Below are positions 1 to 64,000 of a DNA stretch of 64,000 nucleotides, piece by piece (position 1 is the stretch's first letter; every line of letters starts with the position of its first letter). This stretch comes from Lasiosphaeris hirsuta. Taxonomy: Eukaryota; Ascomycota; Sordariomycetes; Sordariales; Lasiosphaeriaceae. A program made the position numbers and the translations under genes. A model generated the notes under the pieces. That model saw only the letters and a program-made list of their open reading frames with translations, ran no database searches and was not told where the DNA came from. Location of the stretch: NCBI GenBank assembly GCA_030549175.1, contig JAUKUA010000008.1, positions 124,001 through 188,000 on the forward strand. Reading direction: 5' to 3'.

Positions 1-724
1 AAACTTCCCAGGGTGTTAATAAAGAATGGGGTCTCCAAAATACCTGTAACAGTTTAGTACATTGTAAAGTAGGCCGTCAATGAAGTAGTTAAAGACTCTG
101 GCGTCGCTACGGCCACTTGCATTCACCCGGCTAGAGAAGCTTAACTGCGAACAGTCAATAACCTCACAGTCAATTGACAAATTTGGTCTCTGAAGCTAAA
201 AAAATCTTGACTTTGGTAGGATTGTGATGCTATCTTGGTGTCTTATACCGTCAGTGGGCTGGATTTGTAGAAAGGGAGGGGAGTTGGCGGGTTAAATTCA
301 AGATAGAGAGGGAGGGTGAGTGGGGGATGAAATGGTGATTAGAGAGAGAATGTGCCGGGGATTTTAATTGGTTACAAGTGAGGTCAGACGGCTACAGTGA
401 TTTGGGCGGGTCTTGGGTTGTTGTGCGAATCTCTTTATCTGTTGCTGGCTGTTGCGTGGCCTTGAATGCTTTGATGCCTCTTGGTGTCAAACATGAGCAG
501 GAAGACTCCAGACTGGCTTTACACTGGCGAGAGGCTCTTTACTGACGAGCGGCTCTTTGGACCTGTGGGGCTCGCCATCTGCCCACACGCTGCTGCAGTT
601 TCCTCTTCCCAACACCAACTAAATTCTTCTCGCGGTTACTCTCTCTTTATCCCTCACAAATGACTCGCAGTTTCTTGTCTCCAGCCCTGTTCATCAGCTC
701 TTCCTAACCGTCCGAATTCCCGCG
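1..724. other. Gene-poor flank, no gene supported
   Basis: No convincing coding sequence was found here. The only open frame of any size (481-663) has no ATG start in frame at its beginning and no recognisable domain. The base composition is balanced and CpA/TpG are not depleted, so this stretch does not look like RIP-damaged repeat. Confidence 0.4.
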
Positions 725-807
725 CTTTCTCCAGGACTATAAAACCCCCTCGGACGTCGATATCCTTCCGCGTTGTCTGAGCTCTCTCAGTTCGCTTAGA
801 TCAATAT
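725..807 (+). promoter_or_regulatory. Possible core promoter (TATA box) before a short ORF
   Basis: A good TATA match (ACTATAAAACC, about 735-745) is followed roughly 65 bases later by an ATG at 805 in the context ATCAATATGACC, after a pyrimidine-rich stretch. The ATG opens only a 24-codon frame before TGA. It could be a 5' remnant of a gene, a small first exon, or chance. Confidence 0.3.
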
Positions 808-1126
808 GACCACGAAGTGTGTCGTACTGTCTCGAGCTTGTCAATGCCGTTTCTACTCGAGGGAACTACGACTTTCGTGATGATGTAAAGAACCACGACT
901 AGATTTCGACGTGATATACCCAGTCGAATCAGTTCTAGCGGCGAATAGGCAACTGTTCTTAGGTTTAGTGGTGGTGTCACCTGATGCCGGCCTGACTATA
1001 ACATGACCCATCAAGAAATTCAACACCGTGGGGTATGGCGTTGGAAAACAAAGGTTTTTTTTTTTTCAGCTGTTAGTTACATACATAACCCAACACAGTG
1101 ACTGGTACTTTTCAGGTAACGATTTA

Positions 1127-1450
1127 ATGGAAGCGAGCCAAACGACTGAAGTGATTAGATTACTGTCAAATGCATCCTTAGGATTAATTAAGTACCTTCT
1201 TTTTAGTTTTCCAGGATATTATACTCTACGCCTGCACCTGCCATATACCATGTCTTGGCCCGAAAATGCGATCGGCCTTGACAAGGCGGAGTTTGTCTTC
1301 GGGTTCATGGTCGCGATTATGACCTTAGATGGCGTTTTTTACAGTGTATGGGCTAGCCGGTGGGAGCTCCTCATCAACGCAGTGATAAAGCACTTAGGGC
1401 GGACTTGTCAGGATGACAATGAGATGGGCTATTTCTTCCCGATCGTTTAG
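1127..1450 (+). CDS. Unrecognised 107-residue ORF, possibly decayed
   Basis: An open frame starts at ATG 1127 and ends with TAG at 1450. It could encode about 107 residues with two hydrophobic stretches, one near residues 16-30 and one near 60-85. I recognise no domain. There is no clear promoter, and a homopolymer T run lies just upstream at 1052-1063. It could be a fragment of a decayed gene continuing toward 2600, or a chance ORF. Confidence 0.2.
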   Translation: MEASQTTEVIRLLSNASLGLIKYLLFSFPGYYTLRLHLPYTMSWPENAIGLDKAEFVFGFMVAIMTLDGVFYSVWASRWELLINAVIKHLGRTCQDDNEMGYFFPIV

Positions 1451-1984
1451 AGGTATTATTTCTGGTGGTTTTGACTCGTCTCGACGATCCCGCCTCCAAA
1501 AGTCCTAAGCCTTGCCGATATCATCAAGGCGGGTGATGATGGCATCTTCACGTCTGGCATGATCCACAATCTCAAGTAGGAGCCGCTCAACGTGTCGAGG
1601 AAACCGATCTATGAGGCCGTTTTCCGACATGTACGGGACACCCGAGACGTGGGACTGGCAAGAGCCTAGGCTGCGGATGCTTGAGCATATGCCTCCACCA
1701 GGCGCCATCAACTACTAGAATCAAGCGCTACTCCCAGACACCGAAGAGACTTAAAACCACGGGTAGTGCTCTACTTTGGCTACTGTCCTTTTCCCGAACG
1801 GTGCTTCCTCCCCCAAGTCCCTTGTGACGGCAGTCACAGATGACCACACCAATAATTATCACAGCGAGCATACTGACCTAGAGGCGGGGATAATCTGGAC
1901 AGTGTACTCGCAGACAAAAAGCGGACGCTAGCCGGCACATAGTGGGAGGCCGTAGCCGATATTACGTTTGGTAGTCTTGCTCTA

Positions 1985-2536
1985 ATGTCAACTCAACTGC
2001 TCGTGGAAGTGGTAGATTTCAGCATCGCAACATCTAGACTGGAAGACGAGAAAGACATGAGGGACGACATGCTTACCCTCGATGAAGTCATGTGTCTAGT
2101 CAGCGATGGGATAGCTGACAAAATCGGGCAAGATCTACTTATTTGGCAAACGACTCGTAAAACGATTGTGATAGGTCGGCTCAGACTCGACTACGGCAGC
2201 CGGGCACTGGCGGTCTATGACGACTCGATGAGAGGGATTGTGCAAAGCTTTGCCACCTATTTGACACTACTCAAGGCGTTGATAGCTATGGTCCTGGGGT
2301 ACGATTTCAAGATGTTCTGTATGGTAGCCTCATCTGTCCCAATGCTACCCCACGGCTCCGTACATGTGTACTTCTTCAATATATTTGTCCGCGGTTCTCT
2401 CACTGCTATATGGACGGGGGGAGCGGATATGTGGATCCGGCGGGAGTCATCGTGCCTCCGGGTGTTGTCAAGATTAAGGTTCCCGCATACCTGCACGCCG
2501 GAGCTCAGTTATCACCAATTGAACCATCAACCTTGA
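1985..2536 (+). CDS. Unrecognised 183-residue ORF, possibly a gene fragment
   Basis: An ATG-initiated frame of 183 codons runs to TGA at 2536. The N-terminal half is acidic and charged; the middle (residues about 85-140) is hydrophobic and could hold membrane segments. No family motif is recognised. In the last 130 bases a second frame (2410-2634) reads a proline- and glycine-rich stretch that looks more protein-like, which suggests a frameshift in a decayed gene or a spliced gene I cannot resolve. Confidence 0.25.
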   Translation: MSTQLLVEVVDFSIATSRLEDEKDMRDDMLTLDEVMCLVSDGIADKIGQDLLIWQTTRKTIVIGRLRLDYGSRALAVYDDSMRGIVQSFATYLTLLKALIAMVLGYDFKMFCMVASSVPMLPHGSVHVYFFNIFVRGSLTAIWTGGADMWIRRESSCLRVLSRLRFPHTCTPELSYHQLNHQP

Positions 2537-3358
2537 GAAGCAATCCGGATTGCAACCCGCACCCTCCCAAATGTTCTGAAACGCCGGCTAAGGCGCTGCC
2601 TTACGGCTTTTTTTTTTTTTCTTTTTGGCTATAAACGATAGGATATAGCATGTTAAAGTGGATACTCGCCCGTGTCATATGTGGCGAAATGCACTTAAAG
2701 TGATAGGACATCAATTGACTCGATGGAAACTCACACAATGTTACTATCTAGGAGAAGGAGTTAAGCCTATGAGCTTTCCCACCTTAAGATGGCTCTCTTG
2801 GACTCCTCCGATTGCTCAATTACATGTGTTTGCCTTTCCGGTGGTTGGCTGAAGTCTTGTATGGTACTGCTAACGCAACATCCCCTTTTTCTTGTCGAAG
2901 CCGTTGTTGGCTGTTGCGTTGCAGGGATGTCCCTGGCAATTGAATTGAGTGCCATTTGCCCACATCATGTATTCTGGATGCTCGAGAGCAACCAGAAGAA
3001 GAATAGTAGCGAGGTAGTATCAAGCTTCGCTACTTTGGGGAACAGAGCCATACTGAGGGGAGGTATCAGTAGTATATATAGATTTTAAGCATTCAACAAC
3101 AAACCGTCAGGGTGATCTCTTTACTCTGGATTGCGGTGCACGGCGCATATAGTAGCAATTGAATAAAATGGCATCTTAATCGATTTCTACATGGGTATTT
3201 GACTCTCCTGGTCCCCTCAGTAACCTTCTGGTTGACTGGTTGTCTGCCCGGAACTAGGTGTTTTTTTCACACCTCTAGCTTAGTTCCCGAAAAGCACTGC
3301 CTTTTTACATCTTGACCACGGCTCATGGAAACGCTTCTTTTCACTAGGTGAGGGCTTG

Positions 3359-3784
3359 TCATGGCAACATCGCTGGGAGAGCCATGAACACCCCCAGCAG
3401 CGCGAAAAAGACTGTTCCGGCCACCGGGTCCCTATCCCAGATCCAGTCCTGCCAATCTTTATCCTCGCCCTGGTGAATCCAAGCGTAAAGTCTACCCTCA
3501 ATGGCCAGAAACCACAAGAGTGCGAGGGCACCGACAGCGATAAGTCTACCCTTGCCCTGGTTGTTGTACCGTGAGCTTCCGCTAGATTGTGCCTTGTGTC
3601 GGGTTAATACAAGTCGAGCTGATCTCCAGATGACAGCCATCATGAGTGGCATTTCCAGCAGCTGTGCATATCTACTACCGATGCGTGGTTCGATAATGGG
3701 AACGCGGATTATGCCGCAGAGGAAGCCGCCTGTAAAGACTAGGAGGGTGTAAATGAAACTTGTAGAGAGTATTTCTAGTGCCAT
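3359..3784 (-). CDS. Small integral membrane protein, 141 residues, conserved-looking family of unknown function
   Basis: A single-exon frame starts at ATG (3784) and ends at 3359. Three hydrophobic segments are evident: residues about 8-27, 84-103 and 121-139. Short signature pieces are a G-FxxGxIRVPxxxPR-G block near residues 19-36, an LLEMPLMM block near 42-50, and a DPVAGTVFFALLG block near 118-131. From memory, small uncharacterised membrane proteins with this block order occur in bacteria and in fungi; no function is established. The protein is probably a 3-4-helix inner or organellar membrane protein. The start is supported by the hydrophobic N-terminus immediately after the Met and by a T/C-rich stretch just upstream on the coding strand. 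Frame and composition suggest it is intact. Confidence 0.6.
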   Translation of the reverse strand: MALEILSTSFIYTLLVFTGGFLCGIIRVPIIEPRIGSRYAQLLEMPLMMAVIWRSARLVLTRHKAQSSGSSRYNNQGKGRLIAVGALALLWFLAIEGRLYAWIHQGEDKDWQDWIWDRDPVAGTVFFALLGVFMALPAMLP

Positions 3785-5718
3785 TTTGAAACCTCTTTTT
3801 TTCTTGTGATGGCTCGGTGTTAGAGGAAGTCGTTTTTCGTTATTAAGTCGAGGAAGGGAACGAAGAGTAGAATGATGTAGGGATGTATCTGGGTCTGCTG
3901 GGGATGTTAATCAGGTGATAGTGGAGAGACTCCCGCATTGATGACTAATACGAAGCGCAGTGGGATGGGCCATCACCCCCCAAAAATGGCTTCTCTATAA
4001 TAGCACTCCCCCTGTTTAACTACCCCAAAATCGAGGACCGCCCATGCTTGTAGTCATGTGATCTTTCGTCACCGTTGATCAGTCCAGATCAGCCCTGGCT
4101 CAGCTTTGGCAAATCTATCCATCAAACAGCACAGCTTTGCGAGAAGGTGCAAATTTACTCGGATACCGTGATGTTAAAGTCCTGGCTCTGAGGATGCGGC
4201 TACCCTTAGCAGCGCTTGAAATGGGTGCTAACGTGCTATCTGAAGGGTTATCGGAACCTAGATAGTTGCTTAGGTATCCTTTATAGCACGTAAGGGATTA
4301 GAGTGTTTAAAACGCTGTAAATAAGCTCCAGATAAGTGTAAAATTTACGTATTTAGGGCTTAACAGACGGGTAGCCTAAATTACAGTAAGTCGGAAGTTA
4401 TAGACCTAAAATCAGGGGCAGGTATACACTGGGCTGACACGAGCTAAGAAGATAAAGAAACTCACAATAACAGCGGCATCTCTGACGTTCGCCCCGACCC
4501 TTCTGGACCTTTGTTCCAAAAATAGCACCTCGTGCGGTTCTTGATTCATAAGCAGCTTTATAGACGCACGCTATTCTTTTCGGTCCAAATTGATACTCTC
4601 CCTCATTACGATAAATCTGGCCAGTCCGTCAGACGAAGCATAGTAGTTGAAGCCATTTGCTTGGCATAGGCTAACAGATCTTCCTGAGGTAAGTGGAACC
4701 ATGGATATGAGCCAAGTCCAATTACTCTGTGAGCACTTGCAGAAAGTCTTTTGACTGTGACGTAACAGCAAAGTGTCAGCCAACCCATCTTCCTTAGTAC
4801 TTCAGTGGTTGATCATTATCAAACTCGCAAAAGGATAATTCGTAGGTACGTGCGCATCGTGACGAAACACGCCTTTTGGCTTCCTTATCGACATTTCATA
4901 ATGTATGAGCAATCAGCTTCTCGCCTCATGCAGTCTAAATTTGGGATCTTGTCTCACTCCGCTTTGCTAGCCGCATCAAAGCATGGGCCGTGGATATTGT
5001 GGCATGTCAACTAAAAGCGACAGCGGATTTATCATGATGAGAAGCGAGATACAATCGATCTTTCTTTCTCTCTTCCCACACCACGCCCAACTCATCCCCA
5101 AACGTCGGTGTAATCCAATCCAATTTCCGCACGACGGGGTCTTTGTCTTTTAGTCTGAAATACCGCACAGGAGCTGAAATCTGGGGGAGAAATGGATCCG
5201 AAGCCATTCTGACGAGGCTAACAACCTTGAAAGCACAAGGCATATATCCCTTTCCTTTTTTTTCCTTTTTGTGGTTTTGTGTGGTGGCACATTGGGCTTT
5301 CACGCAAGAGCTGATGATTGATAGCGACCCTATGCATCAATTGTCCGGTGGGAATCAGTTTGACCCTGAATTGGAACACGGTGGCTGCCGTTTCGACTCA
5401 CATGGTAGCGCATGTTTCTGAAAGCGTCCGACCCTGGAATGGATTGCATTCCCTAAACAAACCACGGCTTACCGTCTCGTTGGCCGCGTTCCGACACAGC
5501 CACATTTCAACCCGACAAAGGTGGCGTCTGTCCGTATCAACTGAACATTAAATCATCAAGTGTCGCCGATTGACGACCCGCCCTCCCACGCCCTCTTAGC
5601 CCCCCTCGAAATACTTTCCACTGCTTTTCAGCTCATTCGGAACTTGTCTCAATCACTCGCGTCACCAACTCATCCCAATCCTCGTCTAAACGAAGACAAC
5701 AACAGTCGGCAATCGAAA
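3785..5718. other. Intergenic region, including 5' leader of the next gene
   Basis: Several short open frames occur on both strands but none has a recognisable domain or splice pattern. The last 150 bases are rich in C and T with CAAC motifs, typical of a filamentous fungal 5' untranslated leader, and run up to the ATG at 5719. Confidence 0.4.
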
Positions 5719-7006
5719 ATGGAGACACCTAACAGCCGTGTGACTTTCACGGCCCAGCTCCCGGGACGCGATGGGCCGCAGTGTGTTGAGCTCTGCTTTC
5801 ACTCAACATGGAAGCCGTCGCGTCGGCCACTCGTCATCCACTTTGACAAGGACGGTTCCGTCTCACCTGGAGGCGAGCCCCACGCCGGCGAAGTGGTCGT
5901 GGCCAAGTGTTTTACTTCCCCGCAAGCTCCGACCCCCTGATACCGCCGCAAGTACAACGACTGGTGCTGTGCTTTCCGTCTGCGGAATGTCTTGATCATG
6001 CTGCCGCTCGCTCTCGTCTGTGTCACCATGTGCACTGTCCCCCCCCCCCTTCCCACAGGATGGCGATGCCGTGCCAAACGAGATGGGCGTGTACATTTAT
6101 CCCCTCGACGAATCCATTGCCAACATTGCAGTCCCCTACGCCAATGTTCTTTTCGGGCTCTCTAAGCCTCTTGCTCCTACCCAGGGCCACCTCTCGCCTG
6201 GCCTCCCGCTGCACATGCTCATCGAGCTGGGAAGAAGCATTGGGCGTTTACGCTGGTACGTACACAGAGCTCCTGAGGACTTTAAAGAAATGTGCAGGGG
6301 GTACGTCAGCAGTGCCAGCGTGGCCCGAAGTGCGTTGGGACGTCTTGGTAGCACCGATCGTGACCGAAACGACTTTCTGGCCTGGACGACGTCCAACTTG
6401 AAGGGTGTCGCGGAAGGCCTGACGTCCATCGAACGGGACATTGAGGATAGGTTCCTAGAGACTATGGACAGTATCGTGGCCGTCAGGAGTGGTGGTGACG
6501 ACAGTCAATTTCGGAACGTCACCGCGATGGCCATTGCATCACTGGCGATTCACTACGCGGACCGTTGGGCCCAGGACCACAACCGGCACACCTTGGAGTT
6601 CAACGTACTTCAGGAAGCGGTGGGAAACATGTCGTTCAGCGAGGGGTACATTATGGATGGTATGAAGCATCTGGCGACAGCCCAGGGCTACAAGCATGGC
6701 GAGTAAAGGTCCCTTGCCACCACTACTACGTATTGTTGATAGCTGACATTGATTACTTCTTGTAGCAAGGTCCAGCAGGCGTTGAAGTCTCTGGAAACAA
6801 GTCTCCTGCCCGGCTTTGCTCAATGGACCGATCGTGTTCATGCGGTTGGGAGCGAGTTGCAACGTTGCAAGGCCGACTCGGAACGTCTGCATGCCGATAT
6901 GACCGAGTTTTTGCACGAAGGCCATGCTCCGTATTCACTGAGACGCATGTGGACGGTTTCGAAGGCTATTCTCAGGGAGCAGGCCGCCGTGTCTCCCTGT
7001 TTTTGA
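5719..7006 (+). CDS. Three-exon gene of unrecognised family, paralogue 1
   Basis: Translation most likely starts at ATG 5719 (context TCGAAAATGGAG), after a C/T-rich leader. Exon 1 runs to about 5892-5908; its donor is not resolved because no GT in the required phase fits the consensus. Exon 2 starts at 6059 after a polypyrimidine tract and CCCACAG, and ends at 6702. Intron 2 (6703-6765) has donor GTAAAG, branch site GCTGAC and acceptor TGTAG. Exon 3 (6766-7006) ends in TGA. The product is about 355 residues, mostly helical and charged, with no signal peptide. The block NMSFSEGYIMDGMKHLA before intron 2 and the helical stretch after it match the minus-strand gene at 8925-10147 with the same intron phase, so the two are paralogues. 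No catalytic motif is seen. Confidence 0.55.
6703..6765 (+). other. Spliceosomal intron 2 of paralogue 1
   Basis: This is a 63-base phase-2 intron with donor GTAAAG, a GCTGAC branch-like motif at about 6741-6746 and acceptor TTGTAG. Removing it joins two frames that align continuously with the minus-strand paralogue. Confidence 0.7.
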
Positions 7007-8924
7007 TGGGCTCTGGTTTATCCGCTTGGGTCTGGATGTAGCGATTGATCAAGTTGGCGCTCGAAGAAGAGAGTCAAAAGCCACGCAAGATGAGGCATGG
7101 AAAGTTCACGGACAAGCATGCGGTAACTGGTGGGGGCAGTGTGGTGATGGCGCAGATAGATCTTGGTCATCGCGAGCCGGTTTCCCGCTTGGTAGGGAAG
7201 TGTAGGTACCTCAGGCAGTTGGTCTTCTCTCGTGGGATTATTTACTCACCTTGCCTTTAGCAATGATCTCTTTGCTTCTGCGTACATCCTGGAGCGTTAT
7301 GTGGTGACCATGTGTAGGCGGTGGCAGGCCATCTCTTGAGGTCAGTGAATTAGCCTTGGAAAGTGACGTCTGCTCCTGCATTGTTTCGCTTATACCTGCC
7401 CTTTTGCCTTGTCCCTCTTCTGGGGGCTTGTTCTTTTTGCTGCACCAAGTTGGCATTAGCCCCCCACTTGATAAGACACTATATCTGAGGACGAGATTTT
7501 GTAAAGCTTACAAGATTCATTTCACACCTCTAATGCGGCATGTGTGCCCCACTGATGTCGAAATACATCACTCCCAGCGCTCTCGCCATCGCTTCAGCCA
7601 CTTTGCCAAGAGCGCGCAGTCGAGTGAGCGCTTTGCAACTTGACCGCCACTTCAAAACAACACACTCACAACACGCTCAATTACGCTCAATACCGTTGAT
7701 ACACGTAGTATTTTGACACTTTAGCCTTCACCGCCCGAACTTTCTTTGCTAACGGCTTTTGACAGCCCCTGGCAGCCCTGACAGTGGTGTGGCTGTAACG
7801 TGGTGTGTGGAAGAAGTGGAGGTGGAGGATGTATGTGGTGCAAATTGATGATCGGTACGGTGCATCTTCACGGTCTCAATCTTTTTGGATCTGCACTCCC
7901 GTCCAGTCCGCCTAACTGCCTACCAAGCTCATGGAAGTCAAGCTGGCGCGGACACCAGCACCTTCAAGGTAGTATAATTAAATCCATCACACGCAAAGCC
8001 TGCTGGTGGCGAGCGACGCCGAAGGACGGTTGGAATGTTCTCGAGCAGCCTGTCTATAAGAGTGAAGCGTAATGCATTCTCTTCTTTGGAAGTTTTGGGC
8101 CTTAAATGCTATAGCCTGCCATTAGATAGGTTGAATTCAATTCTCCCCATGCGGTTTCATACGGCTGCCAGCGACCCATGGGAACAGACCTGGTTGCAAA
8201 GAATAAGTTTCCAGCATCTACAGCCGGTTCTACCTACTCAGCGCCCTCTGATAATCTGGCAAGCCCTGGGTGGCCACAGTAGCTACACCACAGCTACTAC
8301 TAGTATCGCATATGATTTCTAAGGCGTGTGACTGGGGGCCAAGTTGAGTACGTCTTTGTCGCACTGGAAGCAGTGGGTTGCTAAGCTCTTGGGAGCGTAG
8401 CCCCTTGCGGGCAGCACTCTCCTCTCACACGCACTCTCTTTTGTTATAAGTAACCGCGCTCTCGCGCTCCTTGTGTTTTATAGCGACTTCGATATACAAT
8501 TCATTCTATCTATTACATGCCTTCTGCAGCCATCTTCTTCAGTGTAACAGTCTTGGAGCCACCGAGTAAAGATGGTTAATTATTACTTCAGCGGGTAAAA
8601 GAACCCAGACTACATCAGAACTGAATTTTTAAGTATGACTATCTTGGGTTCAAATATTTGACGAGGGGAAGCACGTGCGGCTGTGTTTATGTGGTGGTGT
8701 GCGGCTATAATTGTCGCTGTTTATCTCTTGTTGACCAGCTTAGCAACAAGGGGCGTGTCAAGTATAGAACACTTGAATTCTGAGGACACGACCCTGATAT
8801 ATAAGGTAGATGCAAAAGCCGCGCAATTTGCTCATAAAAGCGCGGCTTGCACCAAAAAAACGACGGCAAGCCGTAGAGCACTCATGATACATGATGTATG
8901 TCAATAGACTCACTTGTAAAGTTG
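7007..8924. other. Intergenic region between convergent paralogues
   Basis: No gene is supported in these 1.9 kb. It should contain the 3' untranslated regions of both flanking genes. Short frames on both strands lack motifs. Composition is balanced and there is no sign of RIP. Confidence 0.4.
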
Positions 8925-10147
8925 TCAAAATGCTGATGAGCTCAAGTTGACGGACGTGAATGCCCTCAACCCAAGATGCAGAGGGCCACGGCCACATCGC
9001 GCTGAACTTCCCTCCCGGCCTGCATCTACATACCTAGTCCTGGCCAGCAACTGTCCGAACACTGCCCGCTGTCCATTGACGGGGTCGGCGGGCTTGGCTC
9101 TGTCAGCTGCCTTGATGAAGTCGCGCTTTTGCTCCTGCAGCATTTCGGTGCTCTTTTCTACGTCCCGCACAAGGGAAGACAAGTCGTTCAACACAACAAC
9201 ACATGGCTCCTCTGCCAAAAAGAGGGTGCTCCATCGAGACGGCAGCATATGCCTATCCACAGCAAAGCTTGCTAGGCCGTGCTGAAGAGAAGAAAACTCC
9301 ATCTGAAGCTCCAACTCCTTGCTAGCCAGGCCGATGCGTGCCAACCATGCATAGAAGGCGGGGACATGAACTTGGCGAAGCTGCGCAAGCGCGGAATTGA
9401 TGATGGGAATGTCGCTGCGACAGGACATCAGCTTCGGAACGGGTCGGGGTGGGGTCATGTCGACTTACGGGTCGCTGGCGTACCTCTTGCTTCAGGCTAT
9501 TTGACCCATGCCATCCACTATCCAGCCCTGGTCGCCTTCCATGTTGAGAGCAGCCTCCTCGGTACGGGCGAGATTGTCAGCGGTGGCGGATAGCCATTGC
9601 ATGAAAGGATCCAAGCGACGCCCAACGCGAGAGGTAATAGCCATGGATGTCTGATTCTGGTCATGCCTTCGCGCATAGACGAATCCGTACAGGTTGTTGT
9701 GGTAGGCCTCCTCGCGGCCGGGAAGCGGCAAAGTCATGGCGTCAGGCCTTGCAGAGCTTGACCTGGCGACAGGAGGCTAGCATGAGAGAGGCAATCGAGA
9801 TGGGTTCTTCGAGGTGAAAGAGCGATGGCGTCGAGTGAGTAGTGATAGCTGTGAAAATTATGTCCCAAAGGGAATCCGCAGAGCGGTACCCGTGAGATTC
9901 ATGGGGGGAAAAGCGCGCCGAGGAGGGCGAAGCAAACAAGAAAAACAGCAGCAATGGCCATGCGGACAGAAACGGGATTGGACGGACCTTTCTCGACAGA
10001 GGTCATGGCACAGGAGATGCCGTCGTCACCCACAACAACCTGGTCTCTGTCAATAAAGTGGAGTGAAATGGCGTCTTTGTGGGGCGTACAGGACGGCTGA
10101 AAGCAAAACGTGACAGGCTGCTCGTCCGCCACGCTCTCGCTAATCAT
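8925..10147 (-). pseudogene. Four-exon gene of unrecognised family, paralogue 2, with an in-frame TGA
   Basis: The start is ATG 10147. Exon 1 is 9988-10147, exon 2 is 9763-9848, exon 3 is 9469-9710 and exon 4 is 9414 down to about 8925. The three introns are 139, 52 and 54 bases, with donors GTCCGT, GTCAAG and GTAAGT, and acceptors CACAG, GCGAG and CGCAG; all phases agree. The block NMEGDQGWIVDGMGQIA in exon 3 matches paralogue 1, and the exon 3/4 junction has the same phase. Codon 73 of exon 3 is TGA (9492-9494), with no length change against paralogue 1, which fits a single CGA-to-TGA nonsense change or a sequencing error. A further GTATGT donor at 9028-9033 suggests the 3' end may be spliced differently. 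No function is recognised; the protein would be cytosolic and helical. Confidence 0.55.
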
Positions 10148-10560
10148 GGCCCTGAGAGGCCTGACCCCGCCTCGGCCTCTCACGGGGGGCTTGCCAGAGC
10201 GCGGCGGCAGCGGCGGCAGCTACACAAGGACACGGTAGACATGTGCCACATCGGCGTTGGTCTTGTCAAAATCCGGGGGCGTCATTGCGTTAACCCTGCA
10301 GGAAGACTTGAGGTGGCGGCGTGATTTGCTGGCGTGCACCTGCATTGTACGCCGGACTCAATGTGTTTCTCCCGAGTACATAGCTGCTCATTCCAGCCCC
10401 CCAAGCCTTGCCGTCTGGGGGCAACGTGTCTCTCTCCGCCGTTTGCAAACAAGACACCGTTTCGAAACGGCACTACCAATTAATTGCCAGTCGGGTTTGG
10501 CATCTTCACTATCAAGAAATGGTGATCTCTCACACTGTGCACCAACAAACTTTAAGTTTT
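10148..10560. other. Upstream region of paralogue 2 and edge of the AT-rich block
   Basis: Balanced-composition DNA without a supported gene. It contains short GGCGGCAG repeats (about 10200-10220), probably in the promoter of the minus-strand gene. At about 10,560 the composition switches abruptly to AT-rich, RIP-damaged repeat. Confidence 0.4.
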
Positions 10561-12527
10561 TAAAGAAAGTTAAGTAAGATTTCTATGATAATAAATTAAT
10601 GCTTAATAAAGGAAGGGATATATATTAAGAAGATAACTACTATAGAAGAAAAAAAGTATTTTGTCCTTTTAATATTATTAAAAAGATAAAAAGAGCTTTT
10701 TTATATGATAATAGATTTTAAAAATAATATAAATATTATTAATTTAATAATTATAAACTTATATTAACTACTATAAAAGAAACTTAAATAACCTACATAA
10801 ATATAAATATTCGAAGGATAAAAAGTAGTCTATAATAAAAGACTTACTAAAAGGACGACTTAACTACTCTTAATCATAATAGACGATAATATTTAAAAGA
10901 AGCCTTTCTTAATCTTACTAATAGAAAGAAAGCTTATAATAATCTTAACCTTAACTAAGAGATTAACTAACTTAGTATTTAAAACAAAGAATTATTAAGA
11001 CTTCTAATTTAATAGAAAGAAACAAAAAGATCTTTATTAAAAAAAGAAAATATCTTTAAAGACATATAATTATAGATTAAGATTATAATAATAAGGGATA
11101 TTAAAGAATAGTCTTTATTATTTAAACTTAGTAAAACACTTAAAGATTTCTTATAAGTATTCAAGGAATATTTATAATATTTAGTTTTTAAAAAAAGATT
11201 AGATAAACTTTCTAAATATAGGCTATTTAACCATAAGATTAAACTTAAACAAGAAGTTAATCTTCAGTTCTTTCTTATGTATTATCTAAATCTTTGATAA
11301 AATAAGATACCATAAAAGTACTTAAAGAAAGAACTTATAATAAAGTTTATTAAACCATTAAAATTAAAAGTAAGATATCTTATATTATTTATATTAAAGA
11401 AAGAAACTATAAACTTATAACTAATAATTAACTATTAGACCTTAAATGAAGATAATATGAAGAACTATTATTTATCTTAACTAGTTTTTAGTTATAGATT
11501 TTCTTAAAGTATATAATTATATTTAAATTAAAGTAAGAAACGAGTATAAAACTATATTTAAAACATATTATTGTTATTTTTAATATAAAGTAATATCTTT
11601 TAGTCTTACTAATATATTTATAACCTTTTAAAGAATAATTAACTATATATATATATATATATATTTATATTTTTTAGAAGTTTTATATTTATATATTTAA
11701 ATAATATATTAACTTACTCAAGAATCTTCAAAGAATATAAGATGTATATATATTAAGTACTTTAAATAATTAAAAAAATAAAAATTTTAATATATCTTAA
11801 AAGAGTAAGTTTTATATATAAAAATTTACTTACTTAGGTTTTAAAATAACGTTAAGATAAATTAAGATAAAATTATTAAAGCTCAAGATTATTTAAGATT
11901 AATTTAAATGAAAAATATAAAAAGAAGTCTAAGTCTTTATTAAGTTTATAAACTTATAAAAGTAAGAGTAGTATTTATATAAACTAATAAATAAAAAATT
12001 ATATTTAATAAACTAATGTTATATTATAATATTAGAGATAAAGAACTTATAATAATTATCTAATACTTTAAAAAATAAGCTTTATATCTAAGTATTATCA
12101 AAGAACTTATAAAAGTTTTAATAGATTATATAAACCTTAAAATTTTTATTATTAAGAAACTTAATAAAAGATAAATAAGATAAGCAGAATTTTTGGTCTT
12201 ATTTAACTTTAAGATCTTTTATATTAAATAAAAGGAAAATAGTAAAGTTAATACTTTAAGTTATAGATTATATTATTAAAAAATAAAAAAAATAGAAAGA
12301 GAAATGATATTAAAAGAGAAGAAAGATAAAACTTTTATATATAAATTACAAACCTTTTTAAATTATTATATTAGTTTAAAGGTTAAATAATAAAATAATA
12401 ACTTTTAATATAAATGGAAAGATATAAAAGAAGATTTATTAAAGAAAGTAAAAAGTAAGTATATATTAAACTTTCTCTTATGATATTGTAATAAAGTTTA
12501 TATTTAATCTTTATAATAAAAATAGTA

Positions 12528-14369
12528 ACGTGATTGTATAGCGAGAGAACTACCTTCCCACCTTAATTAGACTATTATCTATAATACCAATACCACATAG
12601 GAAATGATTAGCTAAAACTACTTAGAATCTAATTTCTCATTTATTTCTATATCCTCCCGGCACATACGAGAATTATGTCTAGTTTTACCGCAATTACTAT
12701 AATATCACGGACCTTCTACACACCTCTTCACACGACCACCCTCCAGTTGTATTTCCTCCTCTTGTTAAGCCTACGCATTCTTTTCCGCTAGAATATCACT
12801 TACATCTTCCACAGTAAGTAGCCTTCCTACCCTGTATACCTTTTTTAGCCTTCCAGCGTTTACTTAATGCTGAATTTACCGCCTCAAGCTCTCGGACGCG
12901 ATCCTTCATTAATACCATCTCGTATATAACCTTCATCGTCCCCTTTCCAATTTGGTCAAGGGCTCTAAGAATTGGTGTCGGAGAGCTGCCTTGATGTCTG
13001 GTAATACGATTCTTAATATGTATTGATTAAAGGGAGGCCTTAGTTACATTCTATAGCGTCTTAGAGACCTAAGTGTCATATACGATCTAAGGGGTAGCAG
13101 GGGATATTAGTATACGAAGTTACATATCCAGCTGGGAAATTATCCTTTCTAGGCTAAATGGAATAAGTCTTATCTCTTAAAATCCTTCTCATACGTTTTT
13201 AGGTGAAAAAGTTATATCAAATATGTTATAAAAGATAAGAAAGAAGTTTAGTTTCATAATATAGTAGATATAGCTACATATAAGTTTCTTAATTTCTTTG
13301 CCATATAACCACTTTAATATATTAAAACATTTAATATTAAGTAGTTAAAGTAGGTAAGATAAGTACGGAGATATATAAAGTGTTATAATATTATTAAACC
13401 GGTAATAATCCTTAAACTTAAGTAAGTAGTAACTTTCGTACCTATTTAACATAAGAAAATATTTTCTACTTACTATATAAAAGTAAAAGTGTTTATTAAA
13501 ATACTTAACCTAATTAAGGTTAATCTAGTTATTTATCTAACTAGTTTCTAAAAGATCAATAGTTTAGTTAGGTAAAAAAGGACTATTTTGATATTAACTT
13601 TTAAGATATATTTTCCCTATAATTACTATATATAAAGAAATAGTATAACTATACGATTATACAGCTTAGATCATTATTACCTATTCCCAATTATCAAGCT
13701 AGACCTTTTTAACCTTCCTACGGCCGTCGGGCGAAGTAATAACGAGAGTAGGTAAGATTTGGCTTATTAAAAACCTAATCTCTTCAAAGTTTTAGATATC
13801 TAACTTCTAGATCCTATACTTCGCGATTATATTACGAACAAGATTAAACCATACGCTAATTATCTTTAGATCTTTGTATTTAGCCCTCTAGTAGTCGTAT
13901 AGACGTAACTACCGTATCCGGAGCTTTGGTTGTCGCCGTACGAAGTTAAAAGCCTAGTATAGCCTAACACGTGACGTGTCGTACGACGTACATAGTAAAT
14001 TAGCTATATTTTCTACTAGATCGTATCTTAGTAAAAATCTTTACTCGTATAGGTCGAGAATCCTTCGTACAATGACTTCCTCCTCAAGGAGATTAAGCTT
14101 CCGAGAGTTGGCGATAATACTTACTCGAGCGGGAATTTCCCTCTGCTACTTACGTAGTGTCAGATATGATATTTAGTAGTACTTTACTACTTTCCGAAGG
14201 TTAACTTTCTTATCGCGTTCCATAGCCTAGAGGGTAAGCTACAATTATACTTCATTTTGTACAGTACTCATGTTTAGTTGTAGAGAAGTTTATAGTTTTG
14301 TGTGATAGTTTTGTCGAAGTGATAAAGTAGTTCTCTCGCTATGTTGGTTCTCTTACTATACAATCACGT
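12528..14369 (-). mobile_element. Fot1/pogo DNA transposon, copy 1, RIP-damaged
   Basis: This is a 1842-bp element inserted in gypsy B. The ends are inverted repeats beginning ACGTGATTGTATAG, flanked by the TA duplication (12526-12527 and 14370-14371). The subterminal motif TAGCGAGAGAAC occurs once at the left and in two forms at the right. The transposase reads on the minus strand from ATG 14271 to TAG at 12618. It has a CENP-B/Tc5-like DNA-binding region near the N-terminus (block VSIIANSRKLNLLEEEVIV) and a C-terminal Cys-rich knuckle-like tail. The span is not a multiple of three and contains many stops, so the gene is dead. Confidence 0.8.
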
Positions 14370-15114
14370 TATATTAAATAGATATATATAAGATAAATAA
14401 AAGGCTATATGGAAGTTACGAAAATTTTAGATTAAATATAATAAAATTATAACTTTTTATTTATAAAAAAGAAATTAAAAAGGCTATTTAAAAGTGTTAT
14501 ATATAGAACAAGACTAAATTAAAGAGATATATATAATATAGACTTCTTAAACTACTCTTATTTTTAAAAAGAAAATAGAGTTTAGTTTTAATAAATTTTA
14601 GTACTAAGATCTTAAACTTTAAGAACTTAATAATAGATATAATATATAATAATATTTAAGTAGTAATAAATAAACTTATAAAATAAGTTTATTTACTTTT
14701 AATTTAAAAGAATATAATTATTAAATAATATACTTATTAATAAATTTTTAACTTAATAATATTGTTTAAAATAAAAATAAGTTAATAATAGTGAGATTTT
14801 AATAAAGACTTATAATAAAGATAAAAATGAAGAATAAGATTTTTATTATATATTTAAAAGCTTATATCAATTTTACTTACAATAACTAAATTAAATTATT
14901 ATCTTTAGTATAAATAACTTATAATATAATTATAGTAAAAGTAGCTAAAGTGTTATCTTATTCTACATTTTATAAATAAAAATTAAAACATTAATATAAA
15001 CTATTAATAATGATATTATAAGTAATAGTTTATATAGATAAAATTCAAAAACTTATACAATACTTAATATAAAAATCAAAATATATATAAAAAAGAATAA
15101 AACTTTATTATAAT

Positions 15115-16461
15115 TGTCACACTGGTGGGCTCACCTAGGTCAACGGGGTTACTGACCTCCTTAACCAAGCTATACACCAGCGGCACGAACCATACACACA
15201 TACACACCCATTGACCTACGAGCATCTATCATGGATCATGTAGATAAGGGAACTATCACGGAGGATGGCCACAACGTGGCCTAACCTCGGGACATGATCC
15301 CACGTGTGGCTAATGGCCTATTCAGTCAACACACAAGGTCAACGGACTCTCCTAAGTACCCATGGGTTACGATAGAATGCCCAGAACCACTCCTAAGCCG
15401 GAGTAGCCGTACAACGGATCTTATCTGTACTAGGTAACGTCATCAGACTTCAGATTTGTCCTGAACAAGCTACTTAACCTCAGTATCGTGATCAGGGCCT
15501 ATATAGTCAGCCCAGACCCTACAGCTAGTCTTTCAAATCATAGACCTCCCCACTATCGTTAACATTCCTTTGGAAAACTTAGAACCCGACGTTCTCCGGA
15601 GTCTAGCTTCAGTAGTGACAGGTGGCCGTAACTCCCGCGTATGAGTCACAAAGAGAACCGTTACTATGACAGCTGACCTAGGGATTAACCTAACAGTACT
15701 ATAGCTAACGTAAGTACTAAGGACGTGAAGGAATACCTACAGCCATGGACACCATGCCACTAGAGCTGTATGGATAAGTACTAATACCGGCCGTAGACTA
15801 ACGTATGATAGGCCGGCTTTACTTAGCTTATAGCTACTAATTTGTAAGGCGTAAGAGACGGGCGGCTAAAGAGGAGATTTAGGACCGACGGGCGGCTAAG
15901 AAGATCCTTTAGGTATTTTAGTATCCTTATATCTTATACATAGCCTTCCATAAGTAAGACAGGTACGCTATGATGGATCCTCGAGAGGAAGAAGCTTCCT
16001 AGTTCTCTTTAGACAAACTTAGACAGATTATCAACTGAACTTTAGTAAAGCTGAGAGATAATATAACCTTATAAACCTTTCTATTTCTCTTAACTTATAA
16101 CTACGAAATATTATATCTTATCTTCTGTTAGATTATTTTATCTCCCTGAACCTCCTTCTCTCTGGCTCTTTACCACTTTGTATTATAACAGTTAACTTTC
16201 TCACCGTTCTGTCTCTAAAGCTTTAAATCAAACCTTGTACTTATTACTTGATTATTAAGTTATATAGGCCTTATGAGATCAACTCCCTAAGTTTATTGTG
16301 TGAAAGCTCTGAATTAGACTAATAGTAATTATTAAGATAGTTCGCTAAACGGTTAAGTCGAGAGTTAGGAAAAGGTTAAAGCTTTATAGTCTAACTCTTC
16401 ATTTAATATCTTACCTTATAGTTGTTACATCCTAGACCTTCACGGGCTGGCCTATGTCATA
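15115..16461 (+). repeat. 5' LTR of A1
   Basis: It begins TGTCACACTGGTGGG and ends CTATGTCATA; the terminal CACA has become CATA by C-to-T change. The first 700 bases or so keep many CpA and TpG sites, while the part after about 16,000 is strongly RIP-mutated. Confidence 0.85.
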
Positions 16462-18659
16462 GATAATCTTTCTCATCTGATCCTAAGAACACTTTTATCC
16501 GTTATATCATTTATGATAGCCGGCAACCCCGTATCATATTCGACCGTAATCTGGGGTTAGGAAACTAAACCTTCCTTCGGTATCGACCTCATGATTTAAG
16601 AACCTCCCGAGATGAAAATCTAGACTATCAAGAGGTTCTTTATATTTCCGTTAAGCCTTGAAACTATCACTAAGCTACCTTAATAGTTTATTAACCTCCA
16701 TAATTAAGTTACTAAAGCTTATAAGAAACTTCATTTCTTTATAAATAATATACGTAAGAATAAGAAGAGGCTTAACTTACTTACTTTAACGTTTACTACC
16801 TTAGTCACTAACTACTAATTAATGATATAGTATGTCAAGACAAACTAATACGTCTTTGAAAGTATTCGGTAAGAACTAGAAGTCTCTTATACTATCTTTA
16901 GTATCGAGGTTAACTAAAAATTAGCTCAGTTTGCTACCTAAATGGTATAACATGAAAAATCTCTCGTTATTACATGTATGGAAGTACTCCATAAGGAAAT
17001 TATAAAATAAAAACAACAGTAAGTATGACAGACATAGAAATAAGAATCATAGGCTAGAGAATAAAATGCCGAGCTTATTCGAGTTAAGAAACTTCTTCGT
17101 ATCTAAGAGGAAAAGTAAGCTTATTAAAACTACCATAACACGGAATTTAGCTACTGGTCTACTATAGCTTAAAGCTAACTTAATTTTCTTATGGTACTTT
17201 AACAACTGGGAGTATTAAGGACTCTAAAAGACTAAGAACTGTTTGATTAGCTCAAGGCTTACTTTAATAACCTCATTAAAGAAGCTCTTATATCAAGGCT
17301 GACACGAGTAAGGTCTCACGATAAAGAACAAATTATATAAAGAGCCATGACTCGTTTATAGAAAATACCTTTTATTAAATCCTCACGACAAACGTTATAA
17401 CCGTCTAAAAAATCGACTTCTATACGATACTTCGACTAAAATAAAGATCCTCTCTTATATCGTAACCTCCAAAGAAGGGCTATCCAAGAAATCTTAACAC
17501 GAAACCGAAGATAAGTCGACAATATGTAAAATTTTAATGTTAAAATAAGAAGTAAAAACACCGGAGGAAATTCATCTCCCTATTATACTAAGATAAGAAC
17601 TTTATTACCTCTTAATAACGGTAATAATAACAACTTAGATAACGATCTATATCATATAAGTCTATCTCCTAACCTCCTTAGACTATTAAGAGGCTTACTT
17701 AGGCCCCTAGAACCCTCGGGACTACTAGGTTACGGCTTCCGAAGCCTCTTACCCCCACGTGATCCTATAGTAATCCTTTTCGGCCTTATCTGTATTAATT
17801 AGGACCTAATCTGTAATAATATTAATACGATTTGGGAATTCCATAGTCAGAATGCCGCCGTAACTATAGTAAAACCCGAAAAATATAATAAAAAGAACAA
17901 AGGTAAGTTTAAGACGTGGTAACACTTTATTGAGGAATATTTTAGTGTCTATAAATAAAGTTTCCTCGATAATAAAGTTAAAATCAGGTTTGTTGGTATC
18001 TTTACTAAAGGTACTATTCTCGAATGGTATTAAAAGGAGGGACTTAAATCAAAAAGCTTAGCTTAGTAGATTAATGAAATAATTATATTACCGTCATAGT
18101 TAAACGTTTCCGTAACCTAGTACGTAGAGTTAAGAACTACGGGGCTATGAAGGCTCTAACCTACGATAGAGATATGAACGAGTATACAATAAAGTTTTAA
18201 GAACTTAATTATATAATCGACCTTAACGGCTAGGTCTTATAATCGCTGGTTATTAACGTCGTTCCTAAAGCCGTAATAGACTTAATTTATTTACGTATAA
18301 GATATCTTCCTTCTAATAACATTGACTTTCTTAAAGTTATTTTTATAGCCGGTTTAATTTATAAAGATAAAATAAAGAACCGTGAAATCAATTATAAGGC
18401 TAAGTAGAGAAAAGGAAAGTCTACTTTAAATAATAAGAAACGTTTGAAGAAAGATAATCATAAGGAGGAAACTAATATCTTTAGCTCCTGTCCCGGTTTA
18501 GTACATACTAATAAGGCTAAAAAGGGCCCGAAGTAAAAGTAACAAGATAAGGAAGATAAGCCCTTAGTACCTACCTGAATAAAGTACTAACAAACTTATA
18601 AGAAAGCTACTACTAAGATAGACTAAGCCGAAATTAACAAATATAAGGTAAGTAAAGAA

Positions 18660-18701
18660 TGTTACTATTGTAGACGACATGGCTATAATACTCTTAAGTG
18701 T
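18660..18701 (+). other. Gag zinc knuckle of A1 with RIP-altered His
   Basis: The spacing C-x2-C-x3-G-x-x4-C is preserved (Cys codons at 18660, 18669 and 18699, Gly at 18681). The position where CCHC knuckles carry His is TAT (18684-18686), one C-to-T step from CAT. It would be nucleic-acid-binding in a functional Gag. Confidence 0.65.
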
Positions 18702-18917
18702 TATAATGGGAAAACTAAGGATGGTAAGAATATTTCTAAACTACTAGAAAAGATCTCTAGAGCTAAACATAGAAGAAAAAATAAGGACGATAACAAGGAA
18801 TAAGAAGATACCTCTCCTTAACTATCTAAGAAGGCTAAGGTTTCTATAATAATAGAAAAGAACTATCCTAAGCTTTTCTCTCGTATTATTAAGCTATCTG
18901 ATAGTAAGGATATATCG

Positions 18918-18926
18918 GATTTTTAA
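18918..18926 (+). promoter_or_regulatory. Gag stop in a T run: candidate -1 frameshift site between gag and pol
   Basis: The gag frame ends GAT TTT TAA. The -1 frame opens directly across the T run (TTT then TTA ACT) and continues into the protease region for well over 60 codons. The same GATTTTTAACT sequence is kept in A2 (35002-35012, minus) and in family C (61349-61359), although all surroundings are mutated. Confidence 0.5.
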
Positions 18927-21900
18927 CTAGTACCCTAAACCTTACGGCATCTAAACCTACGCCTCAATACGCCGTAACCTTTACTAAGAAGCGTACCTAT
19001 TACCACGATAACACTAAGGAGCCTTCTCATAAGAAGGCTAAGTATTATTATAAACTATACTATAGAGATCATAAGATTATTCCTATAACTATTATTTACT
19101 ACGGAGCCGAGGAAATTTCCGTCCAAATACTCTTAGACCCTAAAGCCTTATTAAGAAATAAAACATTTCTTACGTGTATAAAACGATCTTAAAACCTTTG
19201 GAAGCCTTTAATAGAACTATCGACCTTAAATTAAGTAAGAAGTATACTAAAGAAATCGTTCTATAATACTAAGTAAAATACTTCTTTCATATTACGTTTG
19301 AAATCTCTCTCCTCGATGTAGTATATAATATCCTTCTACCGTATTAGTAGCTATAATAGTACTAGCCGGACTATTTATGGAACCTTAATATAATAAAAAT
19401 AACCTTTATCTTAGACTATTGTCATTAAAGCTATATCTCTTTTATAGTCTTAGGAAATAAGAGCTTTATCGTTAGTGTTATCAAATCTTACATTATAAAA
19501 ATCTCTGAAAGATTTAAGATATTTATATCTTTGGCGTCTTTTAAAGCGGCTTAATAGCTACTAGATTATTAGCTATGGAACTATATAATTAATATTATCA
19601 GAGACGAGAAACTTCCATAGGGACCTTTCTATCCTATGTTACCTCTAGAAAAGAAAATCCTTTATAAATAGCTAGACTAAATACTTAAGGAAGGAAAAAT
19701 ACAGGAGTTAAAATCACTCTGTTTCTTACCTATCTTCTTCGTAAATAAGAAAGCCTTATTAGAAAAAGTAGCTACTAGAGATCCGGAGAACCTTTAACTT
19801 ATAGTTAACTACTAAAAGATTAATAAACGAACTGTTAAGAACCGCTACTTATTATCTCTTATCACTAAACTTTGAGATATCTTTACTAGATTGATTATCT
19901 TTATAAAGATAGATTTAAAAACAGATTTTAACTTAATTTGGATAAAAGAAGGTTATGAGTAGAAAATAACGTTCCAAACTTACTACGGTCTCTTTAAGTT
20001 TAAAGTTATATCCTTCGGCCTTATTAATATTCCTATTACCTTCTAAGATATGATAAACCATATTTTTCGAGACTTTATCGATTAAGGCCTCTTATCTTAT
20101 ATTAACGACCTTCTTATTTATATAAGCTTTAAAGAAGAGTATGACAAAATTGTCGTTAAAGTCCTTAAGTAACTTTAGAAGTATAACCTCGTTATTAACC
20201 CTTTTAAATATATATAAGATGTTAAGGAACTAAAATATCTAAGCTATATTATTAATACTAAAGATGTTGTAATATTAAAAGATATGGTAAAATATATCCT
20301 TTTATAAGAATAACTAAGATTAGTAAAAGAAATATAGTAGTTTAATAAATTCGTAAACTTCTATAGATACTATATCAAAGGCTACTTATATATTACTAAA
20401 CTACTTACTAATTTTACTAACCTAACCTAGAAATCCTAGATATAGAACAATTAGATAAATGTTACATTTAAAGTATTAAAAAAAGCCTTTACTAAAACCT
20501 CTATTCTAGTTTATTTCGACCTTAGTAAACTACCTATTATCGAACTTAACACTTTGGACTATATGTTAGAAGGAATAATATTATAGAAGTAAGATAATAG
20601 TAAGTTATATCTTATAACGTTTTACTTAAGAAAGCTAATCTTTATAGAAATTAATTACGAAATCTATAATAAGAAACTTCTAATGATAGTTAACTATTTC
20701 TAACGTTAGAGGTACTACCTTGAGGGCGTTAAATACTATATCGAAATCTTCTCAAACTATTATAATTTAGAATACTTCTAAACCGTGAAGGTCCTTAACT
20801 GCTACTAGGCCTAATAAGCTCAGTAGCTTATTATCTTTAACTTCGTTATTAACTTCTATCTTAGTATATAGAATACTAAGGCTAATACTCTTTTACGACG
20901 TGAAGAGTACCATCTTAAAAGGGGGGATAAAAACTAGCCGATAACCTTAGTTTTAAATATAGAACATTTTTCTTACTTAGAAGCTCCTACGTTTATACTT
21001 TCAAAAGCTTATCTCTGTAACATTCCAATATTAAAATAGAACAAGGAATTCCTTGAGTAAGTTAAAGCTACTACTCCCGAAGATAAAATGTATCAAAGGG
21101 CCCTGGTTTCCCTTAAAAAAAATGTAACTAACAAAGATAGAATCTTATTTATAAAGAATCGTCTCTAGGTCCCTAACAATAAGAAACTTAAGATCTAGAT
21201 TATCTACTTTGAATACGATATCAAAGTAGTAAGCTATATAGACATAGATAAGACCGTTAAACTTATTAGACGGTACATATACTAGTAAAACCTCGAGAAG
21301 GACATCGCTAAGTTTATACACTCTTATCATAAGTATCAAAGTAATAAGTTAAGACGTTACCTTCCTTTTAGACTATTCTACCAAATCAAACTAAAATATT
21401 CTCCTTAGAAGCTTATTTTAATAAACTTTATAATAGACCTTCCTCTCGCTAATAGATATAACTTTATCTAAGTTATTGTCGATACCTTTACTAAAATAAC
21501 ATACTTTATCTCTTTAAAAGATAATATTAAGAAGATAAAAGACTTAATCTTAATCTTTACCTACGAATGTTAAAAATATCACGGTATACCTACTAGTATC
21601 ATTTCCGACCGGGACTTACGGTTTAACGTAAGCCTTTGGCACGACTTCCTTAAGTATGTTAGAATTAAACTAAGGATATTAACTACGTTCCATCTAGAAA
21701 CAGATAGCTAGATAGAACGTCTTAACTAACATATCGAAGCCTACCTCAAGGCCTTTGTAAACTACGAGATAAATAACTAAGATACCTTATTACCTATAGT
21801 TAAATTTACGTACAATAACATTAGATTAACTTCTACCAGTAACTCTTCCTTCTACGTTAACTTCGGTTACTATCTAGCCATAAATAACCTACTAGACAAG

Positions 21901-22527
21901 TTTATACGTAACCCGTATAATGAAATCATAGCTTACTAGATAACGATAGTTTACGAGAACCTTTATAAAATCCTTAAAGAATCTTAAGAACGGATAAAGA
22001 AATATATAAATCAGAAGCGAACGGAAGTACCCTCCTTTGAAGAAAAATAACTGGTAATACTTAACGTATAGAATATTAAGGCTAAGAGACCTTTTAAGAA
22101 GTTAGATAAAAAGTTACTTAGCTTATTTAAGATCTCTAAGGTAATATCTCCTATAGCCGTGAAACTCGAACTTCCGGAACGTTAGAAAATTTATCCTACC
22201 TTCTACGTATCTCTTATTAAACCTTTCCGAACTGGCTTCTAGCCAATCCCTAACCCTTTTTAGGTCTTAAAGTAAGTAGGAGACGTCTATCTTAAGAAAT
22301 TCGTAGTAGAAGAAATCATGAACTCCCGTATTAAGAAGGAGGTAATAGAATACTACGTTAAATATAAAGAATACCTTAATAAGAAGGATTGGACCTAGGA
22401 ACTATATAAGTATTTCTTTGATATTTAGGAACTTTGGAACTTTTACGATAAATACTTACATAAACTTAAGAACCCTAAGGTTATTAACTTAGAGACTCGA
22501 GATAAGTCTTCTTAAGAGGAGAGATAG

Positions 22528-23875
22528 TATTATACTAATAGGCTTACCTTGGTTAACGGGGTTACTAACCTTCTTAACCGAGTTATATATTAGCGGTACG
22601 AACTATATATATATATATACCTATTAACCTATGAGTATCTATTATAGATTACGTAGATAAGAGAACTATTATAAAGGATAGTTATAACGTAGCCTAACCT
22701 CGGGACATGATCCTATGTATAGCTAATAGCCTATTTAGCTAATATATAAGTTAGTAGATTTTCTTAAAAGTACCCACGGGTTATAATGAAATGTCCGGAA
22801 CTACTTATAAGCTAAAGTAGCTATATAACGGACCTTACCTATACTAAGTAACATCATTAAACTTTAGATTTATTATAAACAAGCTATTTAACCTTAATAT
22901 TATAGTCAGGGCCTATATAGTTAGCCTAGATCTTACAGCTAGTCTTTCGAATTATAAACTTTCCTACTATCACTGACATTCCTTTAGAAGACCTAGAACT
23001 TAACGTTCTCCGAAGTGTAGCTTCAGTAGTAACAGGTAGCCACGACTTCCGTGTATAAGTTACGAAGGGAACCGTTACTATGATAGCTAACCTAGGAATT
23101 AACCTAATAATACTGTGGCTAACGTAAGTACTAAGGACGTGAAGGAACATCTATAGCTATAGATACCATGCCGTTAAAGCTGTATAGATAAGTACTAATA
23201 TCGGCCGTGGACCGACGTATAATAGGCTGGCTTCACTTAGCTTGTAGCTACTGATTTGTAAGACATAAGAGATAGGCGGCTATAAAGGAGATTCGGGACT
23301 GACAGGCAGCTAAGAAGATCCTTTAGGTATTTTGATATCCTTATATCTTATACATAACCTTCCATAAGTAGGACAGGTATGCTACGATGGATCCTCAAGA
23401 GGAAGAAGCTCCCTAGTTCTCTTTAGACAAATCTAGAAAGATTATTAGCTAAACTTTAGTGAAGCTAAGGGATAATATAACCTTATGAACCCTTCTGTTT
23501 CTCCTGACTTGTAACTACGAAATACTATACCTTATCTTCTGTTAGATTATTCTATCTTCCTAAACCTCCTTCTCCCTAGCTCTCCACCACTTTATATTAC
23601 AACAGTTAACTTCCTCACCGTTCTGTCCCTAAAACTTTAAATCAGACCTTGTGCTCATCACTTAACCATTGAGTCGTATGGGCTTTATGAGATCAACTCC
23701 CTGAGTTCGTCGTGTAAAAGCTTTAAACTAGACTAACAGTAATTGTCGGGGTGGTTCGTTGAACGGTTGAGTTGAGAGTTAGGAAAAGGTTAAAGCTCTG
23801 TAGTCTAACTCTTCATTTGATACCTCACCTTGTGGTTGTCACACCCCAGACCTTCGTAGGCTGGCCTATGTCACA
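22528..23875 (+). repeat. 3' LTR of A1
   Basis: It aligns end to end with the 5' LTR. Here the first 200 bases are strongly RIP-mutated (TATTATACTAATAGG for TGTCACACTGGTGGG), while the last 700 are mild and the terminal TATGTCACA is intact. Confidence 0.85.
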
Positions 23876-24749
23876 ATAATAAAAATAAAGTTAAGGAATT
23901 AACTTTAAAAGAAAAAGATTATATATATATTTTTTTAAAAACTTTATAAATAAAGTAACTTAATAAAAAGTTTAAGTTTAAATAAGTTAAACTATTTTAT
24001 ATTATTAAGAAGGTAGTAACTTTTTATTACAAGTTAAACTTACCTAAGATTATAAAAGTAAAAATGAAAGTTTTTTATGTTTTATTAGAAAAGAGTTTGA
24101 AAGTAAAGGTAGATAAAGAAGAATAGGACATTAAGAAATTATTAAATTTATAAATTGGAAATAAAAACTTTATTATTTAATTAAATAGTTAGATTTTAAA
24201 TTAAAAGATAATATATAGAAATTATACTTCAATTTAAAATGTCCCGAGTTAGTTAAAGATTTTTATTAATAGAATTCTAACAAATCTATCTTAAGAAAAC
24301 GATAAAAAAGAAGTATACCTAGTAAAACTTAAACCTACGACTTTTCTAAAGAGAGGCCCTAGTAATATTAAAAGGTAGCCTTGGTGCCAACTCCATGTCC
24401 CGAAGATGTCCCCCACAAACAACGCGTGTATAATAAATAAGACGCGGTCCATAAAAAAACATAAAACACGTTACCGTGTCTCACATTGACAATGCCGAAC
24501 GTATCAGTTGGACTGTCGTAATTGTTCGACATGAGTTCCTCTTCTGTCGTGGAGATACCAGGCTCCTAAGATTCTCTCAATTCATTTATCGTACCAAATT
24601 CATCTTTCAATGTACACGTTCAACTAAGAGATAGCTTATCTCTAAACCCGTCTAGTCTGTTCGTGACATAATCCGAGTAGCTAGAACGTGGTACACCCGA
24701 ACTAGTAATCGTATTAGAAGGCCCGGAAGGAATAGTATGGTACGTGATA

Positions 24750-25290
24750 TAGCTAGACAACGTTATAGTACCTACTAGAAAAAAACGTGACTTCCGCTTA
24801 GCTACCAAATCAGTTTTTCTCACTTATTCTAGATACCTACTAGACATAGACACATTTAACGCGGTAATAAACTCATTCGGATTTGAAGATTACTTTGTAG
24901 TATGTAAGAGTTACTAAGACGGTACCTTGTACTTTTATGTAATCGGGATCTTCCCTAAAACGAAAAATATAAAAAACGTCTATTACTTCGACATTAGCCG
25001 GTACTACCTGTAGATCGGTAAAACTTAGAGTCCTATTATAGCGTGGAAATATCTCTATAAAAAAGAAGACAGATCCGAATATATCGGCGGCGACTTTGTT
25101 ATCCCGAAAACGGCCTAGGTTACAATGTAAGATAATATATAGAAGGATACCGTTAAAGTTAAAATAAAAGACGACTTCTTTAAAACGTTAAAAGTAGACG
25201 TACTATAATAGTTTATATATTTATATATTAATATCAAAGCTTACGTAAACGATATATTTAAAGTTAAACACGAATAATATGTCTTACCAT
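24750..25290 (+). pseudogene. Endogenous Rep-like gene of geminivirus/genomovirus type (CRESS-DNA HUH endonuclease), RIP-damaged
   Basis: One frame (codons starting at positions divisible by three) reads like the N-terminal nicking domain of a rolling-circle replication initiator. Motif I, FLTY, is intact at 24816-24827. The motif II site, normally His-hydrophobic-His for metal binding, is TAC TTT TAT at 24930-24938, so both His positions are Tyr, one C-to-T step each. Motif III has the YxxK form (Y at 25050, K at 25059). A Phe-Asp-Ile segment between motifs II and III and a downstream block around 25130-25260 also resemble fungal genomovirus Reps. Several TAG/TAA codons interrupt the frame. 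The C-terminal SF3 helicase (Walker A) is not seen downstream. The start is not determinable. This copy cannot be functional. Exact virus family is uncertain. Confidence 0.65.
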
Positions 25291-25439
25291 AACTAAATAA
25301 CTTCTAAGAAATCTTAAAAGAAATAATAAAATAGATAAAGAAAAATCTCTATAACTTATTACGTAAGTACTTTCATATAATAAGATATGTTACTTAGGTA
25401 TTTTCTATCGAGCGTTTTAAACCTATTATTATCGGAATA

Positions 25440-27180
25440 TAGAGTTCCTTCCTTCCTTCCTAGGGAAGCCTTTTTTTAAATTTTGAAATAAAATGTTACT
25501 AAGTTATTTAGGGAATGTTTCTTTCTTATTTAGATACCTAAGATTTAGAAATAAATTTAGAAGTTAGTAATTAACTTTTTTTTAGTAAGATTAAAATTAT
25601 TAGTCTTATTTAACTTAATAAGACTATAAAAAATGATATAAATATAAAGTTTAAGTAATTATTATTATATATAAAAGTATTAAAACGGTATATTACTTAA
25701 TAAGATTAAAAAATATATTATTTTTAATAATATTTTATTAAGTAATAATAACATATATCGATATTATAAATAAATTTTAAGATATTAAACGTCTTTTATA
25801 TATATAAATAAGTATAAGTTAAAAATAGAAGTTACTAAATAAAAGTTATTATATATTTATGTTTATAATAAAGACTTAAGAGAATTATATAATAAAATCG
25901 ATATAGATTAGTTAGAAAAAAACTATATTTTCGTCAAAATTATTAACTTTTTTTTTATAAAATAAGTATTATTAAAGATACTTACTTTAATATAAGATAG
26001 ATTAAAAAGATTTTTATTATAAATCGAGAAAGATAAGAAATTTCTATAGCTATTTAGTTATCTTTTCTTTAATATATAATAGTCTTAATCTTATTAATTT
26101 TAATAACTAGTAAAATAATTTCTATAGTATCTTTTTTCTCTTATATTATAATAATAATAAATATCTCTAACTATGATATATCGGAACGAGATGACTTTAT
26201 AAGAATATTTTTATTCTTTACCTTCAGTTTTATCTTTAATATAACTAATAGTTATTTTACTTATATATAAGAAATATTAAATAAAATATAAAATATAATA
26301 TTTATATATTAAATAATATCTAAAGTATAATCTACCTATTAAATATTATTTATATTATTATTACTTATTATAACTTTTTTTTCTTAACTAAGTTAAATAA
26401 AAAAAGGTCGAGACTTTAATATTAACGTATTATACAGTTTATAAATAAAACTTTTATTTAACTAAATATATATTTTAACTTCTTTTCAAACTAACTAATA
26501 TATAAGAAAGTATATATCTATATAAGTTAATAACCCTTTGTTAAAAAATATATATATATAATTTAAAATTTATAATTTTTTACTAAGTAATAAGACTTAA
26601 GTAAATAAAAAAGGCTAGATATTATTCTTTAATATAATCTTATTAAAATTATATATTATAAATGAACTTTGTATTAATATAAAAAACGGCTAAAATGTTA
26701 AAATCTTAACATAATAAGTCTAAAAATAAATAATATCAAACTATAATTTTATCTTATATATCTTAATTATATTTATATTAATATCGTCATTTTATAATAC
26801 CTCCGAATTAGAAACTAAGAAAATATAGAGATTTATATTAATATATATATCCTTAAAAAAGTATAAATAATCTTTATTACATAAATACCGTTTTACGTTT
26901 TTTATAATATTAATAACTACTTTAACCTTTTAGACAAATTAATAACTAGGTATATTAAAATAATATTTCTATTAAAAACTACTTAAAAATTTCTAACTTA
27001 TTACTAACGGTATAAAGAAGATAAAGAAACGGAACGATAGTTAACATAGCTAAAAAAAATCTTATACTATTAAAAAGATAACTAAAGAAGATATTCGTTT
27101 TTATAATACTTTTATTATATAAGCTCTAATTAATTAACTAATTACTAATCATATAATAGGTTAGAAAGATAATAATAGTA
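25440..27180. other. Very AT-rich stretch inside the insert
   Basis: After a short CCTT repeat (25448-25465) the sequence becomes almost free of C and G for 1.7 kb and has stops in all frames. No transposase or viral motif was recognised on either strand. Heavy RIP of an older element is the likely cause. Confidence 0.4.
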
Positions 27181-27504
27181 ATTTTAAAGTAAGTTTAACT
27201 TATACGTCTAACTAAAAGGGAATATATGACACGAGTGTTTATGAAATCGAACCTAAGGATTATATATTAACGGAGAGAAAGATATATGTTAAATAATCGT
27301 GTTAATATCGCCGATAGGGATGTCGTCGATACGATAAAAACCGTACGGTACGATATATAGAACGATATAGGTGACGATAAGGACGACGAAAACCTCCTTG
27401 TTAGTAACGTGGATAAGGTATGAGAACTAATAAAAAAATCTTAAGGAAACAGTTTATATATGAGGAGTTAATATAAGAGAAAAAAAAGAATAAGGAGACA
27501 GAGG

Positions 27505-27575
27505 CTAAATAGCCGAGTAGTTAACCGTTTGACTATAACGTAAGAGGTTCGGTTAATATTTTACCGATGTAACAA
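27505..27575 (+). repeat. tRNA-like A box and B box, possible SINE remnant
   Basis: TAGCCGAGTAG (27510-27520) resembles a Pol III A box, and GGTTCGGTTAA (27546-27556), 26 bases further on, resembles a mutated B box. No convincing cloverleaf closes. Another B-box-like GGTTCAATCCC occurs at about 27690-27700. Old tRNA-derived repeat or chance. Confidence 0.2.
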
Positions 27576-27842
27576 ATCGTTCCTTATATATACTAATTAA
27601 AAAAATATCTCACGGAAAACGTGTATAGTAGCTACGTAACAATTACGTACGACTCCGTATCCTATAGATACTAGCTAACCACGAAGGTTCAATCCCCCGA
27701 GTCTGGACGATCGTAATCTCCTACCGTCGGATGTAGACATATAAGTACGCTATCTATCGGATCACATATCATAAATATCCGAGGACATCTCCTATGACAT
27801 ACTACTAAGACAGAGAACATCAAGACATCAACACCAAGGCTG

Positions 27843-29046
27843 TAATATTACTACTACCGGAAATCTATATATACCTAAGATATGTTATTATTATACTATA
27901 GGTACTAATTATTAATAAGACTCGAGTTATAACAACCTATAAAGACTTGATATATATAGACATAAGACTAGAATAAATAATAAATTTCTATTTTTCTTAA
28001 TATTATTTAGAAAGAAAAAATACTTACTTAAGATTAGGAGAAGTATTTTTAATATCAAAACTATCTTAGTTAAAAGTCAGAGATAGAGACATTATAAACT
28101 AGACCTATCGATCCTTATCTTAGAAAATGTCAATCTCGTAACTAAACAATATCTTAGTACGTTTTTTAACAGCCTAGGACTAAACCTCTAGTTATAAAAG
28201 CTTAGACAGGATATCTCTCTTTTCTTAATCGAGATAATACTTTTCTTTAAGAACGTAACGAAAGGTTTCGGGATCATTACCGTATATGTTACAGACTCTT
28301 ACGTTTATATGGAGGTAGGGCCTATAAGACTTATTACAACTCGCGATCTTATAAGATAATTTAATACCATACGGTTTATAACCAGAGTAACCAACGGATA
28401 TTACGATTTTAAAAATTGAGATAAAGTTAGTAAAGTCGTGGCGACGAGTAGTAGAAGGACGAGGTTTCTTAGTAGTACGATTGTTAAACATAATAGAGGA
28501 AGAAGGAAACGACTTATCCCGTAGTCCTTTATAGAAAAAAAAACCTAGGAGAAGGAGGTACGTGTCATATCCTATCTTATACTAAGGAGTTACGTAACAT
28601 GGAACAAGTGATTAGATAACAAAATATCCAATCATATGAAGATACTCCTACGCTCCCTTTACTCCCTAACTGAGTAACAGAGTAAGTAGGGTAAGATATT
28701 CCCACGCTCTATTTACTCCATCATAAAGTAACGGAACGAGTAGATCAAAAAAGATACAAGCTACCTGGTATGACTACCTACTAGATAGATAAATAGCTAA
28801 GGTGTTAGGTACCTCAGAGTGTGAGGATTCCTGTTTCTCACGTAAGCAATTCATATTCTGCTATGTCCTAAAGTACAACTCTTATAGTGACAGTAATCTA
28901 TTTGACAGAGTGTAAAACCTCCCGTCTAAGACATTTGCCTTTATCACAATCAATCTCCCCTTGTACCATAATCGACCTAGGCATTCTACTTTGCAATTTG
29001 TCATTTAACACTACGTACCCCGGTACCCAGTGCACAGGTTGTAATA
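27843..29046 (+). repeat. Gypsy B LTR shared by copies 1 and 2 (continuation after the insert)
   Basis: Together with 24360-24370 this makes an LTR of about 1.2 kb that ends TGTAATA (TGTGACA with RIP changes). Its first 170 and last 240 bases align well with the LTR at 40995-42284; the middle is more divergent. The minus strand holds an open frame at 28225-28491. The same region of the other LTR carries a Cys-containing antisense frame, so an antisense ORF may be a property of this LTR family. Confidence 0.6.
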
Positions 29047-30109
29047 CTTATATATATATAAACATTTAAAGGATAGAAAGTAGTCTACGATAAAGAACTT
29101 ACTAAAAGAACGACTTAACTACTTTTAATTATAATAAATGATAATATCTAAAATGAGTTCTTTTTAATCTTACTAGTAAGAAAGGAGCCTATGATAATTC
29201 TAAGCTGTCCTTAGTTATAAAAATATAACCTTAATCTCGACTAGAAGATTAAGTAACTTAACATTTAAAATAAAAGATTACTAAAGCTTTTAACTTAGTA
29301 GAAAGAAACAAAAGAACCTTTATTAAAAGAAGAAAATATTCTTAAAGACATATGATTATAGATTAAGATTATAACAATAAAAGACATTGAAGAATAATCC
29401 TTGCTATTTGAACTTAATAAAAAGCTTAGAAATCTCTTATAAGTATTGAAAAAATATTTATAATATTTAGTTTTTAAAAAAAGATTAAATAAACTTCCTA
29501 AGTATAAGCTATTTGACTATAAGATTAAGCTTAAGAAAGAAGTTAATCTTCGGTTTTTTCTTACATATTATCTAAATCTTCAACGAGATAAGATATTATA
29601 AAAGTACTTAAAGAAGAAACTTGTAACAAAGTTTATTAAACCGTTAAAATTAAAAATAAGATATCTTATATTATTTATACTAAAGAAAGAAATAACAGAT
29701 TTATAACTAGTAGTTAACTACTAAGTCTTAAACGAAGATAATACCAAGAGCTATTACTTATTATCTCTCATATCTAAAATATAAGGCTAAATTATTTATG
29801 TTAACTAGTTCTTAGCTATAGATTTCTCTAAAGTATATAATCACGTTTGAATTGAAGTAGGAGATAAGTATAAAACTATATTTAAAACATATTATAGCTA
29901 TTTCTAATATAAAGTGATACCTTTTAATCTTACTAATATATTTATAATCTTCCAAAGTATAATTAACTCTACATTCCGTTCTTTCTTAGATAGTTTTATA
30001 TTTATATATTTAGACAATGTATTAATTTACTTAAAAACCTTAGAAAAGCATAAGAACTATATATACTAGGTACTTTAGGTAATTAAAAAGATGAAACTTT
30101 TAATATATT

Positions 30110-31439
30110 TGTGATACAAGCTAGCCTATGAAGGTCTGGGGTATGACAACCACAAGGTGAGATATCAAATGAAGAGTTAGACTACAGAGCTTTAACCTTT
30201 TCCTAACTCTCGACTTAACCGTTTAGTAAACTACCCCGACAATTGCTATTGGTCTAGTTCAGAGCTTTTATACGACGAACTTAGGGACTTGATCTTCGTA
30301 AGGCTAATAAGCTCAAGGTCCGATTCAGAGGTTTAGAATAGAACGGTGAGAGAGTTGACTATCGTAATATAAAGTAGTAGAGAGCTAGAGAGAAGAAGGT
30401 TTAGGGAGATGGAATAATCTAACATAAGATAAGACACAATACTTCGTAGTTACAAGTTAGAAGAAACAGAAGGGTTCATAAGGTTGTATTATCTCTTAGC
30501 TTCACTAAAGTTCAGTTAATGATCTTTTTAGGTTTGTCTGAAGAAAACTAGGAAGCTTCTTTCCCTCGAGGATCTATCATAGCGTACCTGTCTTACTTAT
30601 GGAAGGCTATGTATAAGATATAAGGATATTAAAATATCTGAAGGATCTTCCTAGCTACCTGTCGGTCCCGAATCTCCTTTCCAGCCGCCCATCTCTCACG
30701 TCTTACAAATCAGTAGTTACAAGCTAAGTGAAGCTGGCTTATTATACGTTAGTCTATGGACGGTATTGGTACTTATTTTTATAGCTCTAGTAGCATGGTG
30801 TCCATTGCTATAGATGTTTCTTTACGTTCTTAGTACTTACGTTGGCTATAGTATTGTTAAGTTAATCCCTAGGTCGGTTATTACAGTAACGGTTCTTTTC
30901 GTAACTTATATGTAGGAGTTACGGCTATCTGTTACTACTAAAGCTAGACTTCGGAGAACGTTAGGTTCTAGGTCTTCTAAAGGAATGTCAGTGATAGTAA
31001 GAAGGTTTATAATTCGAAAGACTAGCTGTAAGATCTAGGCTAACTATATAGGCCCTAACTATGATATTAAGGTTAAATAGCTTGTTTATAACAAATCTAA
31101 AGTTTAATGATGTTACTTAGTATAGGTAAGGTCCGTTATATAGCTACTTTAGCTTATAAGTAGTTTCAGATATTTTATTATAACCCGTGGGTACTTTTAA
31201 GAAAATCTACTAACTTATGTATTAGCTAACTAGGCTATTAGCTATACGTAAGATTATATCCTGAGGTTAAGTTATGTTATAGCTATTTCCTATAATAGTT
31301 CCCTTCTCTATATAATCTATGGTAGATAATTATAGGTCAATAGGTATATATTTGTATGTATAGTTCGTACCGTTAATATATAGCTTAGTTAAGAAGGTCG
31401 GTGACCTTATTAACCTTAGGTAAGCTTACTAATGTAATA
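30110..31439 (-). repeat. 3' LTR of A2 (left in the window)
   Basis: It begins TGTGATACAAGC and ends ATGTAATA, the RIP-altered forms of TGTGACA...GTGTGACA. It is moderately RIP-mutated throughout and aligns with the LTR at 37480-38809. Confidence 0.8.
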
Positions 31440-34400
31440 CTATCCCCTCTCTTAGGAGAACTTACCTCGAGTCTCTAGGTTAATAACCCTAGGGTTTATA
31501 GGCTTATATAGGTATCTAATGTAGAAGTTTTAAAGTTTCTAGATATTAAAGAAATGTTTATATAGTTCTTAGGTCTAATTCTTCTTATTAAGATATTCTT
31601 CCTATTTAACATAGTATTTTATTACCTCTTTCTTAATATTAGAGTTTATAATTTTCTTTACTACGAATTTCTTAAGGTAAATATCTCTTACTTACTCTAA
31701 GACCTAAATAAGGTTAGGAATCGGCTAAGAGCCGGTTTAAGTTTTACGGCTATGGGAGATATTACCTTAGAGATCTTAAATAAGCTAAGTAACTTTCTAT
31801 CTAGCTTCTTAAAAGATCTCTTGGTCTTAATATTCTGTGCGTTAAGTATTATTAGTTACTTTTCTTTAAAGGAGGGTACTTCCGTTCGCTTCTGATTTAT
31901 ATATTTCTTTATCTATTTTTAAGATTTCTTAAGGGTTTTATAAAGGTTTTTATAGACTGTCGTCATCTAGTAAGTTATGATTTTTTTATATAGGTTACGT
32001 ACGGACTTATTTAGTAGGTTATTTATGGCCAGATAGTAACTAGAGTTAGTGTAGAAAGGAGAGTTACTAATAAAAGTTGATTTTGTATTATTTTATATAA
32101 ATTCGGCTATAGGTAATAAAGTATCTTAGTTATTTATCTCGTAGTTTATAAAGGCTTTGAAATAAGCTTTGATATGTTAGTTAAGACGTTCTATCTAGCT
32201 ATCTGTTTTAGGGTAGAATGTAGTTAATATCCTTAGTTTGACTTTTATATATTTGAGAAAGTTATGTTAAAGGCTTATGTTAAACTATAAGTTTTGATTA
32301 GAGATGATACTAGTAGATATATTATGATATTTCTAGTATTTATAAGTAAAGATAGGGATTAAGTCTTTTATCTTCTTAATATCGTTTTTTAAGGAGATAA
32401 AGTATATTATTTTGGTAAAGGTATCGATAATAACCTAGATAGAGTTATATCTATTAACGAGGGGAAGGTTTGTTATGAAGTCTATTAAGATAAGTATGTA
32501 AGGAAAGTATTTTAATTCGATTAGGTAAAGTAGTTTGAAAGAAAGATAACATCTTAGTTTATTACTTTGATACTTATAATAAGAATGTATAAACTTAGTA
32601 ATGTCTTTCTCAAGGTTTTACTAGTATATATACCGTCTAATAAGTTTAACGGTCTTATCTATATCTATATAGTCTATTACTTTGGTATTATGTTTGGAGT
32701 AGATAATCTAGATCTTAAGTTCCTTGTTATTAGGGACCTAGAGATGATTCTTTATAAATAGGATTTTATCTTTATTAGTTACTTCTTTTCTAAAGGTAAC
32801 TAGGGTCTTTTAATATACTTCGTCTATAGGAATGGTAGCTTTGATCTATTTAAGAAATTTCTTATTTTATTTTAGTGTTAAAATGTTATAGAGACGAGCT
32901 TTCGAAAGTATAAACGTTAAGGCTTCTAAATAAGAAAAATGTTTTTTATTTAAAATTGAGGTTATCAGCTAGTTTTTATCTCCCTTTTTAGAAAGATACA
33001 CTTCGTGCCGTGAGAGAGTATTAGCCTTGGTATTCTATATGCTAGGATAGAAATTGATAACGAAGTCGAAGGTAGTAAGTTACTAAACTTATCGGGCTTA
33101 GTAGTGGTTAAGAACTTTTACAGTCTAGAAGTATTTTAGATTATGGTAGTCTAAGAAAACTTCGATATGATATTTAACGTCCTTAAGGTAATATCTTTAA
33201 TGTTAGAAGTAGTTAACTATTATTAAGAGTTTCTTATTATAGGTCTCGTAGTTAATTTCTATAGAGATTAGTTTCTTTAAGTAAAATGTTAAAAAATATA
33301 TCTTACCGTTATCTTGTTTTTATAATATTATTTCTCTTAATATGTAATCTAAAGTGTTAAGTTTAATAATAAGTAGTTTATTAAGGTCGAAATAAACTAA
33401 AATAAGAGCTTTAGTAAAGGTTTTCTTTAATACCTTTAATATAATATTTATTTGATTATTCTACGTCTAAGATTTCTAAGTTAAGTTAGTAGAATTAGTA
33501 AGCGGTTTAACGATATGTAAGTAACCTTTAATATAGTACGTATAGAAGTTTGTAAATCTATTAAATTATTAAATTTCTTTTATTAATCTTAGCTGTTTTT
33601 ATGAAAGGATATATTTTATTTTATTTTTTAATATTACGACATTTTTAGTATTAATAATATAACCTAGGTATTTTAGTTTCTTAATATCTTATATATATTT
33701 AGAAGGGTTAATAATGAGGTTATACTTCTAAAGTCGTTTAAGGACTTTAATGATAATCTTATCGTACTCTTTCTTAAAGCTTATGTAAATAAGAAGATTG
33801 TTAATATAGGATAAGAGGCCTTAATCGATAAGATCTCAAAAGATATAATTTATTATATCTTAAAAAGTAGTAAAAGTATTAGTAAGGCTAAAGGATATTA
33901 CTTTAAACTTAAAAAGACTGTAATAAGTTTAAAAAGTTATTTTCTATTTGTAACTTTTCTTTATCCGAATTAAGTTAAAGCCCGTTTTTAGATTTATCTT
34001 AGTGAAGATAATTAATTTAGTAAAGATATCTTAAAGTTTGGTAATAAGACGTAATGGGTAACAGTTTTTGATAGTTTGTTTGTTAATCTTTCAGTAGTCG
34101 ACTATAGGTTAGAGATTTTCCGAATCCCTAATAGCTACTTTTTCCAACGATACTTCTTTGTCTATGAAAAAGATAGGTAAAGAGTAAGGTAACTTTAATT
34201 TCTATATCTTTTTTTCCTTAAGTATTTAGTCTAGTTATTTATAAAAGATCTTTTTTTCTAAGGGTAATATAAGATAGAAAGGTTTCTATAGAGACTTCTT
34301 ATCTTCGATAATGTTAATTACGTAGTCTTATAGCTAGTGATTTAATAGTTATTAGACCGTTTTAAGAGATGTTAGAGGTGTGAACATCTTAAATCTTTTA

Positions 34401-37400
34401 GAGATTTTTATAATATAAGATATGATAATACTAACGATAGAGCTTTTACTTCCTAAGACTACGAAAGAAGTATAGTTTTAATAACAATAGTTTAAGATAA
34501 AGGTTATTTTTGTTATGTTAACATTTCATAAGTAGTCTAGTTAGTACTATTATAGTTACTAATATAGTAAAATGATATTATATTTTATATCGAGGATAGA
34601 GATTTCGAACGTGATATAAAAGAAATATTTTACTTAGTATCATAGAACGATTTTCTTAGTATACTTCTTACTTAATTTAAGGTTGATAGTTCCATTAAGG
34701 TTTCTAAGGGTTTTAGAATTATTTTATGTATGTAAGAGATGTTCTATTTTTTAACTAAGTCCTTACTTATGACTAAGCTAAAGGCTCTAGGGTTTAAGAG
34801 TGTTTAGACAAGTATTTTCTTAGTTTTATAGTAGATAATAATTATAGGAATAATCTTACGACTTCCGTAGTATAGTTTATAGTTATACTTAGCCTTCTTA
34901 TAAGAAGGCTTCTTAATGTTATTAAAGTGATAGGTACGCTTTTAGGTAGAGGTTGTGGTATATCGAGGCGTAGGTTCCGATACCATGAGATTTGGGATAT
35001 CAGTTAAAAATCCGATATATTCTTACTATTATATAACTTAAAAATACGAGGGAAAAGCTTAAGGCAGTCTTTTTTTATTATTATAAAGACCTTAGCCTTC
35101 TTAGATATTCGGTGAGAGATATCTTCTTATTTCTCGTTATTATCCTTATCTTTTCTTCCGTGTTTAGTTTTAACTCCGGAGATCTTTCTAGGTAGCTTAG
35201 GAATATCTTTACTATCTTCGGTTTTCTTATTATAATACTTAAGAGTATTATAACCTTGTTATCTATAACGGTAATATCTCTTACTTATCTTATACTTATT
35301 AATCTCGGCTTAGTTTATCCCAGTAGTAACTTCCTTATAAGTTTGTTAATACTTTGTTTAGGTAGGTACCGAGGGCTTATCCTCCTTGTCTTATTATTTT
35401 TACTTTAACTCCCATTTAGCCTTGTTAGTAAGTATTAGACTGGGATAGAAGATAGAGATATTAGTTTCCTCCTTATAATTGTCCTTCTTTAAACATTTCT
35501 TATTATTTAAAGTAGACTTTCCTTTTTCTTACTTAGCTTTACGATTAATTTCGTAGTTTTTTATTTTGTCCTTATAAATTAAACCGGCTATAACGATAGC
35601 TTCGAGGAAGTTAGCGTCGTTAGGAGGGAGATATCTTATATGTAAATATATTAGATTTATTATGGCTTTGAGGACGGTATTAGTGACTAGCGATTGTAAG
35701 GCCTAGCCGCTAAGATCGACGGTATGATTAAGTTTTTAAAACTTTGTTATATACTTATTTATATCTCTGTCATAGATTAGGGTCTTTATAGCTTTATAGT
35801 CCTTAGTTTTACGTACTAGGTCGTAGAAACGTTTAACTATAGCGGTAGTATAGTTATTCCATTGATTTACTAGGCTAAGCTTTTCGATCTAAGTCTCTCT
35901 TTTTTGATACTATTTAAAGGTAGTATCTTTAGTAAGGGTACTGACAAAGTTAATTTTAACCTTGTTATTGAAGAAACTTTATTTATAGACATTAAAATAT
36001 TTCTTAATAAAGTATTATTATATTTTAAACTTACCTTTATCCTTTTCGTTATATTTTTTAAGTTTCGTTATAGTTATGGTAGTACCTTAACTATAGAATT
36101 CTTAGATCGTATTAGTATTATTATAGATTAGGTCTTAATTAGTATAGATAAGGTCGAGAAAGATTACTATAGGGTCATGTAGGAATAAGGAACTTTGAAA
36201 GTTTAGACTTAAAGGTCTTAGAGGTTCTAGAGGCCCTAATAGGCCTTCTAGTAGTTTAGAAGGACTAGGAGATAAACTTATACGATATAAATTATTATCT
36301 AAGTTATTATTATTACTATTATTAAGAGATAGTAATATTTCTATCTTAATATAATAGAGAGGTAAATTTCTTCTAGTATTTCTACTTCTTATCTTAGCGT
36401 TAGAATTTTATATATTATCGACCTATCTTCGGGCTCGTGTCGAAATTTCTCGGGTAGCCTTTCTTTAGAGGTTACGGTCTAAGAGAGAGTTTTCGTTTTA
36501 GTCGAAGTATTATATAGAAGTTAATTTTTTAAACGGTTGTAATATCTATTATAAGAGTTTAATAGAAGGTATTTTCTATAAACGGGTTAGAGTTCTTTAA
36601 ATAATCTGTTCCTTATCGTAAGACCTTATTTATATTAACCTCGATATAAGAGCTTTTTTAACGAGGTTATTAAAGTAGGCCTTAAGTTAATCGAATAGTT
36701 TTTAGCCCTTTAGAGTCTATAATATTTTTAATTATTAAAATATTATAAGAGAATTAAACTAGCTTTAAGCTATAATAAACTAATAGCTAAATTCTATATT
36801 ATAATAATCTTAATAAGTTTACTTTTCTTTTTAGATATAAAGAAGTTCTTTAACTTAAATAAGCTCGGTATTTTATTTTCTAACTTACGATTCTTATTCT
36901 AACGTTTGTTGTACTCATTACTACTTTTACCTTATAATTTCCTTATAAAATACTTCTGTACGTGTAATAACAAGGTTAAGGGATTTTTTATATTAAGTCG
37001 TTTAGGTAGTAAATTAGGCTAATTTTTAGTTAACCTCAATACCGAAGGTAGTATAAAAAGCTTTTAGTTTTTACTAAGTACTTTTAAAAACGTATTAGTT
37101 TGTCTTAATATATTATATTATTAACTAGTAGTTAGTAACTAAGGTAATAAATGTTAAAGTAAGTAAATTAAGCCTTTCCTTATCTTTATATATATTATTT
37201 ATAAAGAAATAAAGTTCCTTATAAGCTTTAATAACTTAGTTATAAAGATTAATAAACTATTAAAGTAGTTTAGTAATGGTTTCTAAGCTCGATAAGAATA
37301 TAAGAAATCTTTTAATAGTCTAGATTTTTATCTCAGAAAGTTTCTAAATCATAAGGTCGGTACCAAGAGAAGGTTCGGTTTCCTAGCCCTAGATTACGAC

Positions 37401-37479
37401 TAAATATAAAGTAAGATTACCGGCTATCGTAAATAATATAACAGGCTAAAAATGTTCTTAGGTAAGAAGAAAGATTATC

Positions 37480-38809
37480 TATAATATAGGCTAACTTATA
37501 AAGGTCTAAGATATAATAACTATAAGGTAAGATATTAAATAAAGAGTTAGACTATAAAGCTTTAACCTTTTCTTAACTTTTAACTTAACCATTTAATAAA
37601 CCACCCCGATAATTACTATTAGTCTAGTTTAAAGTTTTCATACGATAAACTTAGAAACTTAATCTTCGTAAGGCTAATAAGCTTAAGGTCCGATTTAAAG
37701 GTTTAGAATAGAACGGTAAGGAAGTTAACTATCATAATATAAAGTAGTAAAGAACTAGGGAGAAAGAGGTTTAGAGAGATGAAATGATCTAACATAAGAT
37801 AAGACATAATACTTCGTAGTTATAAGTTAAGAGAAATAGAAAGATTTACAAAGTTATATTACCCCTTAGCTTTACTAAAGTTTAGCTGATAATCTTTCTA
37901 GGTTTGTCCAAAGAGAACTAGGAAGTTTCTTTCTCTCGAGGATCTATCATAACGTACCTGTCCTACTTATGGAAGGCTATGTGTAAGATATAAGGATACT
38001 AAAATACCTAAAGGATCTTCCTAGCTGCCCGTCAGTCCTAAATCTCCTTTCTAGCCGTCTGTCTCTCACACCCTACAAATCAGCGGTTACAAGCTAAGTG
38101 AAGCCGGCCCATCATACGTTAGTCCACGGGTAGTATCAGTACTTATCTATATAACTTTAACGACATAGTATCCATTACTATAGGTGTTCCTTCACGTCCT
38201 TAGTACTTACGTTAACTATAGTACTGTTAGGTTGATCCCTAGGTCGGCTGTTATAGTAACGGTTCCCTTCGTAACTTATACGTAGGGGTCACGGCTACTT
38301 ATTACTACTGAAGCTAGACTCCGGAGAACGTCGGGTTCCAGGTCTTCTAAAGGAATACCAGCGATAGCGGGGAGGTCCATGATTTGAATGACCAGCTATA
38401 AGATCTAGGCTGATTGTACAGGCCCCGACTACGATACTAAGGTTAAATAGCTTGTCCATAACAAATCTGAAGTCTGATAACATTACCTAGTATAGGCGAG
38501 GTCCGTTGTACGGCTACTCTGGCTTGTGAGTGGTTCCGGGTATTCTGTTACGACCCGTGGGTACTTTTAGGAGAATCCGCTGACCTGTGTGTCGGCTAAA
38601 TAAGCCATTAGCCACACATAAGATCATGTCCCGAGGTTGAGCCACGTTATGGCCATCCCCTGTGATAGTTCCCTTTTCCACGTGATCCATGGTAAATGTT
38701 CATGGGTCAATGGGTATATGTTTGTGTATGTGGTTCGTGCCACTGATGTATAGCTCGGTCAAGGAGGTCGGTAACCCTGTTGACCTTAGGTGAGCCTACC
38801 AGTGTGACA
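37480..38809 (-). repeat. 5' LTR of A2 (right in the window)
   Basis: It begins TATAATATAGG and ends CCAGTGTGACA. The inner half is strongly RIP-mutated; the outer 700 bases (about 38,050-38,809) retain many CpA/TpG sites. Confidence 0.8.
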
Positions 38810-40994
38810 ATATTTTAAAAAGAATAAGTTCTATGTATAAGAACTTACTTACTTAAGTTTTAAGATAATATTAAGGTAGGTTAAGATAAAACTATTAAAA
38901 CTTAAGATTATTTAAAATTAGCCCGAATTAAAGACATAGAAAGAAGTTTAAGCTTTTATTAAAGTTTTATTAAATACTTTAAATATATTATTAAACTATT
39001 TTATAAACTTATAAAAATATGAATAATATTTATATAGACCGACATATAAAAGAAGATATTTAAGAAGTTAAAGAAAGTATTTAATATAACTTTAATTCTT
39101 ATACTATCTAATTTTATTAAATCTTATATTATTAAAACGTACTTATTCAACTATGTATCTGAAGAGGTTTTTAATTAATATTAAGATAATAAAAAGTTAT
39201 ATCTAGTAATATTTTTATTAAAGGGAATTAATAGACTAGTATCATATTATAATATTGGAGATAAGAAACTTATAGTAATTATCTAATACGTTAAGAAATA
39301 AGCCTTATATTTAAATAGTACGAAAAAGCTTATAAAGATTTTAACAAACTATATAAATCTTAGAACCTTTACTATTAATAAAACTAAATAAAAGATAGAT
39401 AAGATAGGTAAAATTCCTAGCTCTATTTAACTTTAAGATCTTTTACGTTAAAGGGAAGGAAAATGATAAAGCCAATACTCCAAGTTATAAGCCCGACCAT
39501 TAAAAGATAAAAGAACCAAAAATAAAAGTGATCTTAAAGGAAGAAAAAGATAAAACTCTTATATATAAGCTATAAACCTTTTTAAACTACTACGTTAGTT
39601 TTAAGGTCAAATGATAAAATGATAACTATTAATATAAAGAGAAGACGTAAAAAAGACTTACTAAAGAAAGTAAAAGACGGATATATGTTAAACTCTCTTT
39701 TATAATAAGAAAAATATATTGGAAAGATATATAAAGGATAAATAAGAGGCTATATAAGAGTTTCGAAAACATTAAATTAAGTATAATAAAACTATAATAT
39801 CTTACTTATAAAAAAGAAGGTAAAAAAGGTTGTTTAGAAGTACTATGTATATAATAAGACTAAATTAAAGAGATATATGTAATATAAACTTTTTAAACTA
39901 CTCTCAGCTTTAAAAAGAAAATAAAATTTAATCTTAATAAATTTTATCATTAAGATCTTAAACTCTAAGAACCTAATGGCAAATATAATATATAATAATA
40001 TTTAAGTAATAATAAATAAACTTATGAAATAAGCTTATTTTCTTCTAGTTAAAAAGATTATAATTACTAAATAACTTATCTATTAATATATCTTTAGCTT
40101 AATAATATTATCTTAAATAGAGATAAGTTAATAATGATAAGATTTTAGTAAAGACTTATAATAAAGATAAGAGTAAAAAGTAAACTTTTTATTATATACT
40201 ACTTATAAATAAATAGTTAAATAGAATAGCTAAACTAGATACTTAAAATATACTTAAGGACTTATATTAATTTTAAACAAAATAACTAACTTAAACTGTT
40301 ACTTATAGTATGGATAGTTTATAATATAACTATAGTTAAATTAACTAAAGTATTATCTTATCTTATACTTTATAAATAAATATTAAAACTTTGATATAGA
40401 CTATTAACGAATGTACTATAAGTAATAGTTTATATAGATAGAGTTTAAAAACTTATGGAGTATCTAAAATAAGAACTAAAATATATATGAGAAAGAGTAA
40501 AGTTTTATTATGATAAAAATAAAGTTAAGAGATTAACTTTAAAAGAGAAAGACTATGTTTATCTTTTTTTAAGAAATTTACAAACGAAACGACTTAGTAA
40601 GAAACTCGATTTTAAGTAAGTCAAACCGTTTTATATCGTCAAAAAGTTAATAACCTTTAATTACAAATTAATCCTACCTAAGACTATAAGAATAAGAATG
40701 AAAGTCTTTTATGTTTTACTAGAAAAGAGTTTAAAAGTAGAGGTAAATAAAGAAGAATAGAATATTAAGGAATTTTTGGATTTATAGTTTAAGAATAAGA
40801 AACTTTATTATCTAATTAAATAGTTAGATTATAAGTTAAAAGATAATACGTAAGAACTATACTCTAATTTAGAATATTCTAAGTTAATTAAAGATTTTTA
40901 CTAAAAGAATCTTAACAAACTTACCTTAAGAAAATAATAAAAAAGAAGTATATCTAATAGAGTTTAAACCTTTGACCTTCCCAAAGAGAGGCTC

Positions 40995-42284
40995 TAGTAA
41001 TATTACTACTACCAGAAGCCTTTATATACCTAAGATACGCTACTACTACACTATAAGTACTAATTATTAAAAAGGCTTAAGTTCCAATAACCTATAAAGA
41101 CTTAACATACCTAGACATAAGGCTAAAATAAGTAACAAATTTCTATTTTTTCTAATACTATCTAGAAAGAAAGAGTATTTATCCGGGATCAGAAGGAAGA
41201 TTAACAAGTAAACTACTATCGATCAGGAGCTTAGGGTCAAACTAAGAGATAAGAGAAAATTCGGACGTTATCTCAGCTACCTTTTCTTAAGCCTCGAACT
41301 TAACAATGTCTTAGTATTCCTAAGTAAAGGCCTTATAAGCCATAACCTCTAAAGTACCACGTTACTTATAAAGGTAGAGAAGCCTCGAAATCTCACAGAC
41401 CAAGGTGGTAAGAACGTCCTCCTCTTTATCATCCAGTTTATTTTTCTAGTCAATCAAGAAGTTAAAGGTTAACTGACTAATACCCGTAACGTCATAAGAA
41501 AGAACGTTCAACGAAGAACAGTTCTTATAACGACGAGAACCCTCGAGGACTCTACACTTAAGTGCCTTATTAGTATAACAAGTATAAGAAGGCATTAGGG
41601 AACTAAAAGAAATACGTTAGTAGCAAAACGAAGGCGATAAGAGGTACTAGGTTTAGGGTCAGAAATAGAAGTTTTTCTTTTCCTAGGTATAATGAGAGGA
41701 AGGAGACGGAAGAGCTTAACGGGAACATAGACTAATAGGAAGAGTAGGATCTTCCCTTACTTAAGAACCTAACCAGTAGATCTTTAAAACAGAAGATCTT
41801 AGAAGGAAGGACTGCGTGTAACGTTCTATAGATTACGTAACTTATCATATAGTCTCGAAATGGTCTGTATAGTCTCTATGTAGATCGAGTGATCTGTACA
41901 CTCCCTACACAAAGCGAAAAGAATAACTGTTACTTAGACGTGTTCTTTACAATCTGTTTACAGAACGTACAGAACAAAGGAGCCACACTTAGGAAATGGT
42001 ACGTAGGTACGTACTATTTAGTTAGTATAAGTAGGTAACGTGTTAAACACCTTGGTACGTGAGGATTCCTATTCCTTACGTAAGCAATTCATATTCTACT
42101 ATATCCTAAAGTACGACTACTATAGTAATAGTAATCTGTTTGACAAAGTGTGAAACCCCCTGTCTAAGACACTTACCTTCATCACGATCAATCTCCACTT
42201 ATACTATAATCGACCTAGGCGTTCTACCTTACGATCTGTCATTCAACACTACGTACTCCGGTACTCAGTACACAGGTTGTGACA
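40995..42284 (+). repeat. 3' LTR of gypsy B copy 2, with antisense ORF remnant
   Basis: It begins TAGTAATATTACTACTACC directly after the polypurine tract and ends GGTTGTGACA. It includes an unbroken TAATATTAC at 40998-41006. On the minus strand, about 41,610-41,200, one frame is largely open and includes a Cys-spaced block (CRVLEGSRRYKNC) followed by a charged helical stretch. Similar antisense frames with Cys clusters occur, as far as I recall, in LTRs of other fungal gypsy elements; their role is unknown. Confidence 0.6.
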
Positions 42285-43145
42285 GAAATAAAAAGGTTTA
42301 TAAGGTTATATTACCTCTTAACTTTACTGAAGTTTAACTAATAATCTTTCTAGGTTGTTTCTAAAAAGGACTAGGGAGCTTCATCCTCTCAAGGATCTGT
42401 CGTAAGGCTCTCGTCTCTTTTATAGAGAGTATGTAAAATATATAAGGGCCCTAAGATATATAAAGGTCCTTTCTTTAGCTACTTTACTAGCCCGGAGCCT
42501 TAACCCCTCGTCTATCACGCCCTACCAATTAATGTTTCCACCAAGTGTTACTAACCTTTTCTTTAGTAGTCCACGGGCGGTATTAGTACTTAACTCCAAT
42601 AGTATAATAACCATAATCATAGAGGTTCCTTTATGTCCTTGATACTTATATCGAATAACGACGGTTCTCTTTATGACTCCTTAAACTTAGTTACATCTAC
42701 CTGTTACTACTAGGGCTAAACTCTGAAGAACATCGGGGTTTAAGTTGTTTATTGGGACCGTTACAATAACTAGGGGGCCTGTCTTTAAAAGTCCTACTGA
42801 AACCTCATGTAGGTCTTTTAACTGGCTAATATAACTCCCGACTACGATACTAAGATTATATAGCTACTTCTTCCAAACCTAAGGTTTAATAATACTATAG
42901 TCTACAAGCTAGGCCCTTATGATAAGCTGGCTCGACTTATGAGTGGTGTCTAGGATCCCAACTTAGGCCGAGGACCCATTGACCTACGTGTGGGCCAGGG
43001 GGTCCTGGTTGCGCCTGGATTTTTAGTGTGTGTACGTGTCCCACAGGTTGAGCCACAATATAGCCACCGTTGTGGCCATCACGGTAGACCCAGGTCAAGG
43101 AGGTGACCTACCCTGTTGACCTTAGGTGAGTCCATCAGTGTGACA
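42285..43145 (-). repeat. Truncated LTR of gypsy family C (C1)
   Basis: It matches the LTRs at 55613-56749 (opposite strand) and 62027-62885. The right end is complete (CAGTGTGACA at 43136-43145); the left end is cut at the junction with the gypsy B LTR. The outer 200 bases are little mutated, the inner part strongly. No internal region of this element remains next to it. Confidence 0.65.
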
Positions 43146-43631
43146 TATAGTAATTAAAAAATACTTAATACTTCTGTCAGAAGCACTGCACTTTTTGATG
43201 GGGTTCCAATTGTGTGATTGTATTGCTTATTGTACCTCTCTAGCCTACGGCCAGAATGGTACTACTTATAGTTGCATCTTGTTGTTGTAAACAATGCCTT
43301 GTAGTGGCTTAGCTAGTTACACAGCCACTCTGTTTGCCTTGTTTAAAGTTAACTGTTGTTGCCACTATCGTGGCATTGCTAACGCCTCAATTCTAGTATC
43401 TTCCACCCTGTTCCATCTGACAGGATCAAGATCAAGTGGAAAAGTAAGGGGGTTCAGTGTGGTTCAATTGCCGCTCGACTTCAACACGTTCAGCCGATAT
43501 TCTGTTTAAGGTCTTGTTTGCCAAAGGCTTGAAGAAGAGGAAAGAAGAAAGGTAAGATGGATGGCTGCGCAGGGCCCAGCCTTCTTATGTACTTTGTACA
43601 AGATACAAAGATATCCCTCGCTGCCTCCGCG
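43146..43631. other. Host DNA left of the hAT element
   Basis: Balanced DNA without a supported gene. An ATG-started frame of 71 codons (43294-43509) has no recognisable domain. It continues on the other side of the hAT element at 46716, since the 8-bp duplication joins them. Confidence 0.4.
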
Positions 43632-43649
43632 CTTAGGCACAGCGCCTGA

Positions 43650-43750
43650 CTCAAGCCAATCAAGCTCAAGCCGGGCACCCAGCTTGGCTTGGCTTAACCC
43701 CAAAAAAGGCGATTTGGCAAGCCAGAAGGCTAGCTTGGCTTAGCTTGAAG
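43650..43750. repeat. hAT left subterminal AAGCC/GGCTT repeats
   Basis: AAGCC, GCTTGG and related units occur in clusters just inside the left inverted repeat and mirror those at the right end. In hAT elements such units bind transposase. Confidence 0.6.
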
Positions 43751-43845
43751 TGGCTTAAATCCGGTGCCAAGCCCGGAATAATACAATTTTCCGCTCCGAA
43801 CCCCCCCTAAAAGACAAAATATCTGCCATCTAAAATACACATACT

Positions 43846-46515
43846 TCACAACCTCCAATTTCGTAGCCAATTCCGTAGGTACTGTAGCTTAGAGATTGTT
43901 AAATCTAATAACAAGTGTCTTTGTGACCCTATCGTTAACTTAACTAGGCTAAATACCCTCTCACACGCTATACTGGCACCTAGAATAGTAAATATGTCAA
44001 TTACTATCCTCGAGAGCCTTAGAAAACGCTCCTTATTAGCTAGCTACTACTCTAAGGGGTCCCCCACTTCCTCTGACATAGGCTCTAACAAGTAGATACT
44101 TACTTTATCTTCGTTAACTAGTACCACCACATGCTTCTTACGAATATCGCCATATAGGAACTGTTACCACACCAAATCGTAGGCCGGCTGTTACCGTATC
44201 GGTCTAGTAATGGGTTGTTAACGGTACTTATAGTTGTAAAGTATACGAAAGTTAGTAATTATACCAGTAGCTTACTTCTTAGGGATATATTCTTTAATCT
44301 ACAACTTCCGGAGCGATAGATAAAGTATCTAGGCTACCTAATAAACCGACGAGTTGTTTAAGGTCTAGATATACTCTTTTAACTTAGTGATAGTATAGTT
44401 AATACTTTATTAAAGATAGTTACAACCTCTTAAATCTATATTGTCATATAGAGGCTCCGGCTTAGGGATGCCGAGTTAAACTTTACTAAGTGAATATATC
44501 TAATTAACGGCCCGGTTCTATGGCTTAGGTAGGTCGACTTTGAAGCCTTAGAAGTGGTAAGGTAGTTAATTAGTAATAAATCGTTATATATACCCGGAAG
44601 TAGTAGCCGGCCTTATAAACTTAGAGATATCTCTTTATAAGATATCTTGTTATTATAGCCGTTGTAACTATAGAAGATCTAAGCCTTAGATTACTACGTT
44701 TTCGAGATAATCATTATATCTAACTCTTTAAAGCTATAACTATTATAATAGAGTATAAGTAATAGGTACTACGTTAGTAATATTAAAATTGTTACTTTTA
44801 AAGATCTTCGTTATAGTCTTAAAAGGCTATAGGATAAAGAAGATATCTATTAATATAATCTAATCTTATAGGCTTAATACATTTTCATAGTCTAGCCACT
44901 TCGCTATAGGTAGCTAAGCTAAGGTTCTAAGATAATAATCTAACAGCTTATGTATAAGAACTACCCTCTCGATTATAAAAAACATTAAATTCTATCGAAT
45001 ATTATTATCTCCTTATAATTATAAGGAACTATAGTTATTATCAAAAAAAATAGTTCCGTATTCTTCTACTTCCTATTACATAAGTTATTTCCTAACAATC
45101 CTTATAAAATCTTCACGCCGTTAAGTATTATGTTAGACCTAAGTAATAACGTTATATAGCTTACTAATAGGGCCTTTCTTCCTTCTCTATTCTAAGGCCT
45201 CTTTCTCTTCCTTCATATTTATATAGGCCTAAGAGTTAGGCTTAAGCTTACGTAAGAGCCTAAGGCTCTTACTCTTTAGAAATGTCTTAGTAATAAGATT
45301 TAAGATATGGCCGAAATAACGGATATAACGTATAGACTTTAAGATAATAAGTATATCAAAATTAAGAGTTAGATTTAAGTAGTCGATAAGACTATTGATA
45401 TAAGTATTATTTATAATGGCGTTATCTAACTAGAAGTAGCCGATACGATTTATAATATCGTAATCTTCGGTAACTTTCATAATAATAAGGGTTATGTTCT
45501 TACTATTATAATAACTAAAGATTCTCTCTATAAATAATAACTACATACGGAAGATACTATCATTATTAAGATAGTATATTATTACGGTAAGGAGCGAATA
45601 CGAATTCGGAAAGGTCTAGAGATTAAAGAAAAGATACTTCTTATAGGAAGAGGAACGGAAAGATTCTATTAAACGTTCTTTACCATAGATATATTTCTTT
45701 GTTATCTATTATACGATACTTTTACCGGCTTATAATATCAATTCGTTAATTATTTATAGGTTAAGAAGGTATAGGAAAGTACGGAAGTCTTTGTGTTATA
45801 CTACCTAAAAGGATATATTCGAATCTACGATCTAATTGATAAGAGACTTCTTAAATAGCTTTGTTACCGTATGTAAAATCGTAGGCCTGTTACTAGTTAA
45901 AAGTAGATGATAAAAGACCTTTTTTTTCAACTTGTTAATAGATTCGGAGCCTATATTACTATCAGTACTACTATCGGTATTACTACTATCTTTATTATAA
46001 TACTATATGTTATACTTCTTAGTTAGATACCTAGCCGGGCTAGTTATAACATCAGCCTTATATAGGCCTTTGTTACAAAGCTTATAAGTCCAGTAACTAC
46101 CTTCTACGCTCTTGTCCTCCCGGATCTAGGCTAGCCAGTAGCTGTGTACGCCTATCTATAACGATCGGGCGGTACGCTTATGTATCCAGTCCTCCAAAAT
46201 GTAGGTCTTGCCCTTGTATTTGATAGTAGGTATATCGGAGATGCGTGAGGGGATATCGATTCGGAGGAACATATTGGCGGCTTGATCTATGATACTAGGG
46301 AGCCGACGGCTAGTAAAAAAGAGTGGATTTATCGTAGTAAAATTACTTATTGTGACCGATCCCATGGAGATGCCATCACTAGTAGCTAACGCGGTGTTAG
46401 AAAGTGTATCGAAGTCAGCTATGATGTCGGTAGATGTAGTAGAGGTACGGATGTAGTGAAGGTGTGGATTTAGTGTGGAGGTATATGATAGAGAAACACC
46501 AACTTGGGAAGGCAT
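43846..46515 (-). pseudogene. hAT transposase, RIP-inactivated
   Basis: The frame from ATG 46515 to TGA 43846-43848 is 2670 nt, exactly 890 codons, so no net indel has occurred, but many TAG/TAA/TGA codons interrupt it after residue 119. The intact N-terminal piece is Ser/Thr-rich and ends near ILEDWIHKRTARSL. The following segment reads Trp-, Tyr- and Cys-containing sequence like the zinc-finger region of fungal hAT transposases. The C-terminal dimerisation region is very clear at about 43,885-44,000 (GASIACERVFSLVKLTIG). The length fits fungal hAT transposases of about 800-900 residues. Loss is by nonsense changes of the RIP type rather than deletion. Confidence 0.85.
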
Positions 46516-46599
46516 GCCCCTGGAAAATGCAAACTTTTTTCACATTATTTGGGCGTCCGACTTCAGGCCTATTTGGCCCTGAAAAATAGAAAAAGTGGA

Positions 46600-46700
46600 C
46601 CCAAGCCAAATCTTGCCAAATCCTGGAAATCTGGGCTTGGCTTGGCTTGAGGCTTGGCTTGGCTTGATTGGCTTGGCTTGGGTCAGCTTGGCTTGTGTCA
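46600..46700. repeat. hAT right subterminal GCTTGG repeats
   Basis: About ten GCTTG(G) units in 100 bases, in the orientation opposite to those at the left end. Confidence 0.65.
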
Positions 46701-46715
46701 GGCGCTGCTTAGGCA

Positions 46716-47513
46716 TCTCTGCAACCGCTGGCCAGCCTGAAGGTGTTGGCCCAATTGAATCCAGTGGTGGCTGCCTTGGCGCAAGGATCTGCGGCCTCGA
46801 CCAGCCCGTCAGCTGGTGTCAGCTGCCACGGCGATGTGAGCCAGCAGTGTGACAGTGTTTGAACTCCAGCGCTTCTCTACTGCACCTAAGATGGCTACAA
46901 GAGATCTGCTTCGTGCCGCGCAATCTCGATATGGACGCATAGACTCTCTGGCGAGAATCCCCTTGTGGTGTTGATGGAAGCCGTACAAGAGAGCACCTGT
47001 CACACGGGCTTCCACGAAATAGGTGAAGGCACTTGGTGAAGAACAAGCCACCCAGGGTCAAGCAGGAAAGTAGGGCAGCCTATGGAATCCGAGAGCCGCT
47101 TTAATTGGGAGAACCCCAGCCTATCATAGAGTTTAGCGTAGCCAGGCCATAGCAATTGGCTGCGAAGAGCCCACATTTGGCCCGAGGAGATGCTAGGCGC
47201 TGGAATCGAAATTATTGCTTGTTTATAAAGTTAAGGCCAAATCCTTAGCGTGGAAGCCTTGAACAAGGACCTTGAGACCCAGAAGATTATCAATTGAATT
47301 GAGGATTCTCATATTGAGGATTATCATACCCGCATATTTCCCCCTAATCTCTATAGTGTGGTTGGATTTGGCTCCGTGCTAAGAGTATTCCCGCGTCATC
47401 GCACCTACAGGCTGCCTCCCCAGACTCCATTCGCTTTCCCCTTCCCACTGTGCCTTCTCAAGGCCGATGCCAGCTTTAGTTTGTTGAACCGCAAACCCGG
47501 ATCTCCCAGCATC
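46716..47513. other. Host intergenic region and upstream region of the lipase-GTPase gene
   Basis: No gene is supported. The first part continues the host sequence interrupted by the hAT element. The last 150 bases are C/T-rich and probably include the promoter and 5' leader of the gene that starts at 47514. An open frame extends upstream of that ATG to 47358 but begins with GTG, so it is not used as evidence for an earlier start. Confidence 0.4.
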
Positions 47514-50500
47514 ATGACGGCGGCGTGCGACGTGGGAAATGCCTCGTTTCTAACTCACTACATCAACTTCGACAATCATGACAGCCAGCATACCCCTGCC
47601 CAGGCACTCGCCAAAAAGCTTACCATCATCGCTGCGTCAGCGGTCTGCCTTCTCTCTTACGAAGAGGCTGATCCAACTAAATTTTTCCACGAACATCATC
47701 AATTCAACTTCGTCAGAAACCATGATATTGTGTCCGCCGTCTGGTCGAACCCTACAACACCCAACCTCCATGAACGAGCACCACCGCTACTCGCATGGTC
47801 TGCTCGTCTCCAGACTTTGTTTGTGGGATTCCGAGGCACGATAGATCAGCAGGATGCGAGGGTGAATCTGGACATTCGTGCGCTGGCGGATCCACATCTA
47901 GGATCTCGCTTCCATGCTGGTTTTCACGAACTTGCCGTTAAGTTTCAGCCGCTGATCCAAGCCCTGGCAAAGGGTCACAGAGTTGTGGTTTGTGGGCATA
48001 GCCTTGGGTAGGTATTGGTGGTCCCTCCTAGATGATTTACCGTCAGAGCTTTGTCCCGGAATGCTGATATAATATCTACCTGACCTAGTGGTGCGATTGC
48101 AAGCATCTTGGCCTATACGGTTCTCGCGCACAGTGGTCAGGACTCTCCCAATACCTGGGATGGCGCCGTTACAGGATTTTCAGCAATATCGTTTGGTGCG
48201 CCATCTACTGTCCTGGTTGAGGATGCTCAGACGACGGCAGCCTTCCAGCAGCGCTTCACCAAGAACATCCATCATATCATCAACCCCAAAGACATGGTGC
48301 CCTTCTTGATAAATGAGGCCACCCGAAGGGGCGAGTCGGTATTGAGACACGGCGTTGACCTGGTCAAGTCGATGCTACCCGAGCTGGGACCCGAGCTGGG
48401 ACCCGAGCTGGGCTTCTATTTCGACTTCGCCAGATATGTCCTCGCCTCTCTCAACGACGGGCTTAGCGACCATGGCCATCGCATGTTCGCCCATTTCGGG
48501 TGCATATATCTCGTTAAGCCTGACGAGCCCGGTTCGACAAGTTATCTCTGCGTTACCTCGGAACACCAAATCCCTCCGCCCCCGCGGCTATGTGCGGAGA
48601 GCCTGCGCCGCTTCCACACCATGACGCATTACAGCTTCTGCGTTCGTGGAGACCTGAATGAACTACATAATCTGCTCGGTGCTATGCCTCTGGGGACTCT
48701 CCTCTCCCCCGAGGAGTTTGTGGAAATCTGTCTTCCCTTGCCCCAGGCCGTGACGGCCTGCACCGGTATCATCTACGACACGAGGATCACAGTTTCCGCT
48801 ACCATTTCTTCCTCTCTTGCCCGATATCTCGTGATTGGAGCCAGCTCGGGACAGGACAGCATTCCGAGCCTCAAAGCAGCGTTCCATAATCTCGAGTTCG
48901 ACGCAGGGTCCAAAATAGGTCAGGTATGTAATGAGCCATCTCAATCGGCCCAGGCCGTTTATTATGTCCCCTCTCCACCCCATAGCGGTTAACGCTTCAT
49001 TTAGGTGACATTGAGGATAACGCACCATATGGGGCAAGCAGAGAGCGCAAACGATTTTGCCGCCAGGGCCTCCTCGATGCAGAGGGAGCTGTACATTTAT
49101 GATCGGTTTAGCCGGAAGATACGACTCCCCGTTCAATCCATGCGCCATGTCTCTTTCACGGACATCAGTGCCCCCCCAACCTTCGAGGCTATTCGGCTCG
49201 CCATGATTGCTGCCTTAGCTGACCAGACCTCTTGGGCTCAAACTCTCATGCTAAGCAACGACAAGCCGTGCGACCAGAGACGTCAGGAGGCGGCGGAGCT
49301 CACCGACACTTCGGGACACATCGCCTATACGATTGACGACCTTGTCTGCTCGGCAAGCCCTCATCTTGTCGCATGCAACCTGGAACTCGCGTGCTCGCAT
49401 CTTAACAGCCTGTGGGCTCCGTCGTTCCGGGACAAGCCACAGGGAGGAGATGTACGAAGAATGCCTGGATCATTCCCTGAGCCAGACGAAAAGGGTAAGT
49501 GCTCCGCAAGTGAAGAGAAATACGACATTACGGGAGTGCCATCTAAATGCCCAAGAACCTTGAAGGAAAAGGTAGCAACGATGCTGGGTTATTTCAACCA
49601 GAATGAGATTGGCAATGGATACCACGATGACTGGGAGAAAGCGGCACACCCACGACTAAAAAGCGTTCATCCAGAACTCCCATCATTTGCTGATGCTCTG
49701 CGCGCCTTTGGGAAGAACCTTTTCGATCGACCCAAAGATCAAAAAATCAGGATCGAAACAGCAGTGAACCAGATGGGAGACATGCTATCCGTCATGTACT
49801 TTTGTCACCTCATCATCCTCACACAGCTAGACGCCCCGGTGGACTGGTTCTTTACCTTGACGAAACAAAAAAAGGGTTGGCATCCCGTCGCATCATCTGC
49901 CTTGGCGGTGGCCGGCGTTGCCTTTGGTGCCCTGAGCGTCAATCCTATCATAATCGCGTTGGCCAGTGCGGCAGCCATGTCAGGGCTTAGCATTACAGTC
50001 TACAACCTTTTCATGTGGCTGACAAGCACCGCACTCCGCGCGGGGGAGTATCAGGCCAACTTCGACGCAAAGTTGAGACTAAGCCTCGATGTTCTCCGGG
50101 TTCCCGCGGACCATCGTTCGCGTCAAGGTCAGATACAGGAGGGATGCATCGCAAAGCTTATAGAGTTCAGTTCAGACACTAATGACATGGATGGTCTGAG
50201 AAAGAGGCTGGATAATGATCTTCGGGGGGTTTGCATGCTGACCGGTGTCAAAGAAGAGGTCTCCATACGGCCAAAACATTGGTGGGCCAACTGGCTGCAA
50301 ATGGTAGCCAAGGTGGCGCGCCTCCGAGGGATCTTGTCAAATCGGGTTCGCATTGGGGTGGAGGGACTCACCGAAGCCGGCAAGAGCACGCTTGTCACCA
50401 CGCTCTCCGGCGCGCCAGATCATGTCTTCCAGCCTGGATCCCGCCTCGACTGCCGGACCATCGACATTCAGTCGTACGCGCCTCAAGAGCTCATCGCCAC

Positions 50501-51158
50501 CTTCCTTGACTGCCCCGGATCCGACGACCTTGACTTTCGCGTCGCTGAAACGAGCCGGCTTTTCCGCGACATGTTCGACATCATCCTGTTCGTCGTGCCG
50601 TGCGGTGACCAACGATCCGAGCGCAGGGATCGGTACCTTGAAGAGGTGGCTACATTTCTCGGGACGCGAAAGGACGCGCGGCCCGTCCGCATCTTGCTAA
50701 GCAAGGCCGACATGTTTGACTTCCACTGCCGTAAGGTAAATGAGTTCAATAAAGAGGTTACCAAGAACAAGAAAGACGTCATCAAGAAGATAACGGAACT
50801 AGGGTCCCTTGGCAACGAGTTCACTGTTCGTTGCCGCAAGGCCGCTCAGACCCCCTTCGGAGCCGGCGTCATCATTGGGACCGAGTCGCTAGAGGATATC
50901 GTGCAGCCTTACTCAACCTTTGCACAGATGAACTACGATCGCGATAGGGCCTTGTCTGCCTGCAGCCACGATGAGAAGCCAATGATCCAGGAGGAAGCTA
51001 AGCTACTACACCTACACGACTTGGCCGAGCAGGATCTGATGTGGGACGTGGAGTCATTGCGCCACTGGCTGCGAACCATTGCCGCCAAAACCGTACCACA
51101 GTCTCAGAGACGCCGTTTTACACCTCCCCCGGAGGTTCTCCACAGACAAGCGCATTGA
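47514..51158 (+). CDS. Class 3 lipase fused to a P-loop GTPase, 1160 residues, three exons
   Basis: Exons are 47514-48007, 48089-48923 and 49005-51158; the two introns are 81 bases each (donors GTAGGT and GTATGT, acceptors CCTAG and TTTAG). Phases agree and the frame is open to TGA. The N-terminal half is an alpha/beta-hydrolase of the fungal lipase class 3 type: nucleophile elbow GHSLGG with Ser163 (the elbow is split by intron 1), probable Asp233 in NPKDMVPFL and His300 in FAHFG. There is no signal peptide, so it is likely intracellular. A hydrophobic stretch lies at about residues 737-785. The GTPase domain follows: Walker A GLTEAGKS (897-904), G3 DCPG (945-948), G4 SKAD (1009-1012). This may be a membrane-active lipase controlled by a GTPase switch; that role is inference. 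Base use is normal and there is no RIP damage. Confidence 0.85.
48008..48088 (+). other. Intron 1, splitting the lipase nucleophile elbow
   Basis: Donor GTAGGT, acceptor ACCTAG, phase 2. Its removal restores the GG of GHSLGG exactly, which supports both borders. Confidence 0.8.
48377..48412 (+). repeat. Three tandem 12-bp units in the lipase domain
   Basis: ACCCGAGCTGGG is repeated three times without change, giving PELG three times (residues about 262-273) between the catalytic Asp and His. An in-frame minisatellite that can change length without breaking the frame. Confidence 0.85.
48924..49004 (+). other. Intron 2 of the lipase-GTPase gene
   Basis: Donor GTATGT after CAG, acceptor TTTAG, phase 0, 81 bases. 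It joins the lipase half to the GTPase half in frame. Confidence 0.8.
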
Positions 51159-52351
51159 CGTTATACTTCTTTGACTCCAGCTTATTCTTCGGGATGTCAG
51201 ATACGTTCATGGTACTTCGTCTACCCGCACCCGCACTATGGTTGATTTCCTTACGATACCTAAGTACACGGAAACTGGCGCTACAATATGAGTGGCCAGC
51301 CGTTGGGTTTAGCTACTGTTGGTGGCCACGGTTTATATACCGACTGTCGACACTGTTACGGGATACTGGACGAGGGGGGCTAAGCCCAATCAGGGGGGTG
51401 GGCTGTTTTTAGAGAGCAGATCTCCAAGCCACAGGCATGCATCCTTCTTCTTCCTCTTTTCTTTTTATTCAGCTTTAGATCTTCATATTATGGTATGGCA
51501 ATACAGTAACCTTGCCTCTGCAACCTATCTCCAGTCGTGACAGACACCACTACTTAATACCCCCGGCTGGACTTAGCTCCAGCTTAGTTCCATGAACTTA
51601 GGTCTAGTCAAGCACTTTTGAAGGCTTTTCAGGAGGCTATAGCCAGCTTACACACGAAAGGGGCCTGTAAACTAAGAAGTAGCCTACCATTGGAAGTGGA
51701 GAGCAATCATAGGGAGGCGAAGTGATAAGATGGCCTAGGCAGTAGACCTTATCCCAGCTTCCATTTAAGTACTGGCTTAAGAGAGGGGCGGAGATTAGCG
51801 TGTTTCTCACAGAAGAAGACGCGCTCGTTTCCTTGTTCAGAAGCCCTGCCTACCCTCCTCACCCAAGGTTAGTAACTTCCCTACTACTAAAATAATAGGC
51901 ACCGTTGTAAGCGCTGAATATTAGGCAGCCGTGGCTTCCCTTAAGCAGTTCTTTGCCGAAAATCCCGGGCTCATGCACCAGTGAACAACCAGGGTTGACG
52001 GCATAGACAGCTACGGCATAGCTATACAAGTTGGTGACCCGGCATTTACTACTTAGCTTTGATACAGATCTCTTACTGATAACTATATGCGCACCGTTGT
52101 CTCTAGGCTAGAATATGTGCTTGCAGTCTTTAACTCACCGGTTTCTCACAACCTCTTTACGGGTTGGAATAAATATCCGGAACTGCTCCCTTTCGTATAG
52201 CTCTTAGTATAAAGTTAGTTGATTCCGTCTCCGAAGAATTATCTATAGAAGGACGTCCCTTCCAGTATATAAGATACTCCACCATGATATAACGTACTTA
52301 ATTATCTAGGAGTTCCACTCTTGAATAGTTCTCTCTATATTACAAATAGCT
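51159..52351. other. 3' flank and partly RIP-mutated transition zone
   Basis: No gene is supported. From about 51,550 onward TpA becomes more frequent and stops accumulate, but the sequence remains of intermediate composition, as if lightly mutated. No element ends or domains were recognised. Confidence 0.35.
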
Positions 52352-52353
52352 TA

Positions 52354-54200
52354 ACGTGAATCACAAGCGAGTGGTCAATCTAAGCGAGTGGTCAGTATCA
52401 CCACTCTAATTGAACTGTCGTACAACATACCAACACCATAAAAGAACCAAAAATGCCAGCCAAACGAAATGAAGTACAGGTGCAACTTGCCCTTTAAGCT
52501 ATGGAACGTGATAAGAACCTTAATCCCTACGTAGCTACAGAACGTTATTTAGTATCTCGTACGATGCTTCTACGACGACAAAAGGGAATTCGCCCTCGAG
52601 TAGATACCATTGCTAACTCTCGGAATCTCGACTCCCTTGAAGAGTAGGTCATCGTGTGAAGGGTTCTTGACCTGTACGAGTAAGGATTTTTGCTAGGATA
52701 CAATATGTTAGAAGATATGGCTAACTTACTACGTGTGACACGTAACGTGTCATACGTTAGAAAACACTAGGCTTCGAACTTTGTACGATGACAACTAGAG
52801 CTCCGAATATGTTAGACGTGTCTATACAACTACCAGAGAACTAAATGTGAAGATCCGGAGATAATTAGCGTGTGGTTTGACCTTATTCGTAATATAATTA
52901 CAAAACATAGGATCGTTAAGTTAGATATCTAGAACTTTAACGAGATTAGATTTATAATAAGTTAGATCTTACTAACGTTAGTTATTACCTCGTCCGAAGG
53001 CTATGGGAAGGTTAAGAAGATCTAACTTAATAATTAAGAATAGGTTACTATGATCTAGGCTGTATAGTCGGATAGTAATATTATCTCTCTATATGTAGTA
53101 GTTATAGGTAAAATCTACCTCAAAAGTTAATATTGTGATAGCTCTTTTTTATCTAATTAAACTATTAATCTTTTAGAAACTAATTAAATAAACAACTAAA
53201 TTAAATACTTTAACTAATACTTCTACTATCGTATGATAGGTAGAAAGTAACTTCTAATCTTTAATAGGTATGAGAGCTACTAATTAGCTAAATTTAAAGA
53301 TTACTATAAAGAAAATAATATCATTACACTTTATATACCTTTGTACTTATCTTATCTACTTTAGCCACTTAATATTAGATATTTTAATATGTTAAAGTGA
53401 TTATACGGTAAAGAAATCAAGAAGTTAATACGTAATTATATTTACTATGTTACTAAGCTCAACTTCTGTCTTACCTTTCATAATACATTTTAAGTAACAT
53501 TTAAATTTAAGAACGTTTAAGGAGGCTTCTAAGGTATAAGTCTTATCTCATTTAACCTAGAGAAAATAATTTCTTAGCTAGATATTAAGCCTTATATATT
53601 AATATTTACTAGCCTTCCCGAGGCCTCGTACGGCAGTTAGGTCTTTAAGACGCCACAAAATTTTACCGAAGCCTCTTTATAGTCAATACATATCAAGGAT
53701 TATATTACTAGGTATCAAGGTAACTTACTAACCCTAATTCTCGAGGTCTTTGACCAAATTATAAAAGGTACAACAAAGGTTATATACGAGATGGTATTAA
53801 TGAAGGCTTGTATACGAGAGCTTAAGGAGGTAAATGTAGCCTTAAGCAAACGCCGGAGGGTTAAGAAAAGTCATATCCGGGCAGGGGGACTATTAACTAT
53901 ATAGGATATAAGCGATATTCTAACAGAAAGGGATGTATACGCCCGGCTAAAGAAGGAAAAGCGGTCGGGAGATAGTCGTATAAGGAGTAACGTAGTAGGT
54001 TTACGGTACTGTAGTAACTACGGCAAAACAAGACATAACTCTCATACGTGCTAGAAGGATACGAAAATGGATGAGGAATCGGATTTTAAGTAATTTTCAT
54101 TGATTGTTTCTTTTGTGGTGTTAGTATGTCATACAACAGTTTAATTGAGGTAGTAATACTAACTACTCGCTTAGATTAACCGCTCACTTATAATTCACGT
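52354..54200 (+). mobile_element. Fot1/pogo DNA transposon, copy 2 (divergent ends)
   Basis: A 1847-bp element flanked by TA (52352-52353 and 54201-54202). The ends are inverted repeats beginning ACGTGAATCACAAGCGAG at the left and ACGTGAATTATAAGTGAG at the right. Two subterminal copies of AAGCGAGTGGTCA lie at the left and two related copies at the right. The terminal sequence differs from the other two pogo copies, so it is a separate subfamily. Confidence 0.8.
52453..54093 (+). pseudogene. Fot1/pogo transposase of copy 2, RIP-damaged
   Basis: From ATG 52453 to TAA 54091-54093 the frame is 547 codons with no net indel, the usual length for Fot1/pogo transposases. The N-terminal region reads as a CENP-B/Tc5-like DNA-binding domain (block RPRVDTIANSRNLDSLEE). 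The C-terminus has a knuckle-like block (CSNYGKTRHNSHTC), where one Cys appears changed to Tyr and Gly to Arg. Roughly two dozen stops, mostly at Trp/Gln/Arg positions, inactivate it. Confidence 0.75.
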
Positions 54201-54202
54201 TA

Positions 54203-54727
54203 TATTGAACGTAATAACCAAGTTAACATTTATATTGCTTTATTTATCATATATATCATCATTATTTTTAAGAAAACCTTTTCACTTTATTAAGTATAAA
54301 ACTTTTCTTCTTAACTTTCAATTAGTAAGTCATTCCTTAACCTCTCAAATATTTATAAAGTAACATTAAGTTAATGGTAAAATAACTTCATAAACTAGTA
54401 ATAAATAAACTTTAATTATAATGTCACTACCATTAAACCTTATGCCTCTAGGTGTTATAAAGATTAGGTTTCCCATAGTATATTAACATTTTAAAGATAA
54501 GTCGTTATCAAACCGTTAGCCTTAAGAAGTAAATTAAATTATAATTACACCTTTGAAATTTTTTTCACATTAGTTATAACATTACTCAATAGTGCTTTTT
54601 ATTTTATTTTACTAAATAGGTTATATAAACAGATATAAAGTTCTTTAAAACATAGAGTTATAAGTATTAACGTTAGGATTATATTTAACATAGTTAACAT
54701 AATATTTAATTAAAAATGCTATAGTTG
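54203..54727. other. AT-rich spacer, nothing recognised
   Basis: Short frames only. No element end or domain was recognised on either strand. Confidence 0.35.
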
Positions 54728-54950
54728 AAAGGTCCGCATTGGTAAGCGTTATATTAATGGTCTTTCACAAAAACACTGACATGACATATTATAATAGTAG
54801 TGTAAATAATTATACAAAATGGCCCGTTAGTAATCAGTCTGGAGGGCACGCTGCTATTATATAGCAACGTATCCCTTGTACTTAATTAAGTGTATGGACT
54901 ACGTATAACGGACTAACCTATTTAAGCTATCTATATTTTTCTACGTAACA
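54728..54950 (-). repeat. 223-bp repeat, left member of an inverted pair
   Basis: It matches the reverse complement of 57215-57438 along its whole length with mostly C/T and G/A differences. It contains a decayed hairpin (about 54,850-54,872) at the position of the strong hairpin in the partner. Boundaries are where the similarity stops. Confidence 0.65.
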
Positions 54951-55612
54951 TGTACCCGGGGTAAGAGAAAAAAAGAAAAAGAACGTCCTCGCCATCATCC
55001 CCCATTCTCTTAAACTATGAGAAAAATATTAATTACTCCTAGCCCTTTTGTATACCATTGCCATATTAAGATTACCCCATACTCTACACTCATACCCTTC
55101 TGGTCCATAGTATTGAAGAGTGTCTTTTACTTACTTGTCTTAGGAGGCAACTTCTTAACAGTAGGCTTCTTATGACTAATACCCTTAGTAAGGGTCTCTT
55201 AAGTAGAAGGAAAGGCTACTGACTTATTACGTGTACCAACCTTAGGAGCGTCAATGCCAATTAGATTAGTAAGGATACCGTACTTATTTTACTTCTTAGG
55301 TAAAGTACCTATAGTTATAATTTCACTTTAGGTATCTTTAATAGGGTACTTACGTGAGTTACTAAGGGTCATAACAAATATAAGGATATTGAAATGAGTA
55401 GTCGAGGTAGCTATAAGTTACGTAGCTAATAGTTACTTAACAGCCTTATTAAGCTTTGTTAGGTTCTTCTAAAGATCTTAGACTTAGTTATTAAGTACTT
55501 TAGTCTTCGGGCTAACTTTGTTTATATAACCTGTTAAAGCGTTAATTTACTCCTTAGTAATATACTTATCGAGGTTATCTATTATCATTCTCTTTATAAC
55601 TTAGAAAGTTTT
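54951..55612 (-). other. AT-rich segment with a long antisense coding-like frame
   Basis: On the minus strand, about 55,610 to 54,990, one frame has few stops and reads a Lys/Thr-rich protein-like sequence ending in a KKPTVKKLPPKTSK-type basic stretch. No family is recognised. It may be part of an older element bounded by the inverted repeats or lie beneath the family-C insertion. Confidence 0.3.
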
Positions 55613-56749
55613 TGTCACACTAGTGAACTCACCTAGGGTCGACAGGGGGGATCCCCCCCTTGACCCTGGGTCTACCGTGAGAGCTACAACGGTAGCTACA
55701 TTGTGGCTTAACCTACGGACACGTACACACACACCACAATCAAAGCGTGACTAGGAACCCTCTAGTTTACACGTAGGTCGTTAGGTCCTCAGCTTAGGCC
55801 GGGATTCTAGATACCAATTACAAGTTGAGCCAGCTTACCATAAGGGCCTAGCTTATAAGCTACAGCGTTACTAAACCCTGGGTTTAACGTAAATAGCTAT
55901 ACAACCTTAGTATCGTAGTTGGAGGCTACATTAGCTAACTAGAAAACCCATATGGTATTTCAACAGGACCTTCTAGAATACGGCCTCCTAGCTATTGCAA
56001 CGGTTCCAGTAGACAACCTAAGCCCCGACGTTCTCTAGAGTCTAGCCTAGTGGTAACAAGTGACTATAACTAAGCTTAAGGAGTCATGAAGGGAACCGTC
56101 AATATTTGATGTAAGTACTAAGGACATGAAAGAACCTCCGTAGTTATAGTTATTATACTATTGGGATTAAGTACTGATACTATCCGTAGACTACCAAAGG
56201 AGAGGTTAGTAATACTTGGTGAGAACATTGATTCATAGAACGTGAGAGACAGGCGGCTAAGGTACTAGGCTGGCGAAGCGGCTAAGGAAGAATCTTCATA
56301 TAGTTTAGTACCTTTATATATCATACATAGCCTCTATAAAAGAGACAAGGGCCTTACAACGGATCCTTGAGAGGAAAAAGCTTCCCAATCCTTTTTAGAA
56401 ACAAACTTAAAAAGATTATCAATTAAACTTCAGTAAAGCTAGGAGGTAATATAACCTTATAAACCTTTCTATTTCTTATTAACTTATAACTGTGAAATAT
56501 CGTCTGCCATCTTTCTTATAATCGTTCCATTTTCTTATATCTACCTTCTTTCTTATAACTATAAGGACTTTAGGTTATAAAGATTATTTCCCTTACTTCG
56601 TATAAAAGTTCTAAGTTAGACTAATACTATTACTAGCTTAAAGTAGATATTTAAGTTAATCTAGATTATAACTTTATAATTTAATTATACTGAAGGTAAT
56701 ATACTTTGTACTTACTATATCTCTATCCCTATGACTACCATATATTATA
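55613..56749 (+). repeat. 5' LTR of gypsy family C copy 2
   Basis: A 1137-bp LTR beginning TGTCACACTAGTGAA and ending TATATTATA (TATGTCACA after RIP). The first 15 bases are close to those of family A. Near the start is a G/C hairpin (55635-55667). The outer 150 bases are little mutated. Confidence 0.7.
55635..55667. other. G/C-rich inverted repeat near the LTR start
   Basis: AGGGTCGACAGGGGGG is followed by ATC and CCCCCCTTGACCCT, giving arms of about 14 bases with one or two mismatches. It could form a stable hairpin in the LTR transcript or DNA. Confidence 0.6.
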
Positions 56750-57214
56750 AATAATCTTTTTTTTTAGTTTTAAATAAACATTTCTATAACAATAATAACT
56801 TTACTTCCCTCAGGCTCTTACGCCGTAACAATCCATAGAAGGGAAGCTAAAGTAACTACTAGAACTGAACTTATAATCTAGGAACCTCCCGAAATGACGG
56901 TCGTAACTATTAAAAAATATGTATTACTTCCTTTTACATCATAAGTTATCCTTAACCTATTAAGATAACTTATGGAAGTATATTAGCTAGTAGTAAATAC
57001 TTATTAGAAGCTTTATTCTTACATTCTTAATATGAAAGATAACAAGAAACAATTCGATACCTTAGTTAATAACTTTACTACCTTGGTTTACAACTATAAA
57101 AACATAGTTGATTATGTTAAGAATAACATAGTAAGCCTCGATAATATCAAAATGGCCTTTATTATTACTTATACTAATTTTAGTATCGAAGTGAACGAAA
57201 AACTAATACAGTTC

Positions 57215-57438
57215 TGTTACGTGGAAAAATGTAGATAGCTTAGATAGGTTAGTCCGTTGTGCGCAGTCTCTACGCTCAATTGAGCACAGGAGCTACGCTG
57301 CCATATAATGGCAGCGTGCTCTCCTGACTGATTGCCAACGGGCTATCCTTTACAATTATTTTCACCACTATTACAATATATCATGTTAGTGTTTATGTGA
57401 AGGACCACTAATATAACACTCACCAAAGCGGTCCTTTT
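57215..57438 (+). repeat. 224-bp repeat with a perfect-arm hairpin, right member of the inverted pair
   Basis: It interrupts the gag-like frame of family C that starts at 57032. The core ACGCTGCCAT-ATA-ATGGCAGCGT is a 10-bp perfect palindrome with a 3-base loop, extended by CAGGAG and CTCCTG. No protein is encoded. It may be a short non-autonomous element. Confidence 0.6.
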
Positions 57439-58779
57439 GACCGTAGAAAGTTCGTTATTATCACGGCTAATTATAAAAAAGCCTTTATAATTATCTTAGC
57501 TTAAACAAAGGCGTAATAAAAGAACGTCAAAGACCTCTAATACCAAAAGTACCACTATGAATGGAAAATCAAGGTAGCTAAGAAAGTAGCTAAAGACTAC
57601 GATCTCAAACTTACTTATGTTAATAAGCTTCTACAACTCTAAAAAGAAAAGTAAACCTTTTAAAATAGGTACAATACCAATGTTAGAAATTAGTTAACCT
57701 AAGCTTAGAGGTAGCTTAACGTTCTTATGTTACTAACCTAACCTAATATACCTAAGATACCTAAAGATAAAGAACTCTTAAAATAACTTTAGGAATATTT
57801 CTATAACTTAGTTAAGGAAACTCTCTTAACTAAACCAAGGTCAATAAGGAAAATTGATATTAACGTACTTATATAAAAAGTAACATTCGGTTCTTAGAAA
57901 ACCTTATCTATAGAACCTTTATAACGATAGATATCCTCACTATCTAAAAGATTAACCTCTTCTTAATATCCTACCATTGAAAACTACGAGAAAGACCTCC
58001 TCTCTGACCGTAATCTCTAACAAGTAACTACTAAAGAAATCTTAACCTACATAAGTAAGTAAATTGAACTTATAAGAAACTTCAATATATAAATGAAAGA
58101 AGGACTAGGTAAAAGAATAAAAATCGCCATATTACTACCTTCATCAGACGATAAAAATAGTAACAGTAACAATGACAATAATACTAGAAAGCTTCATAAC
58201 CTTTCAAAAGGCCCCTTAAGCCTCTTAAGAAAACTACTAAGTTCCCTAAGACTTCTAAGGCCTTTAAGAAGCCTCTTACTCTTTTCTTTTCTTTCGAGTA
58301 ACTCTTTAGTAATCTTTACTTAAATCGTTTATAATAACTAAAAATTGATATAAGACTACATAACAATAACTTATGAATATATAACGGCGTTACGTAAAAC
58401 TAGGAAGTAACCTATAATAGTTACTATGTCTAAACTAAGAAGATATAGTAGAAAAAACAAAATAGAATTTAAAACGTAGTAATACTTTACTAAGAAATAT
58501 ATAACCTTTTACGAAAGCTTCTTTCGTTTAGACTAAATATGGATTAATTAGATCGGAACTCTTAATAAAGAAATTGCCTTAAAATAGTACCAAATGTATA
58601 GTAAGTAAATTAAAAAAACTTAACATTATTAACTTTAAGATAGTTATACTAACATTATAATAAAACGATTTTGTAACTTCGTTTAAAGAACTTATATAAA
58701 TTCTAACATATAACAAAGATATAAATAAGTATATTACTAAACTTTAAAAACTTAATTATACTATTAATATTAGTAGGTA

Positions 58780-60673
58780 ACGTGATTATATAGCGAGAGA
58801 ACTAACATAGTGAGAGAACTACTTTACTACTTCGACAAAACTATCGTACAAAACTGCAAACTTCTCTACAACCAAACATGAGCGCTGTACAAAATGAAGT
58901 ATAATTGTAGCTTGTCCTCTAGGCTATGGAACATGATAAGAAACTTAGCCTTCGGAAAGTAACAAAGAACTATTAAATACTATATCTGATACTACGTAAG
59001 CGGCAGAGGGAAATTCCTACTCGAGTAAGTACTATTACCAACTCTCGGAAGCTTAATCTCCTTAAGGAGGAGGTTATCGTATGAAGGATTCTCGACCTGT
59101 ACGAGTAAGGATTTTCGCTAAGATACGATCCGGTAGAAAATATAGCTAATTCGTTATATATATTACGTGACACGTCACGCGTTGAACTACGTTAGGCTTC
59201 TAATTTCGTACGACGATAACTAAAGTTCCGGATATGTTAATTACGTCCGTACGACTACTAAAGGGCCAAATGTGAAGATCTAAAGATAATTAGTACGTAG
59301 TTTGACCTTGTTCGTAATATAATCGCGAAGTATAGGATCTAGGAGTTAAATATTTAGAATTTTAACGAGATTAGGTTTTTGATAGGTTAGATCTTATCTA
59401 CCCTTGTTATTACTTCGTTCGACAGCTATAGGAAGGCTAAAAAGATCTAGCCTAGTAATCGGAAATAAGTTATAGTAATCTAGGCTATGTAGTTATGTAG
59501 TTATATTATTCCTTTATATATAGTAGTTACGAGGAAAATGTACCTTAAAATTTAATATTAAAATAGTCTTTTTTTACTTAGTTAAACTATTAATCTTTTA
59601 GAAACTAATTAGATAAATAACCAGATTAACCTTAATTAAGTTAAGTATTTTAATAAATATTCTCGTTCTTATATAGTAGATAGAAAGTGTCTTCTTATCT
59701 TAGATAGGTACGAGAGTTACTACTCGTTTAAGTTTAAGAATTATTACTAGTTTAATAATATTATAACACTTTATATGTCTCCGTACTTATCTTACTTACT
59801 TTAACTACTTAATATTAAATATTTTAATATATTAAAGTGGTTATACGGTCAGGAAATTAAAAAACTTATACGTAACTATATCTACCATATTACGAAACTA
59901 AACTTTTTTCTTACCTTTCATGATACATTTAACATAACTTTTTCGCCTAAAAACGTACGAGGAGGATTCCGAGAGGTAAAGCTTGTTCCATTTAACCTAG
60001 AGAGGATAATTTCTTAGTTAGATATATAACTTCGTATGTTAACATTCCCTACTACCCCTTAGATTGTAAACGATACTAAAGTCTCTAAGACGCCACAAAA
60101 TGTAACTAAGGCCTCCCTTTAATCAATACATATTAAAGATTGTATTACTAGACATTAAGACAGCTCTCCGACACTAATTCTTAGGGCCCTTGACCAAATT
60201 GTAAAGGGGACGATGAAAGTTATATACGAGATGGTATTGATAAAGGATCACGTCCGAGAGCTTGAGGTAGCAAGTTCAGCATTAAGTAAACGCTAAAGGG
60301 CTAAAAAAAGATATATCAGGATAGGAGGCTACTTACTGTGGAAGATGTAAGCGATATTCTAACGGAAAAAGATACGTAGGCTTAACAAGAGGAGGAAATA
60401 CAACTGGAGGGTAGTCGTACAAAGAGATGTGTAGGAGGTCTGCGACACTGTAGTAACTACGGTAAAACTAGACATAATTCTCGTACGTGCCGGGAGGATA
60501 TAGAAATGAATAAGGAATTAGATCCCGAGTAGTTTTAGCTAATCATTTCCTATGTGGTATTGGTATTACAGATGATAGTCTAATTGAGGTGGGAAGGTGG
60601 TTCTCTCGCTATGTTAGTTCTCTCGCTATGTTCGTTCTCTCGCTATGTTGGTTCTCTCGCTATACAATCACGT
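58780..60673 (+). mobile_element. Fot1/pogo DNA transposon, copy 3, RIP-damaged
   Basis: A 1894-bp element flanked by TA (58778-58779 and 60674-60675), with ends ACGTGATTATATAGCG and its inverted partner. Two subterminal GAGAGAAC units lie at the left and four tandem 17-base units (GTTCTCTCGCTATGTTN) at the right. The transposase region runs from ATG 58878 to TAG 60530-60532 on the plus strand. That span is not a multiple of three, so a small indel adds to the many RIP-type stops. The CENP-B/Tc5-like N-terminus and the C-terminal Cys-rich tail are recognisable. It is inserted in the gag part of gypsy C. Confidence 0.8.
60594..60660. repeat. Four tandem 17-bp subterminal repeats of pogo copy 3
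   Basis: GTTCTCTCGCTATGTT plus one variable base, repeated four times up to the terminal inverted repeat. The left end has two, and pogo copy 1 has fewer, so the number varies. Confidence 0.8.
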
Positions 60674-61404
60674 TAAGCTTTATAGTTATTAGTTAAAAAC
60701 GTTATTTTAAAAGTAATAACTGACTTGATTCATTTATAAATAAGATATCTTCTTAAGGAAAACGGTAACTTTCTTAAAGTCGTCGTCGAAGCTAGCTTAA
60801 TTTATGAAGATAAGATAAAAAACTATAAAATCGACTAAAAGAACTACTAGAGAAAAGGAAAGTTTTCTGTAAATAGTAAAAAATATTTAAAGACAAATTA
60901 GTATAAGAGAAAAACCTACAGTTTCTACTTAGACAAATCCGCTATTAAAAAACCTAAGAAAAGATAAAAGAAGTGAAAAGTGAAACTAAGAGCAAAAGAT
61001 TTTAATAATAATAAAGAAAAAGTATTAAAAAACTTATTAGAAGGTTATTACTAAAATCAACTAAGTTAATCTTAACAAATGAAAAAATAATAATAGTTTT
61101 TACTATTATAGTAGGTAAGGCTACAAAACCTTAAAATATTACTTAAGTAAGGCTATAAACCGTTAGAAAGTTCCTAAGCCCCCAAGTAAGATTTCTAACA
61201 CTAAGGAACATACTTAGCCTAAATTTAAAAAAAAACTTCAATGAGAAAGTATTATAATTAGGAAAAAAAAAAAGTCTTTATAACAAAAGCTAATTATCTA
61301 AAGCTCTTTTCTTAAATTGTTAAGTTATTTAACAACGCTAAAATGTCAGATTTTTAACTGGAACCCGGGTCATAGCCTCGGGTGTAACAACCATTAAAAA
61401 CTAC

Positions 61405-61655
61405 ATCAAGGCTGTGCATAAGCACTAGCTCTACGCAAGGCGTTCTTACAAGGCTGTGCGTAAGCACAGCCTGTAAGCAAGGCATACTGCAAAAGCTCAG
61501 AAGCTCTATATATACTGCTGTGCTTCCCAGATAGATTAAAATGAATCATGCACTTCACAGCACTCTTTCTTCCACCTATTATTGTGACTCTACTTCACCA
61601 CCATTGCTTCCACCACCTTCTTTGATCGGGAACCGTCTTTTATATTACCATAAAA
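61405..61655. repeat. Small un-RIPped insert, possible solo LTR or non-autonomous element
   Basis: Composition and CpA content suddenly become normal within RIP-damaged gypsy C. Two direct copies of CAAGGCTGTGCRTAAGCAC (61407-61425 and 61449-61467) occur, the second forming a perfect hairpin GCTGTGC-GTAA-GCACAGC. A TATA-like CTCTATATATACTG follows at about 61,503-61,516. It resembles the promoter part of an LTR, but I could not define both ends or a target duplication. Confidence 0.4.
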
Positions 61656-62026
61656 TAACTAAACAAGCCTACTTCTTTTTAATATCTTACGAAAGTAAGA
61701 CTAGACCTCAGCCTAAACGAAAGAAACAAAGCTACGAACCCTTTTATAAGACTCGTAAAATCGTTTCCATATCTATAATATATTATAGTATCTATAAAAT
61801 TGCTATCTAAACCTTCCTAAATATCAAAGTTTTGGTCTTAGTTATAAATAAGGCCTTAATAAACTGATAAAAGCTCTTTATAGTTAAAAGAGAATTTATT
61901 AAACCTCTTAAAGCCTTTGATACTACTATTAACTTCGAGAGTAATAAATACTATATAAAAATAATAATTCTCCAGTACTAAATAGTATACTTCTTCTATG
62001 TCTTACTTAAGATATCCCTCCTTAAT

Positions 62027-62885
62027 TATGATATAGGCTAGTTGTAGAGACTAAGGTATGGTAATCACAAGGTATGTCACCTTCGGTATAACCGAACTGT
62101 AGAGCTATGATCTAGATTAACTTAACCGTCTACTCTAGGCCGGCAGTGGTATTGGTTTGACTCAGAGCTTTCACACAAGGTGAAGGAGATAATCTTCATA
62201 ACCCAAAGTCTTAGTAGTTGTGAGGGAGAAGGTAGATGTAGGGAGATGGAACAATTACAAGGAAGATGGCAAACGATACTTCGTAGTTGTAAGTCAATGA
62301 GAAATAGAAGGGTTTTAGAAGGTTGTATTACCTCTTAGCTTTACTAAAGTTCAGTTGATAATCTTTCTAGGTTGTTTCTAAAAAGAACTGGGGAGCTTCT
62401 TCCTCTCGAGGATCTATCGCGGGGCCCTTGTCTCTTTTATGGAGGCTGTGTATAATATACAAGGGTACTGGAATACATGAAGATCCTTCCTTAGCCACTT
62501 TGCCGGTGAAAGGCCTTAACTACTCGTCTCTCACGTCTTACTAATCAGTATCTTTGCCAAGTGTTACTGACCCTTCCCTCGGTAGTCTACGGGCGGTATT
62601 AGTACTTAACTCCGATGGTGTGATGACCACGACTACAGAGGTTCCTTTACGTCCTTGGTACTTACGTCGGATGACGACAGTTCCCTTCATGACTTCTTAG
62701 GCTTGGTTATAGCTACCTGTCACAACTGGGCTAGACTCCAGAGAACGTCAGGGTTCAGGTTGTCTACTTGGAACCGTTACGATATCTAGGAAGCTTGTCC
62801 TTGAAAGTCTGCTGAAACATCATGTGGGTCTCCTGGCTGGCTAATGTAGCTCGCGACCACGATGCTGAGGTTGTGTGGCTGCTCG
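62027..62885 (-). repeat. LTR of gypsy family C, copy 3, truncated
   Basis: It begins TATGATATAGGC (TGTGACATAGGC with changes) and aligns with the family-C LTRs in minus orientation up to about 62,880, where it is cut. It is only mildly mutated. No internal region in the proper orientation is attached. Confidence 0.6.
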
Positions 62886-64000
62886 TATCACGTAAGGATA
62901 AGTAAAAACGACGTAAAGAAGGTTCGTTTTAAATAGATATTTATAAAAGATATAGAAAAGAAAGATAAAACATTTATCATAACCTAGAAAAGTTACTTAA
63001 TAAAGGATTAGAGTAATAATAACTCGAGTGATAAAGGAGCTTATGTTATTCTCAAATAAAGATAAGTTATTAAAGTAAACTTACTACTTTATTACATAAA
63101 CTCTTAATACCTAAAGAAGTCCTACTTTCAAATTAATATTAAAGTAGACTTAAACGATAAACTTACACACGTCTACTTTGACACTAGTAGCTTAACTAAC
63201 CTCGTTAATAAAAAGTAGATTTAGAAATAGACATATTATTTATACTAAGTACCGTAAGAATCCCGTTTCGTTAAAGGAGTCAACTTAAAAACTCACATTA
63301 ATAAGTAAGCTAAGTTCGATTTTTACATTTCTGATATAACGTGGTAAACTAGTGTTAACACATACTTTTATATGAAGGTTAATATTATCAACGAGTTAGG
63401 GCTATATATGTTAATCGGTATTACCTTTATAAATAATAATAACGTAACTATCAACTTTCTAAGAAATAATGTTACTTTCTGATTTATTAGAAATATAAGG
63501 ATACGAACGGACTTAGTTACTAAACCTTACCGAAAGATTATATATAAGGTTACTACTTTCTAAAGTGTTATTTTGATATCTAAAGAGAAAGGTTTTATTA
63601 GAACTAAGATATATGATTTACTAAAGTTATTACTGAAGAAGACGTATATTTATAATAGGCCATAGACTTTTTACCTTATATTAACATGGAAAGATATCTA
63701 AGATAGTAATATCAACTACCTAATACCTTATATAACGTACTTTTATAACTAGATATCTAAGCTGATAATTATTAAAAGAAGCTAGAAAATTAAGAGAGTT
63801 TAAGAATAATCTGAAACAGAGTAGATATTTATATTCAATTTAACAAGCTATAACACGAATATAAGAGTAAAGATCATATAAACTTTGTCTATGAGATATT
63901 ATATAAAGTTTAATAACGTTAATATAGAAAATTACTATTTAGTTATCTTTAATAAAATCTACTAACTAGAGGGTAAAATAAAAGATATTTTCGTTTATAT
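62886..64000 (+). mobile_element. Fragment of another retroelement, protease-like region
   Basis: A plus-strand frame reads VYFDTSSLTNL at about 63,171-63,203, which resembles a retropepsin active site (DTG or DTS followed by S/T) with a possible G-to-S change. A hydrophobic stretch about 75 residues further (LYMLIGITFI) corresponds to the second conserved protease block. The frame is broken by RIP-type stops and continues out of the window. The family cannot be decided; it is not closely similar to the A, B or C pieces seen here. Confidence 0.4.

What the first reader, a model, noticed from the sequence alone, without database searches (positions are those of the whole stretch)
24750..25290. 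Endogenous CRESS-DNA virus Rep in a fungal genome, with both HUH histidines lost by RIP-type changes
Seen: one frame with FLTY at 24816, an aromatic-hydrophobic-aromatic YFY at 24930 where His-x-His is expected, and YLYK at 25050, in the correct order and spacing. Known: motifs I, II and III of geminivirus/genomovirus Reps have these forms, and genomoviruses infect fungi. Inference: an integrated Rep was later hit by RIP, which turned both metal-binding His codons into Tyr (CAC/CAT to TAC/TAT) and added stop codons.
Basis: partly seen in the sequence, partly recalled or inferred. Interest (0 to 1): 0.9.

Follow-up and report, generated by a model that had tools for sequence, protein, structure and literature searches.

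The report
Fungal DNA-virus copies inserted at origin
What is probably a fungal genome carries about a dozen decayed copies of a small circular DNA virus whose ends all lie at a short sequence like the virus's own replication start site, which suggests that its replication enzyme also put it into the chromosomes.

Summary
Confirmed. The frame with FLTY, YFY and YLYK is a geminivirus/genomovirus-type Rep: an unbroken metagenomic relative matches window 24789-25352 at E 1e-36, with 12 stops inside. Two of eight copies keep both motif II histidines; C7 and window copies differ in the left half by 338 transitions and 4 transversions, as RIP predicts.

The Rep lies in a 3.48-kb repeat, window 24362-27850, with 12 right ends in the genome. 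It has catalytic, oligomerisation and helicase parts, a probable capsid gene on the other strand, and an origin hairpin split between its ends. The ends abut GTAATATTA or a near variant, complement of the nonanucleotide TAATATTAC that such Reps nick. Empty paralogs of the window and C7 insertions hold one such sequence, exact in 3 of 6 read; at an LTR site used three times, none of 18 is exact.

Best reading: a CRESS mycovirus lineage integrated repeatedly by Rep-type nicking and joining at nonanucleotide-like chromosomal sites, then decayed by RIP. Such integration has been proposed in print; my nine searches listed no family with empty-site proof. Rep catalysis, the capsid, and virus versus transposon remain inferred.

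The parts
24362..27850 (+). whole insertion, 3489 bp, counting the nonanucleotide at both ends
   Evidence: ends shared by sister copies and bounded by an empty site
24362..24370 (-). left-end nonanucleotide, TAATATTAC on the minus strand
   Evidence: 8 family left ends genome-wide
24377..24386 (+). left arm of the split origin hairpin (AGCCTTGGTG)
   Evidence: pairs with the right arm when the ends are joined
24492..25439 (+). Rep frame, first part: N-terminal extension, catalytic domain, oligomerisation domain; many stops
   Evidence: Gemini_AL1_M matched in the C7 copy only
24789..25352 (+). stretch of this copy that matches P0016 directly
   Evidence: E 1.0e-36, 6 TAG and 6 TAA inside
24816..24827 (+). 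Rep motif I (FLTY)
24930..24938 (+). Rep motif II, Tyr-Phe-Tyr here; two sister copies keep both His
25050..25061 (+). Rep motif III (YLYK)
25588..25875 (+). Rep helicase part, in another frame (intron or frameshift before it)
   Evidence: matched in the C7 copy only; position mapped to the window
26411..27421 (-). probable virion-sense capsid gene; Arg-rich N-terminus at 27305-27421
   Evidence: codon-position pattern of transversions; no database match
27808..27827 (+). iteron-like repeats (AGACA here, GGACA three times in C7); TGTCC-type repeats at the left end (24396, 24407)
27832..27841 (+). right arm of the split origin hairpin (CACCAAGGCT)
27842..27850 (-). right-end nonanucleotide
40510..41181 (+). 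empty paralogous target site with one GTAATATTAC at 40997-41006
   Evidence: matches both flanks of this insertion

Best explanation
The window holds one copy of an endogenous CRESS-DNA virus family: a 3.48-kb unit with a geminivirus/genomovirus-type Rep on one strand, a probable capsid gene on the other, and a TAATATTAC hairpin origin. In the chromosome the circle is opened at the nonanucleotide, so the two hairpin arms lie at opposite ends and a nonanucleotide stands at each side. Proposed mechanism: Rep nicked TAATATT|AC in the circular virus and in a chromosomal nonanucleotide-like site and joined the ends crosswise. Copies accumulated in several waves and were then inactivated by RIP. Shown: Rep homology, unit ends, empty sites, distinct insertions, decay mainly by transitions. 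Inferred: Rep catalysis, the capsid's identity, and that a virus rather than a transposon did it.
For: Rep; oligomerisation domain; helicase (C7 copy, 7 of 43 queries below 1e-3, best 6.9e-7; reversed-sequence control best 0.034). Ends: 12 right and 8 family left ends, reversed-pattern control 0. AATATTA adjoins 11 of 12 right ends; the 8 left ends read GTAATATTA in 6, ATAATATTA in 1, GTAATATTG in 1. Empty sites: window copy, 2 paralogs, 1 exact; C7 copy, 33 places span the joined flanks, 4 read, 2 exact and 2 GTGATATTAC. Three insertions at one LTR position, in two orientations. A tandem pair shares one nonanucleotide, yet its halves differ by 38 transversions per 1000 sites in the right half, so it is not one concatemer. 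Joined ends fold at -9.2 to -9.3 kcal/mol, none of 200 shuffles as well. Rep and nonanucleotide lie on opposite strands, the geminivirus layout (recalled).
Against: None of 18 empty LTR paralogs read is exact GTAATATTAC; 17 differ by transitions only, 1 has an indel, so an exact site before insertion is not shown for those three copies. Two paralogs of c2a's target carry 711 bp that c2a lacks. A crossover over 9 bp of shared sequence would leave the same junctions as Rep. The helicase matched in one copy only, five of its seven matching queries are closely related mastrevirus Reps, and PF00910 did not list it. The capsid frame has no database match and its codon signal falls to P 0.051 without the oldest copy. 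No relative was found in viral contigs.
Confidence: 0.72

Rival explanations
1. A virus-derived transposon: after one integration the element copied itself from chromosomal copies, with Rep as transposase (two flanking nonanucleotides would allow rolling-circle release), without an infectious phase. It shares the insertion mechanism with the best explanation, so the odds overlap.
For: Copies form mostly nested groups by shared transversions, like TE subfamilies; all were found in one genome; no relative found in viral contigs.
Against: A probable capsid frame with third-position excess of transversions, 24/15/39, would not be kept by a pure transposon; the signal is modest.
Confidence: 0.3
2. 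Passive integration of viral DNA at breaks, then spread by segmental duplication or gene conversion.
For: Passive integration is given as the rule for most viruses without an integrase (PMC7758297, passage).
Against: Same ends in the copies, different flanks, opposite orientations at one LTR site, empty paralogs.
Confidence: 0.04
3. A cut-and-paste DNA transposon with a 9-bp target duplication that carries a Rep gene, as described for Tuber.
For: The flanking direct repeat looks like a target duplication; the ends carry a 10-bp inverted repeat, offset by 6 bases on one side.
Against: The 'duplication' is nearly the same sequence at every insertion and equals the Rep nick motif; no transposase among the 10 C7 pieces scanned.
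Confidence: 0.03
4. Short-homology crossover between circular viral DNA and chromosomal GTAATATTAC, not catalysed by Rep.
For: Gives the same product.
Against: Nine or ten bases is short for homologous recombination (recalled), and the junctions coincide with the Rep nick motif.
Confidence: 0.1

Closest known systems
Geminivirus-like transposon of Tuber melanosporum (Liu et al. 2011, PMC3198968; abstract and passages read)
   Same: multi-copy element with a geminivirus-like Rep in a fungal genome
   Different: has 37-bp terminal inverted repeats, transposase ORFs and no obvious target duplication; ours has no transposase match in the pieces scanned and is bounded by the nonanucleotide
Endogenous geminiviral sequences of yam and Nicotiana (Filloux et al. 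2015, PMC5014472; passages read)
   Same: integrated geminiviral Rep and origin; tandem arrays; Rep-driven spread was proposed there
   Different: in plants; the passages read show no set of precise insertions with empty sites
Whole CRESS genomes integrated in Entamoeba and Giardia (Kinsella et al. 2020, PMC7493932; passages read)
   Same: whole CRESS genomes with Rep and Cap in chromosomes; integration by Rep held likely
   Different: the passages read name no nonanucleotide target in the chromosome
Replitrons (Craig 2023; paper not held, known here through a review passage, PMC10741241)
   Same: HUH endonuclease, short direct terminal repeats of 5-11 bp, 0.9-4 kb
   Different: ours has a geminivirus-type Rep with a helicase part, a hairpin origin and a probable capsid; that Replitrons lack a helicase is recalled
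AAV Rep-mediated integration (review PMC5714925, passages read)
   Same: a viral Rep directs integration to chromosomal sites that resemble its own binding and nick region
   Different: a parvovirus; [quoted passage not shown]
Genomoviridae
   Same: fungal hosts and gemini-type Rep (recalled)
   Different: 3.48 kb against about 2.2 kb (recalled); nearest clade is unnamed metagenomic Reps P0016, P0018, P0021

Membership tests
CRESS-DNA virus with gemini/genomovirus-type Rep | HUH catalytic domain with motifs I, II, III in order | tested here: met
   Gemini_AL1 3.2e-10 for the C7 piece; P0016 matches the window copy at 1e-36; motif II His kept in two sister copies, both lost in the window copy
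CRESS-DNA virus with gemini/genomovirus-type Rep | helicase domain C-terminal to the HUH domain | tested here: met
   C7 copy only: 7 of 43 helicase queries below 1e-3, best 6.9e-7; reversed control 0.034. PF00910 did not list it
CRESS-DNA virus with gemini/genomovirus-type Rep | hairpin origin with nonanucleotide in the loop | tested here: met
   joined ends give a 10-bp stem and a 15-nt loop with TAATATTAC; in single insertions the arms are split
CRESS-DNA virus with gemini/genomovirus-type Rep | capsid gene | tested here: inconclusive
   Arg-rich frame and codon-position pattern; no match
Genomoviridae | Rep groups with genomovirus Reps | tested here: inconclusive
   clade with P0016, P0018, P0021, support 1.0; no name shown among the 120 listed hits says genomovirus, and most hits are unnamed
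Genomoviridae | circular genome of about 2.2 kb (recalled) | tested here: not met
   unit is 3.48 kb
Replitron | HUH transposase of the Replitron clade | not tested
   no Replitron sequence was compared
Geminivirus-like transposon of the Tuber type | long terminal inverted repeats and transposase | tested here: not met
   ends carry 10-bp hairpin arms only; no transposase among 10 C7 pieces scanned

The most novel reading that the evidence does not exclude
A eukaryotic CRESS virus with a programmed, temperate-like integration step: Rep uses chromosomal copies of the virus's own nonanucleotide as attachment sites and splits the origin hairpin into two ends on entry. RIP, by turning sequences such as GTGACGTTAC towards GTAATATTAC, may even supply new target sites.
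Probability: 0.4. Interest if true: 0.9.

Novelty: new variant of a known kind. Interest (0 to 1): 0.77.

Why it matters
That Rep integrates CRESS viruses has been held likely (PMC7493932) or proposed (PMC5014472) in print (passages). Here one genome offers many junctions, empty sites and a tandem, so the idea becomes testable: where does it insert, how exactly, and in which strains. It would also link CRESS viruses to rolling-circle transposons, and show RIP acting on a DNA virus family.

Tried and rejected
Rejected: chance motif; segmental duplication; DDE transposon. The 207-aa open minus frame (L030:8856-9476) is probably not a gene: no Pfam, PHROG or homolog, and transversions fall 14/9/7 on its codon positions, although few copies have stops there. 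A tRNA-like stretch at the right end got no support. PF00910 gave 52 weak hits genome-wide, none of them in a copy.

The tree used 92 sequences: C7 and 91 of the 120 listed hits (of 193 found); 29 rows were dropped beforehand by number, 23 named mastrevirus rows and 6 metagenomic ones.

Full report
The observation. The three motifs stand at 24816, 24930 and 25050 in one frame. An unbroken metagenomic Rep, P0016, matches window 24789-25352 at E 1.0e-36 across 12 stops; P0001 matches 24786-25070 at 1.9e-7. Gemini_AL1 as a family found four sister places and not the window copy. The stop-free piece of the least mutated copy, C7, scores 40.5 bits against Gemini_AL1 and matches six distinct solved Rep sequences at about 2e-6.

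RIP. C7 and window copies differ at 342 of 1847 aligned sites in the left half, 338 of them transitions, and at 309 of 1646 in the right half, 305 of them transitions. Read from C7 to the window, C-to-T is commonest before A (81 of 167 left, 78 of 147 right) and G-to-A commonest after T (56 of 119, 62 of 136); 52 and 22 changes run the other way, so C7 is mutated too. Older copies show more transversions: c2tB 32 of 410 differences from C7, c14 35 of 306. Of eight copies with motif II, two keep both histidines, four keep one, two keep none.

The unit. A DNA search with the Rep region found 11 further places, three of them short matches to a flanking repeat. Comparison with 17-40 kb around the copies gave shared ends at 24362 and 27850. 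Genome-wide there are 12 right ends and 8 left ends of the family; a ninth left-end match with 2 mismatches, C13:134886, was not followed up. The search tool calls its counts lower bounds. Eight copies have both ends: window, C2:244763, C2:250307, C2:211521 (minus), C13:456107, C7:4904904, and the tandem C2:86479 and C2:98361. C13, C7 and both tandem copies are interrupted by other DNA. Four have a right end only (C12, C14, C13:448319, C2:297773).

Ends and targets. Next to the ends stands GTAATATTA or a near variant. Joined, the ends form a 10-bp stem with the nonanucleotide in a 15-nt loop; GGACA-type repeats lie beside it. The empty paralog of the window insertion is in the same window, 40997-41006, and reads GTAATATTAC once; a second paralog reads GTAGTGTTAT. 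For the C7 insertion 33 places elsewhere in the genome span the joined flanks; of four read, two have GTAATATTAC and two GTGATATTAC. Copies c2b, c2r and the fragment C13:448319 sit at one position of an LTR, in two orientations. The 18 empty LTRs read there have transition variants of the motif (17) or an indel (1), none exact. Either RIP had converted those sites first, or the enzyme tolerates such changes. Empty sites for the other copies were sought only in the DNA already held.

Genes. Besides the catalytic domain, Gemini_AL1_M matches C7:4905669-4905923, and helicase halves of related Reps match C7 copy positions 1227-1514 in another frame, which would fit a spliced Rep as in mastreviruses and genomoviruses (recalled). 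On the other strand a frame holds an Arg-rich stretch; its 72-residue piece is unbroken in 4 of 10 copies aligned (c7, c13, c2a, c2b) and broken in the window copy. Transversions, which RIP does not make, fall 24/15/39 on its codon positions (P 0.0017; 0.051 without the oldest copy), and 3/2/9 in the first Rep frame (P 0.017; 1/1/3 without c2tB). These P values take no account of having looked at several frames.

History. Transversion distances run from 1 to 43 per 1000 sites with mostly nested sharing: several waves. The tandem pair differs by 38 per 1000 in the right half, so its units arrived separately, one at the nonanucleotide of the other.

Relatives. With the two-sequence profile 193 proteins match; the best 120 were listed. 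C7 groups with P0016, P0018 and P0021, support 1.0, far from the six named mastrevirus rows kept in the tree. Five scans found no relative in viral contigs.

Literature. Nine paper searches and passages of six papers showed endogenous geminivirus-like Reps in fungi, whole CRESS genomes in protists, and the proposal that Rep integrates them; nothing in those listings or passages describes a family inserted at chromosomal nonanucleotides. Most subscription papers are not held. Krupovic and Forterre 2015, cited for Rep-mediated integration, I saw only in reference lists and did not look up.

Noticed in passing
window 30106-38812: LTR retrotransposon with LTRs of about 1.33 kb, many copies in the genome; three of the Rep elements lie inside such LTRs at one site.
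   Followed up: partly
L030:9217-9280, window about 27500-27560: Stretch like tRNA A and B boxes in the element's right end; no ARAGORN or Rfam support.
   Followed up: partly
C7:4914130-4914858 and C13:476788-477516: Two paralogs of c2a's target have two GTAAYATTA sites with 711 bp between; c2a has the element in place of the 711 bp.
   Followed up: partly
C13:457970 and C7:4906751: Large insertions without mutual similarity interrupt two copies at about the same element position, 26205.
   Followed up: no
C13:456107-456115: This copy's left end reads GTAATATTG where the others have A, so the ancestral nonanucleotide may have differed at that base.
   Followed up: no
window 10886-10906: A weak left-end-like match with 2 mismatches (C13:134886).
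   Followed up: no
window 1-10000 and 46000-52000: Islands of about 45-56% GC with open frames, among them an MMR_HSR1 GTPase at 49005-51155 and a Lipase_3 match just under its cut-off at 47358-48008.
   Followed up: no
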